Assembly (NCBI RefSeq): GCF_005222225.1
Contig: NZ_CP036536.1
Span: 2,132,001 to 2,196,000, forward strand
Direction: 5' to 3'
DNA length: 64,000 bases
DNA from: Salinimonas lutimaris
GTDB taxonomy: Bacteria > Pseudomonadota > Gammaproteobacteria > Enterobacterales > Alteromonadaceae
Shown: piece after piece, positions 1-64,000 of the stretch
Layout of the letters: every line of letters begins with the position of its first letter
Numbering within the stretch: position 1 is the stretch's first letter
Notes under the pieces: generated by a model
Databases searched by the model: none
Seen by the model: the letters and a program-made list of their open reading frames with translations, nothing else
Told to the model about the DNA's origin: nothing
Translations under genes and position numbers: made by a program

Positions 1-678
<678 letters not shown>

Positions 679-769
679 TCATACGTTGTTATACCTAAAA
701 AACAGGAAGTTTGACTGTTTTTGATTGATACTAGCATAAGCATTTAACGAAGTACGATGACATTTCTTT

Positions 770-1492
770 ATGCCTCAATCTTTAACCGGCTCTTCTAAAC
801 AGATTGATTTTTCGTCTGTGCTGGCTGCTGCCGTGCACGATATGAAAAACTCACTTTGTCTGCTTATCCAGTCCATTGAAGAGCTTAGCCACAGCATTGA
901 TGCGTCGAATCAAAAAGCATCCCGTCAGGTTGCGGATGTACACTACGAAGCTACCCGTCTTAATACCAGTCTGGTTCAGTTATTGTCGCTGTATCGCGCC
1001 CAGCTGGATAATCTGCCAATTACGGTAGATGAATGTTTTGTGGCCGACTTACTGGCAGATGTGATGGACGCGGTAAGTATCTATCACCAGCAAAAAGCGT
1101 TTACGGTGACCATAGACTGTGACGAGAATCTGAGCTGGTATCTGGACAGCGAGCTGATTTATCTGCTGGTAAACGATGCCGTCATAAATGCCTTACGTTA
1201 TGGACAGTCACGCATTCATATTGCAGCAAAGCAGGAAGATGACCGCTTATGTATCAGTGTTGAAGATGACGGTTCAGGCTACCCTGCTACTATGCTGGAC
1301 AAATGTCAGACCAACCTGGCTGAGTTCACTTTAAGCGAGGGACGTACTGGTCTGGGGCTGTTTTTTGCCCGCATGATAGCCAGTGCGCACACCAGAGCAG
1401 CCGGAGGCAATGAAAGCCAGATCAAAGGAGAAATCAATCTGACTAATGGTGGTTTACTCGGCGGCAGTGTATTTATGGTAAAAATACCGTAA
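770..1492 (+). CDS. Soluble sensor histidine kinase (HisKA-like helix plus HATPase)
   Basis: The 240-residue protein has no membrane segment or sensory domain. An H-box-like sequence AAAVHDMKNSLCLL puts the candidate phospho-acceptor at His23. The ATPase core has an N-box (NDAVINALRYG), a G1 box (VEDDGSGYP) and a G2 box (GRTGLGLFFARMIA). It is therefore a cytoplasmic histidine kinase that probably receives its input from a partner. No response regulator is adjacent; the window does carry two orphan response-regulator/TPR proteins (32.9 and 58.2 kb) that could be partners, which is speculation. It is followed at 86 bases by a membrane-anchored coiled protein on the same strand. The ribosome-binding site before the ATG is weak. 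Confidence 0.85.
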   Translation: MPQSLTGSSKQIDFSSVLAAAVHDMKNSLCLLIQSIEELSHSIDASNQKASRQVADVHYEATRLNTSLVQLLSLYRAQLDNLPITVDECFVADLLADVMDAVSIYHQQKAFTVTIDCDENLSWYLDSELIYLLVNDAVINALRYGQSRIHIAAKQEDDRLCISVEDDGSGYPATMLDKCQTNLAEFTLSEGRTGLGLFFARMIASAHTRAAGGNESQIKGEINLTNGGLLGGSVFMVKIP

Positions 1493-1577
1493 ACTTTGCC
1501 GTTAACAATAGAATCAAATGTTTAGCATTAATTTGTAGTAAGTAACGCGGATAGACATCGCCAATGGAAAGCCAGAC

Positions 1578-2333
1578 ATGTTTACCATAATAATAATACT
1601 GATCGTCGTGCTCATCATCACTGCTATTTTTATCAGTGCCTGGCAGCAAAACAAGGCCCGGCAGGACGCCGAGCGCCGGGCCGAAGTAGCCAAACAGCGC
1701 GCGATTGTTGATGAAACTGAAAATGTTATCAGCGCGTGCAGTTCCATGCCGGTGTCCGCCAGCCTGATGAAAATTCTGTACGCCCGCATTCATGGTGCGC
1801 TCAAAGTGATGCAGCAATCTGGTGGCGGCAGTTCCGACATCAACCAGCGTATTAAAAGTGTTGAGCAGCAAATGCAGGCCGGTACGCTGGATAACCAGCT
1901 TAACGAGTTTAGCCTGCCAGAAAACGATAAACTGATCATTCAGTATATTCAGGCGGTAAAAAAGCTACGTATTATCTTACGCTCAGAACACAGCAAAGGA
2001 CGGGTCGACTCCCGCGCCTTCACTGAAGAAGATAAGGCTCTGGAGCGTTTACAGTTAAAAGTGAATGTGGAAACCCTGATCCGTCGTGGCCGAGGGGCAA
2101 TGCAAACCAATATGCTTGGCTCTGCTCGTCAGTATTTTGAAAAAGGCATTAAAGCGCTTGAGGCACAAAGCAATAAAGATGAATACATTGTCAGTCGTAT
2201 CGCTACATTAAAAGAATGGCTGACCAACATTCAGGATGACCTGAAAAATGTAAACGCTGCTGATCGTGCCAGACGCAAAGAAGAAGAGCGGGATGAGCTG
2301 GACGAACTTTTTGCACCGAAAAAGAAATGGTAG
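1578..2333 (+). CDS. Conserved hypothetical, single N-terminal membrane anchor, helical cytoplasmic body
   Basis: The 251-residue protein has one strongly hydrophobic segment (about residues 2-22, rich in I and V), followed by a charged, mostly helical domain and a basic/acidic tail ending KKKW. The central part (about 150-210) reads like a TPR-type helical hairpin (ARQYFEKGIKALEAQ), as in proteins that tether or scaffold others at the inner membrane. I do not recognise a named family beyond uncharacterised Alteromonadaceae proteins. It lies directly downstream of the histidine kinase and may be co-transcribed with it. A strong hairpin follows the stop codon. Confidence 0.7.
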   Translation: MFTIIIILIVVLIITAIFISAWQQNKARQDAERRAEVAKQRAIVDETENVISACSSMPVSASLMKILYARIHGALKVMQQSGGGSSDINQRIKSVEQQMQAGTLDNQLNEFSLPENDKLIIQYIQAVKKLRIILRSEHSKGRVDSRAFTEEDKALERLQLKVNVETLIRRGRGAMQTNMLGSARQYFEKGIKALEAQSNKDEYIVSRIATLKEWLTNIQDDLKNVNAADRARRKEEERDELDELFAPKKKW

Positions 2334-2358
2334 CACTTCTTTACCACAAAGAAGTGCT
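2332..2358. terminator. 11-bp perfect hairpin after the 1578 gene
   Basis: AGCACTTCTTT (2332-2342), loop ACCAC, AAAGAAGTGCT (2348-2358). The stem starts inside the stop codon. No U-tract follows on the plus strand, so it may be an mRNA-stabilising 3' structure or a weak terminator rather than a classical intrinsic one. Confidence 0.55.
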
Positions 2359-2660
2359 CCGGCCATTAAGGTGCTGTGAGTTTATCCGATAACGACGAAG
2401 CCCTGCTCGCTGCGGCTATCACTTCCATTATAACCAGCCATTTTTCTTCCCGCCTGGTCGCCCTGCTACAGCTCACGATAGATGTCGATTTTGCAGTAAT
2501 GCTGGGATACCGTGACGGCTAACGCCCGGTTTACCTGTTTGACTCTATTAAAGAGCAGCTTAAGGAATCTCTACGTATAACTGCTGTTTAAAATGGGGGG
2601 ATTACAGTATGAAAGCTGTTGGAATGATTCCTCGCCGGCCAATAAACGCGGCCATTACGA
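2359..2660. other. Intergenic stretch without a convincing gene
   Basis: Only a short GTG-started frame (2376 to about 2522, ~48 codons) with leucine- and alanine-rich content is visible. It has no ribosome-binding site of note and no recognised similarity. It may be a remnant. I see nothing else here apart from the 3' side of the LysR gene. Confidence 0.4.
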
Positions 2661-3536
2661 CTACTCAAGACACTGGTCCCACAATGCCTGTGCGGCAACG
2701 GATATGGTGGCCCTGCTCGCTTTTACCATTCCTACCTGTTTAACCAGCGGATTATTGTCTATCGGCAGGCAAATCAGGCCGTTGCGTTGCATCTGAGCCT
2801 GGCAAAGCTGCGGTACAATGGATACGCCCAGCCCCTGAGCGATAAGCTGACCGACAGAGCCTAACTGCCCGGACTCAGCAATAATGTTCACCGATGTGGT
2901 AGCCGCAGCAACCTGCTCGGTCCATTTGCGCACCGCCGAGCCCCGGTTCATTGCGACAAACGGTTGGGCCAACAGCGCCTCAAGGGAAACGGATTGTTGT
3001 TTACTTAGTGGATGATCCGAGGGCACTACGGCCATAAAGGCATCTTCAAACAATGGCTGAAAACACAGCCCTTCTGCTATTTCCGGCTCAAAAGTAAAGC
3101 CCACTTCGGCGCGGCCACTCAATACACTGTCGATAGTGGCTTCCATCACCACATCAAGAATGCGTAAACGAATATTGGGAAACGCCTGATGGTAGGTTTT
3201 AAGCATAGCCGGCAGTCTGGACTCAGCAAAAGACGGCATGGCGGCAATAGTGAGTTTACCCTGCTGTACCGCAAACAGGTTCTGCATCTCATCAAAGGTA
3301 TCATCCCAGTCGTTAACCAGTCGCCGGGCACTGGGCAACAGCGTTTCGCCTTCTGGTGTCAGTTGTACCCGCCGGGTGCTGCGACTGAACAGTTTACCGC
3401 CCAGTTGTTCTTCCATCTTCTTAATGGCGGTAGACAGAGCCGGCTGTGTAAGGTGCAGTTTTTCTGCTGCCTCGGCAAATGTGGCAGATTCTGCGACCCG
3501 GATAAACGCCAGCATGTTTCGGTAAGATACGGCCAT
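2661..3536 (-). CDS. LysR-family transcriptional regulator, likely controls scoAB
   Basis: The 291-residue protein starts with a LysR wHTH (FAEAAEKLHLTQPALSTAIKKMEEQLG, with the typical LF.R..R..LTPEG follow-on), then a two-lobe effector domain (about 90-290) with AMPSFAESRLPAMLKTYHQAFP and GRAEVGFTFEPE. It is divergent from the CoA-transferase pair with 105 bases between, the classical arrangement for a LysR protein that activates its neighbour in response to a pathway intermediate. The effector here would be expected to relate to acetoacetate or another 3-oxoacid, by context only. Length and domain order are normal. Confidence 0.9.
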   Translation of the reverse strand: MAVSYRNMLAFIRVAESATFAEAAEKLHLTQPALSTAIKKMEEQLGGKLFSRSTRRVQLTPEGETLLPSARRLVNDWDDTFDEMQNLFAVQQGKLTIAAMPSFAESRLPAMLKTYHQAFPNIRLRILDVVMEATIDSVLSGRAEVGFTFEPEIAEGLCFQPLFEDAFMAVVPSDHPLSKQQSVSLEALLAQPFVAMNRGSAVRKWTEQVAAATTSVNIIAESGQLGSVGQLIAQGLGVSIVPQLCQAQMQRNGLICLPIDNNPLVKQVGMVKASRATISVAAQALWDQCLE

Positions 3537-3540
3537 GATT

Positions 3541-3593
3541 GATAAAATAAATTTATTAATATTGATATAAAATTAATTTTACAAAATTTTATC
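3541..3593. promoter_or_regulatory. A+T-rich symmetrical operator region between the LysR gene and scoA
   Basis: GATAAAAT (3541-3548) is matched by its complement ATTTTATC (3586-3593), and a 12-bp palindrome AATAAATTTATT occupies 3546-3557. The region is far richer in A+T than its surroundings and sits between divergent genes, as expected for a LysR operator overlapping both promoters. The specific protein contacts are inferred. Confidence 0.45.
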
Positions 3594-3641
3594 CATTGCG
3601 GATACTCTGTTTTGTTCTTGATACAAAAACAGGAGTGTCAG

Positions 3642-4349
3642 ATGTCAGGTTTCGATAAAGTCGTCACCAGTTACGAAGCAGCAATGGAAGGATTAACCAA
3701 CGGCATGACCGTGATTGCCGGTGGTTTTGGTTTGTGTGGTATCCCTGAAGGCCTGATTGGTCAGATCAGAAAAATGGGCGTGTCAGACTTAACAGTAGTG
3801 TCTAATAACTGTGGCGTTGACGGCTTTGGTCTGGGTATTTTGCTAGAAGATAAACAGATCAAAAAAATGGTGTCATCCTATGTGGGCGAAAACGCCCTGT
3901 TTGAAAAGCAGCTGCTGGCCGGAGAGCTGGAAGTTGAATTGACTCCACAAGGTACACTGGCAGAAAAGATGCGTGCCGGTGGTGCCGGTATCCCTGCATT
4001 TTATACTGCGACCGGTTACGGCACACCAGTTGGTGAAGGTAAGGAAGTTAAAGAGTTTGATGGCCGCCCTTATATTCTTGAGCCATCCATTACCGGTGAC
4101 TTTGCCATTGTGAAAGCCTGGAAAGCTGACCGTTACGGCAATTGTGTATATCGACACACCGCACAGAATTTTAACCCGATGGCCGCTACTGCCGGCAAAA
4201 TTACGGTGGTTGAGGTAGAAGAAATTGTTGAGCCGGGCGAGCTGGATCCTGCCCAAATCCATACACCGGGAATTTATGTGAACCGTATTATTCAGGGCAC
4301 ATTTGAAAAACGTATTGAACGCCGGGTAACGACTCAGAAGGAGCAATAA
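3642..4349 (+). CDS. scoA: 3-oxoacid CoA-transferase, subunit A
   Basis: This alpha subunit of the two-subunit CoA-transferase moves CoA from succinyl-CoA (or acyl-CoA) onto acetoacetate or related 3-oxoacids. The family-I signature [13 protein letters not shown] sits near residue 28, and the conserved block [15 protein letters not shown] follows. I start it at ATG 3642 (AGGAG six bases upstream) rather than at an in-frame ATG 30 bases earlier. That gives 235 residues, normal for the subunit. scoB follows one base after the stop. In gammaproteobacteria the pair feeds ketone bodies and amino-acid-derived oxoacids into acetyl-CoA. The divergent LysR gene is the probable regulator. Confidence 0.93.
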
Positions 4350-4350
4350 T

Positions 4351-5007
4351 ATGGCACTGTCTCGTGAACAAATTGCAATGCGCGTAGCCCGTGAATTTAA
4401 AGATGGCAGCTATGTTAATCTGGGCATTGGTATTCCTACACTGGCGGCAAACTATGTGCCCGACGGTATCGATGTCATGCTGCAATCTGAAAATGGCTTG
4501 CTGGGCATGGGCCGCTATCCTACCGAGCAGGAAGTGGATGCCGACATGATTAATGCAGGCAAAGAAACCGTGACTGCTATACACGGTGCATCTATTTTCA
4601 ACTCGGCAGAAAGTTTTGCCATGATCCGCGGCGGCCATGTTGATTTTACTGTACTGGGCGCGTTTGAAGTGGATGTCAGTGGTAATATTGCCAGCTGGAT
4701 GATTCCCGGTAAGCTGGTAAAAGGCATGGGCGGCGCGATGGACCTGGTCGCCGGGGCAAAAAATATTATTGTTACCATGACCCATGCTGATAAATACGGC
4801 AACTCAAAGCTGCTTGAAAGCTGCAAACTCCCCCTGACCGGAGTGAACTGTATTACCCGTATCATTACTGACCTGGCGGTACTGGCCGTTAAAGACGGTG
4901 CATTTCATCTTGAAGAACGTGCCCCGGGTGTGTCAGTAGACGAAATTCGTGAAAAAACCGCTGGCAAGCTGGTCGTCGATGGCGATATTCCGGAAATGCA
5001 GGTTTAG
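4351..5007 (+). CDS. scoB: 3-oxoacid CoA-transferase, subunit B
   Basis: The 218-residue beta subunit carries the catalytic-glutamate signature [11 protein letters not shown] near residue 49, followed by [15 protein letters not shown] and the [12 protein letters not shown] block typical of family-I CoA-transferases. It directly follows scoA and forms the catalytic heteromer with it. AAGGAG lies just upstream of the ATG. A strong intrinsic terminator lies 30 bases after the stop, so scoAB is probably a two-gene transcript. AtoDA-type short-chain CoA-transferases are very similar; the exact acyl substrate cannot be read from sequence alone. Confidence 0.93.
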
Positions 5008-5036
5008 CGTTAGCGCATAATTACCTTGCATGACAC

Positions 5037-5065
5037 GGGCGGGCTCTGCCCGCCCTTTACTTTCT
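5037..5065 (+). terminator. Intrinsic terminator of scoAB
   Basis: GGGCGGGC (5037-5044), loop TCT, GCCCGCCC (5048-5055), then a T-rich tail (TTTACTTTCTT). This is a strong G+C stem followed by T-rich sequence 30 bases after scoB. Confidence 0.85.
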
Positions 5066-5134
5066 TGCCCTGTGACTTTTAATCTGCGCCGGCATAATGG
5101 ATAATGCGCCCAACGTTATATAAGGGGTAAGACA

Positions 5135-6466
5135 TTGCAAGTCACCGACATTCCGGTTCATCACAAAATCACTAATCGCCTGCAGGCCCGTGGGTTTGAA
5201 ACACTGACCGACATTCAGCAGCAGACTATTTTGCCTGCGTTAAGCGGTAAGGACATTATTGCCTCATCGCAAACGGGTTCAGGTAAAACGCTGGCGTTTC
5301 TGATCCCCGCGGTAAACCGGTTGCTCACCACTAAGGCACTTAGCAAAAAAGATCCCCGGGTTCTGATTCTTGCCCCTACCCGCGAGCTGGCCAAACAGGT
5401 GTATGGAGAGGCTAAAAGCCTGACCCAACAGCTGAACCTGGAATGTGCATTGGTAGTAGGTGGCGAAAACTACAATACCCAAACCAAGATACTGCGCCGT
5501 AGCCCGGCTATTATTGTGGGCACCGCCGGGCGTATTGCCGACCATTTACAAGACAAAACCTTTTTCCTGAACGGGTTGGAACTGCTGATTTTTGATGAAG
5601 CAGACCGGATGCTGGATTTAGGCTTTGCGTCCCAGCTGAATATGATTAATCAATTTGCTGACCACCGTAAACGTCAGACCATGATGTTTTCGGCCACCCT
5701 GGACAATATTGAGCTGAATCATTTGAGCAAAAACCTGCTTAAAGCGCCGGTTCGCATTGCGGTTGGTCAGGCTACCGCCGCGCACGCAGATATCAGCCAG
5801 CACTGTTATTACGCCGATGATGTTGCCCATAAAGATAAGCTGCTGTCTTTGTGCCTTAAGGACGCTGAGTATAATCAGGCGATTATTTTTACTGCAACCC
5901 GTGAAGACACCGACCGCATCACGGCGATATTAAACGAGCAGAACCTGCATGCCATAGCCCTGCGTGGCGACTTACCGCAAAGCCAGCGGGCTCAGATCAT
6001 GAGCGAATTCAGCCGTGGTCAGCATAGTATTCTGGTTACCACCGATGTGGCATCACGGGGGCTCGATTTATTAAAAGTAGGTTTGGTTATTAATTTCGAC
6101 CTGCCTAAACAATCTGATGAGTACATTCACCGGATTGGCCGTACCGGCCGGGCTGGTAAAAAAGGTCATGCTGTATCACTGGTAGGCCCGCGTGACTGGC
6201 GTAGTTTTGAGTCAATTATTACGCATATTGACTATGCACTGGGCTGTACTGATCATGAACAGTCACCGGCAAAATTCAAGGGTTTAAAGGTGAAAAAAGC
6301 AGCCAGTAAACCGCAGCAGGATACTGGCAGCAAGCAGCAGGAAAAATCCAGAAAACCGGCCAAACCTAAAAAACGGGTAGACACAATCGCCGGCGAAGAT
6401 GTAGGTATGAAACCGGTCATGCGTAAAAAGCGCAACACTGATTTAAGCGATGACGAAGACGAGTAA
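5135..6466 (+). CDS. DEAD-box ATP-dependent RNA helicase
   Basis: The 443-residue protein has the full SF2 helicase motif set: Q motif (FETLTDIQQQTI), Walker A (SQTGSGKT, about 48-55), APTRELAKQV, GTAGRI, DEAD (FDEADRMLDLGF), SAT, TDVASRGLD and HRIGRTGRAG. The C-terminus (about 380-443) is a basic, low-complexity tail with many KP/KK pairs, as used for RNA binding in SrmB- and RhlE-type helicases. The start is the TTG at 5135 with AAGGGG upstream; no better ATG exists. A role in ribosome assembly or RNA decay is general family knowledge. I do not assign a specific orthologue name. Confidence 0.92.
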   Translation: MQVTDIPVHHKITNRLQARGFETLTDIQQQTILPALSGKDIIASSQTGSGKTLAFLIPAVNRLLTTKALSKKDPRVLILAPTRELAKQVYGEAKSLTQQLNLECALVVGGENYNTQTKILRRSPAIIVGTAGRIADHLQDKTFFLNGLELLIFDEADRMLDLGFASQLNMINQFADHRKRQTMMFSATLDNIELNHLSKNLLKAPVRIAVGQATAAHADISQHCYYADDVAHKDKLLSLCLKDAEYNQAIIFTATREDTDRITAILNEQNLHAIALRGDLPQSQRAQIMSEFSRGQHSILVTTDVASRGLDLLKVGLVINFDLPKQSDEYIHRIGRTGRAGKKGHAVSLVGPRDWRSFESIITHIDYALGCTDHEQSPAKFKGLKVKKAASKPQQDTGSKQQEKSRKPAKPKKRVDTIAGEDVGMKPVMRKKRNTDLSDDEDE

Positions 6467-7015
6467 GTACAAACGCGCTTAAACACGCTGCGAGCCCCCG
6501 CCATCCAGGGAGGGGCTCGACATTATCAAACTTTCTCTTCACACTTCAGCTACGCCCATCTTCTCTCCCCTTTTGTCATAACCACGTATAAGTCTATAAG
6601 CGGATAAGATGGAATATCTCACTTATGCCGGGACTAACTATAGCTGCATGCCCAGCATTTTCCGCTGTAGCGGCAAAAGATATGTATCACCAGGTAATGA
6701 ATGCAGGATATCTTCACACTCCTATCCCCCAAGTCGCCCATTAAGACAACAGCACACGCCGCTCTGGCTGGTGATATGGAGCATCAACGGTTTACTTTAA
6801 ACACGAAGAAGTCATGCATGTCTGACTCAGGTCTAAAAATAATAGTTAGGATGTCACGTCAATACCCCGCCGCAACGCGGCGCAAATGATAATGCCTTAA
6901 TTATGTATGGTGCCGTAATAGTGAAAGTTAGTTTTGCGATCTTCAACCTGTCTTCATCTTAATGATCATATTACCGGTTTTTATATTAAAAACCTTATTT
7001 GAACAGGTGGAATAT
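6467..7015. other. Intergenic region, no convincing gene
   Basis: About 550 bases. An 8-bp stem CGAGCCCC...GGGGCTCG near 6491-6518 may end the helicase transcript, and a small hairpin CGCCGC-AAC-GCGGCG lies at 6868-6882. The open frames here (for example 6609-6800) lack a ribosome-binding site and have random-looking composition. The 3' part presumably carries the promoter of the small gene at 7016. Confidence 0.5.
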
Positions 7016-7264
7016 ATGAATCTATACATAGAATCTCTGGAAGGCGGCTACTACGTAGTGGCAACCGGCAACGATGAAACACAAAAACCGGTAATGGCAG
7101 ATTCTGGCAGGCCGCAAACCTTCAATTCTGTTGACCAGATACGCGAATACTTTCATGGCAAACACTTTGATAAAGTCTGGCTGAAGCAGTGTACGCCTTA
7201 TGACGAAATGGTCGGTCAGGCAGACAATACAGAAAAAACTCTGGATGTTGAAATAGCGTGGTAA
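7016..7264 (+). CDS. Small conserved protein (DUF6482-like)
   Basis: The 82-residue protein starts at ATG 7016 (ACAGGTGG upstream), not at the ATG 54 bases earlier, which adds an unrelated hydrophobic leader. It opens MNLYIESLEGGYYVV and contains QIREYFHGKHFDKVWLKQ and PYDEMVG, matching my recollection of the small gammaproteobacterial DUF6482 proteins. The function is unknown. It is a stand-alone gene, followed by reverse-strand genes. Confidence 0.65.
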   Translation: MNLYIESLEGGYYVVATGNDETQKPVMADSGRPQTFNSVDQIREYFHGKHFDKVWLKQCTPYDEMVGQADNTEKTLDVEIAW

Positions 7265-7389
7265 TGCCTGTGCGCTGATTCTTTACAGGTTCAGATCGCT
7301 TTAAACCAGGCTGCGTATGTAGCCTGAAATGCCATCGTATTCACCCACTGTTTGCTGTGAGTGAATACAGGTAATGAAATTACAGCGCC

Positions 7390-7698
7390 CTACTCTGCAT
7401 CATTGGAGGCTAGCAGGTTAACCCAGCTTTCTGACTCACACAGGGTGAATTCATAGATATCATCATTGTTAAGTCGTAACAAAAAAGCTTCGGTATAAAC
7501 AGGTTTTTCAGGTGTGCCTATATTTTTACGGCTGACCGATGTAACGTCTTGCCTGGCTAGCCGGTATGGGCCAAGTCCAAAATCTTTATTGTGGGGTTCC
7601 CAGTACACTTCATTGTCGAATATTGAGATACGGCCATCGGAGCGTGATGCGCCGCGTTGCAAGGTAGCAAAAGATGATTTGAGAGGCTGTAATAACAT
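7390..7698 (-). CDS. Hypothetical small protein
   Basis: The 102-residue protein has no signal peptide or membrane segment. Alternating polar and hydrophobic strands (RISIFDNEVYWEPH, FLLRLNNDDIYEF) suggest a small beta-rich fold, perhaps PH-like, but I do not recognise a family. An AAAGGATTATT sequence precedes the ATG at 7698. It could be a stress or membrane-associated accessory protein; nothing in the context says more. Confidence 0.55.
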   Translation of the reverse strand: MLLQPLKSSFATLQRGASRSDGRISIFDNEVYWEPHNKDFGLGPYRLARQDVTSVSRKNIGTPEKPVYTEAFLLRLNNDDIYEFTLCESESWVNLLASNDAE

Positions 7699-7871
7699 AA
7701 TAATCCTTTATCTAAACAGTATTAATAACGACGTTCGGGCAATCCTCGCCCTGTTTTTTACCGACTACACTTTACGCTCTAATGATTAAATTACAAGCAA
7801 ATTTATGCTCTTCTGCCATGTCTGAAACAACCTTGCTATTTTTATATCAAATATAGGTATGGTGCCGTAAT

Positions 7872-8480
7872 TCAGAAGGCGGGCATTTGGTTTGTGATCA
7901 AATACACCAGGCCTAAGTTAACCACCAGCGTGCCCCAGAAAATGACTCTGAATGGCTGTTTACGCGACTTATGTCGCAAGTGATACCGGGCTAGCATCGC
8001 GCCTGGCCATCCACCAGCTACCGACAGCATGTGCAGGTTCCGCTCTTTAATGCGCCACTGATTACGCTGCGCTGCCCGTTTGTCTATGGCATAGGCTGTG
8101 TAGGTGATAACGCTCATCACAACATAAATGCCTGTCGTCACCAACGATAAAACCCGGGCCAGATAAAGGCTGGTCAGAATAGTCAGTAGCATAGTTAGCA
8201 GCAACCCAACCGGAAAGGACTTGCTGCCGGGCACCAATGCCTGTCTGATGCGCTGGTGATGAGAAAACTGCACGTTTGTTGCCCTGGGTTTAGCGCTTTG
8301 GTCAGGCCGGGTAAAAAATGTTACCCGCGCGCCTTTTCGCGGTCGTGCTTCCTGGCTGCTAAAGTCACTGATATGAAAAAACAAGCGCGCACCAGAATCA
8401 TCATGAGTAATATAGCCAAAGCCTTTTTTATCGTTCCACTGACTTACTTTTCCCTGTTGTCTGTGTTCTTTACTTGCCAA
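7872..8480 (-). CDS. Cold-shock domain protein with C-terminal DUF1294 membrane domain
   Basis: Residues about 8-70 form a CspA-type OB fold (QGKVSQWNDKKGFGYITHDDSGARLFFH is the RNP1/RNP2-like region, quoted in part). Residues about 95-200 carry three to four hydrophobic helices ending in DUF1294, with the motif RAAQRNQWRIKERNLH and a GGWPGA turn. This CSD-DUF1294 architecture is common in gammaproteobacteria; its function is unknown, though membrane-tethered nucleic-acid binding is implied. The start is the TTG at 8480 with GAGG six bases upstream. Length 202 residues, normal. Confidence 0.85.
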   Translation of the reverse strand: MASKEHRQQGKVSQWNDKKGFGYITHDDSGARLFFHISDFSSQEARPRKGARVTFFTRPDQSAKPRATNVQFSHHQRIRQALVPGSKSFPVGLLLTMLLTILTSLYLARVLSLVTTGIYVVMSVITYTAYAIDKRAAQRNQWRIKERNLHMLSVAGGWPGAMLARYHLRHKSRKQPFRVIFWGTLVVNLGLVYLITNQMPAF

Positions 8481-9331
8481 TCACGACCTCTTCATTTTTC
8501 CATTCATCCGCTTTTTACTGTCTTCACACTGTTGCAGTACGCTGATGGGCATCGGCGAGCCTCTTTTAAGAGATAAGTAGCATTATACACAACAAGACTT
8601 GGCAGTTTGCTCAGGGTGCGTATAAAAAACCGCATGAGTATAAGCAGAATAATTTACTACTTGAGCAGACTTACAAAAAATAATAGGCAACAGATAAACG
8701 CCATATTCTTCTGCCTGTCATGAAACGAGGCCGCACCGGACCAAACCCACCCGTTCAGTATTTTTCATCAGTAGCGTTTACACCGGGATATGTGGAAACA
8801 TAAAAATAGCCCATGGCTTTTCTGGCAAAAAAACTAACCGCACTGACACAACAGAACTGGTAAATATCATCAATATATACCTACCTAGGCTTCTGACGTG
8901 ATACCCGCTCCATCGATAACGCCACCACTTCGTATATAGGGTTTTTATATCCATACTACCACCAACAAACACCCTCAATATTTGTATTAATGGCAACCTG
9001 AGATAAATCGCAAGAGGGATCTATTTGATACCGTTTAATATCTTCTTCTATGAATGCTGAGATAGACACCGGCGTGGTTTGAATGCTCTGTCTGGTTCTA
9101 CGTGTCACTTTTTTTGTTATTGCCATACATAGAAAGGTCGGATTGCTGTTTGTTTTATGCCTGGGCCTGTTATCTGGTCAGCGCTCCCTTTTCAAGCGTC
9201 TTTTTATAAAACCCATGATTCGTTACATAAAAGAATGCGTTTGAAATGACTGAATCTTTGATGAATGCAAGTCAGCGCAATGATATTGGCCGTTAACTCA
9301 AACCAAGGATGTCTTGTGGCATAGACTTACT
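8481..9331. other. Long non-coding stretch
   Basis: About 850 bases without a supported gene. A 72-codon reverse frame (8778-8996) exists. Its shorter form from ATG 8954 is hydrophobic and basic, but it has no recognised relatives and I would not call it. Nothing repetitive or structured was obvious. The composition resembles degraded DNA, in line with the pseudogenes that follow. Confidence 0.4.
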
Positions 9332-9954
9332 TCAGGAGTGATGTTCAGACGCTACATCAATACAGGGTGCCTTTGTATATCGGTTAACAGCATAAGCCAG
9401 GGTACCGGCATAAACATCAAGCAAAATATGCAGAACAATGACCACAAGCAGGCTCTCAATATACAAAAACACGCCGCACAGTAATGCGCCCACCAGCATC
9501 GTTTTTATAACATGCTGCCACCCCAGGTACGCATGCCACAACCCAAAAGCCACACTGCTTAACACCAGCGCGAAAGACCAGTGAAAGTGCTCATTGATAA
9601 CGCCATATAAATACCAGCGAAATATAAGCTCTTCACAAATCCCTGCACTGACTGAGACCACCAGCACAAATAGCGCATAGTCTTTACCCGACAGCGGCAG
9701 CATGGCGTGCATGGCCTCACCGCCCTGACTGAGCGCATGAGCAACATAACTGCGTACTGCCTCTGTACGCTTAATCACATGCACTATGTAACCGATATAG
9801 CCCATAAGGCCAATCAGAAGTGCCCCGGCCACAGCATAACAGCCGTTTTGATATATTCAGTCTGTTTTGTGCTTCGCCAGTATTTATCCAGCAGCCAGTC
9901 GGTAACAGGAAAGAGCGCAAGCATTATCAGTAACATCACTTCCATGTTTGTCAT
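9332..9954 (-). pseudogene. CPBP (CAAX-like) intramembrane metalloprotease, frameshifted
   Basis: The best start is ATG 9954, seven bases after GGAGG. It reads MTNMEVMLLIMLALFPVTDW and on to TAVMLWPGHF, then stops at 9814. The next frame continues with AGALLIGLMGYIGYIVHV and holds all family motifs: CEELIFRWYLYG (EExxxR), AFGLWHAYLG (FxxxH) and LHILLDVYAG (HxxxD). Adding one G to the GGGG run (C-run 9823-9826) restores one frame of about 207 codons. The downstream piece alone lacks the first membrane segment and its start is poor. It is either a genuine frameshift or a base-call error. CPBP proteases process prenylated or bacteriocin-like peptides or act in self-immunity. Confidence 0.75.
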
Positions 9955-10009
9955 CAAATAGCCTCCATGCCAATAAAAGAGCACCCATGCATTACATGGC
10001 GCAAAACGG

Positions 10010-10390
10010 TTATCTGCGTTTTTCCACTTTCCAGGGTGGATTCAACCGGTTTTCTCCTGCCCAGTATAGTTTTATCTTATTGCCTGACGGGTCCTGTAAA
10101 ATAGCTTCTTTCCACAGATACCGCTGAGCCACTGGCGGCTGGTCGAATATAACGCCTTTGCTGCACAAGGTTTCATACAGCACATCAAGCTGCTCATGTT
10201 CAAAATAAATGGTGGCATTGCCTGACGACGGTTCATCTACCAGAGCCAGTGAAAAAGTGGCCTCACCCTGCGGACAGGCAAATCTGGCATAATGCGGGGT
10301 ATCTACAATCTGGGTGAACCCCAGTGTCAGATAAAAGTCGACTGCATCGGTCATGTTACTGACCGGCAAGGTAACCTGGTTAAGGTTCAT
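10010..10390 (-). CDS. VOC/glyoxalase-fold protein
   Basis: The 126-residue protein has two beta-alpha-beta-beta-beta repeats: N-terminal LNQVTLPVSNMTDAVDFYLTLGFT and C-terminal YLWKEAILQDPSGNKIKLYWAG, both typical of the vicinal oxygen chelate superfamily. AAGGGA precedes the ATG. Members bind a metal and act as lyases, dioxygenases or drug-binding proteins; the substrate is unknown. It is followed on the same strand by other small stand-alone genes, with no clear operon. Confidence 0.85.
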   Translation of the reverse strand: MNLNQVTLPVSNMTDAVDFYLTLGFTQIVDTPHYARFACPQGEATFSLALVDEPSSGNATIYFEHEQLDVLYETLCSKGVIFDQPPVAQRYLWKEAILQDPSGNKIKLYWAGENRLNPPWKVEKRR

Positions 10391-10459
10391 AATATTAATT
10401 CCCTTGTGTTATCAGGGGTATGACTAAAACGCCACAAGACTCAAGTGAGTTAGATCGTG

Positions 10460-10786
10460 TTACACCGCGAACGGACGGCGCTGAAGATAATCTGACTCTA
10501 CTTCCATCTCATACAAAATGCGGGTTGCCTCCAGGTTGAGACTGTCATGCATGTGCGCCCGGGCGGACTCATAGTCTTCACTCATGGTAATATCCGCCGC
10601 CGCCCGATAGGTTGCCTCATCGGGCCATTGGGCGTAGGCAATAAACCGGCCGCTGGCATCCTGGTGAAGACGCGAGCCAAGGCTGCCTTTGAACACATAA
10701 ATTCCCTGCGTAGTACGCGGCCAGGACTCCAGAAACTGCGCCTCGAACCCCTCTTTTACTACAAATTCAAACATAACAATAAACAC
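10460..10786 (-). CDS. Antibiotic biosynthesis monooxygenase (ABM)-family protein
   Basis: The 108-residue protein has a dimeric alpha+beta-barrel pattern: MFEFVVKEGFEAQFLESW, then GSLGSRLHQDASGRFIAYAQWPDEATYRAA. It starts at GTG 10786, nine bases after GGAG; ATG 10774 is an alternative. ABM-fold proteins include quinol monooxygenases and haem-degrading enzymes, but this group is usually annotated only by fold. It is the gene immediately upstream of the VOC gene on the same strand, and a loose functional link is possible. Confidence 0.8.
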   Translation of the reverse strand: MFIVMFEFVVKEGFEAQFLESWPRTTQGIYVFKGSLGSRLHQDASGRFIAYAQWPDEATYRAAADITMSEDYESARAHMHDSLNLEATRILYEMEVESDYLQRRPFAV

Positions 10787-10974
10787 GCTCTGTATCTCCC
10801 TGTGGCGGTATTATTCAACGTAGTGTTATAAAAAATGACCTAAAACACGACAACTGTATATTTATACAGCCTCCGGTAAAAACAGCATTTATTGTGCTGT
10901 CGGTAACAGCATTAACCCTCCATAGGGCTTACATGAACATCGCTTGCATGCCTATGCGCAGCGGCGGGTAAAGG

Positions 10975-11301
10975 TTAGCACAGGTTGTCATTCAGGCTGT
11001 TGTACCATTTTTTATAGGGCGTGTTTTTGGCCAGATACCGGTTAAAGTCTTTCTGGTTATCGCTCCACCACACCGGCCCGCGCTCACCCAACGCTATTTT
11101 TGCTTTGTTGACCTGTTCCCGGGCCGCTTTCAGGAGTGCTTCGTCATCATCGGCCTTGGCCTGCTTAACCGCACGCCGGGCATCCATCAGATTTTTAACG
11201 TAGGTATTGCGCTCGGCTTCGCTTAAATTCGGATTGGTTGCACGCCATAGCTTGCCCTTAACCACAAAATACCGTCCGTCAGGGGTTACCGGATACTTCA
11301 T
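10975..11301 (-). CDS. Conserved hypothetical protein
   Basis: The 108-residue soluble basic protein begins MKYPVTPDGRYFVVKGKLWRA and contains ARRAVKQAKADDDEALLKAA and a W-rich PVWWSDNQKDFNRY segment. I recognise this as a widespread but uncharacterised proteobacterial family. The middle part (about 35-75) is a charged helical hairpin. GGAGCGGC lies upstream of the start. No function can be assigned. Confidence 0.75.
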   Translation of the reverse strand: MKYPVTPDGRYFVVKGKLWRATNPNLSEAERNTYVKNLMDARRAVKQAKADDDEALLKAAREQVNKAKIALGERGPVWWSDNQKDFNRYLAKNTPYKKWYNSLNDNLC

Positions 11302-11339
11302 TGCCGCTCCTGCATGTAATCTAAATGCTTAGATACGGC

Positions 11340-11956
11340 TTAAATGGCAGATTGCCCAGTATTAAAGATCACCAGATACAACGAATAGATGAACAGCCAC
11401 AGGATCTGGCAACCGTAACTCAGGCGCTGATAAAGCCCGGGGCGAGATTTTTTCTTTAACGCTGTTGCTAACTGCCAAGAAAAATACAGACATCCCATAA
11501 TACTCAATGCAGACATCAGTCTGAGCATCGCGGGGTAAAAGTCAGAAAAAGAGACAGCAGCCGGTGCAATGATAAAGGACAGAAGCATAACCAGGTGTGC
11601 ACCAGACTCGCGGAGGTTGGTGTTTTGGTATAGGGATCGGCGTCCATCGGAAAATATCCACATACCCAGGTGCACACACCGTGCACAATAATCATAGCGC
11701 CTATGCACAAGGTTGGAAGGTGATCATTGAACGTGAATACCACATAGCAACCAAACAGAACAAACAGTATCCCCAGAGGATAGTTATTAATGGCAGGTGA
11801 CAGCTTCTGTGTAGGGCAGCCAGACGCGCCCAACTCACTGCAAAACTGTTTGCTATGGCTGTATCCTGGATAAAACAAAGAGGCAATATAGATCCCCGTC
11901 ACTAACCAGATACAGGCAAGCAGCCCTGAATAAGCAATAAAATCTAACATAGTCAT
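11340..11956 (-). pseudogene. DUF998-family membrane protein, frameshifted
   Basis: The upstream part (from ATG 11956) has four hydrophobic helices and the DUF998 mark CGYFPMDADPYTKTPT, then runs into a frame without similarity. The neighbouring frame picks up with ESGAHLVMLLSFIIAPAA and supplies the remaining helices up to 11340. Adding one A to the AAAA run (T-run 11623-11626 on the plus strand) gives DPYTKNTNLRESGAHLVM in one reading frame of about 205 codons, the usual length. It is either a true frameshift or a base-call error. DUF998 proteins are polytopic membrane proteins of unknown function. Confidence 0.78.
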
Positions 11957-12040
11957 TCTTCCTGAATCTGACTAAAACGTCCTGTTGCTAATGTTACAGG
12001 TACTAATGTTTCTAGTACTAGCCCTGTTTATCCGAGTGCT

Positions 12041-12265
12041 TCAGCCTGGATATAATGAGGCTGGCAAGCGAAAAAACACCAGTCCAAGGCAACACACGCC
12101 AATCAGTGCGCACGGTGCGGCAACAATCAGCATTTGCTTACTCCAGGCAAACACAGCCAGTACCGTGCAGACCACACCCAGTGAAAGCTCAATAAGAAAC
12201 CTCTCCCAGTCAAGGGTGTACCCTGGCTGAATGGGTTTTAACAAGAAGTTGATGCGTGCTGACAC
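12041..12265 (-). CDS. Small membrane protein
   Basis: It starts at GTG 12265 with AGGAGAGG just upstream, giving 74 residues (VSARINFLLKPIQPGYTLDW...). Two hydrophobic helices follow (about 28-45 and 48-66). A longer form would overlap the lipoprotein gene upstream and is not credible. I do not recognise a family. The proteins at 12041-12584 are both small and envelope-directed. Confidence 0.5.
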   Translation of the reverse strand: MSARINFLLKPIQPGYTLDWERFLIELSLGVVCTVLAVFAWSKQMLIVAAPCALIGVCCLGLVFFRLPASLYPG

Positions 12266-12287
12266 CGGCCTCTCCTGCAAAATATGG

Positions 12288-12584
12288 CTATGAGTACTCA
12301 GATGTCGGCTTTTCAGCGCCACAAACCAGTGTTTCCTCGCCAAGGTGATAAACATTGTTTATGGCAACATACGTACCAGACACCACACCGGATATAGGTA
12401 ACAGAACCAGACCGCTGACAGAATAAAAGGTGTTGGTATCCTCGAAACCATTGATGATCTTCAGCGTTTTACGATCTGAGGATATTTCGCATTTATTCAC
12501 TTTTGCCGTATCGGTTTGTGGCACAACAATACAGCCGGTAAGCACGGGCACTACCCAAAGCAGAGAAAACAGATACTTCACCAT
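12288..12584 (-). CDS. Small lipoprotein
   Basis: The 98-residue protein has a signal peptide ending in a lipobox (VVPVLTGC, with Cys18 as the acylated residue). The mature part contains a hydrophobic turn (YSVSGLVLLPISGVVSGTYVA) and a second Cys near residue 88, possibly paired with the Cys at about 32. I recognise no family. It is likely anchored in the outer or inner membrane facing the periplasm. It reads toward the small membrane protein, 22 bases apart. Confidence 0.7.
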   Translation of the reverse strand: MVKYLFSLLWVVPVLTGCIVVPQTDTAKVNKCEISSDRKTLKIINGFEDTNTFYSVSGLVLLPISGVVSGTYVAINNVYHLGEETLVCGAEKPTSEYS

Positions 12585-12907
12585 TAAGTCCTTTTATTGT
12601 TAAACATCAGCTAATGCTTTTGTGCGCATCATCCAGCCTGGGGCTCTGGTTTTAAATCGGTGCAAGGCAGAGCCTCCTGACACGTGCAGATAAAAACGCT
12701 ATGAACAATCTTTGGTGGTATTTACCCAGCCTCGTACTGTTATAACCACGTCAGCGTTTGTTTATTTTTACACCAAAACAGCGATAAAAACATCCTGACA
12801 GAAAAACAAAGCACAATAAGCTGTGAAGGCCACAGGCAACATGCAGAACAAGAAGTACAAAGAAAACAGATGAAAAGTGCCGCCGCATGATCCGGCAAAG
12901 CCCAGGG
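12585..12907. other. Intergenic region, nothing recognised
   Basis: About 320 bases. A reverse frame at 12751-13011 is cysteine- and histidine-rich, overlaps the kinase-like gene and has no ribosome-binding site; it looks spurious. No hairpin of note. Confidence 0.4.
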
Positions 12908-13396
12908 CTATAATGACGGGGTATTTGACGTAAGCCGGCGTTTTTCGCCGGCAAACTTATCAAACAACGCCTCGTGAGCCGCTTTACTGAATGTATCGGT
13001 GCGATATTCATACTGGCTAATCCAGTCGATCAACATCGCTAAATTAGCATCCTGGGCTTCTTTAGATGAATACTTGTGCGGCTCCCACGGTCTGGCTCTG
13101 GCATTAGCAATACAAGCCTGAACCGGCAGGCACAGGTAAATGACCCTGGTGGCGTAGCCACAGGCGTATTCAAGCAAATCAGAGTAACACCCTTCAATAA
13201 CCCAGTCAGTGTGGCTAAGGACAAATTCGTCCATTGCCTGCCTCGATTCTTCAACAGAGCGACGCACCGGAGGCGAAACCGGCTGCCAGGCCAGCGTATC
13301 CAAATCCAGATGCGCCAGAGATTGCTGCTCAGATAACCGGTTTGCCAGGGTAGATTTACCCGCACCAGAGTTACCAAAAATCACAATTTTTGTCAT
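12908..13396 (-). CDS. P-loop kinase-like protein (adenylate/shikimate-kinase fold)
   Basis: The 162-residue protein has Walker A GNSGAGKST at residues 8-16 directly after a hydrophobic strand. LDLDTLAW follows at the position of the substrate-binding acidic residue, WVIEGCYSD in the middle, and R-rich lid-like segments (ANARARPWEPHKY). This is the FlaR/AAA_17-like group of small NTPases, often annotated as adenylate-kinase-related; the substrate is unknown. The gene stands alone, in a region with several broken genes, but itself appears intact. Confidence 0.8.
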   Translation of the reverse strand: MTKIVIFGNSGAGKSTLANRLSEQQSLAHLDLDTLAWQPVSPPVRRSVEESRQAMDEFVLSHTDWVIEGCYSDLLEYACGYATRVIYLCLPVQACIANARARPWEPHKYSSKEAQDANLAMLIDWISQYEYRTDTFSKAAHEALFDKFAGEKRRLTSNTPSL

Positions 13397-13451
13397 CGCC
13401 CCTTCCGTTTTTTGGTGCCGGCTACTAACCGGAAATTGCCATTACCCTTGT

Positions 13452-13730
13452 TCAGCTATCAGATAAACCAAATTCGCTTCTTGGGATTGACCCAGGCCCG
13501 ATTAAGCTCATCACGCCTTCTTCCTGTATAGTCTGCTTCACCTCTGACAGCGCTTCTTCAGCGGTGGTAAACAAATCGTCCCATATAGTGGAGTTATTAA
13601 ACTCATCTACCACCTCAAGCATCCAGTCCGGTTCGCCTTTCATCCGGTATATTTCAACCTGTACGGTTTTTCCGGCACTTGAGATGGCTTGTGATAGTTC
13701 TGAAAATTCCAACTGTGGTTCGTCAAGCAT
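13452..13730 (-). CDS. Hypothetical small acidic protein
   Basis: Chosen start: ATG 13730 (MLDEPQLEFSELSQAI), with AGG upstream, giving 92 residues. The longer frame from 13853 adds a cysteine-rich leader with no support. The pattern VQVEIYRMKGEPDWMLEVVDE followed by a helix (TAEEALSEVKQTI) recalls small immunity-like or DUF proteins that accompany peptide toxins, but I do not recognise it. No toxin gene is adjacent. Confidence 0.5.
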   Translation of the reverse strand: MLDEPQLEFSELSQAISSAGKTVQVEIYRMKGEPDWMLEVVDEFNNSTIWDDLFTTAEEALSEVKQTIQEEGVMSLIGPGSIPRSEFGLSDS

Positions 13731-13853
13731 TGATAAAACCTTGTATATATACAGGCATTGCATTATCGCTGCACCTGCCTGTGCATTATTAAAAATCAAC
13801 TGTAAAACAGCAGTGTACCAATTTCCAGATGGATGAGAACAGAATGGCTGCAT

Positions 13854-14448
13854 CTATATACTATCCCAGTAACACAGTTTGTCCTTGCTTGTACTGGTAA
13901 ATTTCTCTGCCAGAAAATCAATCACCACCCTCACCTTAGCCGCCAGATCATCTGTTTCCATATACAGTGCCGTAATCAACTGCTGCACTAAATTGGTTGT
14001 TACCTGATAATTTTCCTTTAAAGCCACCAGCCTGCCGCTTTTGAGTTCTGACCAATCAACCAGGTAGGCAAAACAATGAGACCGCCTCACCCACCGCGCT
14101 TGCCACCAGTGTTTCAGCATTATTGCTGTAAAGCGAGCCGCCAACATCAATAACCGCTAGCTGCTCTTTTCCAATAAACCAGCGATTAACGCCTTGAGTG
14201 CCTTTAAACACAAGGCAATTATGTTGCTCCAGATCCTCTGGTGTGCAGGGTTTTACATAGGAATACAGATAGTCAGGACTCGCGGCCATACAGTCGTCGG
14301 AGGATAAAAATGGCCCAGATTCATACAGCAAGGTAACGCCAAAATGTTCTTCAAGAAATGAAACCGCCTCGGCTAAACCGGGTACCGTAAAGCCAATATG
14401 ATCGGTGTTTGTCAGTCCTGGAATGGCATTACTCATCTCCCCGTTCAT
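13854..14448 (-). pseudogene. VOC-LysR chimera: fused remnants of a glyoxalase-like gene and a LysR regulator, with frameshift
   Basis: From ATG 14448 the first ~52 residues are a VOC start (DHIGFTVPGLAEAVSFLEEH, then LLYESGPFLSSDD). The frame then runs without a break into the LysR effector domain (CMAASPDYLYSYVKPCTPEDLEQHN, quoted in part; then RWFIGKEQLAVI and SNNAETLVASAVGEAVSLF). It stops early near 14056. The next frame holds the rest of LysR (AYLVDWSELKSGRLVALKENY, DDLAAKVRVVIDFLAEKF) down to 13854. Removing one T from the TTTT run (14070-14073) rejoins them. The LysR HTH and the VOC second half are missing, so a deletion fused two genes. Function is presumably lost. Confidence 0.82.
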
Positions 14449-14648
14449 GAGGAAATAGTATTCAGCGCGCCCATCGCCGTTGCGCCTTTAATAAATTCTC
14501 TGTATACCGAAACAAATACAATCAGCGGCATTCACCAGGCCTCACCGGCAACACGCACTGTCATATCGCCCCATACCGGGTTAATTGTTTTAAGCCCCTC
14601 GATGAGTGACGGGTCATTCAGCACAGCGTTGTTCTTCTGTTCAGTCAC
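14445..14648 (-). pseudogene. Carboxymuconolactone decarboxylase-family remnant
   Basis: From GTG 14648 the frame reads NDPSLIEGLKTINPVWGDM then VRVAGEAW, a CMD-family start. A stop codon (14532-14534) stands where the family has Gly in GEAWGLPLI. The same frame goes on with MPLIVFVSVYREFIKGATAM and GALNTI, which matches the family's C-terminal TVYAGFNKAA..LN region. The central alkyl-hydroperoxidase-like core is therefore deleted, and a nonsense change adds to the damage. Its last codon overlaps the start of the VOC-LysR chimera (ATGA), so the two were probably one operon before decay. Confidence 0.7.
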
Positions 14649-14909
14649 TGTTTGCTCTTAACATCTTGTTGATGGTGGCTAATGGCGGGGCACTACAGTG
14701 AGCAGGACGGATTGAAAAACAAGGTGCACGGAACAGCTCCTATGCATGTTTTGCACAAATATATGCATGACAAATGGGAGTCAGAGGAGATAAGTAAAAA
14801 TTCACCTTTCCATTGGTGATTTTTTGACAAGCCAGAGTGGTTATGACAGCTTAGGAAAGTTAAACAACAAAATGTAACTCTGGCCTGTTAGCGAGAAAAG
14901 GAATTTCAA

Positions 14910-16118
14910 ATGCATCAAAAGCTTGCCTATGTGTTTATCGGCTTGATACTAAGCATCAGCTTTAATGCAACCGCTAAAGTCCGAGGCGAAGCTATGGTGA
15001 CAACCGTAACTTCAAAAATATTGAGTGAGTCGCGGGAACTGCTCATCCACTTACCCAATAATTATTCGCGCTACAAAGACACCACTTACCCTGTTTTATA
15101 TTTATTGGACGGCCAGCGCAACTTTGCGCATACCGTAGGCACACTAGACCTACTCAATCAGTCGGGTATGGCCCAAGAAATGATTGTTGTAGGCATCACA
15201 AACACTGAACGTACGCGAGATTTCACACCTACCTATGATGAAAGCTACAACGAATGGGGAATATCAGGTGGAGCAGACCACTTTTTAGACTTTCTGGAAA
15301 AAGAGCTAAAACCTTATGTAACTTCAAACTATCGAACCAACAACTACGCAATACTTGCCGGGCACTCGTTAAGCGCGTTGTTCACCGTCTATACCCTTCA
15401 TGAAAGGCCCGATATGTTTCAAGCATATTTCGCTTTTAGCCCTAGCTTGTGGTGGCATGAAGAAGTGATATTTCCAGAAGCAAAAGAGTTTTTTAAATCA
15501 GACAGTGACCTGAATAAATACCTTTATGTGAATATGGGTAGCGAAGATGGAACAATGCTTAGCGCATACGAACATTACTCTGAGCTGCTGAACAGTAGCA
15601 CACGAAAAGGGTTTACGTTTGATATCGAATTAGATACGTCTGAAAGCCATAATACTACAGCGCTTGCAGGTATGAGCCTTGCCCTTCAAAAGCATATTAA
15701 TTCGCTGCGGCCTTCAGGCAAGGTTATCCAGGGTGGTCTCCCTGCGGTAGAGCAATACTACGAAGATCTTTCTGAAAAGTACGGGTTTCACGCCAAACCA
15801 GAATATAAAGCAGTAAATCACGCTGGCTATGCAGCACTGAATAAAAAAGACTTTGAGTCGGCAATTTCGATTTTTAAGAAGAATGTTGCTAGCTTCCCAA
15901 ACAAGTCTGATGCATACGACAGCCTGGCAGATGGCTATGAAGCTAAAGGCGATTTGGCCATGGCGCTTAAAATGAGAAAGAAAGCACTAGCGGTAAGCTA
16001 TGAAGAAAATGTGGAAAATAATGCTTATAAAACGCGGCTGAAAAATTTAGATAAAAAATCGATAAAGACGAGACAAAGTAAGGCGCCAAAGAACCTGTTA
16101 CTTGTTGTTGAGATTTAA
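14910..16118 (+). CDS. Secreted alpha/beta-hydrolase (esterase, Fes/IroE type) with C-terminal TPR
   Basis: The 402-residue protein has a signal peptide (about 1-22, ending NATA). The esterase domain has DGQRNFAH and the nucleophile elbow LAGHSLSALFTVY (Ser153), with a candidate catalytic His in LDTSESHNTTALAG. The C-terminal third (about 275-360) holds TPR-like helices (AGYAALNKKDFESAISIFKKN, DSLADGYEAKGDLAMAL). It resembles siderophore-esterase-like proteins, exported to the periplasm. AAGGAA precedes the ATG. Base composition is visibly more A+T-rich than the core. A diverged paralogue lies at 51976-53142, where the nucleophile is lost. Confidence 0.85.
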   Translation: MHQKLAYVFIGLILSISFNATAKVRGEAMVTTVTSKILSESRELLIHLPNNYSRYKDTTYPVLYLLDGQRNFAHTVGTLDLLNQSGMAQEMIVVGITNTERTRDFTPTYDESYNEWGISGGADHFLDFLEKELKPYVTSNYRTNNYAILAGHSLSALFTVYTLHERPDMFQAYFAFSPSLWWHEEVIFPEAKEFFKSDSDLNKYLYVNMGSEDGTMLSAYEHYSELLNSSTRKGFTFDIELDTSESHNTTALAGMSLALQKHINSLRPSGKVIQGGLPAVEQYYEDLSEKYGFHAKPEYKAVNHAGYAALNKKDFESAISIFKKNVASFPNKSDAYDSLADGYEAKGDLAMALKMRKKALAVSYEENVENNAYKTRLKNLDKKSIKTRQSKAPKNLLLVVEI

Positions 16119-16359
16119 ATTTGCACGAACCTGAGCAATAACAAGTACTGCCTTGCATAAATACCCAAAAAGCAGACGTTTAAGGTATTCTTACTAACAA
16201 CTTCAAGACAAAGTATTTTTAGTACTAGATAAAAATTTGAGGTTTATGAAAATAAACTTAAAAGCGACATAGCTATCATTTTCAGAGTAAATGGAGCAAT
16301 AGCCTCTTCGTACAGAGAGAAGGATACCTGGCTTGCGCCTAAAAATGGACGCTTAGATT

Positions 16360-16713
16360 ATGCTAATACAACTAAAAAGAGTGGCTCCACATGAAAAATT
16401 AAAAATTTTATTTATAGTGACCACTCTGACTATATTATAGTACGCATTTATATATCATGATGGAAAAATAGCTGAAGACGTAACGTTAAAATTATTAGCC
16501 TGCATGATACTGGGGCCCATTTTAATCTTAGGTTATGCAGTAAAATTGGTAATATATTACACGTTCCCAAACAAACTAACATTTAACACAGAAACGAATA
16601 ATATATTTGACTATAAAAATGCATTGCATGCGAAAAAAAGAGTTATCAGACAAGAAGGTTGTTATAGAATTAATTCATCGGAAATTTCTATTTATAGAGC
16701 CTGTTATTTATGA
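16360..16713 (+). pseudogene. Small membrane-protein gene broken by a nonsense codon
   Basis: One frame runs from ATG 16360 (MLIQLKRVAPHEKLKILFIV, then TTLTIL), hits TAG at 16438-16440, and continues open to 16713 (YAFIYHDGKIAEDVTLKLLA, MILGPILILGYAVKLVIYY). The two halves together look like a two-helix membrane protein of about 117 residues. The downstream half could be made alone from ATG 16504 but lacks the first helix. I recognise no family. The stop supports decay at the island edge. Confidence 0.5.
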
Positions 16714-16737
16714 AAATACTGAAAAAAACGGTTCAGA

Positions 16738-17090
16738 GACTGGGAAGTAGATACGGCACTGAGCAAGCAAGGTACGAGCGCACTTATCAGCCTGGTCAAA
16801 CACAAAAGTAAAGTCGATCTTATACGTAAATTACAGCGAAAAGTGCAGCCGATGTAGCCGGCCATGGTTGGGATTCTTTGGACATATAGAAGTCATGTCC
16901 GAACTGTTAAGACAGACAAAGACAGTGCACTTTGTGTTGTTTCTCAAACTGTCGAACCAAGGTGATGTGTTCTAGCTCTAAGATGGGCAAAATGTGTTTA
17001 TTAAATGGGTTAATTACAGTAAGTACAACGTTAAAGAAGGCAAAACAGTACAGTTTCTTTCGCCAAGAGATTTACTGAACTAATGCCCTT
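16738..17090 (+). mobile_element. IS30-family transposase remnant
   Basis: The frame from 16738 reads DWEVDTALSKQGTSALISLV and KHKSKVDLIRKL before a stop at 16857. It matches the IS30 DDE core start (HWEGDTVIG...GALVTLVERKSRYTLI), with the first catalytic Asp present. About 140 bases further, NGLI followed by degraded sequence (to about 17090) resembles the IS30 segment NGLLRQYFPK..., in another frame. No intact ORF or terminal repeats were found, so it is inactive. It sits on the left flank of the seven-gene operon. Confidence 0.65.
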
Positions 17091-17120
17091 TCAAAATATT
17101 TGAATAGGCGAAAATGCAGA

Positions 17121-17588
17121 TTCCAAATAGCCCTTGTTTTCGGCTAGTTTGTCAAATCTCAGTATTTGCTCTGCAGACAGTCTAGTTAATTTAACAGGAA
17201 TAAATGGTTAGCAATGTTCTAAGCGTTCACTATTTGTACTATTGATATGTAACAGCATAGCTCTTCAATAGCTGCCGTTATACGTATCTCTAGTTTTGTA
17301 TAACCTTTGCAGTTTTGATATCCATATCAATATATTAGTGTGCCAATATAAAGCGCTTGTAGAAGCGCTAACGTTTGGATAAAGTCCAGACTAAGAGCCC
17401 ATATAGAACCTAGAGTCTGTTAACAGTTTATCCATCGCGCGGGCCAAAAGACTCTATCAGCTCCAGAAATGAAGCCGCGAACATATAAGATAACACGGAT
17501 ACTTTTTGCAAAATCAGAAAAGGACGCGATGCTTTAACCCTTTTTAATACACCTTTTATTTATATCACTGAATGGAGTCAGCTGGCCT
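17121..17588 (+). promoter_or_regulatory. Leader region of the seven-gene operon with two palindromes
   Basis: There is no gene in this stretch. AGCGCTT-GTAG-AAGCGCT (17352-17369) is a perfect 7-bp inverted repeat, and CTGTTAACAG (17417-17426) is a perfect 10-bp palindrome. TATAAGATAA near 17485 is a -10-like candidate. The first gene starts about 100 bases further. The palindromes could be operators, but no regulator is encoded in the operon, so this is inference. Confidence 0.4.
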
Positions 17589-19211
17589 TTGTTAACCACT
17601 ACATTTTTTGCCGACCGAAATTGGAATTGGAAATCAGATAAAGATAAACCCCTCTCGGGTATTATCACTTCCCCTGAATTCGATTTTTATGACAAAAACT
17701 ACACCTGTTTACTTCCCAAAGCCGTATGGGAAAAAGTTCATTTACGGGAAATCGAAACGAATGCCAGCTTGAGCGTAACTGTTCGAGACCTCCGCGAAGA
17801 GGAAGAGGCGGAGTTCGAATTTGAAGTGATTTCAATTGACTTCGAACCACCTGAGGAAAAATGGCGAACTCTGGTCACGGATTTAATCAAAAACAACAGA
17901 AACCCAAAGCAAGTATTTGGACATATTCATCTATCTAGCAAAGGCGACCCTGTTATCAAATGTGCCGCGAGCATATGGCTTAATGATATCGATTTCCACA
18001 TCAGTGAAAGCGATTCTTCATCTATCGGTATTCACGCACTTGCAAATTACAATTCTGACAAAGATTACCCTTTCTCGATATACGCGATTGTAGGAGAGTA
18101 CAGCGAGAACGACACAAAATTTGCTTGTTTTTTTAACAAGATTAATGTGCGATTCGGGGCATTAGAGTTACACAACGCCTGTGATACTGAGCAGATAAAA
18201 GTGTTAAGTAAATTGCTTAACAAAGCAAAAATGCGCTTCGGTAAAACAACAAATGAGTGGTTGGTAATCCCTCTAGTTTACTACCTTACACGCAAAAAAA
18301 CGGGCGGTAACAGTAAACTCGGGCTTGACTGGGATTACATTAATAATGCCATCACGCGAGGTAGTTTCGTAACTCAAGAATTCGATACAACAGCGTCAAT
18401 TGAAGCCTCATGGTTAAGGATGAATCCCACTCACCTTGAGTTTCGAGTCGCTCACACAGAGTTGATGCTTCATGGCATACGGCGTTTTGATACTGAAAGA
18501 GCAATCGAATTGAGCTTGATAGATGTCAGTCAATTAGCAAATACTTCATCAATAAAAGCGCATAATCTCTGGTTTAACTTCGATAATAAGTGGCGCATTA
18601 AGCATATTGATTTTGAAAAACTTGCGCTTGATGAACTCGATGGAAAAACGCTGGATGGCAAAGTCTTGTTTGATTGGACTCCTTACTATGTGGCCCATGA
18701 TTTAGATGAAGACCAATGGCGTCGTCTTGTGCCAGCAATATTCACTCACTGCTGGGTAGCTGTCCCTGTTGAAGGTATTGGCGATATCGTTGTACAAGTC
18801 AGCCCAGCGCTTTTAAAAAATCACCGACGAATTCCCGCAAACACAGATGTGCGGATCAGACTCACAATTGATACTGAGCTGCCATTGCAAATAAATTCGA
18901 AACACACTGCTTTGATTACTCGCTGTGATCATATCGATATTGACTTAGACATCCTTGCTCCTCATGACATTTCGCGTTGGCGATTAGTCATTCACAGTGC
19001 AACTAAGTACACAGCAAAGAGTACCCCAAAATGGAAAATTTCGTTTCGCGCCCCTTCAAACCCCGCCATAACGGTAAAAGACTTTGAGCCGTTTGCCAAT
19101 GCGATGTCAGCACTAGACGCGATCAAACCTGATAATAAATTTTGTACCGTTATAGCTTCCAAAATAAATAACACTTTATACGTAAAACACATCGAATCCA
19201 TAGAGTTGTAA
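17589..19211 (+). CDS. Operon gene 1: large protein of unknown function
   Basis: The 540-residue protein starts at TTG 17589 with GGAG eleven bases upstream; the earlier ATG is followed by a stop. There is no signal peptide or membrane segment. The sequence is strand-rich and acidic, with a helix-loop core around 200-260 (SKLLNKAKMRFGKT, EWLVIPLVYYLTRK) and a C-terminal strand-rich domain (VRIRLTIDTELPLQINSKH, SRWRLVIHSATKYTAK). I recognise no family. The stop codon lies four bases before the helicase gene, so the two are translationally coupled. By position it could be the specificity or assembly subunit, but this is conjecture. Its A+T-rich codon use matches the rest of the operon. Confidence 0.8.
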   Translation: MLTTTFFADRNWNWKSDKDKPLSGIITSPEFDFYDKNYTCLLPKAVWEKVHLREIETNASLSVTVRDLREEEEAEFEFEVISIDFEPPEEKWRTLVTDLIKNNRNPKQVFGHIHLSSKGDPVIKCAASIWLNDIDFHISESDSSSIGIHALANYNSDKDYPFSIYAIVGEYSENDTKFACFFNKINVRFGALELHNACDTEQIKVLSKLLNKAKMRFGKTTNEWLVIPLVYYLTRKKTGGNSKLGLDWDYINNAITRGSFVTQEFDTTASIEASWLRMNPTHLEFRVAHTELMLHGIRRFDTERAIELSLIDVSQLANTSSIKAHNLWFNFDNKWRIKHIDFEKLALDELDGKTLDGKVLFDWTPYYVAHDLDEDQWRRLVPAIFTHCWVAVPVEGIGDIVVQVSPALLKNHRRIPANTDVRIRLTIDTELPLQINSKHTALITRCDHIDIDLDILAPHDISRWRLVIHSATKYTAKSTPKWKISFRAPSNPAITVKDFEPFANAMSALDAIKPDNKFCTVIASKINNTLYVKHIESIEL

Positions 19212-19215
19212 CCGC

Positions 19216-22200
19216 ATGAAAAAAGCACTGTCTCTAAATTACAATTTACTTAACGGGCATCCTTTTGGCCAATTAAGCTCGCCGCTTCTCAAAGAGAACG
19301 ATTCTCTTATTCGAGAGTTTGACGATTGGCTAGCAGATTTTGATCGCCTACAAAGTGTGAAAGGGTTTGAAACAAACAATGAGGATTTAATCAAATCGTT
19401 AAACAACTTAAAGCAGTCTAAAGACAATGCAGACAAAAACGAAAAGGCTGAAAATAAAACCAAAGCCCTCGATACTGATAGGTTCGTTCTAGCGATTGAT
19501 ATCAAGCCTGAATTTAATAAAAACACTATTACGGTGATGACAATTCCCGTAAAAATACGCAACGTATCTGGCCAATTAAACAGATTTATCTTTTTTCCAG
19601 ACCATCAGAGTATCCCTACCATTAACCCAGATCTACTTGAAGTAGACGGCAAAATCCCTGTGCGTTGCATTGGTAGTGCTGAGCAAATCGATCGCTTTGA
19701 TTTTTCAACATTTCGCACAGACTCTGATGACTTGCAAGCGTGGTATAAAACAGCAGACGATTTGTTGAAAAGAGTCTCTAGTCTCACTATCGATAACATT
19801 GAAACCCATAAAGGGCTGCAACTTGAAAATCCCGATGTAGTGATAACGCTACGGCGCATACAATCAAACGATGCGGCTAATCGCAATATCATTAATTTGT
19901 ATGATGAAATTCTTACTAGTAGTGACGATGTGTTGCAACAAACCTCTCTAGCCCATGCTGACGTTGCTTATGTCGAAAATGAATTGCCTGGTGGGATCAA
20001 GTGGTTATCTGACGACTACCTGTTAACTATAACTGAACAACGTCAAAAGCCGTTTCTGGCACACATGGATGAATGCAAAGGCGAAGACACTCAGGATTAT
20101 ACCCATAGAGAACTATTCGCGCTGGACAATACCCAACGCGGCGTGGCCAGTGTCGCAGCATATATGCGCACCGGTGATGTGCTTGCAGTTAATGGCCCGC
20201 CGGGTTCGGGAAAAACCGCGATGCTCAAAGCAGTGATAAGCCATCAATATGTTGAAGCGGCATTAGCACAAGCCTCATGCCCTATTGTTGTCGGGGTTGG
20301 TGGTACTAATCAATCAGTAACGAATATCGTTAATGCCTTTCCCGGCGTTCTTTACAAAGGTAACGGGAAACCCCTCTATCATATGAGACGTTGGATTTCA
20401 GGGCCTGATAATTATGGTACTTATTTTCCGTCACTTGCGGCAAAAGAAAGCATGCCTGACGGTGCAGTTCTTGGAGAGATTGATAAGAATAATAAAGGTG
20501 GTGTGGTAAGGTGGAGCGATGCACTTTCAAAACTGAATGATCCCACTCAGCTCGATAGTCTGATTAAAGAATACCTTACTCATGCACAAGTACATTTTGG
20601 CGAATCATTCACCACAGTTGACGACGTTGTTAGCAAATTGCATAGCACACTAACTGAACTTGCGACGACCGTTGAAAGCCTTTATCGCAGTTTAATCAGG
20701 GCTTTTGACGAAAATTTTGCCATTCCGCCTCAAGAACATGCAGACTTTGCGCAATATTTCGATAACAATACTTTTAACCCACAAGGTGCCAAGTTAATAG
20801 AAATGCTTTATGAGCTTGCGCAAGGTGGCCTCGAAAGAAAGCATGAAATATATAGTGACGTTTGCCGTGAATACATTAGAGACAATCAGCTAGAAGATGA
20901 TCCACAAGCGCTCGCTAGAAATGACATTCAACTAACCAACATAGCGAAGATCATTATTGCCGATCGTGCTGTGGATTTGCTTGTGCGCTCAGAGCTTTTT
21001 CATTTTGCAGCCCGCTACTGGGAAGGACGATATCTTGCATCATGTGATAGCCAATTACTCATCTATGCATCACCATCCAATTTAGAATTGGGCCTCAGAA
21101 GAATGTGTATGTTGACCCCTATTCTGGTCTCCACGGTCCAATCAGCACCCAAACTGTTTGCATACGCAAAGCCCCCGGGATTGTCTGGGACACCCTACTT
21201 ACTCGGAAAAGCCGACCTTCTTATTATTGATGAGGCAGGGCAAGCCGATATTCGTACTACACTCCCTCTACTTGGATTATCCCGTAAGACTATTGCTGTA
21301 GGTGATATTGCGCAAATTCCCCCTGTTATTACCGACGCCTCGCCGATCATTGAGCAAGGTCTTTATCACACGCTGGGGATGGGGGCCAACAAGGCGCATA
21401 CCCATAAATGCTTTGTGCATGCGTTTAAAAACAAATTACTCCCTAGTCTCAGTGGCAGCATCTTGCATGTATTACGGGAAATTTCATTCTATAACCATCA
21501 AGAAAAAGGTATGTCACTTCGCGGTCACTATCGATGTCAGGAGACACTTAGCCAGTTTTGTAATGAACTAGTCTATGACAATAAAATTTTTATTATACCG
21601 CCTTTGTTCAAAGAGAAAGGTCCCTATCCACCCTTATCTTGGGTATCCAGCGCCCATAAAACGCAGAAAGTGGGCACGTCCCACAAAAACAAGCGGGAAG
21701 CACTGGATATAGTTAACTGGATTATTGAACAGTGGCCGCAAATATATGACCACTATAACACCACCCCTAACGAGCCAGCAAAAAACATTAATGATCTCAT
21801 TGGGATCATCAGTCCCTACAAAGCGCAGAGTTTGGAATTCATAGGTCGTACTGAGAATGACCTAAATGGAATGGGAACTAAACGAGGTCTTTTGCATACC
21901 AAGTTAATAGATGCGTTTGCTGGAACGCGTTACGCTATTAGCAAAAATGACATTGATAAGATGAAAGTCGGAACCGTCAACGCTTTACAAGGTGCAGAAA
22001 AACCCATCATTTTATTCAGTGGCACTAAAAGTGTTCAACATGGCGGTGATATTCATTACCGCTCTGACACCTACATCTTAAATGTTGCTGTATCGCGTGC
22101 AAAAGAGTGCTTCATCGCGTTTCTCTGCGAAAAAACATTTGGTATCCCAACTAACCGTGAAGCGATAGCCCCGCCGCGCGATCCAAATTCTGATTCTGTG

Positions 22201-23262
22201 GGATACCTTGGTTATTACATCGGTAAACGTGGACAACGCTTATACCCTAGAAGTGTGGTGATCATTGAATCTGATAATAAAATAGAAGCACTTCAACGGC
22301 ATTTAGGCAACCGTTATGTCGTGGTCAGCACGAAAGGTAAACTATTTAACTTAGGCATGAACGACGAACATGCCGTCTCAATCAAGGATGGACTGTTCCC
22401 ACAATATCAATTTCTAATCAGAAAGTCTGGTAAACGCCATACAAGCGACAACGGCAAAATCGCACGACAAGCGGTTGACGATATCTTAAATGCTTGCAGT
22501 GGCGCTGACATTGATGAAATTATTTTGGCTACAGATGATGATTTTGTCGGAGAACACATTGCTTGGCACTTGCGGGCTATTTTCAACCACCACCAACCAC
22601 AAAACCTATCTAAACTCCATCGAGTAAGGTTGCGCGGATTAACCAAGCAATCCATAACAAGAGCCTTCGGATTGGATAACTCGCCGTATGACAATAAGAA
22701 AAACGTCAATTTAAACGTTGCTTCTGCGGAAATGGTGCGTGAAATACTTGATTTGTTATTGGCAAGAAAACTGACGTCATTGGCACAAAAGATGAAAGCT
22801 GAAAAAGCATCTGACGATGAAACGCTAGCACTCGATAAGCATTTGATAGCTGATTGCCAACAGGATTCAGTTCATGGCATGGGCCGAGTTAAAGCAGCGA
22901 TACTATCGCTTGTTTATGACCATTTGCGTGCGCAACTACAGTCTATTTCCCACCCCACGGGCGCACCTGTGAACGTCAAAATCGGCAACAAAACGATAAA
23001 GGGTCGGTTGATACAACAAAAGAACGTTAAAAATATCAACACGCTAAGTAAAACCCTTAAGGCGGTCATGGAGAATGGCCAAGCGATGATGACGCCAGGC
23101 GCCATTTGGAAAGTCACGAAAGCAATATTTGATGAACGTAGTGTGGCAGCACCGGACGCATCTACCCTAAAAGTGATGAGAGAAAACGCCTTGAAAGCGG
23201 ATATACCCCCCACTGATACTTATCGTGCATTAACGAGCTTATACGAAGGAAAGAATTTATGA
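19216..23262 (+). CDS. Operon gene 2: UPF1/DNA2-like SF1 helicase fused to a type IA topoisomerase TOPRIM region
   Basis: 1348 residues. The N-terminal ~270 residues are unrecognised. The SF1 helicase follows: Walker A GPPGSGKT (327-334), LLIIDEAGQAD (D672/E673), VGDIAQIPP, a HYRCQE motif-IV-like box, GIISPYKAQ, TVNALQGAEK and LNVAVSRAKE. From ~1012 a topoisomerase IA region begins. VVIIESDNK gives the catalytic Glu1018, LATDDDFVGEHIAWHL the DxD (1107/1109), and LHRVRLRGLTKQSITRAF and HGMGRVKAA (1223-1226) match LHRVRF.EIT and SAGRVQ. The protein ends ..TDTYRALTSLYEGKNL, like the helix just before the catalytic YITYMRTDS strand, and then stops. The catalytic tyrosine is therefore absent from this chain. 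The gene overlaps the next by ATGA. Confidence 0.9.
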   Translation: MKKALSLNYNLLNGHPFGQLSSPLLKENDSLIREFDDWLADFDRLQSVKGFETNNEDLIKSLNNLKQSKDNADKNEKAENKTKALDTDRFVLAIDIKPEFNKNTITVMTIPVKIRNVSGQLNRFIFFPDHQSIPTINPDLLEVDGKIPVRCIGSAEQIDRFDFSTFRTDSDDLQAWYKTADDLLKRVSSLTIDNIETHKGLQLENPDVVITLRRIQSNDAANRNIINLYDEILTSSDDVLQQTSLAHADVAYVENELPGGIKWLSDDYLLTITEQRQKPFLAHMDECKGEDTQDYTHRELFALDNTQRGVASVAAYMRTGDVLAVNGPPGSGKTAMLKAVISHQYVEAALAQASCPIVVGVGGTNQSVTNIVNAFPGVLYKGNGKPLYHMRRWISGPDNYGTYFPSLAAKESMPDGAVLGEIDKNNKGGVVRWSDALSKLNDPTQLDSLIKEYLTHAQVHFGESFTTVDDVVSKLHSTLTELATTVESLYRSLIRAFDENFAIPPQEHADFAQYFDNNTFNPQGAKLIEMLYELAQGGLERKHEIYSDVCREYIRDNQLEDDPQALARNDIQLTNIAKIIIADRAVDLLVRSELFHFAARYWEGRYLASCDSQLLIYASPSNLELGLRRMCMLTPILVSTVQSAPKLFAYAKPPGLSGTPYLLGKADLLIIDEAGQADIRTTLPLLGLSRKTIAVGDIAQIPPVITDASPIIEQGLYHTLGMGANKAHTHKCFVHAFKNKLLPSLSGSILHVLREISFYNHQEKGMSLRGHYRCQETLSQFCNELVYDNKIFIIPPLFKEKGPYPPLSWVSSAHKTQKVGTSHKNKREALDIVNWIIEQWPQIYDHYNTTPNEPAKNINDLIGIISPYKAQSLEFIGRTENDLNGMGTKRGLLHTKLIDAFAGTRYAISKNDIDKMKVGTVNALQGAEKPIILFSGTKSVQHGGDIHYRSDTYILNVAVSRAKECFIAFLCEKTFGIPTNREAIAPPRDPNSDSVGYLGYYIGKRGQRLYPRSVVIIESDNKIEALQRHLGNRYVVVSTKGKLFNLGMNDEHAVSIKDGLFPQYQFLIRKSGKRHTSDNGKIARQAVDDILNACSGADIDEIILATDDDFVGEHIAWHLRAIFNHHQPQNLSKLHRVRLRGLTKQSITRAFGLDNSPYDNKKNVNLNVASAEMVREILDLLLARKLTSLAQKMKAEKASDDETLALDKHLIADCQQDSVHGMGRVKAAILSLVYDHLRAQLQSISHPTGAPVNVKIGNKTIKGRLIQQKNVKNINTLSKTLKAVMENGQAMMTPGAIWKVTKAIFDERSVAAPDASTLKVMRENALKADIPPTDTYRALTSLYEGKNL

Positions 23263-24020
23263 CTCAGTCAAACAGCGCCCATGAGCCTATCAAAATTCTT
23301 GTCGATGACGAAGAACTGGCAGTCGTGTATAAAGCTTTGTCCGATAAAGCCCAAAACAGCAAAAATGAATCCTATAGTGTAATGCTACAAACCCTCGACG
23401 TACTCAGTGCATTTGCCAAAGCCGATAGCGCAGGAGAAGCCCTCCTTCACGAAGCGCACATCATCTTGGAGTCCAACAAGTCCGACTGCCATATTGTCTT
23501 TGAGACCCATGAATTAGAAGAAGCTGGATGGACAGAGTATTTGCAAATCGATAACCCCGGCGATATGGAAAATACATTGAATAAAGCCGACTTGGCGAAA
23601 CTAAAGCAAGGCGAGTTTGATATTGAAGTAGAGCTTCCTGATGTATTGCATAACCTAACGATTGACGAACTGTTATCGAAAATGGACGATTTTAAGATTG
23701 GCCGCCCTTCGACATATGCCGATATTCTTGATGATGTCACAAACAAGCACGAGCTGCTTGATATAACTGATGGCAATGTACGTTTAACCCAGCTTGGTCT
23801 GCGTGCGGCTGAATATTTTACATCGTTTAACTTAGAAGAATTCTCAGCCCTATTTTGTCATGAATTCAGCACTGACCTAGAAGGTATAAGCGAAGGTATC
23901 ATGTCGCCTACAGACATGTTACTAAAATACCTCCCGTTAGTTGCCAGTAGAGAGGAAATTGAAGCGTTTAAAAACAACGCTTGGCGAACCTTGTCTGACA
24001 TTGATATCGACGTAAAGTGA
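23259..24020 (+). CDS. Operon gene 3: C-terminal segment of a split type IA topoisomerase
   Basis: The 253-residue protein resumes where gene 2 stops in topoisomerase order. AHEPIKI (residues 7-13) corresponds to AHEAIRPT, which follows the tyrosine segment in TopA. A helical arm comes next. EEAGWTEYLQ (88-96) is like the GW/GFL gate strands. LTIDELLSKMDDFKIGRPST (quoted in part; GRPSTYA at 148-154) is the highly conserved type IA GIGRPSTYA motif, followed by a wHTH-like end (LLDITDGNVRLTQLGLRAAEYF, in part) equal to the L.PT.LG..V helix. The only missing part is the ~40-50 residues around the catalytic Tyr. The start codon overlaps the stop of gene 2. No zinc-finger tail is present. Confidence 0.85.
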   Translation: MTQSNSAHEPIKILVDDEELAVVYKALSDKAQNSKNESYSVMLQTLDVLSAFAKADSAGEALLHEAHIILESNKSDCHIVFETHELEEAGWTEYLQIDNPGDMENTLNKADLAKLKQGEFDIEVELPDVLHNLTIDELLSKMDDFKIGRPSTYADILDDVTNKHELLDITDGNVRLTQLGLRAAEYFTSFNLEEFSALFCHEFSTDLEGISEGIMSPTDMLLKYLPLVASREEIEAFKNNAWRTLSDIDIDVK

Positions 24021-24027
24021 GGCCAGC

Positions 24028-25350
24028 GTGAACATTACTGGATACCCGCGCACAGGCTCTAAAAAAGACAACCAAAGAAACGCAAACCACCTCACAAAAC
24101 GAATCAATAAGCTACTATCAAAAGGCGTACTGACTGAAAGCGAGTTAGAAGAACTTATCCAGCTGCTTGGCGGTGTGATATGGAGCCACGGCGCACTGAG
24201 TTACCGACTCAAGGCACTAAGGGCTGCTCATGAGCTTCGTGACAAAATCCTTAAGGCGCTAAAGAAACATCATAACGAGCAATTAAGTGATGAGAACCAA
24301 TACTCCAGTGCTGGCGGTCTCTCAGCCACAAGAATTAGGGAGTTTGAACAACAACTACAGGTTGCTACACTACTAATCGGGCCAAGCAATGATTCACGCT
24401 CGGTTGTAGAGAAACTCAATCAACCCATCGCTGACAGTCCTGACTTTACTCCCTATAGCTTTCAGGAAATCACGCGTACAGACCACACTGTCTATTACTG
24501 CGACATAGATGGTGACCTGCTTCGCGTTTTAGACCTTGAACACAAAACTCAACGGCAGCTTGAGAAGGATGAAGCACTGCTCGCTGAGGTATTGCCTCCA
24601 AAGAAAACGAGTTACATCGATGATGACGAACGTGCCAGATTAGAGGCAGAAGTGGACAATTTAAATACATTATCTGATGACACTCGCCAAACTATTTTAA
24701 ACGGTTGGCAACAAGGCAATATTACGCATATTGATCAAGAGTTTCCGGAACTTGAAAACTTCAATAAATGTGTAAGTATACTCGACGACTTAGGCGTCAT
24801 GTTCGGTACCTATGAAGAACTCAAGAGTGGTGAATTCAAAACCATGTTTAATAAGAATGGCTATCAAGCTGAGCATTACCCGCCACTCTCTACTCTTTTA
24901 GCACGTGCAGTTGCGCAGGGCGAAGCTCGCGGAGCCGTGCCGCGTATCGACGGCATTGTTAATTACACGGAAAAACAAGCGTTATGCTTTGCGGTCTTCG
25001 ATGGACAATCCAAAGGGTTTGAGCATTACAACGTGACGCGTGCTGCTGAGGCTTTCATGAAATCGTTGGCTGAGAAAGGTGAAAAAGCGACTCTGGGGCA
25101 ATGGCTAGATAAAGCCGTCGATTATTATGCGAAAGAGTTCACAAAGCGCCTAGAAAGAGAGGCTGTAGAGCCCTTTGATAAGCCTGCATTAGCTAAGCAG
25201 GGACGCAAGGCTGCAGTAGCGATTAGAAATGTTACACGTGCCCATTTCATTGCATTGGATGGAAAAGACGTTCTTGATCTCCCACTGGAAAATGGAAAGT
25301 ATCGCAACAAGAAACCACAAACGTTTGGAGGCAACGTTAATGAACTTTAA
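24028..25350 (+). CDS. Operon gene 4: unknown protein beginning with a topoisomerase-like tyrosine motif
   Basis: 440 residues from GTG 24028 (GAGG upstream). The first residues are MNITGYPRTGSKKD. ITGYPRTGS strongly recalls the catalytic ITYPRTDS of type IA topoisomerases, the element absent from genes 2 and 3. Tyr6 would be the nucleophile and Arg8 the conserved Arg. Residues 20-110 are helical (KRINKLLSKGVLTESELEEL, LKALRAAHELRDKIL). The middle (~150-240) is acidic, and the C-terminal half is helical (NVTRAAEAFMKSLAEKGEKA, DKAVDYYAKEFTKRLERE). No other family is recognised. The spacing (7 bases from gene 3, 11-base overlap with gene 5) implies a stoichiometric partner. The catalytic role is inferred. 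Confidence 0.8.
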   Translation: MNITGYPRTGSKKDNQRNANHLTKRINKLLSKGVLTESELEELIQLLGGVIWSHGALSYRLKALRAAHELRDKILKALKKHHNEQLSDENQYSSAGGLSATRIREFEQQLQVATLLIGPSNDSRSVVEKLNQPIADSPDFTPYSFQEITRTDHTVYYCDIDGDLLRVLDLEHKTQRQLEKDEALLAEVLPPKKTSYIDDDERARLEAEVDNLNTLSDDTRQTILNGWQQGNITHIDQEFPELENFNKCVSILDDLGVMFGTYEELKSGEFKTMFNKNGYQAEHYPPLSTLLARAVAQGEARGAVPRIDGIVNYTEKQALCFAVFDGQSKGFEHYNVTRAAEAFMKSLAEKGEKATLGQWLDKAVDYYAKEFTKRLEREAVEPFDKPALAKQGRKAAVAIRNVTRAHFIALDGKDVLDLPLENGKYRNKKPQTFGGNVNEL

Positions 25351-26308
25351 ACAGGAAGTAACACTTTTAAGAGCACATCCAGACAACCGACGCGTGTTGG
25401 CGATCACAGTGAATACTCCAGCCGATGGCACATTGGCTTCAAGCAGTATTTATGAAGGCGTCATCGAAGAAATCAATAAGAGTGCAGACTGCTTTTGGGT
25501 TAATAGTACTATATTGGATATCGGCGTAACGTCATCAAACCATTATTGGATAGGTGACAATGAGGGTCACATATATACTACGAAGACATTGAGTAAGGTG
25601 CCACTGGACAATGAACAAGATGTAGAGTTTGGATTTGATCCAAATCGCCTCCCGACAGTTCAGCAATACCGTTTTTCGACTTTCCCTATCAATGCAATCT
25701 GGTGCGATGAAACACTAACCATCATTGCCGACGAAGCCGGGACGTTTTGGCACATCCAAGACGGTGAATTCACTAGCCATAGCGCATGCAAAGACCCATT
25801 AGCTTTTTTTGGTCAGCAAAACGATATTTATGTTTATGGTCAAGGGCGGCAACTTTGGCACTTTAATGGCTCGATTTGGTCTCAAATCGAATTACCTGAC
25901 ATGGGATTAGATTTTTGGCAAATATCTGGGGCAACGCTCGTTAATGAAAACACGTATTTGGCTGTGACAGACTACGGGTTTGTGTTTAAAGGCAATGCTC
26001 AAGAAGGCTTTAACCAAATTAAGGCTCCAAAAAAATACTACTCCGGGATAACTACCATTGATGATAGGGTGTTTGTATCTATCCCCGAAGAGGGTGTGTA
26101 TGAAGTGAAAAACATAACCGCGACATGGGAAATAGGACTGATTCATAATTCGCGCATCCCCCTCTCACTTCAGGCCATAGGGGAACCTTCTGCGCTTTAC
26201 ACGACGAACGCTTTTGAAGCACAAAAAGGTTACTTTGTTGTGCTCATTCCGGGCGATAAATTTGCTGAAAAGAAACGTGTATTTGCCTGGGAGATCGGCA
26301 ATGATTAG
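25340..26308 (+). CDS. Operon gene 5: beta-propeller protein
   Basis: The start is ATG 25340, eight bases after GGAGG and overlapping gene 4 by 11 bases; a longer frame from 25229 lies wholly in gene 4. 322 residues. Blades are visible as repeated strand sets with aromatic closing motifs: NHYWIGDNEGHIYTT, NAIWCDETLTIIADEAGTFW, NDIYVYGQGRQLWHFNGSIW, TYLAVTDYGFVFKGN and DRVFVSIPEEGVYEVK. This predicts a five- to seven-bladed WD40/kelch-like propeller, a protein-interaction platform. No signal peptide, so it is cytosolic. Beta-propellers occur as recognition subunits in several bacterial conflict clusters (for example MoxR-vWA ternary systems), but the MoxR and vWA partners are absent here. Confidence 0.8.
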   Translation: MNFKQEVTLLRAHPDNRRVLAITVNTPADGTLASSSIYEGVIEEINKSADCFWVNSTILDIGVTSSNHYWIGDNEGHIYTTKTLSKVPLDNEQDVEFGFDPNRLPTVQQYRFSTFPINAIWCDETLTIIADEAGTFWHIQDGEFTSHSACKDPLAFFGQQNDIYVYGQGRQLWHFNGSIWSQIELPDMGLDFWQISGATLVNENTYLAVTDYGFVFKGNAQEGFNQIKAPKKYYSGITTIDDRVFVSIPEEGVYEVKNITATWEIGLIHNSRIPLSLQAIGEPSALYTTNAFEAQKGYFVVLIPGDKFAEKKRVFAWEIGND

Positions 26309-26891
26309 ATCAAATATAGACCTACAGGTAGCAGAGGTTACCGAATTTTCGCATCATCTCAGACAACAAGACGACAGACAATTAGTCATTTTCTACGAAC
26401 TAATCAGGAAAGTATTCGAAAACGACGCACTGACCAAACAGACTAGAGAGGTAATTTGCAGGCTAGTAATTTCACAGAGCTCACGCGACCGATTGGCCTC
26501 TCGCGGAGCCTTGTCATTTTATGTGCCCTTTGTCTTGCGTTGTTTCTTTATTTTGGGCGACTTTTCTAAACCTATGCTTGTAAAAATGCAATCTCTCTAT
26601 CCTCTGATTAGCGACATGAATATCATCGAAGTATTAGATTGCCACTTCTTTTTTCAGCAACTCTTCGGCTATCCAAAGAAGCTTCAACGTTTGCTTGATG
26701 AAGCAGACACAGCAGTGACTAACCAGACCGAATCAAATAAGAAGTATGTGAATGCATTTAAAGACGCTAATGCAGCCAATCTAGAAGCGCTGAGAAAAAC
26801 CCTTCTCCTACCTGTCACAGAGTTAAAAACAGTTTGGAAGGCACTGCCTTGGATTCAGTGGCAATTTTTTACCATGAAATCAATATTGTGA
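26301..26891 (+). CDS. Operon gene 6: helical protein of unknown function
   Basis: The start is ATG 26301, preceded by GGGAG and overlapping gene 5 by eight bases; a longer frame from 26214 lies inside gene 5. 196 residues, nearly all helical (AEVTEFSHHLRQQDDRQLVI, FFYELIRK-like heptads, ADTAVTNQTESNKKYVNAFK). It has a hydrophobic stretch (FYVPFVLRCFFILGDF, about 75-90) that is probably a buried helix and not a membrane anchor. I recognise no family. The coupling to the propeller gene suggests a direct partner. Confidence 0.75.
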   Translation: MIRSNIDLQVAEVTEFSHHLRQQDDRQLVIFYELIRKVFENDALTKQTREVICRLVISQSSRDRLASRGALSFYVPFVLRCFFILGDFSKPMLVKMQSLYPLISDMNIIEVLDCHFFFQQLFGYPKKLQRLLDEADTAVTNQTESNKKYVNAFKDANAANLEALRKTLLLPVTELKTVWKALPWIQWQFFTMKSIL

Positions 26892-26898
26892 GGATTCA

Positions 26899-27195
26899 AT
26901 GTTTGAAGAAAACTATAAGTGTTTAGTTTGCGGTCATATTGGCCTGCTAGATTTCGACTATGACACCACTCCCGATAAGACCTTTGCGACCTTCTCCGGA
27001 AGTATAAGTTGTACGTCATGTGAAACTACCATTGAGTGCACTGGTCAGCTAGATATTTATGAAGATCAACCCGTTAGTGATCCAATGGACTGGTTAATGG
27101 ACATTCAATACGACTGTGATTTTGACGTAATTTTTGTGAATATCAATGAAATACCGCAAATTGAGCCAGGTCCTCTCGACCACCTTTGTCGCTAA
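26899..27195 (+). CDS. Operon gene 7: small zinc-ribbon protein
   Basis: The 98-residue protein has two CxxC pairs (CLVCGH at 9-14 and CTSCE near 38-42) with a strand-rich spacer, a classical zinc ribbon. The C-terminal half is acidic (EDQPVSDPMDWLMD, DCDFDVIFVN). A GAGG box precedes ATG 26899, seven bases after gene 6. Topoisomerase IA enzymes commonly carry C-terminal zinc ribbons for single-stranded DNA binding. This separate ribbon could serve that role in the split enzyme, or it could be an adaptor or regulator; both are inference. It is the last gene of the operon. Confidence 0.75.
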   Translation: MFEENYKCLVCGHIGLLDFDYDTTPDKTFATFSGSISCTSCETTIECTGQLDIYEDQPVSDPMDWLMDIQYDCDFDVIFVNINEIPQIEPGPLDHLCR

Positions 27196-27429
27196 CACCC
27201 TTTATAACTCTCATTTTTTTGCATACTCATACACAAGCAAAATTCAGCTTTAGCTATTTCACTAATTACATGGTTACTTAATTTTTAGGCTAAGTATTTT
27301 GATAGTATTCTTAAATAGTTCTAATACCATCTCCATCGTTGTGAAACCGATCACTATTCGTTTCACTGGAGCATGAATTGCTTTTTTGATTGTCGAGTTA
27401 AAGAATTTCAAATGGCATACTAATTCATA

Positions 27430-27857
27430 TTTCAAAATTTGATTTTCATCGCCTTTGCTTTTATCAGTCTGAACACAACTGCAAAGGGTTTCAAAACCCC
27501 GAATCAGCGGTTAACACCTTTATTATCAACGTAAAAACGGGTTAAGGTCAGCACATAATGCTTGCGTTTACTAGCAGCGTCGCTATTCAATATTTCGACT
27601 GAGAAGTAAAATTCCAACAGTACTCACGCGATGATTTTGCCAAGCTGGTCAACACTGGCAATCAGTCGGACGCCAAAATCGAAATTATCGATATGAAGAT
27701 AACTGGCAATGCGGCCAACGCAACGGTAGCATTATCGTGGAGTGAGCAAGGTGAAAATGGATACATCGATTATTTAAACCTCATATTCGGCGGTAGCAGT
27801 TGGCGCGTAAAGGCAAAGGTTCACTTTGCTTACATGCGTGGCATTGGCGTAGGTTAG
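27430..27857 (+). pseudogene. NTF2/SnoaL-like secreted protein, multiply frameshifted
   Basis: A signal-peptide-like start (NLIFIAFAFISLNTTAKGFK, then TPNQ) is followed in a second frame by AVNTFIINVKTG. A third frame runs from 27603 to 27857: SRDDFAKLVNTGNQSDAKIE, MKITGNAANATVALSW, YIDYLNLIFGGSSWRVKAKV. This is the NTF2-like pattern (ITGN.A.A.V.L......Y.DYL.L....G.W.I..K). At least two frame changes and a stop (27600) break it. It marks the right edge of the accessory island. About 230 bases between the operon's last stop (27195) and this remnant show nothing recognisable. Confidence 0.6.
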
Positions 27858-27893
27858 CCCATTGGCAGCAGGTGTTTTTATAAACGGGCCTGG

Positions 27894-28487
27894 TTAATCC
27901 TTAGTGGCAATAATATAAACGTGATTATCCGGGTACTGATCCAACTCGAGGTGCTTTACAGACAAACCATTGTCCATGAGTATTCGCAAATTCTGGTTTA
28001 TCCCCACCGAGCTGTAATAGAAGGTGTCGTTATGCCACTGGTCGGTGTGTTCTCCAACCGCGTCCCCTAATGTGTATATCAGCACGCCCTGTGAGGCGAG
28101 TCGTTGGCACAGGTTGGTCACAACCGGGGTTTGCATTGCCAGCGGCAGATGAAAGATACTGTCCCACGCCAGTATAAAGTCAAACTGCTGTTTGCTCTGC
28201 CAGGTACTGATATCCTGGTGTAAGAAGGTATGTTGCGGGTGATGAATGTCGGCCAGCCTGATCATCTCTTGTGATACGTCCAGTCCGGTTACGGTATAGC
28301 CGCTGCTTTGCAACAGCCGGATAAACCTGCCACCAGCCCCACAGCCTACGTCAAGCGCGTGCCCGCCGTGCTGACCATAGCTCATGGCTTTTTTAACCTG
28401 GTTGATACCGTAAGACGATGAGGTATGCCGGTTGTGCCACCACTGTGCAATTTTATCGTATTTTAATCCCAGTTCTGCTGGTTTCAT
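27894..28487 (-). CDS. Class I SAM-dependent methyltransferase
   Basis: The 197-residue protein has motif I ALDVGCGAGGRF (about 43-54), followed by TVTGLDVSQEMIRLA as the acidic ribose-binding strand end, then FILAWDSIFHLPL (motif IV-like). These features define a UbiE/Tam-like small-molecule methyltransferase fold. The substrate is unknown. It reads toward the island edge and has normal core composition, so it probably flanks and does not belong to the island. The next gene upstream on the strand is a frameshifted SnoaL-like gene. Confidence 0.85.
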   Translation of the reverse strand: MKPAELGLKYDKIAQWWHNRHTSSSYGINQVKKAMSYGQHGGHALDVGCGAGGRFIRLLQSSGYTVTGLDVSQEMIRLADIHHPQHTFLHQDISTWQSKQQFDFILAWDSIFHLPLAMQTPVVTNLCQRLASQGVLIYTLGDAVGEHTDQWHNDTFYYSSVGINQNLRILMDNGLSVKHLELDQYPDNHVYIIATKD

Positions 28488-28519
28488 CTTTACCGGCTTT
28501 CCTTTTGTGCCTTGTCAGG

Positions 28520-28874
28520 TTATTCCTGAACCGACAGGTTATGGGCTTTTAAAAAACTCAGTTTGTCCCAGTAACCCCGTTGAAACTGAATCAGACCATG
28601 TTGAATATGAAAAAACACATCCGCGCAGGCCTAACGGATCCTTCCAATCTACAATAGCCCACTCGTCTTCCCCAAAAATATGCTCTGCGATACAACCCCT
28701 ATCTGCACAGGCAAATTCTTCGCTAAACATGGCGTAAATGGCATCTTTGCCCACCACGGGGGCATTAGCGACCTGATGGTTGGTGGCATGCACATCATAT
28801 AGCGCTGCCAGCGATTTGGCGTCGCCATTATTAAACGCGTCAGCCCATGCTTTTACGATGTTTTTTGGTTTCAT
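28520..28874 (-). pseudogene. SnoaL/NTF2-like polyketide-cyclase-family protein, frameshifted near its C-terminus
   Basis: From ATG 28874 the protein reads KPKNIVKAWADAFNNGDAKS, then ALYDVHATNHQVA and WAIVDWKDPLGLRGCVF, a SnoaL-like fold. The frame then changes into unrelated SYSTWSDSVS and stops at 28539. In the next frame the expected ending is intact: HIQHGLIQFQRGYWDKLSF and LKAHNLSVQE, stop at 28520. Removing one T from the TTTTTT run (A-run 28610-28615) restores one frame. The shorter protein may still be made but would lack the last strands. A real slip and a base-call error both remain possible. Confidence 0.78.
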
Positions 28875-28933
28875 CGTGCCCTGTCTGCGCTTACCGCCAC
28901 GCTATCAATCTTAACCATTAAGGTATACGTAAT

Positions 28934-29377
28934 TTAAAGGCGATACTTAAATGGAATACAACCACCCGGCAAATCACGGGGCGTACCATGTGGATTGAAG
29001 CCCGCGTTTTCATAAAACGCGGTTGCACAGGTCGATGAATGCAACTTTACCACGCCATCCGGGTTATTTGATTTACAGATAGCCAGCGCCGCTTCGACCA
29101 GTGCCGAAGCCACTCCCTGACGATGACATGCAGGTAACACAAATAAGCTTTTCATATTCCAGTAATCGTGAATGAGCACGATGCCCACCACAGTACCCAA
29201 AGACTGATAAACAAGATGAACGCCCTGCTGACCATCATGGATAAATGCTGTTGAACTGGCTATGGAATCTTCAATTATCGCTTTTAACTCAGACTCCTGA
29301 GCCTTTATGCATTGAGTGACTGAATCAGAGATCACCCGGGCAATGTCTTCAAGATGAATTCTTTCAGCAACTCTAAT
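28934..29377 (-). CDS. GNAT-family N-acetyltransferase
   Basis: Chosen start ATG 29377 (MIRVAERIHLEDIARVI), with AGGG upstream; a longer frame adds 14 unsupported residues. 147 residues. The acetyl-CoA-binding motif A is seen in MKSLFVLPACHRQGVASALVEAAL (about 78-101, quoted in part), with C-terminal FYENAGFNPHG typical of GNAT motif B. The substrate is unknown; small-molecule or protein amino groups are possible. It is a stand-alone gene. Confidence 0.87.
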   Translation of the reverse strand: MRVAERIHLEDIARVISDSVTQCIKAQESELKAIIEDSIASSTAFIHDGQQGVHLVYQSLGTVVGIVLIHDYWNMKSLFVLPACHRQGVASALVEAALAICKSNNPDGVVKLHSSTCATAFYENAGFNPHGTPRDLPGGCIPFKYRL

Positions 29378-29530
29378 CATACTGGATACCCTGCCTTTGC
29401 AGCCGCCAATGCAATACATTGCCTGAGTGAATGTCTGGTATACATTTTTGTAATTGATCCCGTTATTCAGGTTATAAGAATTAACAGTTAGTCATTTATA
29501 ACATACCCAGCACAGATTTTTGGATTACCC

Positions 29531-30133
29531 ATGCTCACACTCACCTCAGGAGATTTAATTGCAAGCGGCGGACATCGCTCCTGTTACTATCATCCGCACA
29601 ACCCAAACCGGTGTATCAAGATTTTACACAGTGACAGCGCTGTTCGTGATGAAACGCGTGAAATTCAGTATTTTAACGTGCTTCGCCGCAGAAAAATCAA
29701 CTGGCAAATGATTGCCCGCCTGTACGGTAAAGTTGAAACCACCCTGGGTAGCGGTGTTGAGTTTGATCTGATTCGGGATAATGACGGCGCGGTTTCCCGA
29801 CCACTGGCCTGGTACTTAGAGCAGCACGATCCGGCGCTGAATCAGGCGGCGGTTGTGGCTACCGAACAGGTGGTGAACAACCTGCTGGAACAAAATGTGA
29901 TTTTTCGTGACCTGATTGCAGAGAATATCTTACTGCAAAAACTGGGAGAAAACCGTTTTAACCCGGTAGTGGTGGACGGCGTTGGCCATAATGATTTTAT
30001 TCCCTTATGTAATTATTCTGCCTATCTGGGCCGAAAAAAGAACCTGCGTAAATGGCACCGGGATAAGCACAACTGGTTTGGCCGTTTTAATCAGGTAAAC
30101 CATCAAATTTTCTCGTTTGCCGGATTACGTTAG
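29531..30133 (+). CDS. yrbL: YrbL-family protein (PhoP-regulated kinase-like)
   Basis: The 200-residue protein starts LTLTSGDLIASGGHRSCYYH, with PNRCIKILH as the lysine-containing nucleotide-loop equivalent. The stretch NNLLEQNVIFRDLIAENILL resembles the catalytic loop of small protein-kinase-like proteins (RDL..ENIL), and VVVDGVGH takes the place of DFG. This matches the YrbL family, which in enterics is in the PhoP regulon; its biochemical role is unknown. Length is normal. Confidence 0.85.
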   Translation: MLTLTSGDLIASGGHRSCYYHPHNPNRCIKILHSDSAVRDETREIQYFNVLRRRKINWQMIARLYGKVETTLGSGVEFDLIRDNDGAVSRPLAWYLEQHDPALNQAAVVATEQVVNNLLEQNVIFRDLIAENILLQKLGENRFNPVVVDGVGHNDFIPLCNYSAYLGRKKNLRKWHRDKHNWFGRFNQVNHQIFSFAGLR

Positions 30134-30166
30134 CATGAACCCGGGCCTGATGACGGCCCGGACTAT

Positions 30167-30763
30167 TCAGAAACGGTAACTGAAGGTATTGATATCTTCG
30201 GCAAACCAGTCAGCCACGATTTGTCTCGTCGTATCGTCGTAGTATTCCTGATAATAACGATGGCTTGATGGTTTTTCATGGGGCAGTCGGGCGGGCCGGT
30301 TCAGTTTGGCAGACAGACGTGCAAAATCCAGCGCCAGATTTTCAAAAAACAGAATATTGTCTACCAGCAACTGACCTTTTTCATCGTTTATCCAGTTAAC
30401 CTGGGGCATAAACATTTGTGGCTTGTCGTAATAGGCCGGGTCCTGTTCTTTGTATGCCAGTTTCACCCATTGTTTAAAACTGACCGGCTGATGACCCAAA
30501 CCAGTCTGGTTGGTTTTAATTCGGTAATGATAATGGGATACGACTTTATCCCAGGGATTACGCACCACACAGAAGCGGCATTTTTCACACCATGCCCGTT
30601 CGCCAATTTCAGCGCGTTTCTGCATGGCAGTTTTATGTTCAAACGGAATATTCAGCGCTTTACTGATGCTACTGCCCGCTGTTTTGTTAATATGAATAAA
30701 AACAAAGTCATCCATGTAGCGGTGACGGGTTACTGCAACACGTTCTAATAATTGACCAAACAT
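30167..30763 (-). CDS. Sulfotransferase-family protein
   Basis: The 198-residue protein has the PAPS 5'-phosphosulfate loop FIHINKTAGSSISKAL (about 22-37) and a 3'-phosphate segment CVVRNPWDKVVSHYHYR (about 65-81), as in Sulfotransferase_2-like enzymes. It is likely cytosolic and transfers sulfate from PAPS to a glycan or other acceptor; the substrate cannot be read. It is a stand-alone gene upstream of a strong bidirectional terminator shared with the EF-hand gene's neighbourhood. Confidence 0.82.
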   Translation of the reverse strand: MFGQLLERVAVTRHRYMDDFVFIHINKTAGSSISKALNIPFEHKTAMQKRAEIGERAWCEKCRFCVVRNPWDKVVSHYHYRIKTNQTGLGHQPVSFKQWVKLAYKEQDPAYYDKPQMFMPQVNWINDEKGQLLVDNILFFENLALDFARLSAKLNRPARLPHEKPSSHRYYQEYYDDTTRQIVADWFAEDINTFSYRF

Positions 30764-30842
30764 ACCGATATGTTCCCAATCTTTGCTGAGCCATTGTTAA
30801 TATATCGTTAAAATCGCTGCGGATCATTATTTTTCAGATATA

Positions 30843-30870
30843 AAAAAGCCTGCTTAAAAGCAGGCTTTTT
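30843..30870. terminator. Bidirectional intrinsic terminator
   Basis: AAAAAGCCTGCTT (30843-30855), loop AA, AAGCAGGCTTTTT (30858-30870): a 13-bp perfect stem with A- and T-runs on both sides. It ends the reverse-strand EF-hand transcript. Confidence 0.92.
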
Positions 30871-30888
30871 ACGTGTTAACTGTGCTGG

Positions 30889-31131
30889 TTAGTATTCCCA
30901 CCAGCCTTCTTGCCACCAGTCCAGAAATTCTTCAAAGTCGATATAACCATCATCGTTACTATCGATGAGTTTGAAGCCTTCTTCAACATGGCTGGCTTTT
31001 GTCTTAGGCGACAAAACGGTTAGCAGCTCGACGAACTCTGTCAGATCGATCTGGCCGTTGCCATCGCGGTCGAAGAAGCTGAAGTCACTTTTAATTTCAG
31101 CAATTTTTTCTTCGGATAGTTGGGCGCTCAC
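30889..31131 (-). CDS. Small EF-hand calcium-binding protein
   Basis: The 80-residue protein has two canonical EF loops: DRDGNGQIDLTE (about 22-33) and DSNDDGYIDFEE (about 57-68), with acids at positions 1, 3, 5 and 12. No signal peptide, so it is probably a cytosolic calmodulin-like Ca2+ buffer or sensor. Such small EF-hand proteins are common in Alteromonas relatives. It is immediately followed by the bidirectional terminator. Confidence 0.92.
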   Translation of the reverse strand: MSAQLSEEKIAEIKSDFSFFDRDGNGQIDLTEFVELLTVLSPKTKASHVEEGFKLIDSNDDGYIDFEEFLDWWQEGWWEY

Positions 31132-31190
31132 GTTTATCCCTTATTATTCAACATCTATTATCAGAGTGTAACGCCCTCTACAGGCGCTGT

Positions 31191-32186
31191 CTATGCCTGT
31201 TTTTGTTTCGCTGCCAGCGCACGCTGACGCTGCTCTTCAGCTTTATCAGTACGGCGTTTTTCCATCGCCTCGCGAGCTTCAGAGCCTACGTGTTCCTCAT
31301 TACGCGCTTTAGCCAGCTGAACCTGCTTTTCACGCTCACGGAATCGGGCAATCTGATCATCGCTGTGGGTGCCAAAGCAATGCGGGCAGCTTACGCCTGG
31401 CTCATATTTGTCACTTTGTTTGTCTTCTGCGGTGATCGGCAAGCGACAGGCATAACAGGCATCATACTGGCTTTTTTCCAGCGCATGATTAACCGCAACC
31501 CGGTTATCAAACACAAAACAGTCACCTTCCCACAATGACTCTTCCTTTGGCACATCTTCCAGATATTGCAAAATACCGCCTTCCAGATGATAAACCTCAT
31601 CAAAGCCCTGCTCTTTCAGGTAAGCGGTGGATTTTTCGCACCGAATACCACCGGTACAGAACATGGCAACTTTTTTGTGCTTTTGCGGATCCAGGTTGTC
31701 TTTTACGTATTCCGGGAACTCGCGGAATGTTTTGGTGTTAGGGTCGACCGCGTGCTTAAACGTACCGATTTCAATTTCATAATCGTTACGGGTGTCCACT
31801 ACAAACACCTCCGGGTCACTGATCAGCGAATTCCAGTCTTTTGGCTTCACATACGTACCCACGGTTTTACGCGGGTCGATGCCTTCCACACCCATGGTCA
31901 CAATTTCTTTTTTCAGTTTGACCTTGGTGCGGTAAAACGGCTGTTCTTCATGCAGGGATTCTTTGCAGGAAATAGGATTGATACGTGCATCGCTGTTCAG
32001 ATAAGCGATCAGACCGTCAATGCCCTCACGGGTACCTGATATGGTGCCGTTAATGCCTTCAGAGGCTAGCAGCAGCGTGCCTTTAATACCCAGCTCTTCC
32101 ATTTTGGCGACCAGGGGCGCACGTTGCTGTTCATAATCTTCAAGCGCAACAAACTTATACATTGCGCATACAATATACTGACTCAT
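31191..32186 (-). CDS. trhO: tRNA uridine(34) hydroxylase TrhO (rhodanese domain)
   Basis: The 331-residue protein has an N-terminal acylphosphatase-like domain ([19 protein letters not shown]), a central rhodanese domain ([20 protein letters not shown]) with the active loop [16 protein letters not shown] (catalytic Cys), and a cysteine-rich C-terminal part ([14 protein letters not shown]) plus a charged helical tail. TrhO (YceA) uses O2 to make 5-hydroxyuridine at the wobble position of tRNAs, the first step toward cmo5U. CmoM, which methylates the end product, is encoded at 62641. Confidence 0.95.
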
Positions 32187-32271
32187 TTTTATTTACCTTT
32201 GCTGATTGGAGCGTAAGACCAGTGCAAAAATGCGGGCGGAATATAGCAAACCGCGGGCCGGAACTCAAATC

Positions 32272-32769
32272 TCAGGCGGTCAGCAAGTGGCGCGACCCTT
32301 CCACCACGTCGTTTAGCAAGGTTTCATCACAAGGGGTAGCCGTATAGTGCTGTATATCCTGACATTGTCTGAGCTGGGTCGGTAAGCTGCAGTTTGCCAC
32401 GACTTCAGGGGCTATTTTAGCGGTATCGTTTACCATGGCGAGCGGGTCCGGGTGCATGGCCTGCCACAAATGCATACCAGCGATATCATTCTGGGCCACC
32501 AGCATGCTGCTGTAAACCAGAGTGCCCAGGTGTGCAGCATCAGTGGCCAGAGGCGCCCGCCGGTACTGGTTTAACTGCTGTAATACTGCTGCATCGTCTA
32601 CCGCTACGTCAGGGGTTTGTGCATAGCCGGGATACACCGCGCCAGGTTGCATCTGCATGGCCAGATACAATGAGAATACTGCCCCCTGGCCAGAGGCGCG
32701 GTTGAGCCTGCCGGTCAGCTCATGATTGGCAATACGCATTAAAGACGGATCAGTGATGATTTCAGACAC
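32272..32769 (-). CDS. Conserved hypothetical protein
   Basis: I start it at GTG 32769, six bases after GGGAG; a longer frame from 32886 would overlap the divergent response-regulator gene. 165 residues, mostly helical: NHELTGRLNRASGQGAVFSL, LQQLNQYRRAPLATDAAHLG. I know this kind of protein only as uncharacterised in gammaproteobacteria. It has three cysteines in the C-terminal half and no signal peptide. Divergent from the response-regulator/TPR gene. Confidence 0.7.
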   Translation of the reverse strand: MSEIITDPSLMRIANHELTGRLNRASGQGAVFSLYLAMQMQPGAVYPGYAQTPDVAVDDAAVLQQLNQYRRAPLATDAAHLGTLVYSSMLVAQNDIAGMHLWQAMHPDPLAMVNDTAKIAPEVVANCSLPTQLRQCQDIQHYTATPCDETLLNDVVEGSRHLLTA

Positions 32770-32892
32770 ACAATACTCCCGGTTGCTATTGCTTATATCG
32801 GTTAATACCCGTGCACCTTTAATACATACCTGCCAGTTGCAGTGATTTTGTTTCAGGCAACGTATACTAAAGTCTATGAAGAACACAAAAAG

Positions 32893-34545
32893 ATGGACTT
32901 CGCCAGTATGAACTATGCCAGTCTGCGGGTGTTAATTGTTGAGGATCAGCGCCCGTTTCTTTTGATGTTAAAGGGGCTGCTTACTACGCTGGGTTGTACC
33001 GATGTGGTCACCAAGTCTTCTGCGGAGCAGGCGCTGTCTGTGTGTCGCCGCCAAAAGTTCGATATTGTCATCAGTGATTTACATCTGGGTACAGAGCGTA
33101 AAACCGGTTATGACCTGGCAGAAGAGCTGCGCGTATCCCGCATGGCCCGCCCGGGTACGGTGGTCAGTCTGATCAGCGCTGACAGCGCCCGGCCAGTAGT
33201 GCTGGGCTCACTGGACCGGCGCCCGGATGACTATCTGGTCAAACCGTTTTCTCAGGCCCAGCTGAAAACCCGTCTGGCCCGGGCCTGGCAAAAACGACAG
33301 GCGCTGCTACCGGTATACAAGGCTATTCACGACCATGACTATGCCCAGGCTATTGTGGCCTGCCAGGAGATTATCCGGATAGGCGGCAATTACCGGCATT
33401 CAGCTGAGCAGTTACTGGTGGAGCTTTACTGGCAGCATGATGACTATTCGCAGGCGCTTGAGGTACTGCGTCCGTATGAACAGGACGCCACGGCGCAGTG
33501 GATACAGATTGCCCTGGCCCGTACTTATCTGAAACTGGGCAAAGCCGAACAGGCTATTGCTATGGCCGAAACCATTCTGGTACGCAACCGGTTCAGCGCC
33601 GATGCCTACGATATAATGGCACAAAGCCGGCAGGCTATTAATGAAGGCGAAGCCGCCGTTGCGGCCATTATTCAGGCCATTAAAATCTCGCCTTATTCTA
33701 TCGCCCGGCAGGTCAGTGCCTGTGAAATAGCCCGGCAGAATAATGACTATGAGCTGGCCAATCAGGCCTGCCTGGCAATCTGGGATTTATCCCGGCGCAC
33801 GGTACATCAGCATATTTCTCACTGGTGCGGGTATATCCGCAGTATGCTGGATGTGGCCGAATACACCGAAGATAAGCGGGTGAAAAACCGCTATCAGCAA
33901 GATGCCCTGTTACAGTTACAACGGGGGCGCTTTGATGATTCGGTTAACCGGCTGGACGAAGATTTCAGTTTTGAAACCTTTGAGCAAATTATGCTAGCCC
34001 GCATTGCGGCACTGGATGGCAAATACGTGGATGCCAAACGGGATCTGCATCAGGCGCAGTCAAAAATTAACACCACCTACGACAACTACCCGCTCTATTA
34101 TGCGGCAGATTCAGTCAAGGTGATGCTGGAGCTTGGCGAGTATGAGGAAGCACAACCGCTTATCAAGCTGATGCACCGCCATGTCGATGAACTTGATGCA
34201 AACAGCCGCTATTCTACCGAGACAGCCAGCCGCAAAGCCGCCGATAATAAAAAAGCCTATCTGGAGCATAACCGTGACGGTATTGCACATTATCAAAAAG
34301 AAGATTACGAGCAGGCCCGCACGTCGTTTTTAATGGCTCAGCAGTATGCGCCGGTGAATACCGGTGTTGCCCTGAATCTGCTGCAATGCCTGCTGAAACT
34401 GGCCGATAAGAAAAAGCCACTGGCGTCGCATACCGCAGAGTGCCGGCGACTGTGCAACATGCTCGATGATATACCGCTAAAGCCCCAGCATCAGGAAAAA
34501 TACGCCTCGTTGTATGATGATATTGTGTTATTGCTGCGCCGCTAA
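32893..34545 (+). CDS. Response regulator receiver domain fused to TPR repeats
   Basis: About 550 residues from ATG 32893 (ATG 32908 is equally possible). The receiver has the acid pair in VLIVEDQRPF, the phospho-Asp in IVISDLHLGTERKTG and the Lys in DYLVKPFSQAQ. The remainder (~140-550) is tandem TPR-like helices (YSQALEVLRPYEQ, LARTYLKLGKAEQAIAMAE, YEQARTSFLMAQQYAPVN). There is no DNA-binding or enzymatic output, so it should act by protein contact. A paralogue with the same layout lies at 58179-59855. Neither has an adjacent kinase. Confidence 0.88.
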   Translation: MDFASMNYASLRVLIVEDQRPFLLMLKGLLTTLGCTDVVTKSSAEQALSVCRRQKFDIVISDLHLGTERKTGYDLAEELRVSRMARPGTVVSLISADSARPVVLGSLDRRPDDYLVKPFSQAQLKTRLARAWQKRQALLPVYKAIHDHDYAQAIVACQEIIRIGGNYRHSAEQLLVELYWQHDDYSQALEVLRPYEQDATAQWIQIALARTYLKLGKAEQAIAMAETILVRNRFSADAYDIMAQSRQAINEGEAAVAAIIQAIKISPYSIARQVSACEIARQNNDYELANQACLAIWDLSRRTVHQHISHWCGYIRSMLDVAEYTEDKRVKNRYQQDALLQLQRGRFDDSVNRLDEDFSFETFEQIMLARIAALDGKYVDAKRDLHQAQSKINTTYDNYPLYYAADSVKVMLELGEYEEAQPLIKLMHRHVDELDANSRYSTETASRKAADNKKAYLEHNRDGIAHYQKEDYEQARTSFLMAQQYAPVNTGVALNLLQCLLKLADKKKPLASHTAECRRLCNMLDDIPLKPQHQEKYASLYDDIVLLLRR

Positions 34546-34556
34546 CCGGGCCGCCA

Positions 34557-34811
34557 TCACATTACCGGCCGGGAAACCTGAATAACCCTGCCAACTATCC
34601 AGCTGATCAGTGCCAGTACGATACCGCTGCCAATCAGTGACCACGGGGTCAGAGGCGCCAGCGCAAAGGTAAATACCGACACCAGCCAGTTATACAGTGT
34701 GACGCCAGCAAGGGCAGAGATCACTGTGGCCATCAATGGTTTTCGAATTGATTTATGTATGATTACCGACACCAGCAACCCCACAACCACCAGCGTTATA
34801 CACCCTGCCAT
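34557..34811 (-). CDS. Small two/three-helix membrane protein
   Basis: The 84-residue protein has hydrophobic helices at about 2-18, 27-50 and 56-74 and ends RVIQVSRPVM. AGAGAG precedes ATG 34811. No family recognised; probably an inner-membrane protein. It converges with the response-regulator gene, 11 bases apart. Confidence 0.6.
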   Translation of the reverse strand: MAGCITLVVVGLLVSVIIHKSIRKPLMATVISALAGVTLYNWLVSVFTFALAPLTPWSLIGSGIVLALISWIVGRVIQVSRPVM

Positions 34812-34898
34812 ACGAACTCTCTTGTCACCTGATTGAAATATTTGTAGTGGTAGAGTACCTGACTGTGGGCCATGCTGACAACAGGCCTGACAGACAGC

Positions 34899-35561
34899 TT
34901 ATGCACCTGGGGCATTTCGCTGAGCCGGAGAGCGGGTAAAAGCCTTGCTGATCGCGTCTGACGGCTGAACAATCTGCTGCGCTCTGGCCGCCCCGGCCCA
35001 CCACAATAGCTGGTTTAGTGTACGTGAAAAATAGCCTTGCCAGTGTTCCTGCTGTTCACTGTCATTAAACCCGCCATCCTCGCTTAGCAGTGATTGCGCG
35101 TGTGGTACATGAATCATGGCCGATACCGGCAAACAGCCCAGCTCTCCTAAAAAGGTGCGCATGCCCACCGCCGCTCTGGCACCGCCCCACTGCCCGGCAG
35201 AATAGGTTGCAATGGCAGACGGTTTAAAGCTGAACAACGAACTGCCGAAGTGGTTGAGCAAATGGCACAATGCCGGACTCATTGAGTGGTTGTATTCCGG
35301 GCTGACCATCACATAACCGTCAGCGGCGCGAATTTGCGCAGCCAGCGCATCGAGCTTATCAGGTACCTGAGATTGTGCGTAGGCAAAGTGAGGTTTAAAA
35401 ACCGGCTCCAGCGGATAGTCGAGCGGATCTACCAGCGTCACCTGAATATCATTATAACAGTGTAAGCAGTTTATAATAGCCTGGGTCACCCGTTCCCCCA
35501 GCCGGGCAGGCCGCGGCGGGGTGCTGCTACGGGCGCTGCCCATAAATACCAGTATATTCAT
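34899..35561 (-). CDS. NADPH-dependent FMN reductase-family protein
   Basis: The 220-residue flavodoxin-like protein has the phosphate-binding start ILVFMGSARSSTPPRPARLG and the flavin loop VMVSPEYNHSMSPALCHLLN, both hallmarks of the NADPH:FMN reductase/ArsH/chromate-reductase group. The chain continues with GQWGGARAAVGMRTFLGELG. It is cytosolic and likely reduces flavin or quinones. The C-terminal ~20 residues are divergent. Stand-alone gene. Confidence 0.88.
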   Translation of the reverse strand: MNILVFMGSARSSTPPRPARLGERVTQAIINCLHCYNDIQVTLVDPLDYPLEPVFKPHFAYAQSQVPDKLDALAAQIRAADGYVMVSPEYNHSMSPALCHLLNHFGSSLFSFKPSAIATYSAGQWGGARAAVGMRTFLGELGCLPVSAMIHVPHAQSLLSEDGGFNDSEQQEHWQGYFSRTLNQLLWWAGAARAQQIVQPSDAISKAFTRSPAQRNAPGA

Positions 35562-35836
35562 AATACCCTCAGATCGTGGTCAAAGCGTCAGTGTACAGTT
35601 AAATGGCCAATCTGTTGAAACAAGAGCCTTTATTGGTGTATTGCCTGGGCCGCCGACAAACGTCATGATGAGGCTGGACTGATGAACGTGAACAGTCACC
35701 CTGAGAGACCAGTGGAAGCTGTACAAAGGTAAACCGGCTTGCCCCGGCCTTTTTAGGACAGATACACTAGCTCACCGTTAATTTTAATCTGCCACGCAAG
35801 ATTTATTTCAAATAACTAACTTAAAGGAAAAGTTCT

Positions 35837-37102
35837 GTGTCAAATGCTGTTGCTGCCTCCCCGCTGGACCGATGTCGTCATGTTTTACGTTTGCTGGGTC
35901 CCGGTGTACTCATGGCAACAGCGGCCATTGGTGGCAGTCATCTGGTAGCCTCAACCCAGGCCGGTGCGCAATTTGGCTGGCAGCTGGCATTGCTGGTATT
36001 GCTGGTGAATCTGTTGAAGTACCCGTTTTTTCGCGCGGCGGTTAGTTACACGGTGAGTACCGGAGATACCTTACAGCAAGGATATCAGAAAATGGGTAAA
36101 GGTTACCTGATGACCGCGCTGGGGTTAAATTGTATTGCGTCGGTGGTCAATGCTGCTGCCCTGCTGATGTTTTCAGCCAGTTTGCTGGGCTATTTTCTAC
36201 CCATGGATTTGCCCATTCCGGCACTGGCCACTGCGGTACTTGCGGCGGTGTTATTTATTCTGTTGGCCGGCCATTTTAATGCCCTGGATAACGCAGCAAA
36301 AATCATCATGGTTTTGCTGGTCATTGCCACAGTGACTGCCACCGGCGTAGCCTGGTCAAACGGCCCGGTCGCGCCGGCAGATTATGTATCGCCTTCACCA
36401 TGGACCTTTGCCACCATTGGTTTTTTGGTGGTGACCATGGGCTGGATGCCTGCGCCGATAGAAATTTCGGCCATCACCTCATTGTGGCTGAAGCGCCAGA
36501 CCAACGAGGCCCGGGTTACTCCACGCTCTGCCTTATTTGATTTTAATCTGGGTTACCTCACCACACTGCTGCTGGCACTGGTGTTTTTGTCGCTGGGCGC
36601 CCTGGTATTACACGGCAGCGGTCAAACGCTGGCGTCCGGCGGTATTGGTTTTTCCCGTCAACTGGTAGGCCTGTACGCTGATACCATCGGTGACTGGTCC
36701 CGGATACTTATCGCGCTTATCGCTTTTTTATGTGTTTTTGGTTCTGCGCTGACCGTGTATGACGGCTATTCACGCGCTGTGGCTGAAGCCATGATGCTGT
36801 TAAAAGGTAACAAGGAGGCCAGCCCGCGAGTGTATACCTGGGTGTTGCTGGCCGTAGCCGCATGCAGTTTTGTTATTGTGCTGTTTTTCAAATCGGCGCT
36901 GATGGCAATGCTGAGCTTTGCCATGACACTGGCGTTTGTTACCACGCCTATGTTTGCCTGGCTAAACCACCGGCTGGTAAATAGTACCAACATTGCCTCA
37001 GAGATACGCAACGGTGTTGTTATGCGCTGGCTAAGTATTGCCGGGCTACTCTACTTGTTTGGCTTTCTGGTGGTGTTTATCTGGTGGAAGTTTATTGCCT
37101 GA
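35837..37102 (+). CDS. Nramp-family transporter lacking the canonical metal-binding motif
   Basis: The 421-residue protein has about 11 hydrophobic helices. It starts at GTG 35837 with AAAGGAA upstream. The TM1 region reads LLGPGVLMATAAIGGSHLVA. Classical Nramp proteins have DPGN at the GGSH place, and TM6 here is GWMPAPIEISA in place of MPHNL. The scaffold (GPG start, AGAQFGWQLALLVLL) is nevertheless Nramp. Loss of the Asp/Asn and Met/His-type ligands argues against ordinary Mn/Fe transport; Nramp-related proteins with other substrates (for example Mg2+ or non-metal solutes) are known. The substrate here is unknown. Confidence 0.87.
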   Translation: MSNAVAASPLDRCRHVLRLLGPGVLMATAAIGGSHLVASTQAGAQFGWQLALLVLLVNLLKYPFFRAAVSYTVSTGDTLQQGYQKMGKGYLMTALGLNCIASVVNAAALLMFSASLLGYFLPMDLPIPALATAVLAAVLFILLAGHFNALDNAAKIIMVLLVIATVTATGVAWSNGPVAPADYVSPSPWTFATIGFLVVTMGWMPAPIEISAITSLWLKRQTNEARVTPRSALFDFNLGYLTTLLLALVFLSLGALVLHGSGQTLASGGIGFSRQLVGLYADTIGDWSRILIALIAFLCVFGSALTVYDGYSRAVAEAMMLLKGNKEASPRVYTWVLLAVAACSFVIVLFFKSALMAMLSFAMTLAFVTTPMFAWLNHRLVNSTNIASEIRNGVVMRWLSIAGLLYLFGFLVVFIWWKFIA

Positions 37103-37264
37103 CGCCGACACGGATATCAGGCCGAGGCTACAGCTGCAGATTTTGGCATACACATTCAAAGCTAAGGCAGCCTGAACGGGCTGTCTTTTTCACCGCACTT
37201 TTTTATGTCCGATAGTCTGATTGTCTGCGACCCGGGATATTGCCGGCCGTAGCCGGCCTGGCGT

Positions 37265-37507
37265 TCAGGCGTAGGCCACCAGCAGAGCAAACACACACAG
37301 TATGATGGCCAGCCCGGCCAGGGCACAAAAATGGCCATTGTGTTTTCGCCCGTGATGGGGAGATGAAGCCGGATAACGGCCACCTGACACCAGCTTACAC
37401 AATGGCCAGCCAAGCCAGTAACACACCGTCCAGAATAAAAAATCAGCCACGACCGCAATGGTCAGGCGATACAAAAACACACCAAATTCGCTTACCAGTA
37501 CTTCCAT
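37265..37507 (-). CDS. Small membrane protein
   Basis: 80 residues with two hydrophobic helices (about 12-36 and 60-79) separated by a basic, histidine-rich loop (GRYPASSPHHGRKHNGH). GGAAGGTAA precedes ATG 37507. I recognise no family. A reverse frame overlapping it (37162-37458) looks spurious. Confidence 0.5.
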   Translation of the reverse strand: MEVLVSEFGVFLYRLTIAVVADFLFWTVCYWLGWPLCKLVSGGRYPASSPHHGRKHNGHFCALAGLAIILCVFALLVAYA

Positions 37508-37647
37508 ATATTACCTTCCGCTTTTTTTACTTAAAATCATCTTGTCGTACTAACGTGCTGCTCCCCGGCACCCCGGCTGAGTCCTGTTTGCTCACTGCAC
37601 TGTGCTTTTGTGCCAAGCGCTCGTATGTTTGCCACCATACTCACCCT

Positions 37648-37941
37648 TTAGTTCAGCATACCCAGCACTACCGACATCATCATCACTGCCACACAGCGCG
37701 TTTCAATATTTGTATATGCGGCGATATAGGGGTCCGCCAGCTGTGCAAAATGTCCGTGTCTGATTGAGCGGCGAAACCCCAGCCAGGCCACCAGCTGAGA
37801 ATTAACGCCTAAAGATGGAACGGCAAGACGACGCCATATCTGAGGATATGCCTGTCTGGCATATTGCCCCCTGCGGTAAAAACTGATCAGACACAGACAA
37901 GCTGCCATGCCAACACTTATCCAACATAATGCCTGAATCAT
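37648..37941 (-). CDS. Small hypothetical membrane protein
   Basis: 97 residues: a hydrophobic N-terminal helix (about 1-20), a basic middle (RRGQYARQAYPQIWRRL), and a hydrophobic C-terminal helix (about 82-97). The orientation suggests both ends lie in the membrane. I recognise no family. It follows the small membrane protein on the same strand after a ~140-base gap. Confidence 0.5.
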   Translation of the reverse strand: MIQALCWISVGMAACLCLISFYRRGQYARQAYPQIWRRLAVPSLGVNSQLVAWLGFRRSIRHGHFAQLADPYIAAYTNIETRCVAVMMMSVVLGMLN

Positions 37942-38063
37942 CCGTGTATTATCCTCATACCATCCCTGTTTGTATGGCGAATTATTTCCCTGAACAAATA
38001 CGACTTCAGATTTCCACTAGTATAGACAGTGACCACAAGCACGATAACTGTATTTATGTACAG

Positions 38064-38471
38064 TTAACTATAATTTGCCGCCTTTTTTGCCTCCAGCGCC
38101 AGTAACCCCAGTACAAACATACCACCATTCACCACCACCGGATTAAACGCAGCGCTTAACAGGGCCGGCTTGAATACAACGCTCAGCGCAAACAGCCCCA
38201 CAATACCCAGCAGGTTGAGCCGGTGAATCCAGTTATGCTGAAAACCGGCAAAAAAGGTCAGCCCCCACAACAATTCCAGCATACCGGAAAGCTGCACAAA
38301 CGCCTGCTGCATCTGTGGCTGGATCCCCAGAGCGCCGGCCAGCGCCAGTTCGGTACTGTCCAGAAACAACACCTTGGGAACCAGCCCCTGATAACACCAC
38401 ATCAACGACAACGTGATACGAATCAGCCATAGCTGAGTGGTAAAAACAGCGTTCTCATTAGGCGGGGTCAT
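38064..38471 (-). CDS. DoxX-like membrane protein
   Basis: The 135-residue protein has four hydrophobic helices and the pattern RITLSLMWCYQGLVPKVLF near the start, with LELLWGLTFFAGF and LLGIVGLFALSVVF further on, as in DoxX-like (DUF4345/DoxX_2) proteins. These are small integral membrane proteins of unsettled function. The stop of the upstream lipoprotein gene is two bases from its start codon, so the two are coupled. Confidence 0.78.
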   Translation of the reverse strand: MTPPNENAVFTTQLWLIRITLSLMWCYQGLVPKVLFLDSTELALAGALGIQPQMQQAFVQLSGMLELLWGLTFFAGFQHNWIHRLNLLGIVGLFALSVVFKPALLSAAFNPVVVNGGMFVLGLLALEAKKAANYS

Positions 38472-38473
38472 GG

Positions 38474-39319
38474 TCAGTCTTTTAACTCTTCCACATCATC
38501 AATCAAATCATCTAAGTAGTTCAGCAAATGCTTTTTCTGCGCCGGCGTCATTGATGCTGCCAGCTCTGCCGACATCGCCAGATACGCCTCGCGATTATTT
38601 TGCCGCTGCTCCAGGTATGCCTTACTGCGGTACGCATCCGGATGGGTCAGAAGATGTGTCAGCTCAGCCACAAAGTCGGGATTAGTATGCCGGGTAGCAA
38701 ATAGCTTGCGGGCTTCGGTTTGCATATTCCGGCGATACGCCATCCAGTTGTCAAAAGTGCTGGTAAAATGTGGCACCCTGGCCCGGATGATTTGCATTTG
38801 CTGGTTATTCAACTCACCCACCCGCTCCTCAAATTCTTCCTGAATATTGTCAACAGCACTGTTTTCCCACTCCTCACGGCTGTCTTTGATCTTCTCGTCC
38901 TGTTCTTCCTGCCGCTCACGATTTTCTTTTTCAATAGCCGCAAACAGATAGATGACCTGCTCGTCATTTAAGGTAGCAGCCATTGAGGATAACTGAGGAG
39001 CCAGTTTATTGCGTAGGCGGTCAATATGGTCACTGGCCTGATTCAGATGCCAGGCAATGGTTGGCTCATCCAGTTTATTGCCCGCCGCCTGCATCCGTAA
39101 CTTGCGCAGCTGATGCAAATACTGGTCAAGCTCCTGACTTTTATGCCAGTTAATCCACTGATCGAGCTGCTTATCAAATACTTCTTCCTGACTGTCGGTC
39201 AGCTCTACATAGTCATCCATATACCAGTAAACCAGCCAGTCCAGATTGTTATACGCCAGCTTTGACGAACATCCGGTGACCACCAGCAGTGCAATAAGCA
39301 CAAGGCCCCACAATTTCAT
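38474..39319 (-). CDS. DUF6279-family lipoprotein
   Basis: The 281-residue protein has a signal peptide with lipobox LLVVTGCSS (Cys17). The mature part is almost wholly helical and charged, with YNNLDWLVYWYMDDYVELTD near the start and long heptad-like stretches (EKENRERQEEQDEKI) in the middle. This is the DUF6279 group of gammaproteobacterial lipoproteins, of unknown function. It is directly upstream of, and coupled to, the DoxX-like gene. Confidence 0.85.
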   Translation of the reverse strand: MKLWGLVLIALLVVTGCSSKLAYNNLDWLVYWYMDDYVELTDSQEEVFDKQLDQWINWHKSQELDQYLHQLRKLRMQAAGNKLDEPTIAWHLNQASDHIDRLRNKLAPQLSSMAATLNDEQVIYLFAAIEKENRERQEEQDEKIKDSREEWENSAVDNIQEEFEERVGELNNQQMQIIRARVPHFTSTFDNWMAYRRNMQTEARKLFATRHTNPDFVAELTHLLTHPDAYRSKAYLEQRQNNREAYLAMSAELAASMTPAQKKHLLNYLDDLIDDVEELKD

Positions 39320-39477
39320 AACCTGTCCTTTTGTTCAGACGCCTGTTTCAGTCAGGCTCATGTTTGTTTTGCAATCTTTATCACTACGGTCTAACCGCCG
39401 GAGTTGTTTTGTTTGCTACCTAAGCACTTAGCATATAACGTAAATATGAACGGTGGAATTTAAAAAGGTTACAGAAT

Positions 39478-40473
39478 GTGAGTAAACATATTGCAGTGCT
39501 GACATCCGGCGGCGACGCGCCGGGTATGAATGCGTGTATCCGGGCCATCGTGATCAGCGCCCAGCGTAATGGTGATAACGTCACCGGGTATTTACGCGGT
39601 TATAATGGCCTGATTGATCAGCAATCTGTTCCGCTGACCTGTGAACGCATGCACAATCTGACCCAGCGCGGTGGCACCATTTTACACAGTGCCCGGTGCG
39701 AGCGGTTCATGCATCAGGATGGCATACAACAGGCGGCAGATACCCTGCATCAGAACGGCATTGATACTTTGATAGTCATCGGCGGCGATGGCTCGTTTCG
39801 CGGCGCCCACAAGCTTGCGCAGTGCTGGGGCGGACAGCTGATAGGCATTCCCGGCACCATTGACAATGACATTACCGGCACCGATGCCACGATTGGGTAT
39901 TACACAGCGATTGAGACTGCGGTGTCATCGATTGATAAAGTGCGGGATACGGCCGATGCCTTTGACCGGATATTTGTGGTGGAGGTCATGGGCCGTGAAG
40001 CTGGTTTTCTGGGCCTGAGTGCGGCGCTGGCCTCCTCCGCCGACTTTGTCATTTTACCGGAACTATTCAAAAGCTCAGAGGATTGCCTGACGCAAATAGA
40101 CCAGCAGATACGTCAGCGTACCGATGAACGGGGCCCGGTCAGTTATATTATTGTCCTGGCAGAAAACTGCTGGCCAGGCGGCATCAGCGATTTGGTCAGC
40201 CAGCTTACCAGCACCACCGGGATGGAAGTCAGACCGGTTACCCTTGGCCATGTACAACGCGGGGGGCCTCCCACCAGCCAGGATAGGATTCTGGCCATGC
40301 AACTGGGAACCTTTGCCTGCGAGCTAACCACCCAGAATACCAGTGGGGTGATGACTGGCATGGTACAGCATCAGCTGGTCGCCGTGCCGTTTGATACCTG
40401 CTGGTCGGGTAAAAAGTCTCTGGATCCGGCCTGCGTGGCCACTATGCAAACCCTGATGAATCAGCGTTATTAA
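39478..40473 (+). CDS. pfkA: 6-phosphofructokinase (ATP-type, PfkA)
   Basis: The 331-residue protein starts at GTG 39478. The PFK motifs are LTSGGDAPGMNACIRAI (ATP site), VIGGDGSFRGA, GIPGTIDNDITGTDATIGYY (catalytic Asp), EVMGREAGF and HVQRGGPPTSQDR (F6P site). It phosphorylates fructose 6-phosphate, the committed step of the Embden-Meyerhof pathway. Many Alteromonas relatives also use Entner-Doudoroff enzymes; neither route can be judged from this window alone. The terminator follows directly, and the two-component genes are convergent. Confidence 0.95.
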   Translation: MSKHIAVLTSGGDAPGMNACIRAIVISAQRNGDNVTGYLRGYNGLIDQQSVPLTCERMHNLTQRGGTILHSARCERFMHQDGIQQAADTLHQNGIDTLIVIGGDGSFRGAHKLAQCWGGQLIGIPGTIDNDITGTDATIGYYTAIETAVSSIDKVRDTADAFDRIFVVEVMGREAGFLGLSAALASSADFVILPELFKSSEDCLTQIDQQIRQRTDERGPVSYIIVLAENCWPGGISDLVSQLTSTTGMEVRPVTLGHVQRGGPPTSQDRILAMQLGTFACELTTQNTSGVMTGMVQHQLVAVPFDTCWSGKKSLDPACVATMQTLMNQRY

Positions 40474-40483
40474 CAAATGAAAA

Positions 40484-40505
40484 AACGGGCCGTAGCCCGT
40501 TTCTT
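40484..40505. terminator. Bidirectional terminator between pfkA and the LytTR gene
   Basis: ACGGGC-CGTA-GCCCGT, flanked by an A-run on the left and TTTCTTG on the right, lies between the convergent genes. Short but well placed. Confidence 0.75.
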
Positions 40506-40509
40506 GATT

Positions 40510-41337
40510 TTACATTTTCATCGCGGCTTTAACTTTGTCGCGATGACTGCGGCTGACTTTCAGCTCAGTATCATTTTGCAGAATCAGATGATATTCGCCA
40601 CTGATATGACTGACCAGCTTTTTAACAAAGCGGATATTGGCAATGGCAGAACGGTGCACGCGTACAAACCACTGTGGATTAAGTTCCTGTTCCAGCTCTT
40701 TCATGGTTTTACGCATAATGTGCATACCGTCAATGGCGTGTACACACATGTAGTCACCGGCAGCATCTATCCACTGAATGTCGGCCACGGCCACCCGGGT
40801 CACCTCTGAGCCGTCTTTAATCGCCAGCACTTCAGGGTACGGATTGGTTTCAATGGCTTCACCGCTGGCCAGTTTGCGCAGAATTTCTTCGCAATCGTCA
40901 CCAGTTAGATCAGCCACCAGCGACGCCAGCTTTTTAGACTGTGCATCCTGCTGCTGATTATCCAGATGCTCACGTACTTTACCCAGTGCCTCTGTCAGAC
41001 GCTCGTCATCGGCAGGCTTTAACAGATAATCCAGAGCATGAACATCGAAAGCCTTAATCGCGTAGCTGTCGTACGCGGTTACAAATACCACTAACGGAAT
41101 CGGCTGGTTCAGTTCACGTAATTTGTGAATCACCTGAAAGCCGTTTAAGCCAGGCATCTGAATATCCAGAAAGACCAGATCCGGGCGGTGTTGAGAAATA
41201 GCGCTTACAGCATCCAAGCCATTCTGACACTCAGTAATGACTTCAACGCCTTCATGACGTTCCAGACGAGTGCGTAAGCCGCGACGTGCTAAAGGTTCAT
41301 CATCCACGATGATGGTTTTAATTTTTTGCTCACTCAT
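40510..41337 (-). CDS. LytTR-type response regulator
   Basis: The 275-residue protein's receiver domain has acids in IIVDDEPLA (11-13), phospho-Asp58 in LVFLDIQMPG, and Lys in DYLLKPADDE. A linker of about 40 residues precedes the LytTR DNA-binding domain (about 170-275): EVLAIKDGSEVTRVAVADI, YMCVHAIDGMHIMRKTMKEL, FVRVHRSAIANIRFV. It overlaps the kinase gene by four bases (ATGA), so the two form one translationally coupled pair. Targets are unknown; LytTR regulators bind promoter repeats, often for cell-surface or competence genes. Confidence 0.93.
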   Translation of the reverse strand: MSEQKIKTIIVDDEPLARRGLRTRLERHEGVEVITECQNGLDAVSAISQHRPDLVFLDIQMPGLNGFQVIHKLRELNQPIPLVVFVTAYDSYAIKAFDVHALDYLLKPADDERLTEALGKVREHLDNQQQDAQSKKLASLVADLTGDDCEEILRKLASGEAIETNPYPEVLAIKDGSEVTRVAVADIQWIDAAGDYMCVHAIDGMHIMRKTMKELEQELNPQWFVRVHRSAIANIRFVKKLVSHISGEYHLILQNDTELKVSRSHRDKVKAAMKM

Positions 41338-42413
41338 GCTTTTGCATCTTTTACTTCGTAGGGAATACGTAACCTAACGCGCACACCGCTTGGCTGATTA
41401 TGCTCTACTGAAAAAGCAAAATTACGGTTATACAGCGACTGCAGGCGCTCCCTTATGTTAACCAGACCAACACCGTTCTCCCGAGACAGCTGACCATCTT
41501 TAATGTCTGCGCCGGGGCCGTTGTCTGCGACATCCATCAATAAATCATTGCCAAATAATCGGGCGGAAATGTCAAGGCGGCCGCCCTGTTCCATTTTAGA
41601 TATGGCGTGTTTTATTGCGTTTTCAATAAGTGGTTGCAGAATCATGCTTGGTACCAACGCACACTCGCACCCACTCTCTATATTCCAATTAACCTCAAGT
41701 CGATCATCAAAACGTACTTTTTCTATTTCAAGATAAAGCCGTAATGCTTTAATTTCCTGTTCTAACGGTACCCGTTTAATCGGGTCGTTATCCAGTGAAT
41801 AACGTAAAAAGTTACTGAGTCTGGACACCATCGCCTCGGCGGTGTCGTTTTCCCTGAGCAATACCAGTGTAGAAATGGCATTGAGCGTATTAAACAAAAA
41901 ATGGGGATTAAGCTGATAGCGCAGCATTTTGATATGCGCCTGATGCGCCATAGTGCTGGCTTTGAGCGCGTTCTGCTTTTCCTTTTGCAGCATCTGGAAG
42001 TTTTTAATACCAAAATATACGCCGCTCCAGCAGCCCACCATGATCATGGAGTTAATGGTGTTGGTAAAATACATGTACCAGACATCCGGCCGGTAGCCGT
42101 GTTTGTAGATTTCCCAGTAGTTGATATTTTTCACCACGGCCCAGACCAGCGCCACGACATAACAGGCCAGCATGACCGTGGCCACCATTTGCAGCGGAGA
42201 TAACCGCCGGGCCCAGCGGAAAATGTATCGCAGGGGAATGGTCAGTAACCAGCCCGCATAGGCATTCAACAGGATAATAAACACCCAGATAGGGCGTACA
42301 TCATGCAAAAATGATCCAATGTAATAAATCAGCGCAAATCCAGCCCAGCCCATGCTGTGCAGAGTCCAAAACAAACGCTCATTGCTTTCAAAAGTTCGTT
42401 GCCAGCGGCTCAC
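41334..42413 (-). CDS. LytS/YehU-type membrane sensor histidine kinase
   Basis: The 359-residue protein has four hydrophobic helices in the first 140 residues with short loops and no large periplasmic domain. The His_kinase motif LRYQLNPHFLFNTLNAIS puts the phospho-acceptor at His171, with VPSMILQPLIENAIKHAISK as the N-box and DNGPGADI and NGVGLVNIRERL as G boxes. It phosphorylates the co-encoded LytTR regulator. The signal is likely sensed in or near the membrane and is unknown. Confidence 0.93.
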   Translation of the reverse strand: MSRWQRTFESNERLFWTLHSMGWAGFALIYYIGSFLHDVRPIWVFIILLNAYAGWLLTIPLRYIFRWARRLSPLQMVATVMLACYVVALVWAVVKNINYWEIYKHGYRPDVWYMYFTNTINSMIMVGCWSGVYFGIKNFQMLQKEKQNALKASTMAHQAHIKMLRYQLNPHFLFNTLNAISTLVLLRENDTAEAMVSRLSNFLRYSLDNDPIKRVPLEQEIKALRLYLEIEKVRFDDRLEVNWNIESGCECALVPSMILQPLIENAIKHAISKMEQGGRLDISARLFGNDLLMDVADNGPGADIKDGQLSRENGVGLVNIRERLQSLYNRNFAFSVEHNQPSGVRVRLRIPYEVKDAKA

Positions 42414-42551
42414 ACTACTACCGAGTAAAGAGTTCTGGAATTAATTATACGCATCTTGTGGGGTTTCCATGGCAACTTAATCGTATGGGATAGTCGGCTG
42501 GTCGCACTTAAGGTCGCGCCAGCAGCCCGAAACGACTGCTTTCACCACCGA

Positions 42552-43013
42552 TTAGTAACTGATTCTCATCCGTTTAAGCCAGTGCACCCACCACCAGGCC
42601 GGCCCGACCAGCAAAAATCGCAAATCTTCCAGGAAAGACGGCTTTTTACCTTCAATTTTGTGCCCGACAAACTGCAATGCCCACATCACCACAAACAGTG
42701 CCAGACTGAATTGCCAGACGCTGATATCCAGTGCAAGTAGCAACTGAATACCGCCAAAGCACAGTATGGTCAGCAGGGTCATGGCCGCACCAATGGGACC
42801 GGACAACATGAAGTAATACATCAGTACGGGTACCGCCAGCACATGCGCCCAGGTGACACCGAATCCATCCAGCAGCGCCGGCACGGGCAACGACCAGATA
42901 AGCCCCAGCGTCACAAAATAAATACTGGGCACGGCAATGGTATGAATGACTACATTGATGCGATTCTGATGACTTTCGCCATACCGGTTAAGTAAAACAT
43001 CGATTTGCCGCAT
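42552..43013 (-). CDS. Mpo1-like (DUF962) membrane protein
   Basis: The 153-residue protein starts RQIDVLLNRYGESHQNRIN, a DUF962/YGL010w signature in which the conserved His of ESHQ is expected to bind iron. Four hydrophobic helices follow (VVIHTIAVPSIYFVTLGLIW, LALFVVMWALQFVGHKIEGK with a second His). The yeast relative Mpo1 is an Fe-dependent dioxygenase of 2-hydroxy fatty acids; the same activity here is inference. Confidence 0.82.
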   Translation of the reverse strand: MRQIDVLLNRYGESHQNRINVVIHTIAVPSIYFVTLGLIWSLPVPALLDGFGVTWAHVLAVPVLMYYFMLSGPIGAAMTLLTILCFGGIQLLLALDISVWQFSLALFVVMWALQFVGHKIEGKKPSFLEDLRFLLVGPAWWWVHWLKRMRISY

Positions 43014-43070
43014 GTGACCTGCGCTCCTTCATCGTTTAAGCCCTGACACCTGATCTGCTCAGCACTGTCA

Positions 43071-43733
43071 TTATTCGTAAAACAGACTGTGACGTTCCAG
43101 CAAGGCCTGTACCTGTTCAGCCGGGTCGTCAAAGGCCAGACCGTAATAGCTGTAAGCATGATCGCGGGTATGATTTTTAATCACTGCCGCTATAGTAATG
43201 GCTTTTCCTTCCAGATGACAGGTTAATGTTAATTTATTGTTACCCCCTTCAACCACAAATGATTTGCCCTGACTGATGGCCAGCCGGCACCCTTTTTTCG
43301 ACACATCAATAATAATGGCTTCAATGTTTTTTTGCTCTTGGTATGTGACGTGTACTGCAATGCCGGGCTGACCGCGCTTCTCTTCACGCAAGCCCTGAAA
43401 TTCAACCTGCCGGGGAAACGATGTTAGCAACACAGACAAAGGAGAATGGAGTAACCGTAACACAGAGACCCGAAACGCAATCACAGTGCCCAGCTCCCCT
43501 TCGAGCACATGACGTACCACCAGGGTATTGCCGGGTAATAATAAATCCCGGGTACTGGCCCATTTCGGACCAGTGGGTATACTGAAAATAAGGCCATTGG
43601 GCGCATCCATACCCACAAATGTGGTTTTGGCCCGCTTTGGTGCAGTGGGGGTGGTTATTTGTAAATCTACAACAGCCCCTGAACGCATACCGCCCAGTAA
43701 TGTCAGGGTTGTCTGGTCTGCTATGACCGCCAT
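43071..43733 (-). CDS. PilZ-domain protein (YcgR-like)
   Basis: Chosen start ATG 43733 (MAVIADQTTLTLLGGM), six bases after AGGA; the longer frame adds 22 unsupported residues. 220 residues. The N-terminal half resembles the YcgR N domain (GTVIAFRVSVLRLLHSPLSV). The PilZ domain carries REEKRGQPG (RxxxR) and IDVSKKGCRLAI (D/NxSxxG), the c-di-GMP-binding elements. It probably slows flagellar motion or alters surface behaviour when c-di-GMP is high. Divergent from the M61 peptidase. Confidence 0.85.
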   Translation of the reverse strand: MAVIADQTTLTLLGGMRSGAVVDLQITTPTAPKRAKTTFVGMDAPNGLIFSIPTGPKWASTRDLLLPGNTLVVRHVLEGELGTVIAFRVSVLRLLHSPLSVLLTSFPRQVEFQGLREEKRGQPGIAVHVTYQEQKNIEAIIIDVSKKGCRLAISQGKSFVVEGGNNKLTLTCHLEGKAITIAAVIKNHTRDHAYSYYGLAFDDPAEQVQALLERHSLFYE

Positions 43734-43850
43734 AAGCATCCTGCAAAGGAAGTTAACATCAACGGTATTTATATAAGCACAGATTTCAGTTACTGACAAA
43801 ACTCAAAGACTTGGGCATCATAGATTTATCATTTTTTAAGGCGTAGTGTT

Positions 43851-45626
43851 ATGACCGCAGTATCTTCCCCTTCTTATCATCTGGCACTGACTTCACGCAG
43901 TGAACACCTGTTTACCGTTACCCTGCACATTCCTGCCTGTGAGCAGCAACGTACGGTGTTAACCTTGCCTGCCTGGATTCCAGGCAGCTATATGGTGCGC
44001 GACTTTGCCCGCAATATTATCAGCCTGCAAGCCCGGGCCGGCAATAACGCACTCACGGTCACCAAGCAGGATAAGCAAACCTGGTCGTTCAGCGCGCCGG
44101 GTCAGGCGGTAACGGTCACCTACACCATTTTTGCCTTTGATTTGTCGGTACGCTCAGCATATATCAACGATGAATTTGCATTTTGTAACGGTACTTCAGT
44201 GTTTTTACAGGTCAGTGGATTTGAGCAGCAGCCCCATCAGGTCACCATCGAAAATCCCGGGCTGGACAACTGGATCACCGAAACGACAATGCCGGTCAGC
44301 GGCAGCAGCTATCAGTGTGCCAATTATGCTGAGCTGATTGACCATCCGGTGTTTATGGGTAAAGCCCACACGCAAAGCTTTGTGGTAGACGGGGTCGAGT
44401 TTGTCATGCTGCTTAGTGGCGAAGCGCCGGTGGATATTGACCGTATCTGTGAAGATCTGGTGCCCATCTGCCAGCATCACCTGGATCTGTTTGAAAAGCC
44501 CTATCCGGTTGAACGTTATGTATTTATGACTATGCTGGCTGAAAACGGCTTTGGCGGGCTTGAGCATCGCAGTTCCACTGCCCTGCTGTACCCGCGAATG
44601 GACCTGCCCCTGCCCGGCGACAGCAAAACCCGAACCGATGGGTACACGACCTTCCTGAGCCTGTGCAGTCATGAGCTGTTCCATACCTGGCATGTAAAGA
44701 GAATCAAGCCGGATGTGATGGTTAACCCAGACATGGGGGCTGAGGTCTTCACTAATCAGCTATGGATTTACGAAGGCTTTACCAGCTTCTATGATGATCT
44801 GACCCTGGCCCGTGCCGGCACCATCACCAATCAGAAATATCTGGAAATTGTGGGGCAAAACCTGACCCGTCTGATGCAAAACGAAGGGCGTAAACTGCAG
44901 GGCGCGGCAGAATCAAGTTTTGACGCATGGACCCGTTTTTACAAACAGGATGCCAACTCGGTAAACCATATAGTGAGCTATTACACCAAAGGCGGCATTA
45001 TTGCGATGGGCCTGGATTTATTGCTGCGCCGGGAATCTGGTGAGCAATACAACCTTGATCATCTGATGCGCCTGTTGTGGCAGCACTATGGCAAAGATGA
45101 AAGCGGTACACCGGATGATGTCATTCACCATCTGTGTCAAACCCATTTTGATATTGATGTGTCGGCGTATCTGGAAAAAGTGGTCTATGGCACTGATGAT
45201 GTGGATCTGACCGGCTGGCTGGATGACATTGGCGTGGCACTGCACACCCGAACCAAACGTAATATGGCAGATAAAGGCGGTACAGCGCCGGTCAGTCAGC
45301 CAAAACATGCGTTTGGGGCCAATACCAAGGCTGCCACTCCGGGCCTGTCGGTGTTGCAGGTGATAAGCGGAACACCCGCCCAGCGCGCTGGCTTACAAAT
45401 AGGCGACATCCTGCTGGCCATCGACGGACTTATTGCCAGTGAAAGCCATTTTCAGCGTCTGCTGGATGCTCAGGACCCGGCCAGAGGCACCGTGCCTGTC
45501 AGTGTAATTCGCGATGGCCGGTTGCTAACACTGTCAATGCCGGTAGAGCCAGCGGTACAAGATGCCTGCTATTTCACCATCACTGATGAGAAAAAATTCA
45601 ATAGCTGGCTGGGTAAAGCAGAATAA
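43851..45626 (+). CDS. M61-family metallopeptidase with PDZ domain
   Basis: The 591-residue protein has no signal peptide. The N-terminal beta domain (RSEHLFTVTLHIPACEQQRT) is followed by the GluZincin catalytic domain with CSHELFHTWHVKRIKP (HExxH at 274-278) and the downstream Glu in LWIYEGFTSFYDD. ENGFGGLEHRSST precedes it, as in glycyl aminopeptidases of family M61. Residues about 495-575 are a PDZ domain (GLSVLQVISGTPAQRAGLQI). It probably trims N-terminal Gly/Ala from peptides. The closing terminator is strong. Confidence 0.92.
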   Translation: MTAVSSPSYHLALTSRSEHLFTVTLHIPACEQQRTVLTLPAWIPGSYMVRDFARNIISLQARAGNNALTVTKQDKQTWSFSAPGQAVTVTYTIFAFDLSVRSAYINDEFAFCNGTSVFLQVSGFEQQPHQVTIENPGLDNWITETTMPVSGSSYQCANYAELIDHPVFMGKAHTQSFVVDGVEFVMLLSGEAPVDIDRICEDLVPICQHHLDLFEKPYPVERYVFMTMLAENGFGGLEHRSSTALLYPRMDLPLPGDSKTRTDGYTTFLSLCSHELFHTWHVKRIKPDVMVNPDMGAEVFTNQLWIYEGFTSFYDDLTLARAGTITNQKYLEIVGQNLTRLMQNEGRKLQGAAESSFDAWTRFYKQDANSVNHIVSYYTKGGIIAMGLDLLLRRESGEQYNLDHLMRLLWQHYGKDESGTPDDVIHHLCQTHFDIDVSAYLEKVVYGTDDVDLTGWLDDIGVALHTRTKRNMADKGGTAPVSQPKHAFGANTKAATPGLSVLQVISGTPAQRAGLQIGDILLAIDGLIASESHFQRLLDAQDPARGTVPVSVIRDGRLLTLSMPVEPAVQDACYFTITDEKKFNSWLGKAE

Positions 45627-45671
45627 GCGAGAGGCCTGCGCGCGGCGCTACCCGCGCTGTAACAGACACTA

Positions 45672-45706
45672 AAAAAGGGCGCGATGAAAGCCATCGCGCC
45701 CTTTTT
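45672..45706. terminator. Strong bidirectional intrinsic terminator
   Basis: AAAAAGGGCGCGATG (45672-45686), loop AAAGC, CATCGCGCCCTTTTT (45692-45706): a 15-bp perfect stem between the convergent M61 and M23 peptidase genes. Confidence 0.95.
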
Positions 45707-45720
45707 CATGGGCTGGCCGG

Positions 45721-46578
45721 CTAGCGTTCCGGTACCAGCAATTGCGGATCAAGTCGCAGTTGTTGCAGATTAATCCGCCAGTCCAGATGCGCGCCGGTGG
45801 CCCGGCCGGTTGCCCCGATGGTGCCAATTTGCTGGCCCTGTTTGACCGTGTCGCCCGCGCTGACCAGCATGCTGTTAAGGTGCAGATAACTGGTGGTAAC
45901 GCCCATGCCGTGGTCAATCACCAGGGTATTGCCTGAGTAGTACAGGTCGCTGGCCAGTCGCACCACCCCGTTGACCGGCGCCACGACCGGCGTACCGGTA
46001 GGCGCTCCCACATCCACACCAAAATGCGGACGGCTGGGCTTGCCGTTCAAAATGCGCTGACTGCCATACACACCGGTGATAGGGCCATCAGCAGGCCAGA
46101 TAAAGCCGGTAAAGATCGCATCCAGATCGCTGTTGATATTACGAGCCTGGGCCACAGCAGCGGCATCCCGGGAAATTCGTTCACTAACCGCTTTTGGGGG
46201 CGTGACCATTTTCTGGTTCAGTCCATCAATACGCTGGGTCTGATAGCGACGTTGCGTCAGGGTCAGCGTTCGCTGTCCACGGCTGCCATCAGGTAATGTC
46301 CAGCTCAGCGTATGCTCAGGCGCAGCGGTCCGGTCAAAGCCAAACACAAACTTCCCCTGGCTGTTTAGTTCCAGTGGCTCGTCATCCAGCGTTACCTGAC
46401 TGCCGGCAGGCAACTGGGCACGAATCAGACTGCCCTGAGTCAGGCTCCCATTTAACACCAGCGGCTGACGGGTATCAGCCTGCGCAAGAGTGCTAAGCAG
46501 CGTTGTGCTACCCAGAATCGAGCAAGCCACAAGCACCGCACTACCGGCGCGGGCCAGCCAGCTTTTCAGCCTACTCAT
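45721..46578 (-). CDS. M23-family periplasmic metallopeptidase
   Basis: The 285-residue protein has an N-terminal signal peptide (about 1-34, ending AQA) and a beta-rich domain, then a LytM domain: PHFGVDVGAPTGTPVVAPVN (HxxxD) and TSYLHLNSMLVSAGDTVKQG (HxH), with DWRINLQQL near the end. It presumably cleaves peptidoglycan cross-links, or if the divergent sites are inactive, activates amidases. It abuts the PTPS-like gene with no gap. Confidence 0.92.
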   Translation of the reverse strand: MSRLKSWLARAGSAVLVACSILGSTTLLSTLAQADTRQPLVLNGSLTQGSLIRAQLPAGSQVTLDDEPLELNSQGKFVFGFDRTAAPEHTLSWTLPDGSRGQRTLTLTQRRYQTQRIDGLNQKMVTPPKAVSERISRDAAAVAQARNINSDLDAIFTGFIWPADGPITGVYGSQRILNGKPSRPHFGVDVGAPTGTPVVAPVNGVVRLASDLYYSGNTLVIDHGMGVTTSYLHLNSMLVSAGDTVKQGQQIGTIGATGRATGAHLDWRINLQQLRLDPQLLVPER

Positions 46579-47460
46579 TCAAACCGGGTCCCGCACTATG
46601 GCGCCTTTCCCCACACCTTCATAGGCCATAATTTCAAGGGTGCTGTCACCGGAGCGTTTTTTCTGCTCGGTATAAATAAATTCAGCCAGACATTCCACGG
46701 TAGAGTCGGTTTCAACAATCTCGCAGCGGGAACGGGGGATCAGCAATTCAAAGTACCCTTGAGAAGACTCATACGCACAGCAATAATATTCCTGCGGATT
46801 GTCCACGGTACCGGCAGCTTTGCGATCGGCATAATCGATGATGTCCTCGCGGGTGATGATATATACATCTTCCCAGCGCTGCGCCCAGTACTGCTGGCTT
46901 TCCAGACAGGCCTGACCGTCAATCATAATACCGACTTTAGAGCGATGCCCGTGGGCAATACGCTGACAGTTACCGTCGTGTTTTTTCAGCCCGTGAGTAT
47001 AGTGATAAAAAGGCGTCAGAATTTGCTCGGTGCGTAACTTAAGCTCAATATTATCCACATTCTCAGGCAAATGCGTGGCGATCACCTCACGCAGATAATT
47101 GCCCACCGACTCCATAGAGATGGTATCTGAGTAGACAAAGGCGTAGGCTTCTGCCGGGCAAAACAGCTGAATAATTTTGCCGTCGTTCTGCTCAAACCGC
47201 ACTTCTACCTGTTCGTCATGGTCCAGATGATTAATATTTGACCCGCTGTGCTCAGCAGGCACCAATAGTTTGTGATCAACATATTCGTCGATCAAACGTT
47301 TAAGATTCTTTTTTACCTTGCCGAAGTCCTGAATCATGCTTTCATCATTCAGATTACCGTCAAGGATCACATCGACAATCCAGCTTTCTCCTACCATGCC
47401 TCGCTGTGGGCACAGAAAAGAAAAGTCCATCACTGTCAGATCATTTACAAAGAGTTGCAT
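46579..47460 (-). CDS. 6-carboxytetrahydropterin synthase-like (PTPS/QueD superfamily) protein
   Basis: The 293-residue protein is about twice the length of single-domain QueD. The N-terminal half starts LFVNDLTVMDFSFLCPQRG, a PTPS-type opening. The second half has GNCQRIAHGHRSKVGIMIDG, in which Cys-x4-His-Gly-His matches the catalytic Cys and zinc-binding His of PTPS. The halves seem to be tandem T-fold domains. This form is common in Alteromonadales and is usually annotated as 6-carboxytetrahydropterin synthase, but its product is unproven. Confidence 0.8.
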   Translation of the reverse strand: MQLFVNDLTVMDFSFLCPQRGMVGESWIVDVILDGNLNDESMIQDFGKVKKNLKRLIDEYVDHKLLVPAEHSGSNINHLDHDEQVEVRFEQNDGKIIQLFCPAEAYAFVYSDTISMESVGNYLREVIATHLPENVDNIELKLRTEQILTPFYHYTHGLKKHDGNCQRIAHGHRSKVGIMIDGQACLESQQYWAQRWEDVYIITREDIIDYADRKAAGTVDNPQEYYCCAYESSQGYFELLIPRSRCEIVETDSTVECLAEFIYTEQKKRSGDSTLEIMAYEGVGKGAIVRDPV

Positions 47461-47577
47461 AATACCCTTACAACTATCAAAAATTCGCGGCTAGTATACG
47501 CTAAAAATGCGGGGTACGGACAGGCTTTAGCAGCGAAAACACTGCCAGATACCCGCATATGCGTTAAAAAACAGTGT

Positions 47578-48648
47578 TTATTGCGAAGACTGTCGGTTTA
47601 ACTGGTCTTTCAGATTTGGCGGCACCCCTTTGATGGTCAGGGTGTCGGTGGCCGGATCGTAAATCACCCGGTCGCCCAGATGCTTGCGCTCAAAACTGAT
47701 GCTGACTCCGGCGCCGGCGCCACTGAATTTCGCCAGTTGACGCAATGCGGCCGGATCCGGCTGAATATCTTTTTCCAGCGGTGTCTCAAGCCCCGCAGTA
47801 AAGTTTTCAAAACTTTTTTCACTGCTGTCATCACCCGGCAGACGGCTGGACAACTCGCTGACCGATACCGTTTCGCCACTGTCGATTTTTTCCTTGAAGT
47901 AGTTTTTTACTTCGTTACGGTGTTGCTCCTGTTCTTCACGGTTCAGATTTTCACCGGCCAGATAAGCATCCACAGACGAAATCAGCTGCTTATTTTGCTG
48001 TTTCACATCCACCAGCTCTTCACAACCAATAAAGTCCATAAAGAAGTCTGACACTTTGCGGCCCATCCGCCCTTTAATAAAGCTGATATACCGCTGCTGC
48101 TCAGGCTGTACTTCATACTGGGTTAAATCCATACGCACCGCCAGCTGCATTTTAGCCAGATCCAGGTGCTCTCGTGAGGTCAGCTCCAGCGCATTATTGA
48201 CTTCCACATGCGCCCGGGTGTTAAGTAGCGCCACCATCAGATACTGGGTTGCCAGATATTCATACTGGCAGAAAATCAGAAAGCCCGTTTCCACACTGCC
48301 GGTATCAAGCAAAGCATTAATTAAGCGGTTAGTTGACCGTAGGGATAAGTCATGAAAACGTGACTCCAGATCATCCTGCGCGGCATTTTGTGCGGCCATA
48401 AAGTTTTTCAGGTCTTCTGCAAACCCCGACACATCTTTCCCGCCCTCGCCTTCTTCACCGGCAGCACTGGCCACAAAGTGTCCGACCCCTTTGCCCGGCT
48501 TGCTGTTAAAACTATGGTTTATCTGGTGAGCCAGGTGTTCTATTTCAGGGGTAACCGCCAGGCATTTTTCCCGGGGAATAGCCTGAATTTTTTCCTCTTC
48601 GTTGACCACCAGACGATGAACAACAAAATGGTGAATAAGTGCGCTCAT
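47578..48648 (-). CDS. yejK: Nucleoid-associated protein YejK (NdpA)
   Basis: The 356-residue protein starts ALIHHFVVHRLVVNEEEKIQ and includes GRMGRKVSDFFMDFIGCEEL, LTQYEVQPEQQRYISFIKG and the C-terminal VIYDPATDTLTIKGVPPNLK, hallmarks of the NdpA/YejK family. It binds DNA in the nucleoid. The genes yejL and yejM are divergent, the same neighbourhood as in enterics. Confidence 0.95.
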   Translation of the reverse strand: MSALIHHFVVHRLVVNEEEKIQAIPREKCLAVTPEIEHLAHQINHSFNSKPGKGVGHFVASAAGEEGEGGKDVSGFAEDLKNFMAAQNAAQDDLESRFHDLSLRSTNRLINALLDTGSVETGFLIFCQYEYLATQYLMVALLNTRAHVEVNNALELTSREHLDLAKMQLAVRMDLTQYEVQPEQQRYISFIKGRMGRKVSDFFMDFIGCEELVDVKQQNKQLISSVDAYLAGENLNREEQEQHRNEVKNYFKEKIDSGETVSVSELSSRLPGDDSSEKSFENFTAGLETPLEKDIQPDPAALRQLAKFSGAGAGVSISFERKHLGDRVIYDPATDTLTIKGVPPNLKDQLNRQSSQ

Positions 48649-48807
48649 AGTAAAATCGGCGTCCTGTATGTAAATTTTATGAAAAGATCGGATAAGGAAT
48701 TCGGGGAATTATGAATGAATGATTGTTATCACTCAAACAACGATTATAATCCTCCTTATTATCTTATCATTCTTTTTATTGAATAAATCAGCAAAAGAGG
48801 CGTCACA

Positions 48808-49023
48808 ATGCCCCAACAAAGCCGTTATCAAAACGCGGAATTCGAAGCGCTTATGGACAAAGTTATCATGACTTTAGAAGAAAACCAGGCTGGCAGGGAT
48901 TTATCCCTGATGGTTCTGGGAAATGTGATAACCCATATTTTTGAAACTCAGGTTAAACCCGAAGACCGTCAGGCCATGGCTGAGAAGTTTGCCAGCGTGT
49001 TGGTTAAAAGTGTTAAAAACTAA
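48808..49023 (+). CDS. yejL: YejL (DUF1414) small protein
   Basis: The 71-residue helical protein (MPQQSRYQNAEFEALMDKVI, then TLEENQAGRDLSLMVLGNVI and THIFE) matches DUF1414/YejL. AAAAGAGG precedes ATG 48808. Its function is unknown. It is followed by yejM after 12 bases, so the two are co-transcribed. Confidence 0.92.
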   Translation: MPQQSRYQNAEFEALMDKVIMTLEENQAGRDLSLMVLGNVITHIFETQVKPEDRQAMAEKFASVLVKSVKN

Positions 49024-49035
49024 TCCCGAGGCATC

Positions 49036-50556
49036 ATGATTTTAGCTGAATCTCCCCGCCGTCAACGGGTGACAAAGTTAGTCAACTGGGGGCACTGGTT
49101 TGCACTGGTTAATATTGCCATTGCTCTGACAATCGCATCCGTGTTTATTTTTGCCTCTCCGCTGCCTGACACTGTGCTTGGCACAGCCTATCTGATTGCC
49201 AACTGGCTGGGTCATATTTCATTTATGACCTTTTTCGGGTTTGTCATCTTTGTGTTGCCGCTGTGCTATCTGGTTAATGACCCCAGGACAATAAAAGCAT
49301 CGGCTTCGGTGATTGCCGCGGTGGGGCTGGCTCTGCTGGCATTTGATGCATTGTTGTATAATCGCACCGGTTTTCACATCAGTATCAGTTCTGCCACGCT
49401 GATCAAAAATGAAGCCCAGCCAATGAATCAGTTTACGTTGCAGGACTGGGGCTTTCTTGGGCTGTTGTTTATTGTCTGGCTGGGTTTTCAGCTTATTCTT
49501 GCCAATGCTATCTGGAAGCGGATTGCCCGCTTGCAGCAGCATCATATCGGCACGCCTGTCTCCAGCTTTTTTGTGTTGTGCTTTGTCTCCAGCCATGCCA
49601 TTCATGTGTGGGCGGATGCACAGCTTTATCAGCCGATTATTCAGCAGGACAATATGTTTCCGTTGTCTTATCCGGCCACCGCAAAAACCACCATGTCCCG
49701 CTATGGTTTGCTTGATCTGGCCCGCTATGAAGAGCGCAAACAACTGCAGTTTGACCCGGACATTCACAAGGTCAGATACCCGGTTAACCCGGTTTACTGC
49801 TCGGTGGATAAAAGCAAAAATCTCACGCTGATTGTACAAACTGATGCCGCGCCCATGCCGGATTTATCAGCCTTTGATTTGCGTGCTACTGACCGCTATT
49901 TTTCTACCGCATCATCCATGCAGGGACTGGTCATGACGACTCTGTTCGGCGTGCCGGAAATTTACGAAGAAACACTGGAAAGCAAAACACCGCTGATGGT
50001 AGCGCTGCCTGCCGCGCTGGGCATGCCGGTCTCGATCACCACAGATGAAGCTTTACCCGGCAGTGAGCTGGAACAGTTTCGCACACCAAAGGGTGAAGCA
50101 ACCCGCGGGCTGCATATTGCGTTTCTTACCGCAGATGAAATCGGCGCTTATGTGAACAGTGATTTACTGGCCTCACACAGTGTCATTATTGCCGGAGGCT
50201 TCGACCCGAAGGCGGGAGATGATGAAGGTACTTTGTACAGCAACCTGCCGCTGCAAAAAGGCCTGTCGAGTACTGAAGATCTGGCCCCGACCGTGCTTGG
50301 AGCTCTGGGCTGTTCTGCGCCCATCTGGTATTACGCCACCGGACAGGACCTGCTCGCTCCGAAACGTAACTGGTTTGTCAGTACATCGGGTGAAAAGGTA
50401 CTGGTGTTTCAGGACAACAAGCGCATTGAGGTGTTGAGTAATGGCAGCTATGAAATTACTGACATTGAAACAGGCCACCGCAGCAATGAAAAGCTCAACG
50501 TTGACCTGTTAAGCCGGGCTATTAAGCACCTAACCCGGTTTTCAACCGCCCAATAA
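49036..50556 (+). CDS. yejM: YejM-like inner membrane protein with reduced sulfatase domain
   Basis: The 506-residue protein has five hydrophobic helices in the first ~200 residues (DUF3413), then the linker and periplasmic domain (FPLSYPATAKTTMSRYGL). YejM/PbgA/LapC of E. coli, about 586 residues, regulates LpxC and LPS supply and carries a sulfatase-like periplasmic domain. Here that domain is shorter: the region between the first strand (NLTLIVQTDAAPM) and the end (DLAPTVLGALGCSAPIWYYA) appears to have lost metal-site and middle segments. The last 35 bases overlap convergent gmhB. Confidence 0.88.
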   Translation: MILAESPRRQRVTKLVNWGHWFALVNIAIALTIASVFIFASPLPDTVLGTAYLIANWLGHISFMTFFGFVIFVLPLCYLVNDPRTIKASASVIAAVGLALLAFDALLYNRTGFHISISSATLIKNEAQPMNQFTLQDWGFLGLLFIVWLGFQLILANAIWKRIARLQQHHIGTPVSSFFVLCFVSSHAIHVWADAQLYQPIIQQDNMFPLSYPATAKTTMSRYGLLDLARYEERKQLQFDPDIHKVRYPVNPVYCSVDKSKNLTLIVQTDAAPMPDLSAFDLRATDRYFSTASSMQGLVMTTLFGVPEIYEETLESKTPLMVALPAALGMPVSITTDEALPGSELEQFRTPKGEATRGLHIAFLTADEIGAYVNSDLLASHSVIIAGGFDPKAGDDEGTLYSNLPLQKGLSSTEDLAPTVLGALGCSAPIWYYATGQDLLAPKRNWFVSTSGEKVLVFQDNKRIEVLSNGSYEITDIETGHRSNEKLNVDLLSRAIKHLTRFSTAQ

Positions 50557-51127
50557 TCTGCTGGCACAGTGGTAACAGCTGTGCCACAGAGGCTTCCTGA
50601 TATACTTTGCAGTAGCGGGTTTCGTCTGTTTCAGGCGCCGCTTCACTGCTGACATAGCACAGCACTTTGACGCCCGCCCGGGCCCCGGCCTGCATATCGC
50701 GCCAGCTGTCACCCACCATCACCGAACGACTCAAATCAGCCTGTAAATCATGCGCTGCCCTGCGCAGCATACCCGGCTCCGGTTTACGGCACTGGCACTG
50801 CTGACGGTACTCGCCCTGCCCCTTTTCAGGGTGGTGGGGGCAGTAATACACCGGCACATGCGGAAGCCCGTGCCAGCTGAATAGCTTTTGCATCCAGCGG
50901 GTCAGCTCAGCAAAGTCCTGTTCACTGTAGTAGCCCCGGGCAATCCCCGACTGATTGGTTACTACCACCGGCAAAAAGCCCTGGTTGGCAAACTCGGTGA
51001 TGACTTCAATGATGCCGGGCATCACTTCAAAATCGGCCTTACGCCCTACATAGCCTTTATCTACATTGATAATGCCGTCACGATCCAGCAGTAAAAGACG
51101 GGTTGCCTGTTCATGATGCTGATTCAT
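50522..51127 (-). CDS. gmhB: D-glycero-beta-D-manno-heptose-1,7-bisphosphate 7-phosphatase
   Basis: The 201-residue HAD enzyme has LLLLDRDGIINVDKGYVG (nucleophile Asp-x-Asp), VVTNQSGIARGYY, and the zinc-binding loop YCPHHPEKGQGEYRQQCQCR with KPEPGML, all typical of HisB-N/GmhB phosphatases. It acts in ADP-heptose synthesis for LPS core. Its stop lies inside the convergent yejM; its start overlaps rlmA by four bases. Confidence 0.9.
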   Translation of the reverse strand: MNQHHEQATRLLLLDRDGIINVDKGYVGRKADFEVMPGIIEVITEFANQGFLPVVVTNQSGIARGYYSEQDFAELTRWMQKLFSWHGLPHVPVYYCPHHPEKGQGEYRQQCQCRKPEPGMLRRAAHDLQADLSRSVMVGDSWRDMQAGARAGVKVLCYVSSEAAPETDETRYCKVYQEASVAQLLPLCQQIIGRLKTGLGA

Positions 51128-51930
51128 ACCTGTACCTGCCAGACCCGGATAACAAATTCGGCAGTGACCTGTCGCAGACTGGCCGCAATGGCCTGTTGTC
51201 CGTCAACCGGGAGTTTCCAGACGTACGGTGTCATCGCCAGCAAACCAGCACGACGCTCATCATCATGCAAATCCACGGTAAAGCGCAGCGGCATTTCCCG
51301 GGCCAGATTAAATGGCGGGGCCAGAGATGGCGGGGCTTTGTGTTGCTGCGGCTCACGGTACACCTGCTGCTTAAGCTCACACAAATGGTCCGGTCCCGGA
51401 TCCACCGTGATCAGCAGTCCGCCAGCGGTTAACACCCGCTGATACTCCTGCACATCGCCAGGTGCAAATACCTGCAGCATAACATCCACGCTGTCTGCCA
51501 TAAGCGGCAGGCTGTATGAGCTGGCGACCACAAACTGACCAAACCTGAATTTTTTGGCTGCCATTTCCACCCCGGCCTTGGCAATATCGTTACCGGCAAA
51601 GCGGGCCTGTGGCAGAGCATCATGTAAATACCCCAGATAAGCGCCTTCGCCACATCCGGCTTCATAGATCAGCGGAGCTTCGGCAGCGCTGTGAGTGGTA
51701 ATAAGTTGTGCCAGTGTCTCCATCAACGGCGCATAACCACCGCTTTGATGAAACTGGCGACGAGCCTGTAGCATCGCTTTGTCGTCACCGGGCTGGCGGG
51801 ATTTTTTGTTTTGTACCGGCAGCAGGTTAACATAACCGCTTTTTGCCTGATCAAAACTGTGCCCGTTGGCACACTGCCAGGGGCCGGATTCATGGGAGAG
51901 GGAATGCTGGCAAATTGGACACTGCCACAT
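51124..51930 (-). CDS. rlmA: 23S rRNA (guanine-N1)-methyltransferase RlmA
   Basis: The 268-residue protein starts with a zinc site CPICQHSLSHE...WQCANGHSFD and then AKSGYVNLLPVQNKKSRQPG (RlmA signature). The methyltransferase core has YEAGCGEGAYLG (motif I) and MLQVFAPGDVQEYQRVL. It methylates G745 of 23S rRNA in E. coli; the same target is expected here. Translationally coupled to gmhB. Confidence 0.92.
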   Translation of the reverse strand: MWQCPICQHSLSHESGPWQCANGHSFDQAKSGYVNLLPVQNKKSRQPGDDKAMLQARRQFHQSGGYAPLMETLAQLITTHSAAEAPLIYEAGCGEGAYLGYLHDALPQARFAGNDIAKAGVEMAAKKFRFGQFVVASSYSLPLMADSVDVMLQVFAPGDVQEYQRVLTAGGLLITVDPGPDHLCELKQQVYREPQQHKAPPSLAPPFNLAREMPLRFTVDLHDDERRAGLLAMTPYVWKLPVDGQQAIAASLRQVTAEFVIRVWQVQV

Positions 51931-51975
51931 AGAGTTTTACAGCCTGTTGTTCAACAAAGCGCAGATGCTAGCATA

Positions 51976-53142
51976 CTATTGAGCGGGGTTCATTTTTGCC
52001 TGTTCCTGTTGCTGCAGATAGGTTGCCAGTGCCTGTTTAAATTGTTTTTGATGCCAGTCAAGCTGTGTTTGCCCCCTGTCTACCGCCTGTTGCTGGTAGA
52101 TGATTGCCTGCTTCACATCCCCAGCGGCCGCATAGGCGGCGGCCAGATTGTGATAACTGTACGCATCGTCAGGATACATTTGCTGCAACACTTGGTATAA
52201 GCGGATACTTTTTTCAGGCGTGTCCTGTTGCTGAGCGTTAGCAAGGTTCTGAATTGACTTTTTGGGTGAGACGGTAAAGCCGTACTTTTGCTCAGACAAG
52301 AACTGATAGTGAGAAATAATGGCGGGCGCACCCTGCCGGGATATGGGTGAGTCAGCCGGCAACCCCTGATAGATATCGCTAAACAGCGCTTCAATACTGT
52401 TAACCAGTGTTATTAACGGTAACGCCATGAATGTATGTTTATGGCGAAAATCATACACGGTCAGTTCAAGCTGTTCGGGGCGGTGCTGTTTTAAGGTTGC
52501 TACCAGTTGCTGATAGTCAGCTTGCTGATGCTGCTCTTTTACGCTGTCTGAAAACGCCAGAAATAACGACTGAGGGCGCGATGACAACTGAGACAGCGCG
52601 CCTGGCAGTGCGTTTTGTAAACCGGCAAAATTATCTGCCAGCTCAGGGCTGGTCACTATGTAGGCATTGAACAGTTCCGGCTTTCTGAGCATAGCCGCTA
52701 ACGCTACGCTGCCATTTTTACGAAAACCGCTAATAATCCGAAATGGCTGAGTGCGATACTGTTTATCCAGCTCAGCAAACAATTGCTGGCTGAAAAAGTC
52801 CAGCAGCGGTGTGGTTTTTCCCGATGCATCAAATAAGCGGCCAACCGGATTATGGTAATCAGGCGTAACAATAATGGTTTCAGGCCATGGCCATTGCCCA
52901 TTATGACTCAGCCAGTCATGAATGCCGCTCAGATAAGCATGAGCACGGGGATGAAAATCAAACAATACCGGGTAATGTTTACCGCCCTTTTCATATCCGT
53001 CAGGAAGACTGACAGTAAACTTTAGCGGCGTTGAGAATGCCTGATGATTAAGTTGCAATGTATGTGACGCAGCAGCAGTGGCCCGGGTACACAATACCAA
53101 CAACAGAAGGCACACAGCATAACAATAGGTTCGGACCAGCAC
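51976..53142 (-). CDS. Esterase-like secreted protein with TPR, nucleophile Ser replaced
   Basis: The 388-residue protein has a signal peptide (about 1-24, ending ATAAA), an alpha/beta-hydrolase domain like the esterase at 14910, and a C-terminal TPR part (HNLAAAYAAAGDVKQAIIYQ). At the nucleophile elbow it reads IISGFRKNGSVALAAML (Arg141) where the homologue has GHSLS. The GxSxG serine is therefore missing, although HKHTFMALPL retains a candidate His. It is probably a pseudoenzyme acting as a binding protein. The upstream mmsB gene reads in the same direction. Confidence 0.85.
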   Translation of the reverse strand: MLVRTYCYAVCLLLLVLCTRATAAASHTLQLNHQAFSTPLKFTVSLPDGYEKGGKHYPVLFDFHPRAHAYLSGIHDWLSHNGQWPWPETIIVTPDYHNPVGRLFDASGKTTPLLDFFSQQLFAELDKQYRTQPFRIISGFRKNGSVALAAMLRKPELFNAYIVTSPELADNFAGLQNALPGALSQLSSRPQSLFLAFSDSVKEQHQQADYQQLVATLKQHRPEQLELTVYDFRHKHTFMALPLITLVNSIEALFSDIYQGLPADSPISRQGAPAIISHYQFLSEQKYGFTVSPKKSIQNLANAQQQDTPEKSIRLYQVLQQMYPDDAYSYHNLAAAYAAAGDVKQAIIYQQQAVDRGQTQLDWHQKQFKQALATYLQQQEQAKMNPAQ

Positions 53143-53232
53143 AGGTTTTCCTTTTCCTGAAACTCAGTGACGTATCTTTTTATACCCGATATAACAGGCC
53201 CGGACAACCGCCGGGCCAGATGCAACTACGAA

Positions 53233-54120
53233 TTATTTGGCGGCAAACAATTCAAAGATACTGGAAAAATCACGGTCCTGATTGCCCTGCCCCTGATGCA
53301 GGCGGTACAGGCTTTGTGCCAACGCTGCCATGGGCGTTGAAGAACCACTGGTGGCGGCGGCGTCCATAGCCAGACCTAGATCTTTATTCATGAGTTTAAC
53401 CATAAATCCGCCCTGATAATCATTCGAGCTGGGGACAGCCTCCATGACACCGGGACACGGATTGTATTTTTCCAGGGTCCAGTTACACCCCGAGCTTTGC
53501 TTCATAATATCGCTCAGTACCGAAGGGTCCAGACCATGTGCCATGCCCAGCTGCAATGCTTCACTGGTGCCGGTCATCAGCACAGCCAGCAACATATTGT
53601 TGCAAATTTTAGCCACTTGTCCGGCGCCTGCCGGGCCGGCATGAAACAGGTTTTTGCCCATTTTATCAAGCACCGGCCGGGCCATATTCACCGCTTCGCT
53701 ACTGCCGCCCATAATAAAGGTGAGCGTACCGGCTGCAGCGCCCGCGGTGCCGCCAGACACAGGCGCATCCACAAAATGCTTACCGGCCGCCTCAATAGTT
53801 TGTCCCACATCGCGGGCTGTCTGGGCATCAATGGTGCTGCAGTCAATGACCAGCGCGTTGTCGGCAATATTATCCAGAATGCCGTCATCGCCCAGGTACA
53901 GGGATTTAACATGGGCCGCGGCCGGCAACATGCTGATAATCACGTCTGCGCCCATGACTGCATCGCGGGCCGTCGCCGCCGCACGTGCGCCCTGCTCGCA
54001 GGCTTTGTCGATGGCAGTAGGTACCAGATCAAACACGGTAACAGGACACTCATGTTTAAGCAGGTTGGCCGCCATCGGGCCGCCCATGTTTCCCAATCCT
54101 ATAAATGCGATCTTATTCAT
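53233..54120 (-). CDS. mmsB: 3-hydroxyisobutyrate dehydrogenase
   Basis: The 295-residue protein has an NAD(P) fold start KIAFIGLGNMGGPMAANLLK, then FVDAPVSGGTAGAAAGTLTF (substrate loop) and GAGQVAKICNNMLLAVLMTG with the catalytic Lys. It oxidises 3-hydroxyisobutyrate to methylmalonate semialdehyde in valine breakdown. It overlaps the hydrolase gene by four bases. A paralogue lies at 59892. Confidence 0.93.
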   Translation of the reverse strand: MNKIAFIGLGNMGGPMAANLLKHECPVTVFDLVPTAIDKACEQGARAAATARDAVMGADVIISMLPAAAHVKSLYLGDDGILDNIADNALVIDCSTIDAQTARDVGQTIEAAGKHFVDAPVSGGTAGAAAGTLTFIMGGSSEAVNMARPVLDKMGKNLFHAGPAGAGQVAKICNNMLLAVLMTGTSEALQLGMAHGLDPSVLSDIMKQSSGCNWTLEKYNPCPGVMEAVPSSNDYQGGFMVKLMNKDLGLAMDAAATSGSSTPMAALAQSLYRLHQGQGNQDRDFSSIFELFAAK

Positions 54121-55253
54121 GACTGTGTCTCCAGGCTGGCCAGCGGATGGGCATCATTCCATGGGCTGGTAAAAAAATAGGCGATAACGTCATCAGGGAC
54201 ATCATCAATATGGGTAAAAGCCCAGGCCGGCTGATTGTCCTTATCAATCAGCAGCGCCCGGACCCCTTCTTTGAACTCACCAAACTCAGCACACCGGCAG
54301 GATAGCCCCAGCTCCATGGTAAAACACTCTGCCAGCGTCAACTTCGCGCCGCGCCGGATTTGTTCAAATACCAGACTGGCGGTAACCGGTGAGCCTTTTG
54401 CCAGCGTGGCTTGCGCTTTTTCCAGCCAGCGGTTATCGGTGGCATCCAGGTTGAGAATCTGGGCGGCAACCTGACCGGCTGACTCACCCTGACACGCGGC
54501 GGTAATGGTAGATTGCAGCGGCTCTATCTGAGCCGGTTTGCGCTCATCGGGGGCAGTGGCCACCTGAGACAGCGCAACATTGAGTACTGCACTGACCGTG
54601 TCGGGAGATAAACTGGCCGTGGCCAGAGTATCAAGCACGGTACTGAGGCTGTCGGTCTGACAATAATGGTCTGCCAGCCCCACGTAACAGGCATCGGTGG
54701 CATTAATGCTGGCCCCGGTCAGGCCCAGAAACAACCCATTGTGGCCGCTCATGCGGGGGAGAAAATAACTGCCGCCCACATCCGGATACAGCCCGATAGA
54801 AATCTCCGGCATGGCCAGTCGGGAGGTCTCCGTTACCACCCGGTGAGACGCACCGGCCATCAGGCCCATCCCGCCTCCCATCACAATACCTGCCCCCCAT
54901 ACCATGACCGGCTTTGAGTAGGTATGAATCAGATGGTCGAGCTCATACTCAACAGTAAAAAAGGTCTGCACAAATTCCGGGATTCCGCCCGGGGTCTCCT
55001 GCATGGCCCGGTACATGGAAACAATATCGCCACCGGCACAAAATGCCTTTTCACCTTCACTGCTGATAACCACAAACATGACGTCGTCCCGGGATTGCCA
55101 GGCACTGAGTGCCCCCAGCATCAGCTCGGCCATTTCCAGGTCCAGCGCATTAAGCGCCCGGGGTTTGTTAAGGATTAAGTGACCGGCGAGCTGGCCATCA
55201 GCCAGCGCAATTTCACGGACAAGTACCGGTGGTGCTGTACTGGCGTCTTGCAT
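54117..55253 (-). CDS. 3-hydroxyisobutyryl-CoA hydrolase (crotonase fold)
   Basis: The 378-residue protein has GHLILNKPRALNALDLEMAE, EKAFCAGGDIVSMYRAM (oxyanion loop) and VMGGGMGLMAGASHRVVTE, with PEISIGLYPDVGGSYFLPRM, the HIBYL-CoA hydrolase subgroup of crotonases. It frees 3-hydroxyisobutyrate from its CoA ester. It lies between the acyl-CoA dehydrogenase and mmsB genes; no second crotonase (methacrylyl-CoA hydratase) is in the cluster. Confidence 0.92.
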   Translation of the reverse strand: MQDASTAPPVLVREIALADGQLAGHLILNKPRALNALDLEMAELMLGALSAWQSRDDVMFVVISSEGEKAFCAGGDIVSMYRAMQETPGGIPEFVQTFFTVEYELDHLIHTYSKPVMVWGAGIVMGGGMGLMAGASHRVVTETSRLAMPEISIGLYPDVGGSYFLPRMSGHNGLFLGLTGASINATDACYVGLADHYCQTDSLSTVLDTLATASLSPDTVSAVLNVALSQVATAPDERKPAQIEPLQSTITAACQGESAGQVAAQILNLDATDNRWLEKAQATLAKGSPVTASLVFEQIRRGAKLTLAECFTMELGLSCRCAEFGEFKEGVRALLIDKDNQPAWAFTHIDDVPDDVIAYFFTSPWNDAHPLASLETQS

Positions 55254-55275
55254 GCGTGTTCTCCTTTACGTTGAA

Positions 55276-56430
55276 TTACAGTACCTGACGTTCGTCGGCC
55301 AGTAACCGGCGACCGATAATCAGGCGCATAATTTCGTTGGTGCCTTCCAAAATCTGGTGCACCCTGACATCGCGCACATGGCGCTCCAGCGGATACTCTT
55401 TGATGTAGCCATACCCACCGTGCAGCTGTAACGCTTCGTTACACACCTTAAACCCAATATCGGTGGCAAACCGCTTGGCCATAGCACAATAGGTGGTGCG
55501 GTCCGCGTCCTGATTATCCAGCTTCCAGGCGGCCAGCCGGACCATTTGGCGGGCTGCCACCAGCTCGGTTGCCATGTCGGCCAGCTTGAACTGCAATGCC
55601 TGAAACGCCGCCAGGGGCTTACCAAACTGTTCACGCTCATGCATGTAATTGCGGGCGGTATCGAGCGCTTGCTGAGCGGTCCCGACAGAACAGGTGGCAA
55701 TATTAATTCTGCCGCCGTCCAGGCCCATCATGGCAAACCGGAAACCGTCACCTTCTTCACCCAGCAGCCAGTCAGCCTGTAGTTGCACATCCTCAAAGGT
55801 AATCATGCGGGTTGGCTGGGCATTCCAGCCCATTTTTTCTTCGGGTTTGCCATAGGTAATACCCACAGCATCTGCCGGCACTGCAAACGCGGATACCCCT
55901 TGCGCACCCGGCCCGCCGGTGCGCGCCATCACCACCAGCACATGGGTACTGCCGGCTCCGGAGATAAATACCTTGGCGCCGTTTAGCACATAGCCGTCGC
56001 CCTGTTTTCTGGCGGTGGTTTTCAGCGAGGCGGCATCTGAACCTGCCCCTGGCTCAGTCAGGCAGTATGAGGCCAGTTGCTGCCCTGACACCAGTGATTC
56101 ACACCACCGGTCACGGACCGCGTCGGTGCCCCAGGTGGCAATCATCCAGGTGGCCATATTATGAATGGTCAGCATGGCTGTGGTGGTGGTACAGCCCATG
56201 GCCAGCTGCTCAAAGATGATGGATGAGTCTAGCCGGCTCAGTCCCAGCCCGCCCTGCTCCTCGGGAGTATACAGACCACAAAACCCCAGTTCGCCGGCCT
56301 GCTGAAGCGCTTCAACCGGAAAAATATGCTCAGCATCCCAGCGTGCCGCATTGGGCGCCAGCGCTTCACGGGCAAACTGGGCCGCTGTCTGGGCAAAGGC
56401 CTGCTGATCTTCGGTTAACTGAAAATCCAT
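55276..56430 (-). CDS. Isobutyryl-CoA dehydrogenase (acyl-CoA dehydrogenase family)
   Basis: The 384-residue protein has the FAD acyl-CoA dehydrogenase motifs ASYCLTEPGAGSDAASLKTT and RDVRVHQILEGTNEIMRLII; the catalytic Glu would be in the latter region. Position in the mms cluster points to isobutyryl-CoA as the substrate. Short-/branched-chain relatives cannot be excluded from sequence. It is followed after 22 bases by the hydrolase gene. Confidence 0.9.
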   Translation of the reverse strand: MDFQLTEDQQAFAQTAAQFAREALAPNAARWDAEHIFPVEALQQAGELGFCGLYTPEEQGGLGLSRLDSSIIFEQLAMGCTTTTAMLTIHNMATWMIATWGTDAVRDRWCESLVSGQQLASYCLTEPGAGSDAASLKTTARKQGDGYVLNGAKVFISGAGSTHVLVVMARTGGPGAQGVSAFAVPADAVGITYGKPEEKMGWNAQPTRMITFEDVQLQADWLLGEEGDGFRFAMMGLDGGRINIATCSVGTAQQALDTARNYMHEREQFGKPLAAFQALQFKLADMATELVAARQMVRLAAWKLDNQDADRTTYCAMAKRFATDIGFKVCNEALQLHGGYGYIKEYPLERHVRDVRVHQILEGTNEIMRLIIGRRLLADERQVL

Positions 56431-56439
56431 ATCCTCTCC

Positions 56440-57930
56440 TTAACTCAACGAAATAGTCATGTTAGGCCCACCGGGAATATCACTTTCCGGCCAGCGGGAG
56501 GTGATTGTTTTGGTTTCGGTATAAAAGCGGATGGCCTGTTTGCCGTAGGCGTGCAGATCGCCATAAAAAGAATTTTTCCAGCCGGTGAATGAGAAAAACG
56601 GCAGCGGCACAGGAATGGGCACATTAATGCCGACCTGCCCTACGGTCACCTCGCGCTGGTATTTACGGGCGGCTGCACCGCTGTTGGTGAAAATAGAGGT
56701 GCCGTTTCCATAGGGATTGTTATTAACCAGCGTCAGCGCCTCGTCCAGAGAGTCGGCATTGACCATCGACAGTACCGGTCCGAAGATCTCCTGCTGATAA
56801 ATATCCATCTCAGGTGTAACATCGCTAAACACCGTAGGGCCAACCCAGTTACCCTGCTCATAACCTGGTACGGTCACCTCGCTGCCATCAACCAGACAGG
56901 TCGCGCCTTGCTGCTTGCCACTTTCAATCAGAGATAGCACACGCTGACGGGCCTGCGGGCTGATAAGCGGGCCAAAGGCACTGTCTTTGTCTGTCCACGG
57001 ACCGGGTTTTACCTGACCGATACGCTCTGCCAGTTCAGGGATCCAGGCCTGGGCCTCACCCACAAACACTGCAACGGAAATCGCCATACAGCGTTGTCCG
57101 GCGGCACCTACCGATGCGCCCACCAGATTATTCAACACATGCTCTTTGTTGGCATCTGGCATGATAACGGTGTGGTTTTTAGCGCCGGCAAAACACTGTG
57201 CCCGCTTCATGTTGGCGGTGGCGGTTCGGTAAATATGCTGGCCGACCGGCACTGAGCCAACAAACGACACGGCTTTGATCGTGGGGTGAGTCAACAGCGG
57301 CTCTACCTGGTCCTTACCGCCGTGAATCACATTGAGCACACCGTCAGGCGCGCCTGCCTGCTTAAACAGTTCAGCCAGTTTCATCGGCGTCATCGGGTCC
57401 TGTTCGGACGGCTTGAGTACAAAGGTATTGCCACAGGCAATCGACAGCGGAAACATCCACAGCGGGATCATCGCCGGGAAATTAAACGGCGTAATCCCTG
57501 CACATACGCCCAGTGGCTGGATATAACTGTAGGTATCAATACCCCGGGCCACATTCTCTGCGGTTTCGCCCATCATCAGTGAAGGCACATTCATGGCCTG
57601 TTCAACCACTTCGATTCCACGCCAGACATCGCCCATCGCATCATCAAAAGTCTTGCCGGTTTCAGCGGCCAGAATTTCAGCAATCTCTTTTTGTTGCTCT
57701 TTCAGCAGCGCCTGATAACGCATCATTAATCGCGCCCGCTCTGTCACAGGCACATCTTTCCAGGTTTCAAATGCCTTGCTGGCACTGTCGATAGCCTGCT
57801 CAATTTCATCACTGGTTGCACAGGGCACTCTGGCAATCACGTCATTATTCGCCGGGTTGGTTACATCAATATATGCATCGGTGGCAGACTGACATAACTC
57901 GCCGTTGATAAGTAAGGGTACATGGTTCAT
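56440..57930 (-). CDS. mmsA: Methylmalonate-semialdehyde dehydrogenase (CoA-acylating)
   Basis: The 496-residue aldehyde dehydrogenase has [54 protein letters not shown], and the MMSDH-specific [15 protein letters not shown], with [19 protein letters not shown] holding the catalytic Cys. It converts methylmalonate semialdehyde to propionyl-CoA. It is the first gene of the operon; a palindromic operator candidate is 45 bases upstream. Confidence 0.95.
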
Positions 57931-57974
57931 GGCTGCTTCCTGTTCGTTTTTTTACACATTAACCCCACCTCTCC

Positions 57975-57990
57975 TTGACGTAAACGTCAA
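57975..57990. promoter_or_regulatory. TTGACG-TAAA-CGTCAA palindrome upstream of mmsA
   Basis: A 16-base site with perfect 6-bp arms around TAAA, 45 bases before the mmsA start codon. LiuR-type MerR regulators of branched-chain amino-acid degradation in gammaproteobacteria bind TT(G/T)ACGT..ACGT(C/A)AA-like palindromes, as I recall. The link to LiuR is inference; no merR gene lies in the window. Confidence 0.6.
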
Positions 57991-58178
57991 CCATCAACGA
58001 AAGGTTATTTTATTGTAAAGTAAGTGTGACATTAACATCTCACCCTTTCATCGTCGATACCGGTCAGCGAGCGCATAAAGCCTGGCCCAGGAAAACATAG
58101 CGAAAGCTGCTAAACTTGATATGCTTGATGTTATTAAAAAAGTTTGAAGAAAACTGCTTCAGAGGCGCGCTCCCATTC

Positions 58179-59855
58179 ATGACGTATCGCTTAGCCATTG
58201 TTGAAGACAACGCTACTGCCAGAGCTAACCTGCGCAGCCATCTGCTCAATGCAGGACCGTTTGAAATTAGCAGTTTCAGTAATGGAAAAGAGCTGAAAAC
58301 GGCACTGCGTAAACAGCATTTTGAACTACTGTTGCTCGACTTTCATCTGGGTGAAAGTAAGAACGGCGTGGAATGGTTAACAGAATTGCGCACAGCAGGT
58401 TTTATAAAACCCAGCACCGGTGTGGTATTTATGACCTCTGACCGGATGCCCCAGACCATTGGTAAAATCATCGATTGCCAGCCTGATCTGCTGCTTATCA
58501 AACCCTACAACATGAAAACCCTGAACCGGGGACTACAACATTACCTGGCCTACCGCCGCTTTGTAAAAGATGCGCTTGATGCCATCGATCAGGGTGACCG
58601 GGGGCTGGCTTTGCGTCTGCTGCGCCAGAAACTCAAAACAGAAGTACCGGCTCGCCTGCGTAATGACGTTGTTAAGCTCAAAGCCCAGCTGTTTTTTGAT
58701 TTAGGTGACCTGAACCGGGCGCAGGCGTTATATGACAATATTCTATTACAGTCAGACAAAGTGCTGTGGGCCCAGTGGGGAAAAATAAAGTGCGCGTATG
58801 TCTCTGGCAACTGGGCCGGGTGTAAAGACGACCTTAGCAAATTGCTGGACAGTCAGCTGGCCCGGGACAAAGCATTTGAATGGCTGGCCGGCCTGTGTTT
58901 TGAACAGCAAGCCTACTCACAGGCAGAGTATTTTCTGGACCATATTAAAGACTCGGAGCTCAGTGTACCGGCGACCCGCCTGAAAACCCTGACCTACCAG
59001 CGTCAGCACCGGGTTCTGGAAGGCATTGAACTGCTTCAGAAAAAACGGGACGGTAACCGCTCGGCCAAAGAACGTTTTAACGAGTTTACCTTTGAGCTGG
59101 CTGAATTTTATCTGTCGATAGCAGAGCAACAGCCTGCCATGCACCGGCAGGAAAGCTTATCGCAGGCACGCAAACTGGTGGGCGTTGCCGCGCGAAATCA
59201 GGCTGACCCGCAGCAAGTGCAAAAGCGGGATATTCTGCTTGCCTACAGTGCAGTACTTGAAGATGACCCGCGTAAAGCCGAACACCTTTTGCAACAAAGC
59301 TCCGGCGATGGTTATACAGACAATTATCAGCGTACCGATACCGGTAGTCTGATTGTGGCAGCCAGAGTGTTTAACGCCATTAAACAGCCGGAAAAAGCAC
59401 GGGAACTGCTGGCGCTGGCGCATCATCGTAATCAGAATAATCTGAGTCTGTCGGACCAGATCACCCATCAGCAGAACCTGTCCGGCACAGAGCGTCAGCT
59501 GGGCATTGCCGCAGAACAGGCATTTGAGCTCAATGACACTGGCATGACGCTGTACTCTAAAAAAGCCTACCTGAAGGCCATGTACTACTTTTATCAGGCG
59601 TATGAATTACTGCCCGATACCCCGGCTTTCGGGCTAAACCTCTTGCAATGCATGGTCGATTCCACTCATCCGGCGTATCGCTCCTGGACCGTGCTCAGTC
59701 TGCTGGAAAAAATGCAGGCTGCCACATTGTCAGGAAATAATCAGGCCAGGCTGGAGCGGATCATTACTCTGATCGATGCACAGGAAGCTCTGTACGCCTC
59801 GGCCAGAACCCTGGATATGACAGATACAGGCCATGACACTCCGTCGGGCACTTAG
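58179..59855 (+). CDS. Response regulator receiver domain fused to TPR repeats (second copy)
   Basis: Chosen start ATG 58179 (MTYRLAIVEDNATARANL), 558 residues; the longer frame from 58116 adds an unsupported leader. The receiver has the acid pair in IVEDNA, the phospho-Asp in LLLDFHLGESKNGVEW and the Lys in LLIKPYNMK. A helical TPR-type region follows (~140-540): LRLLRQKLKTEVPARL, LFDLGDLNRAQALYDN-like, FELNDTGMTLYSKKAYLKAM. Same architecture as 32893-34545. It is divergent from the valine operon. There is no output domain, so it probably acts through protein contact. A GGGCAC...GTGCCC hairpin overlaps the stop. Confidence 0.87.
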   Translation: MTYRLAIVEDNATARANLRSHLLNAGPFEISSFSNGKELKTALRKQHFELLLLDFHLGESKNGVEWLTELRTAGFIKPSTGVVFMTSDRMPQTIGKIIDCQPDLLLIKPYNMKTLNRGLQHYLAYRRFVKDALDAIDQGDRGLALRLLRQKLKTEVPARLRNDVVKLKAQLFFDLGDLNRAQALYDNILLQSDKVLWAQWGKIKCAYVSGNWAGCKDDLSKLLDSQLARDKAFEWLAGLCFEQQAYSQAEYFLDHIKDSELSVPATRLKTLTYQRQHRVLEGIELLQKKRDGNRSAKERFNEFTFELAEFYLSIAEQQPAMHRQESLSQARKLVGVAARNQADPQQVQKRDILLAYSAVLEDDPRKAEHLLQQSSGDGYTDNYQRTDTGSLIVAARVFNAIKQPEKARELLALAHHRNQNNLSLSDQITHQQNLSGTERQLGIAAEQAFELNDTGMTLYSKKAYLKAMYYFYQAYELLPDTPAFGLNLLQCMVDSTHPAYRSWTVLSLLEKMQAATLSGNNQARLERIITLIDAQEALYASARTLDMTDTGHDTPSGT

Positions 59856-59891
59856 TACATCGTGCCCGGCTGGGCGCAGCGGTTTAGCAGG

Positions 59892-60746
59892 CTAAGTGAG
59901 ACGGGTCAGCAAGCTGGAAGTGTCCCAGCGACGACCGCCGGCTTTTTGCACGTCAGCATAGTACTGATCCACCAGTGCAGTCAGCGCCAGGGTTGAGCCA
60001 TTGCGGCGGGCTTCATCCAGTGCAATCGCCAGGTCTTTACGCATCCAGTCCACTGCAAATCCAAAATCATACTCACCGGCCAGCATGGTTGTGGCCCGGT
60101 TTTCCATCTGCCAGGATTGCGCTGCGCCTTTACTGATAACTTCCACTACCTGGGCGCAGTCAAGTCCGGCCTGCTGGCCAAAATGCAGCGCTTCAGCCAG
60201 CCCCTGCACAATGCCGGCAATACAAATCTGATTCATCATCTTGGCCAGCTGTCCACTGCCCGACTCACCCAGTAACTGCGCGTGTCTGGCATACACATTT
60301 AAAGCGGCCTCAGCCTGACTGAACACGGCTTCATCACCCCCTACCATAATGGTTAACTGACCATTTTCGGCCCCTGCCTGACCGCCTGATACCGGCGCGT
60401 CCAGAAAGCCTACCTGTTTGTCCAGACATGCCTGATAAAGCTCACGAGCGACCTGTGCCGAGGCCGTAGTATGGTCAATCAGCACCGCACCACTTTGCAT
60501 CGCAGACAGTGCGCTGTATCCGACCTGACGAACATCATCATCGTTACCCACACACATCATGACCAAATCGGCCTGTTGTACCGCCTCCTGCGGCGTTTCT
60601 GCCAGTGTACCTGTGTATGTCTGACACCATTGGCGGGCTTTGTCTGTGGTTCGGTTGTATACCGTTACCTCATAGCCCTGGCTGGCCAGGTGGCCTGCCA
60701 TCGGATACCCCATGACCCCTAACCCCAAAAAGCTGACTTTCTTCAT
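59892..60746 (-). CDS. NAD(P)-dependent beta-hydroxyacid dehydrogenase
   Basis: Chosen start ATG 60746, five bases after GGGGA. 284 residues. KKVSFLGLGVMGYPMAGHLA (nucleotide fold), FLDAPVSGGQAGAENGQLTI and GSGQLAKMMNQICIAGIVQG place it in the 3-hydroxyisobutyrate/tartronate-semialdehyde/GLYR family. It is a paralogue of mmsB but not clustered with it; substrate unknown, perhaps succinate semialdehyde or glyoxylate. Confidence 0.87.
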   Translation of the reverse strand: MKKVSFLGLGVMGYPMAGHLASQGYEVTVYNRTTDKARQWCQTYTGTLAETPQEAVQQADLVMMCVGNDDDVRQVGYSALSAMQSGAVLIDHTTASAQVARELYQACLDKQVGFLDAPVSGGQAGAENGQLTIMVGGDEAVFSQAEAALNVYARHAQLLGESGSGQLAKMMNQICIAGIVQGLAEALHFGQQAGLDCAQVVEVISKGAAQSWQMENRATTMLAGEYDFGFAVDWMRKDLAIALDEARRNGSTLALTALVDQYYADVQKAGGRRWDTSSLLTRLT

Positions 60747-60837
60747 TTTTTCCCCATGCCACACGGCGGTTTATTATTCTTCAATAGCGCTATGCTACTG
60801 GCAACAGGTAACGATTGGAACCGTCATATGCTGCTGG

Positions 60838-61314
60838 CTAGAAGGAAAATCCAACACCCACTGCGGCGACGACCGCATCGTGATAGTCCGGCAGATAGTC
60901 ATAATGAAATTGGGGCGAAATCGTCACCGGACCCACACTGAACTCATACAACGTGCCCACACGCAGCACAGTATGCTCTTTGGTACCTTTTTTCTCGAAT
61001 CCCGGCCCCACCTGAATAATCCAGGCGGGGGTTAGATGCAGATCCGCAACCAGCAAATAGGTCCAGCATTCCAAATGACCCCGGGCGTATTCGGCTACCG
61101 CACCGACACCGGTAAAATCACTCAGCCGGTATTCATAATCCACGCCGATGGTAAACGCACTGGGATGTTTTTCGGTATCGGTACCGCCCAGTACTAAAGA
61201 TAAATGATGGGGAGTGAGACGCCAGTCATGATCAGCACCTGCTGCAAGCGTTTTCGTACATAACAGTAAACACAGTAAAGCCGGTAACAGAATAAGTGAA
61301 CGCATAAGCAACAT
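60838..61314 (-). CDS. Small outer-membrane beta-barrel-like protein
   Basis: The 158-residue protein has a signal peptide (about 1-25, ending LAAG; start ATG 61314 or 61305). The rest is alternating strands (HHLSLVLGGTDTEKHP, FTIGVDYEYRLSDFTGVG, VTISPQFHYDYLPDY) that end in ..VGVGFSF, a terminal aromatic typical of BAM substrates. It looks like an eight-stranded OmpA/PagP-size barrel. Function unknown. Confidence 0.72.
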   Translation of the reverse strand: MLLMRSLILLPALLCLLLCTKTLAAGADHDWRLTPHHLSLVLGGTDTEKHPSAFTIGVDYEYRLSDFTGVGAVAEYARGHLECWTYLLVADLHLTPAWIIQVGPGFEKKGTKEHTVLRVGTLYEFSVGPVTISPQFHYDYLPDYHDAVVAAVGVGFSF

Positions 61315-61621
61315 CAGCCATAGAGCAATGCAGAAATGTCGGTGGTTGTCCCTAGCGCACAGACATGCGAAACCGCGTATCAGGCCGGTACCCGCTTCGT
61401 CTTTGACTGAGCACCCGATGGCCTGCTACTACACGTATAGCACAGCCACTGACTGCTCACCGGAAAACTTTTTAACAGGCTGATTTTTGTAATTTTTTAT
61501 TTTCCTCCTTCACAGCACGCCATGGCCCTGGTTGATTTATATCAAGTCTGCCCGTAAAGACAGTTTTTGCCTGACAATAACGTGATACGCTTAGATTTTC
61601 GCCTTCTACCGGAGCCTCATC
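61315..61621. other. Intergenic region upstream of ldhA
   Basis: About 300 bases without a gene, between the divergent barrel gene and ldhA. The only recognised element is the FNR-type box at 61532-61545. A reverse frame running through it and into ldhA (61472-61900) looks spurious. Confidence 0.55.
61532..61545. promoter_or_regulatory. FNR/Anr box TTGATTTATATCAA upstream of ldhA
   Basis: TTGAT-TTAT-ATCAA is a perfect match to the FNR/ANR consensus TTGATN4ATCAA, about 77 bases upstream of the ldhA start codon, a usual place for oxygen-controlled activation (class II or I depending on the start site). This would switch on D-lactate fermentation under low oxygen. The fnr gene itself is not in the window. 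Confidence 0.85.
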
Positions 61622-62623
61622 ATGACCTGCCATGTTGCCGTGTTCAGTACACAACCCTACGATAAAGCGTCCTTTGAGCTGGCCCTGACAGACACCAGTG
61701 AACTGACCCTGCATTTTTTTGAGGCTGCACTGAGCATACAGACCTGCCAGCTGGCGCAGAATATGGATGCGGTGTGTATTTTTGTCAACGATAGCGCTGA
61801 TGCACAGGTCATCGCCACCCTGGCTAGCATGGGGATCAGGCATATTGCCCTGCGCTGCGCCGGGTTTAACCAGGTAGATCTGGAAGCTGCCCAACTGCAT
61901 GGCCTTAGCGTTTCCCGGGTGCCGGCCTATTCACCCGAATCAGTCGCAGAACACACGCTGGCATTGATAATGACCCTGAACCGCAAAACTCACCGCGCTT
62001 TTAATCGGGTACGTGAAGGCAATTTTGCGCTAAACGGTCTGCAGGGATTTACGCTAAAGGGCAAGGTGGCCGGTATTATCGGCACCGGACAAATTGGGCT
62101 GGCAACAGCCAGAATACTGCTGGGTATGGGTTGTAAGGTGTTATGCTATGACCCGACTCCTGACAGCGCACTGCGCGAGGAAGGGGCGCAGTATGTCAGC
62201 CTGAACAGCCTGATTCAGCAAAGTCATATTATCAGTCTGCACTGCCCGCTAAGCCCGGCGACTCATCACCTGATTAACCATAATGTGATTGCGCAGATGC
62301 GCTGCCAGGTCATGCTGATTAATACATCAAGAGGCGGACTGCTGGATACGCAGGCGGTCATTGCCGGCCTTAAAGTCGGCAAAATCGGCTATCTGGGTAT
62401 TGATGTATACGAGCAGGAAGCCGGGCTGTTTTTTCACGACCACTCTGATGACATTATTCAGGATGATTTATTTGAACGACTGGCCAGCTTTCCCAATACA
62501 TTGATCACAGGGCATCAGGGCTTTTTCACCCATGAAGCATTAAGCGAAATAGCCGCTACCACCCTGGATAACCTGCAACGGGCTGCTGCCGGCAAACACC
62601 ACGCCGACACCTTTATGGTGTAA
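61622..62623 (+). CDS. ldhA: D-lactate dehydrogenase (2-hydroxyacid dehydrogenase family)
   Basis: The 333-residue protein has a Rossmann motif GIIGTGQIGLATARILLGMG, the substrate-binding Arg in LRCAGFNQVDLEAA, the catalytic pair region HCPLSPATHHLINHNVI and INTSRGGLLDTQAVIAGLK, then GIDVYEQEAGLFF and GHQGFFTHEAL (catalytic His). Together these match fermentative LdhA of gammaproteobacteria. It reduces pyruvate to D-lactate with NADH. The FNR-type box upstream supports anaerobic control. Confidence 0.94.
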   Translation: MTCHVAVFSTQPYDKASFELALTDTSELTLHFFEAALSIQTCQLAQNMDAVCIFVNDSADAQVIATLASMGIRHIALRCAGFNQVDLEAAQLHGLSVSRVPAYSPESVAEHTLALIMTLNRKTHRAFNRVREGNFALNGLQGFTLKGKVAGIIGTGQIGLATARILLGMGCKVLCYDPTPDSALREEGAQYVSLNSLIQQSHIISLHCPLSPATHHLINHNVIAQMRCQVMLINTSRGGLLDTQAVIAGLKVGKIGYLGIDVYEQEAGLFFHDHSDDIIQDDLFERLASFPNTLITGHQGFFTHEALSEIAATTLDNLQRAAAGKHHADTFMV

Positions 62624-62640
62624 CTATTATAGTGTGACTG

Positions 62641-63390
62641 TCAGCCCGGCTTTTGCACCATGACATGAAAATACTTGCCCAGCCAGCAAAAGGGTTCTGT
62701 GCTGCGATACTCGCGCTCAAGCGCCAGTAGCTCGGCAAATTTGCCATCGTCTTCGGGTTTATCTTTCATGTAATCGTGAAAACAGCGGATCCCGGAACGG
62801 CTTAGCACGGTAAAACCCTGTCCGGTCAGGTGGGCCAGAACATCAGCTGGACGCAGCGCATTGGTCGGGTTCAGCCGCACCTGGTTTTTCACCCGCAGTC
62901 CTTTGGCAATATAGTCAAAATTGCCATACAGGGCATTGCTGAACAGCGCCGCGTCGCGGTTGAAAAAGCTCAGGCTCAGCCGGCTGCCCGGTGCCATTTG
63001 CTCAAACAGATAATCAATCGCGTCAAATGGTTCAGCCAGCCACTCCAGTACTGCATGGCACACCACCAGGTCGTACTGGTCGATGGTGGTCAGCGAGCGC
63101 AGCGGCACATGCTGTTGCTCCACCTGAGAAAACGACGCCAGTAGTTCAGCAGCCAGCGCCAGCACATCGCCTGAAGCATCGGTCAGGGTGACCTGATGCC
63201 CCTGCTCAGCCAGTGCTTTGGTCATAATGCCGGTACCACCGCCAATTTCAATGATGCGCTGTGGCTGAGTTAAAAAAGGCTGCATGGCCTCAAGCAGCAA
63301 AATATGCCTGAGGCGCCCTTTGGTTGTGCCATAAATATTGCGGGCAAATTTATCAGCAATACCATCAAAATACTGATCTGTTTCTTTCAT
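62641..63390 (-). CDS. cmoM: tRNA 5-carboxymethoxyuridine methyltransferase CmoM
   Basis: The 249-residue protein has DQYFDGIADKFARNIYGTTK at the start, motif I IIEIGGGTGIMTKAL, and the CmoM-specific VCHAVLEWLAEP and RIKNQVRLNPTNALRP-like block (here LRVKNQVRLNPTNALRPADV). It adds a methyl ester to cmo5U34 of certain tRNAs. Together with TrhO at 31191 it covers two steps of the wobble-uridine pathway. It is separated from the Nif3 gene by two bases. Confidence 0.92.
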   Translation of the reverse strand: MKETDQYFDGIADKFARNIYGTTKGRLRHILLLEAMQPFLTQPQRIIEIGGGTGIMTKALAEQGHQVTLTDASGDVLALAAELLASFSQVEQQHVPLRSLTTIDQYDLVVCHAVLEWLAEPFDAIDYLFEQMAPGSRLSLSFFNRDAALFSNALYGNFDYIAKGLRVKNQVRLNPTNALRPADVLAHLTGQGFTVLSRSGIRCFHDYMKDKPEDDGKFAELLALEREYRSTEPFCWLGKYFHVMVQKPG

Positions 63391-63392
63391 TC

Positions 63393-64000
63393 TCAGGCCG
63401 GGTTATCAATATCAATAAAGGTCACGTCCAGGCCCAGTTCGCCGGCCAGATATTCACCGACCGCTTTTGCCCCGTAGCGCTCGGTAGCGTGATGCCCGCA
63501 GGCCATGTAACTGATCCCCAGTTCCCGGGCGCTGTGGATGGTTTTTTCAGACACTTCGCCACTGATAAACACATCAATATTATGCTCGACCAGTTGGTCG
63601 ATAAAGCCCTGACCGCCGCCGGTACACCAGGCAATGCGGGTCACTTCCCGTTCGTGGGCCTGTTCCACCAGCACGCTACGCGCCAGAGCCTGTTCGGTGC
63701 GGCGGGTCAGTGCCTGCTGACTGAGCGGGGTGCTAAGCTCAGCCACAAAAACAATTCCGTCGGGTTTGAGACCCGGTAGTGGCGCGGCATTTTCCAGCCC
63801 CAGTATATTCGCCAACTGCGCATTGTTCCCCAGCTGGGGATGAACATCTATCGGTAAGTGGTAGGCATACAGGTTAATATCGTTTTGCAACAAGGCTTTA
63901 ATGCGACGCTGCTTCATGCCGGTGATCGGCTCTGGCTCACCTTTCCAGAAATAACCGTGGTGTACCAGCAGCGCGTCAGCCTGATGTTCAATGGCTGCAT
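63393..64000 (-). CDS. Nif3-like dinuclear metal-center protein (YbgI; 5' end outside window)
   Basis: The visible frame runs from the window edge to the stop at 63393; an internal ATG at 63917 is not the true start, since the upstream sequence (IEHQADALLVHHGYFWKGEP) is family-typical. It also has YAYHLPIDVHPQLGNNAQLA, WCTGGGQGFIDQLVEHNIDV and MACGHHATERYGAK, the metal-ligand His of YbgI/Nif3. These proteins form hexameric rings with two metals; their role is unknown (NIF3/GTP cyclohydrolase I type 2 relatives). The gene's N-terminal ~45 residues lie beyond base 64000. Confidence 0.93.
   Translation of the reverse strand, partial: AAIEHQADALLVHHGYFWKGEPEPITGMKQRRIKALLQNDINLYAYHLPIDVHPQLGNNAQLANILGLENAAPLPGLKPDGIVFVAELSTPLSQQALTRRTEQALARSVLVEQAHEREVTRIAWCTGGGQGFIDQLVEHNIDVFISGEVSEKTIHSARELGISYMACGHHATERYGAKAVGEYLAGELGLDVTFIDIDNPA

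What the first reader, a model, noticed from the sequence alone, without database searches (positions are those of the whole stretch)
22255..24060. Type IA topoisomerase apparently split over three polypeptides, with the catalytic tyrosine moved to a different gene
Gene 2 carries the TOPRIM acids (Glu1018, Asp1107, Asp1109) and GRV motif and ends at LYEGKNL, the helix that in TopA precedes YITYMRTDS. Gene 3 starts with AHEPIKI, equal to the AHEAIRPT that follows the Tyr segment, and has GRPSTYA. Neither has the tyrosine strand. Gene 4 begins ITGYPRTGS, very close to the ITYPRTDS type IA active site. The precise excision, and the appearance of the missing motif at the start of the next protein, are hard to explain by chance. 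Differences (an extra Gly before Tyr, Asp to Gly after Thr) need testing.
Basis: partly seen in the sequence, partly recalled or inferred. Interest (0 to 1): 0.95.

Follow-up and report, generated by a model that had tools for sequence, protein, structure and literature searches.

The report
Topoisomerase whose tyrosine rides a toxin
A rare bacterial gene cluster appears to break a DNA-cutting enzyme, a type IA topoisomerase, into pieces, and the piece with the cutting amino acid sits at the tip of a separate protein that in several relatives ends in an exchangeable toxin-like nuclease; this may be a new way for bacteria to fight invading DNA.

Summary
Gene 2 is an SF1 helicase (nearest model: MkoC of Mokosh) fused to the TOPRIM half of a type IA topoisomerase. 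It stops at LYEG, just before the catalytic strand. Gene 3 resumes at the catalytic-histidine loop. Neither holds the tyrosine. Gene 4 starts MNITGYPRT.

Seven relatives were found: five bacterial genomes, one plasmid, one phage contig. In 8 of 8 the TOPRIM Glu/Lys/Asp/Asp, the loop His, and the Tyr and Arg of Y[PS]R are invariant. In 7 of 8 the Tyr chain is separate from both topoisomerase halves. In Azonexus it is fused to the second half, in canonical order. In G1173 both halves are one chain with the Tyr segment missing.

In 4 of 8 the Tyr chain ends in an HNH nuclease of toxin type with a SUKH/YrhA immunity-type gene behind it. That toxin part looks exchanged between loci; the Tyr segment does not.

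Best explanation: a helicase-coupled, trans-complemented topoisomerase whose cleavage subunit carries a toxin, probably against foreign DNA. Activity, assembly, defence role and covalent toxin delivery are inferred. No complex model could be made, and the window's own toxin is unidentified.

The parts
17589..19211 (+). Gene 1, 540 aa (TTG start as listed; true start uncertain), unknown function; ends 4 nt before gene 2, so probably co-transcribed. No similarity to the gene upstream of gene 2 in Polaromonas (BLASTP E=0.078) or in L080 (E=0.91).
19216..23262 (+). Gene 2, 1348 aa: SF1 (AAA_11/AAA_12) helicase of the MkoC kind fused to the N-terminal (TOPRIM) half of a type IA topoisomerase; ends ...LYEGKNL.
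   Evidence: Pfam and PADLOC; PDB profile match
22255..22587 (+). TOPRIM domain of gene 2 (aa 1014-1124); Glu1018 at 22267-22269, Asp1107 at 22534-22536, Asp1109 at 22540-22542; the third acid of DxDxE is Val1111 here.
23239..23259 (+). LYEGKNL, C-terminal end of gene 2, where ordinary TopA runs on into the catalytic strand.
23259..24020 (+). Gene 3, 253 aa: C-terminal half of the topoisomerase, starting just before the AHE loop; the conserved His8 at 23280-23282; GRPSTYA further on; overlaps gene 2 by 4 nt (ATGA).
24028..25350 (+). Gene 4, 440 aa: Tyr chain. N-terminal MNITGYPRTGS with Tyr6 at 24043-24045 and Arg8 at 24049-24051; the rest is unidentified (no family match), by analogy with relatives perhaps an effector.
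25340..26308 (+). Gene 5, 322 aa from the ATG at 25340 (GGAGG 8 nt upstream; overlaps gene 4 by 11 nt): candidate immunity gene by position only; no family match, only weak tblastn hits to Rhizobium plasmid proteins (best E=0.008).
   Evidence: queried from one codon upstream
26301..26891 (+). Gene 6, 196 aa from the ATG at 26301, overlapping gene 5: unknown, second candidate immunity gene by position.
   Evidence: queried from one codon upstream
26899..27195 (+). Gene 7, 98 aa, weak zinc-ribbon similarity (Elf1-like, E=0.0054, below cut-off); last gene of the tightly packed row.

Best explanation
Genes 2, 3 and 4 together encode one type IA topoisomerase core on three polypeptides, coupled to an SF1 helicase. 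Gene 2 supplies the helicase, the TOPRIM domain and the first half of the clamp up to the helix before the catalytic strand. Gene 3 supplies the catalytic-histidine loop and the rest of the clamp. Gene 4 inserts its N-terminal strand (Ile-Thr-Gly-Tyr6-Pro-Arg8-Thr) into the gap and provides the nucleophile in trans. [Shown: the anatomy, the missing segment, residue conservation in eight loci. Inferred: assembly and catalysis.]

In the wider family the Tyr chain behaves as an exchangeable cartridge. In four of eight loci it carries an HNH nuclease of toxin type with a SUKH/YrhA immunity-type gene right behind it. [Shown: domain content, order, a similarity pattern that fits exchange. Inferred: that it is toxic, and, for the window, that gene 4's unidentified C-terminus plays the same part.]

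The likeliest working: the helicase-topoisomerase engages single-stranded or replicating foreign DNA, the Tyr chain cleaves a strand and becomes joined to its 5' end, and so plants its toxin on that DNA, while the immunity protein protects the cell from unassembled toxin. [Inferred throughout; the defence role rests on MkoC kinship, one Gabija neighbour and carriage by a phage contig and a plasmid.]
For: (1) Invariant in 8 of 8 loci: TOPRIM Glu, Lys, Asp, Asp; Tyr and Arg of Y[PS]R at residues 6/8 or 7/9 of the Tyr chain; His of the loop. Glu, DxD, Arg and His have described roles in type IA catalysis (PMC6101483, passages); that of Lys is recalled. (2) The break is sharp in Topoisom_bac profile coordinates: Polaromonas gene 2 ends at 155 (weak match, E=0.088), the Azonexus second chain runs 157-383 (E=1.3e-6), the Myxococcales and L080 C-halves start at 211 and 214 (E=2.4e-22 and 4e-9). 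(3) L080: both halves in one chain, 23 residues between LYEG and the resumed match where the profile has about 58, Tyr segment on the next gene. (4) Tyr-x-R in the same frame after LYE: 33 of 33 ordinary TopA, 0 of 7 family. (5) Gene order varies (gene2-TopoC-Tyr in window, L079, L088; gene2-Tyr-immunity-TopoC in Polaromonas and Myxococcales), yet the Tyr segment always opens its chain. (6) Polaromonas against L079: toxin part 57% identical, but TopoC 21%, gene 2 30%, Tyr segment 32%; Polaromonas against Azonexus: Tyr segment 67%, TopoC 44%, gene 2 52%. So the Tyr segment diverges with the topoisomerase and the toxin part looks swapped. (7) The Polaromonas HNH part resembles an LXG toxin (E=3e-13); L088's Tyr-HNH chain is 52% identical to L079's; a YrhA/SUKH gene follows in 4 of 4. 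(8) Gabija GajA and GajB stand upstream in L080, one 382-aa gene away. (9) The host has its own complete topA elsewhere (835.7 bits).
Against: No activity, complex or structure is shown. AF2 on gene 4 failed (pLDDT 42.8); on the TOPRIM half it was fair only within TOPRIM (mean 50). The window's Tyr segment alone is not significantly similar to ordinary ones (E=0.19); the six separate Tyr segments known at the time together give E=0.039 and Azonexus 0.0013. The Polaromonas and Azonexus profile matches that define the break lie under Pfam's cut-off. The third TOPRIM acid is lost in the window (Val), Acidithiobacillus (Ala) and L080 (Met), and the residue after Thr varies. The window's gene 4 C-terminus and genes 5-6 have no known family, so toxin and immunity are analogies there; in Acidithiobacillus and L080 the C-terminal parts are unidentified too. 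Azonexus has no recognisable toxin, so the toxin is not essential to the machine. Unequal rates, not exchange, could also make the toxin parts look more alike. Family rows sit on very long tree branches. Eight loci are few.
Confidence: 0.6

Rival explanations
1. Safety catch: the Tyr strand docks into the topoisomerase clamp mainly to hold the toxin subunit in check. Little or no cleavage occurs; when the helicase meets foreign DNA the clamp opens and the toxin is released.
For: Loss of the third TOPRIM acid in 3 of the 7 rows; the toxin-bearing chain is the one that is separable; an immunity-type gene suggests that free toxin is dangerous to the cell.
Against: The residues needed for cleavage and rejoining are invariant in 8 of 8, including the Arg needed for rejoining (PMC6101483, passages), which mere docking would not require. 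Azonexus keeps the Tyr segment without a recognisable toxin.
Confidence: 0.2
2. Delivery pilot: the Tyr subunit, covalently bound to a 5' end, is carried with the strand into another cell by a conjugation machine and poisons recipients that lack immunity.
For: The Polaromonas copy lies on a plasmid typed conjugative; SUKH-type immunity is typical of polymorphic toxins (PMC3482391, passages), which serve mainly in conflicts between cells; an ORF that reads like a lytic transglycosylase lies upstream of the Acidithiobacillus gene 2 (L042:16187-16924, read only).
Against: The window lies in a single 4.1-Mb contig; L080 sits near Gabija; L088 is a phage contig. Secretion signals and transfer genes were not systematically looked for.
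Confidence: 0.07
3. Dead topoisomerase: the tyrosine was lost, the TOPRIM half works as a nuclease or clamp, and gene 4's YPRT is coincidence.
For: On its own gene 4 has no significant similarity to ordinary Tyr segments and no family match.
Against: Y[PS]R opens the Tyr chain in 8 of 8 against a background of 60 of 5276. Azonexus shows the same kind of N-terminus in frame with the topoisomerase C-half, and Polaromonas shares 42 of 63 residues of that segment.
Confidence: 0.05
4. Parasitic cassette: an HNH plus immunity element invaded the topoisomerase gene at the loop before the histidine and split it, as homing elements do.
For: Compared with Azonexus, the Polaromonas cassette sits exactly at VLKD/MHAHP.
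Against: The Tyr segment is fused in frame to the HNH part; the gene is split after LYEG even where no cassette exists (Azonexus), and the Tyr segment is separate with a C-terminus not recognised as HNH in the window, Acidithiobacillus and L080; gene order differs between loci.
Confidence: 0.05

Closest known systems
Mokosh type II (MkoC)
   Same: The helicase of gene 2 scores 433 bits (E=6.8e-130) against the PADLOC MkoC model; the five relatives scanned (of seven) score 468-560 bits.
   Different: A PLD-like domain is listed for Mokosh type II (PMC10952713, passages). Here a TOPRIM half-topoisomerase stands after the helicase and further genes follow; no PLD family among the Pfam matches of gene 2.
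Bacterial TopA / type IA topoisomerase
   Same: TOPRIM half and C-terminal half with the catalytic Glu, Asp, Asp, Lys, His; Tyr and Arg present in trans.
   Different: The nucleophile is on a different polypeptide from TOPRIM; no paper describing a toxin-bearing Tyr subunit turned up in the searches made.
Split type IA topoisomerase of Nanoarchaeum equitans (NeqTop3) and its split reverse gyrase
   Same: [quoted passage not shown] the split reverse gyrase only as a reference title there). A two-subunit reverse gyrase of Methanopyrus kandleri is recalled, from no call.
   Different: Two pieces, not three; no toxin or immunity gene is mentioned in the passages seen; where the break lies was not seen here.
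Reverse gyrase
   Same: Helicase and type IA topoisomerase joined in one machine; the TOPRIM profile also hits reverse gyrases (E about 1e-12).
   Different: Helicase here is SF1 (AAA_11/AAA_12), not the reverse-gyrase type; the topoisomerase is split.
Polymorphic toxin systems (HNH toxins with SUKH immunity)
   Same: Variable C-terminal part, exchange behind a fixed N-terminal segment, immunity-type gene directly behind (PMC3482391, passages).
   Different: The N-terminal carrier is a topoisomerase active-site strand, not a known trafficking domain.
Gabija
   Same: Helicase plus a TOPRIM protein in defence; a Gabija pair lies upstream of the L080 locus with one gene between.
   Different: Gabija's TOPRIM belongs to an OLD-family protein (PF20469); topoisomerase halves and Tyr subunit are not part of it.

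Membership tests
Type IA topoisomerase | TOPRIM Glu and DxD | tested here: met
   E1018, D1107, D1109 invariant in 8 of 8
Type IA topoisomerase | catalytic Tyr with Arg two residues on, in the same chain as TOPRIM | tested here: not met
   0 of 7 gene-2 chains examined against 33 of 33 ordinary TopA; Y and R are found in trans in 8 of 8
Type IA topoisomerase | histidine loop and C-terminal clamp half | tested here: met
   Topoisom_bac 252-409 in gene 3; His invariant in 8 of 8
Type IA topoisomerase | DNA cleavage, rejoining, relaxation | not testable with these tools
   needs biochemistry
Mokosh type II | MkoC-type SF1 helicase | tested here: met
   PDLC03924, 433 bits
Mokosh type II | PLD-like nuclease domain | tested here: not met
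   no PLD family among 15 Pfam matches of gene 2 at E up to 1; Toprim instead
Reverse gyrase | helicase fused to type IA topoisomerase | tested here: met
   gene 2
Reverse gyrase | reverse-gyrase model (TIGR01054) over its cut-off | tested here: not met
   31 bits against cut-off 471.7, topoisomerase part only; helicase is AAA_11/AAA_12
Polymorphic toxin system | variable C-terminal toxin with adjacent immunity gene, in the family | tested here: met
   toxin-type HNH plus YrhA/SUKH in 4 of 8 loci (Polaromonas, Myxococcales, L079, L088); toxicity itself untested
Polymorphic toxin system | same, in the window itself | tested here: inconclusive
   gene 4 C-terminus and genes 5-6 match no family
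Polymorphic toxin system | N-terminal trafficking domain | tested here: inconclusive
   no Pfam match over the gathering score in the window's gene 4; the N-terminus is the Tyr segment
Split type IA topoisomerase (NeqTop3 kind) | one topoisomerase core on separate polypeptides that assemble | tested here: inconclusive
   separate polypeptides shown; assembly not testable
Anti-phage defence system | protects cells from phage or plasmid | not testable with these tools
   only circumstantial: MkoC kinship, Gabija nearby, phage carriage

The most novel reading that the evidence does not exclude
A topoisomerase used as a conjugation device: the cleavage tyrosine sits at the tip of an interchangeable toxin, so every cleavage of foreign DNA covalently loads the toxin onto that DNA's 5' end. 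Defence by toxin-DNA adduct, with immunity genes guarding the host and with cartridges swapped between lineages.
Probability: 0.3. Interest if true: 0.97.

Novelty: categorically new. Interest (0 to 1): 0.9.

Why it matters
In the ordinary type IA enzymes compared here the nucleophile is in the same chain as the TOPRIM domain (33 of 33). A family in which evolution has cut out the nucleophile strand and put it on a separate partner, in several loci a swappable toxin-like one, would show that the active site can be assembled from three chains. It would give a ready-made split enzyme for mechanistic work and suggest a defence principle not met in the searches made here: covalent marking of invading DNA with a toxin. 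It also links Mokosh-like helicases, topoisomerases and polymorphic toxins in one operon, and makes a clean prediction, one Tyr6Phe change, that a single experiment can test.

Tried and rejected
Led nowhere: tblastn of gene 4 against plasmids and of its C-terminus at E up to 5 (two chance-level hits); gene 4 in 274 and 98 genomes (only itself); viral contigs with gene 4, with A1 and with the junction pattern; gene 5 against plasmids (weak Rhizobium hits, best E=0.008, not followed); gene 4 against PDB sequences (none) and the Polaromonas HNH part (weak HNH hits only, best E=0.039); AF2 of gene 4; promoter and terminator scans of the island (22 and 8 found, shuffles 26.8 and 12.3) and repeats (only short pairs). 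Gene 1 shows no similarity to the upstream gene in Polaromonas or L080.

Considered and rejected: (a) the Tyr of the LYPR motif at the helicase-TOPRIM junction as a substitute nucleophile: LYPR is present in 6 of 7 rows, but L079 has LNAR there, and L088 too (read). (b) Sequencing error or frameshift between genes 2 and 3: in the window, L079, L080 and L088 (4 of 8) there is no Tyr strand in the stretch between LYEG (LYES in L088) and the histidine loop, and in the other four the Tyr chain lies there under its own start, after extra gene-2 residues. (c) Gene 4 start misplaced: only 4 codons of open frame lie upstream. (d) L047 and L048, TOPRIM-only matches: single-chain TopA with Tyr, not family members. 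(e) 15 of 18 pattern hits are chance by reading their frames. (f) Of 11 viral loci only L088 was opened, because only its match ran past the helicase part; the other ten match query residues 2-157 at most.

Limits of the counts: one search listed 40 of 52 records and one search did not list all matches and scored at most 4 candidates a genome, so members can have been missed. Searches used E up to 1e-45, looser limits. One search's tree used seven family rows (L088 came later) and 33 ordinary TopA, those returned as best loci, not a random sample. Its strict motif count printed '3 of 33' because it required the motif in a narrow spelling and place; the looser Y.R[TSV] column, present in 33 of 33, is the one used. 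In one search the Myxococcales chain was taken from its second codon (shown as Y5; Y6).

Full report

RELATIVES. The family is rare in what was searched. From plasmids, one of the 40 records listed (52 matched) had helicase plus TOPRIM: Polaromonas JS666 plasmid 2 (L002); with L079 as query again only this record covered at least 80% of the query, of 95. Its junction motif, written as a DNA pattern, gave 18 genome stretches, of which 3 were real: Azonexus, Acidithiobacillus marinus, and a Myxococcales MAG. Their surroundings were fetched as L041-L043. A five-row profile found 2 more among 349 genomes of the Azonexus order: G1242 (L079) and G1173 (L080). It found no new one among 199 and 29 genomes. 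A two-row profile found none among 398, and a seven-row profile at E up to 1e-45 none among 247, 140 and 225, beyond the known locus included in each. A seven-row scan of IMG/VR gave 11 loci, one of which (L088) carries helicase plus TOPRIM and was opened. That makes eight loci with the window.

ANATOMY OF THE EIGHT. Window: gene2 - TopoC - Tyr+unknown - genes 5-7. L079 and L088: gene2 - TopoC - Tyr+HNH - YrhA, the same order. Polaromonas and Myxococcales: gene2 - Tyr+HNH - SUKH/YrhA - TopoC. Acidithiobacillus: gene2 - 155-aa gene - Tyr+unknown - TopoC. L080: gene2 and TopoC in a single 1607-aa chain without the Tyr segment - Tyr+unknown - 280-aa gene. Azonexus: gene2 - Tyr fused to TopoC, no recognisable toxin. 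In profile coordinates Polaromonas gene 2 ends at Topoisom_bac 155 (E=0.088, weak), the Azonexus second chain covers 157-383 (E=1.3e-6, under cut-off), and the Myxococcales and L080 C-halves begin at 211 and 214. A sequence search of the Azonexus second chain against the PDB aligns it to E. coli TopA from the histidine loop on (query 64-240, E=1.4e-5); the Tyr segment itself is not in that alignment. So the piece missing from the other second halves is the piece that Azonexus still has in place.

CONSERVATION. Invariant in 8 of 8: TOPRIM Glu, Lys, DxD; Tyr and Arg of Y[PS]R near the N-terminus of the Tyr chain; the loop His. In mycobacterial and E. coli enzymes Glu and DxD are critical and bind metal, the Arg is needed for rejoining, and the His stacks on the Tyr and may relay charge (PMC6101483, passages; PMC7587558, passages). 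The third acid is not conserved (window Val, Acidithiobacillus Ala, L080 Met, Polaromonas and Azonexus Asp, Myxococcales and L079 Glu). Controls: 33 of 33 ordinary TopA have Y.R[TSV] after LYE in the same frame, 0 of 7 family chains; 60 of 5276 start codons have Y.R within ten residues. Against: direct profile comparison of the Tyr segments is weak. Azonexus E=0.0013, the six other segments then known together 0.039, the window alone 0.19.

TOXIN CARTRIDGE. The Polaromonas HNH part resembles a Bacillus LXG toxin (E=3e-13) and is 57% identical to L079's and 35% to Myxococcales'; L088's whole Tyr-HNH chain is 52% identical to L079's. By Pfam only the Myxococcales HNH passes the cut-off; Polaromonas carries the record's annotation as HNH. 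A YrhA/SUKH gene follows in all four (annotation and SMI1_KNR4 E=7.8e-5 under cut-off for Polaromonas; NF038335 7e-18, 5.6e-14, 1.1e-14 for L079, Myxococcales, L088, the last two just under cut-off; L088 and L079 42% identical). SUKH proteins serve as immunity proteins over the widest range of polymorphic toxins (PMC3482391, passages). Polaromonas and L079 share 57% in the toxin part but 21% in TopoC, 30% in gene 2 and 32% in the Tyr segment, whereas Polaromonas and Azonexus share 67% in the Tyr segment, 44% in TopoC and 52% in gene 2. The simplest reading is that the Tyr segment travels with the topoisomerase and the toxin is exchanged behind it; unequal rates are the alternative. The window's own cartridge is an orphan: gene 4's C-terminus and genes 5-6 match no family, so calling it a toxin is an analogy.

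SETTING. In L080 a Gabija pair (GajA 553 bits, GajB 810 bits) stands upstream with one 382-aa gene of unknown kind between. L088 lies in a contig with terminase, endolysin and spanin. The Polaromonas plasmid is typed conjugative. The window's host has a complete topA elsewhere (835.7 bits), so the locus is not the housekeeping enzyme. A tree of the TOPRIM halves puts the seven then known as one group (100/99), but on very long branches with the program's warning.

MECHANISM. Most likely the three chains form one clamp and gene 4's strand completes the active site. Since the cleaving chain is the toxin-bearing chain in four relatives, cleavage would tie the toxin to the 5' end of the cut strand. 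Whether the complex rejoins strands or leaves the adduct cannot be told; the conserved Arg argues that rejoining was kept. Azonexus suggests that the enzyme can do without a toxin. A docking-only (safety catch) role is the main rival.

KNOWN OR NEW. Split type IA enzymes exist: NeqTop3 is a heterodimer from a split gene (PMC4200833, passages), and a two-subunit reverse gyrase in Methanopyrus is recalled. In the held library no paper was found that joins Mokosh or a type IA topoisomerase with a separated tyrosine, toxin or immunity gene (searches; listings, abstracts and passages only, subscription journals largely missing). I therefore rate it categorically new as an arrangement, with activity unproven.

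Noticed in passing
L080:1-3170 (G1173:C12): A Gabija pair (GajA, GajB) lies upstream of the split-topoisomerase locus with one 382-aa gene between.
   Followed up: yes
L088 (IMGVR_UViG_3300013023_000003, first 12.3 kb, reversed): A phage contig with terminase, endolysin, Rz-like spanin and an integrase fragment carries the whole system behind its lysis genes.
   Followed up: partly
L043:9012-13491: The Myxococcales helicase-TOPRIM gene is broken into two overlapping reading frames (10351-13491 and 9012-10508); real frameshift or assembly error not decided, left as is.
   Followed up: no
L047, L048: TopA-like proteins (L047 beside an ORF that reads like a conjugative ATPase) have HITYHRTDN and GHPAITPT, nearer to the family's AHP loop than chromosomal AHEAIRP; a possible source of the topoisomerase halves.
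   Followed up: partly
L042:11347-11814: A 155-aa gene of unknown kind stands between gene 2 and the Tyr gene in Acidithiobacillus marinus; no family match over cut-off.
   Followed up: partly
gene 2 of 6 of the 7 loci: A LYPR motif at the helicase-TOPRIM junction is strongly conserved (LNAR in L079 and L088); its role is unknown.
   Followed up: partly
window 15858-15874 and 27675-27691: A 17-nt inverted pair (88%) brackets the low-G+C island 11.8 kb apart; probably chance, but it lies at the island's edges.
   Followed up: no
L002:4921-6693: Upstream of the Polaromonas system stands a 590-aa protein with a cysteine-rich, transposase-like N-terminus (read only), near IS21 genes.
   Followed up: no
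window 17589-19211: Gene 1 (540 aa) is tightly linked to gene 2 but matches no Pfam or NCBIfam family and not the upstream genes of two relatives.
   Followed up: partly
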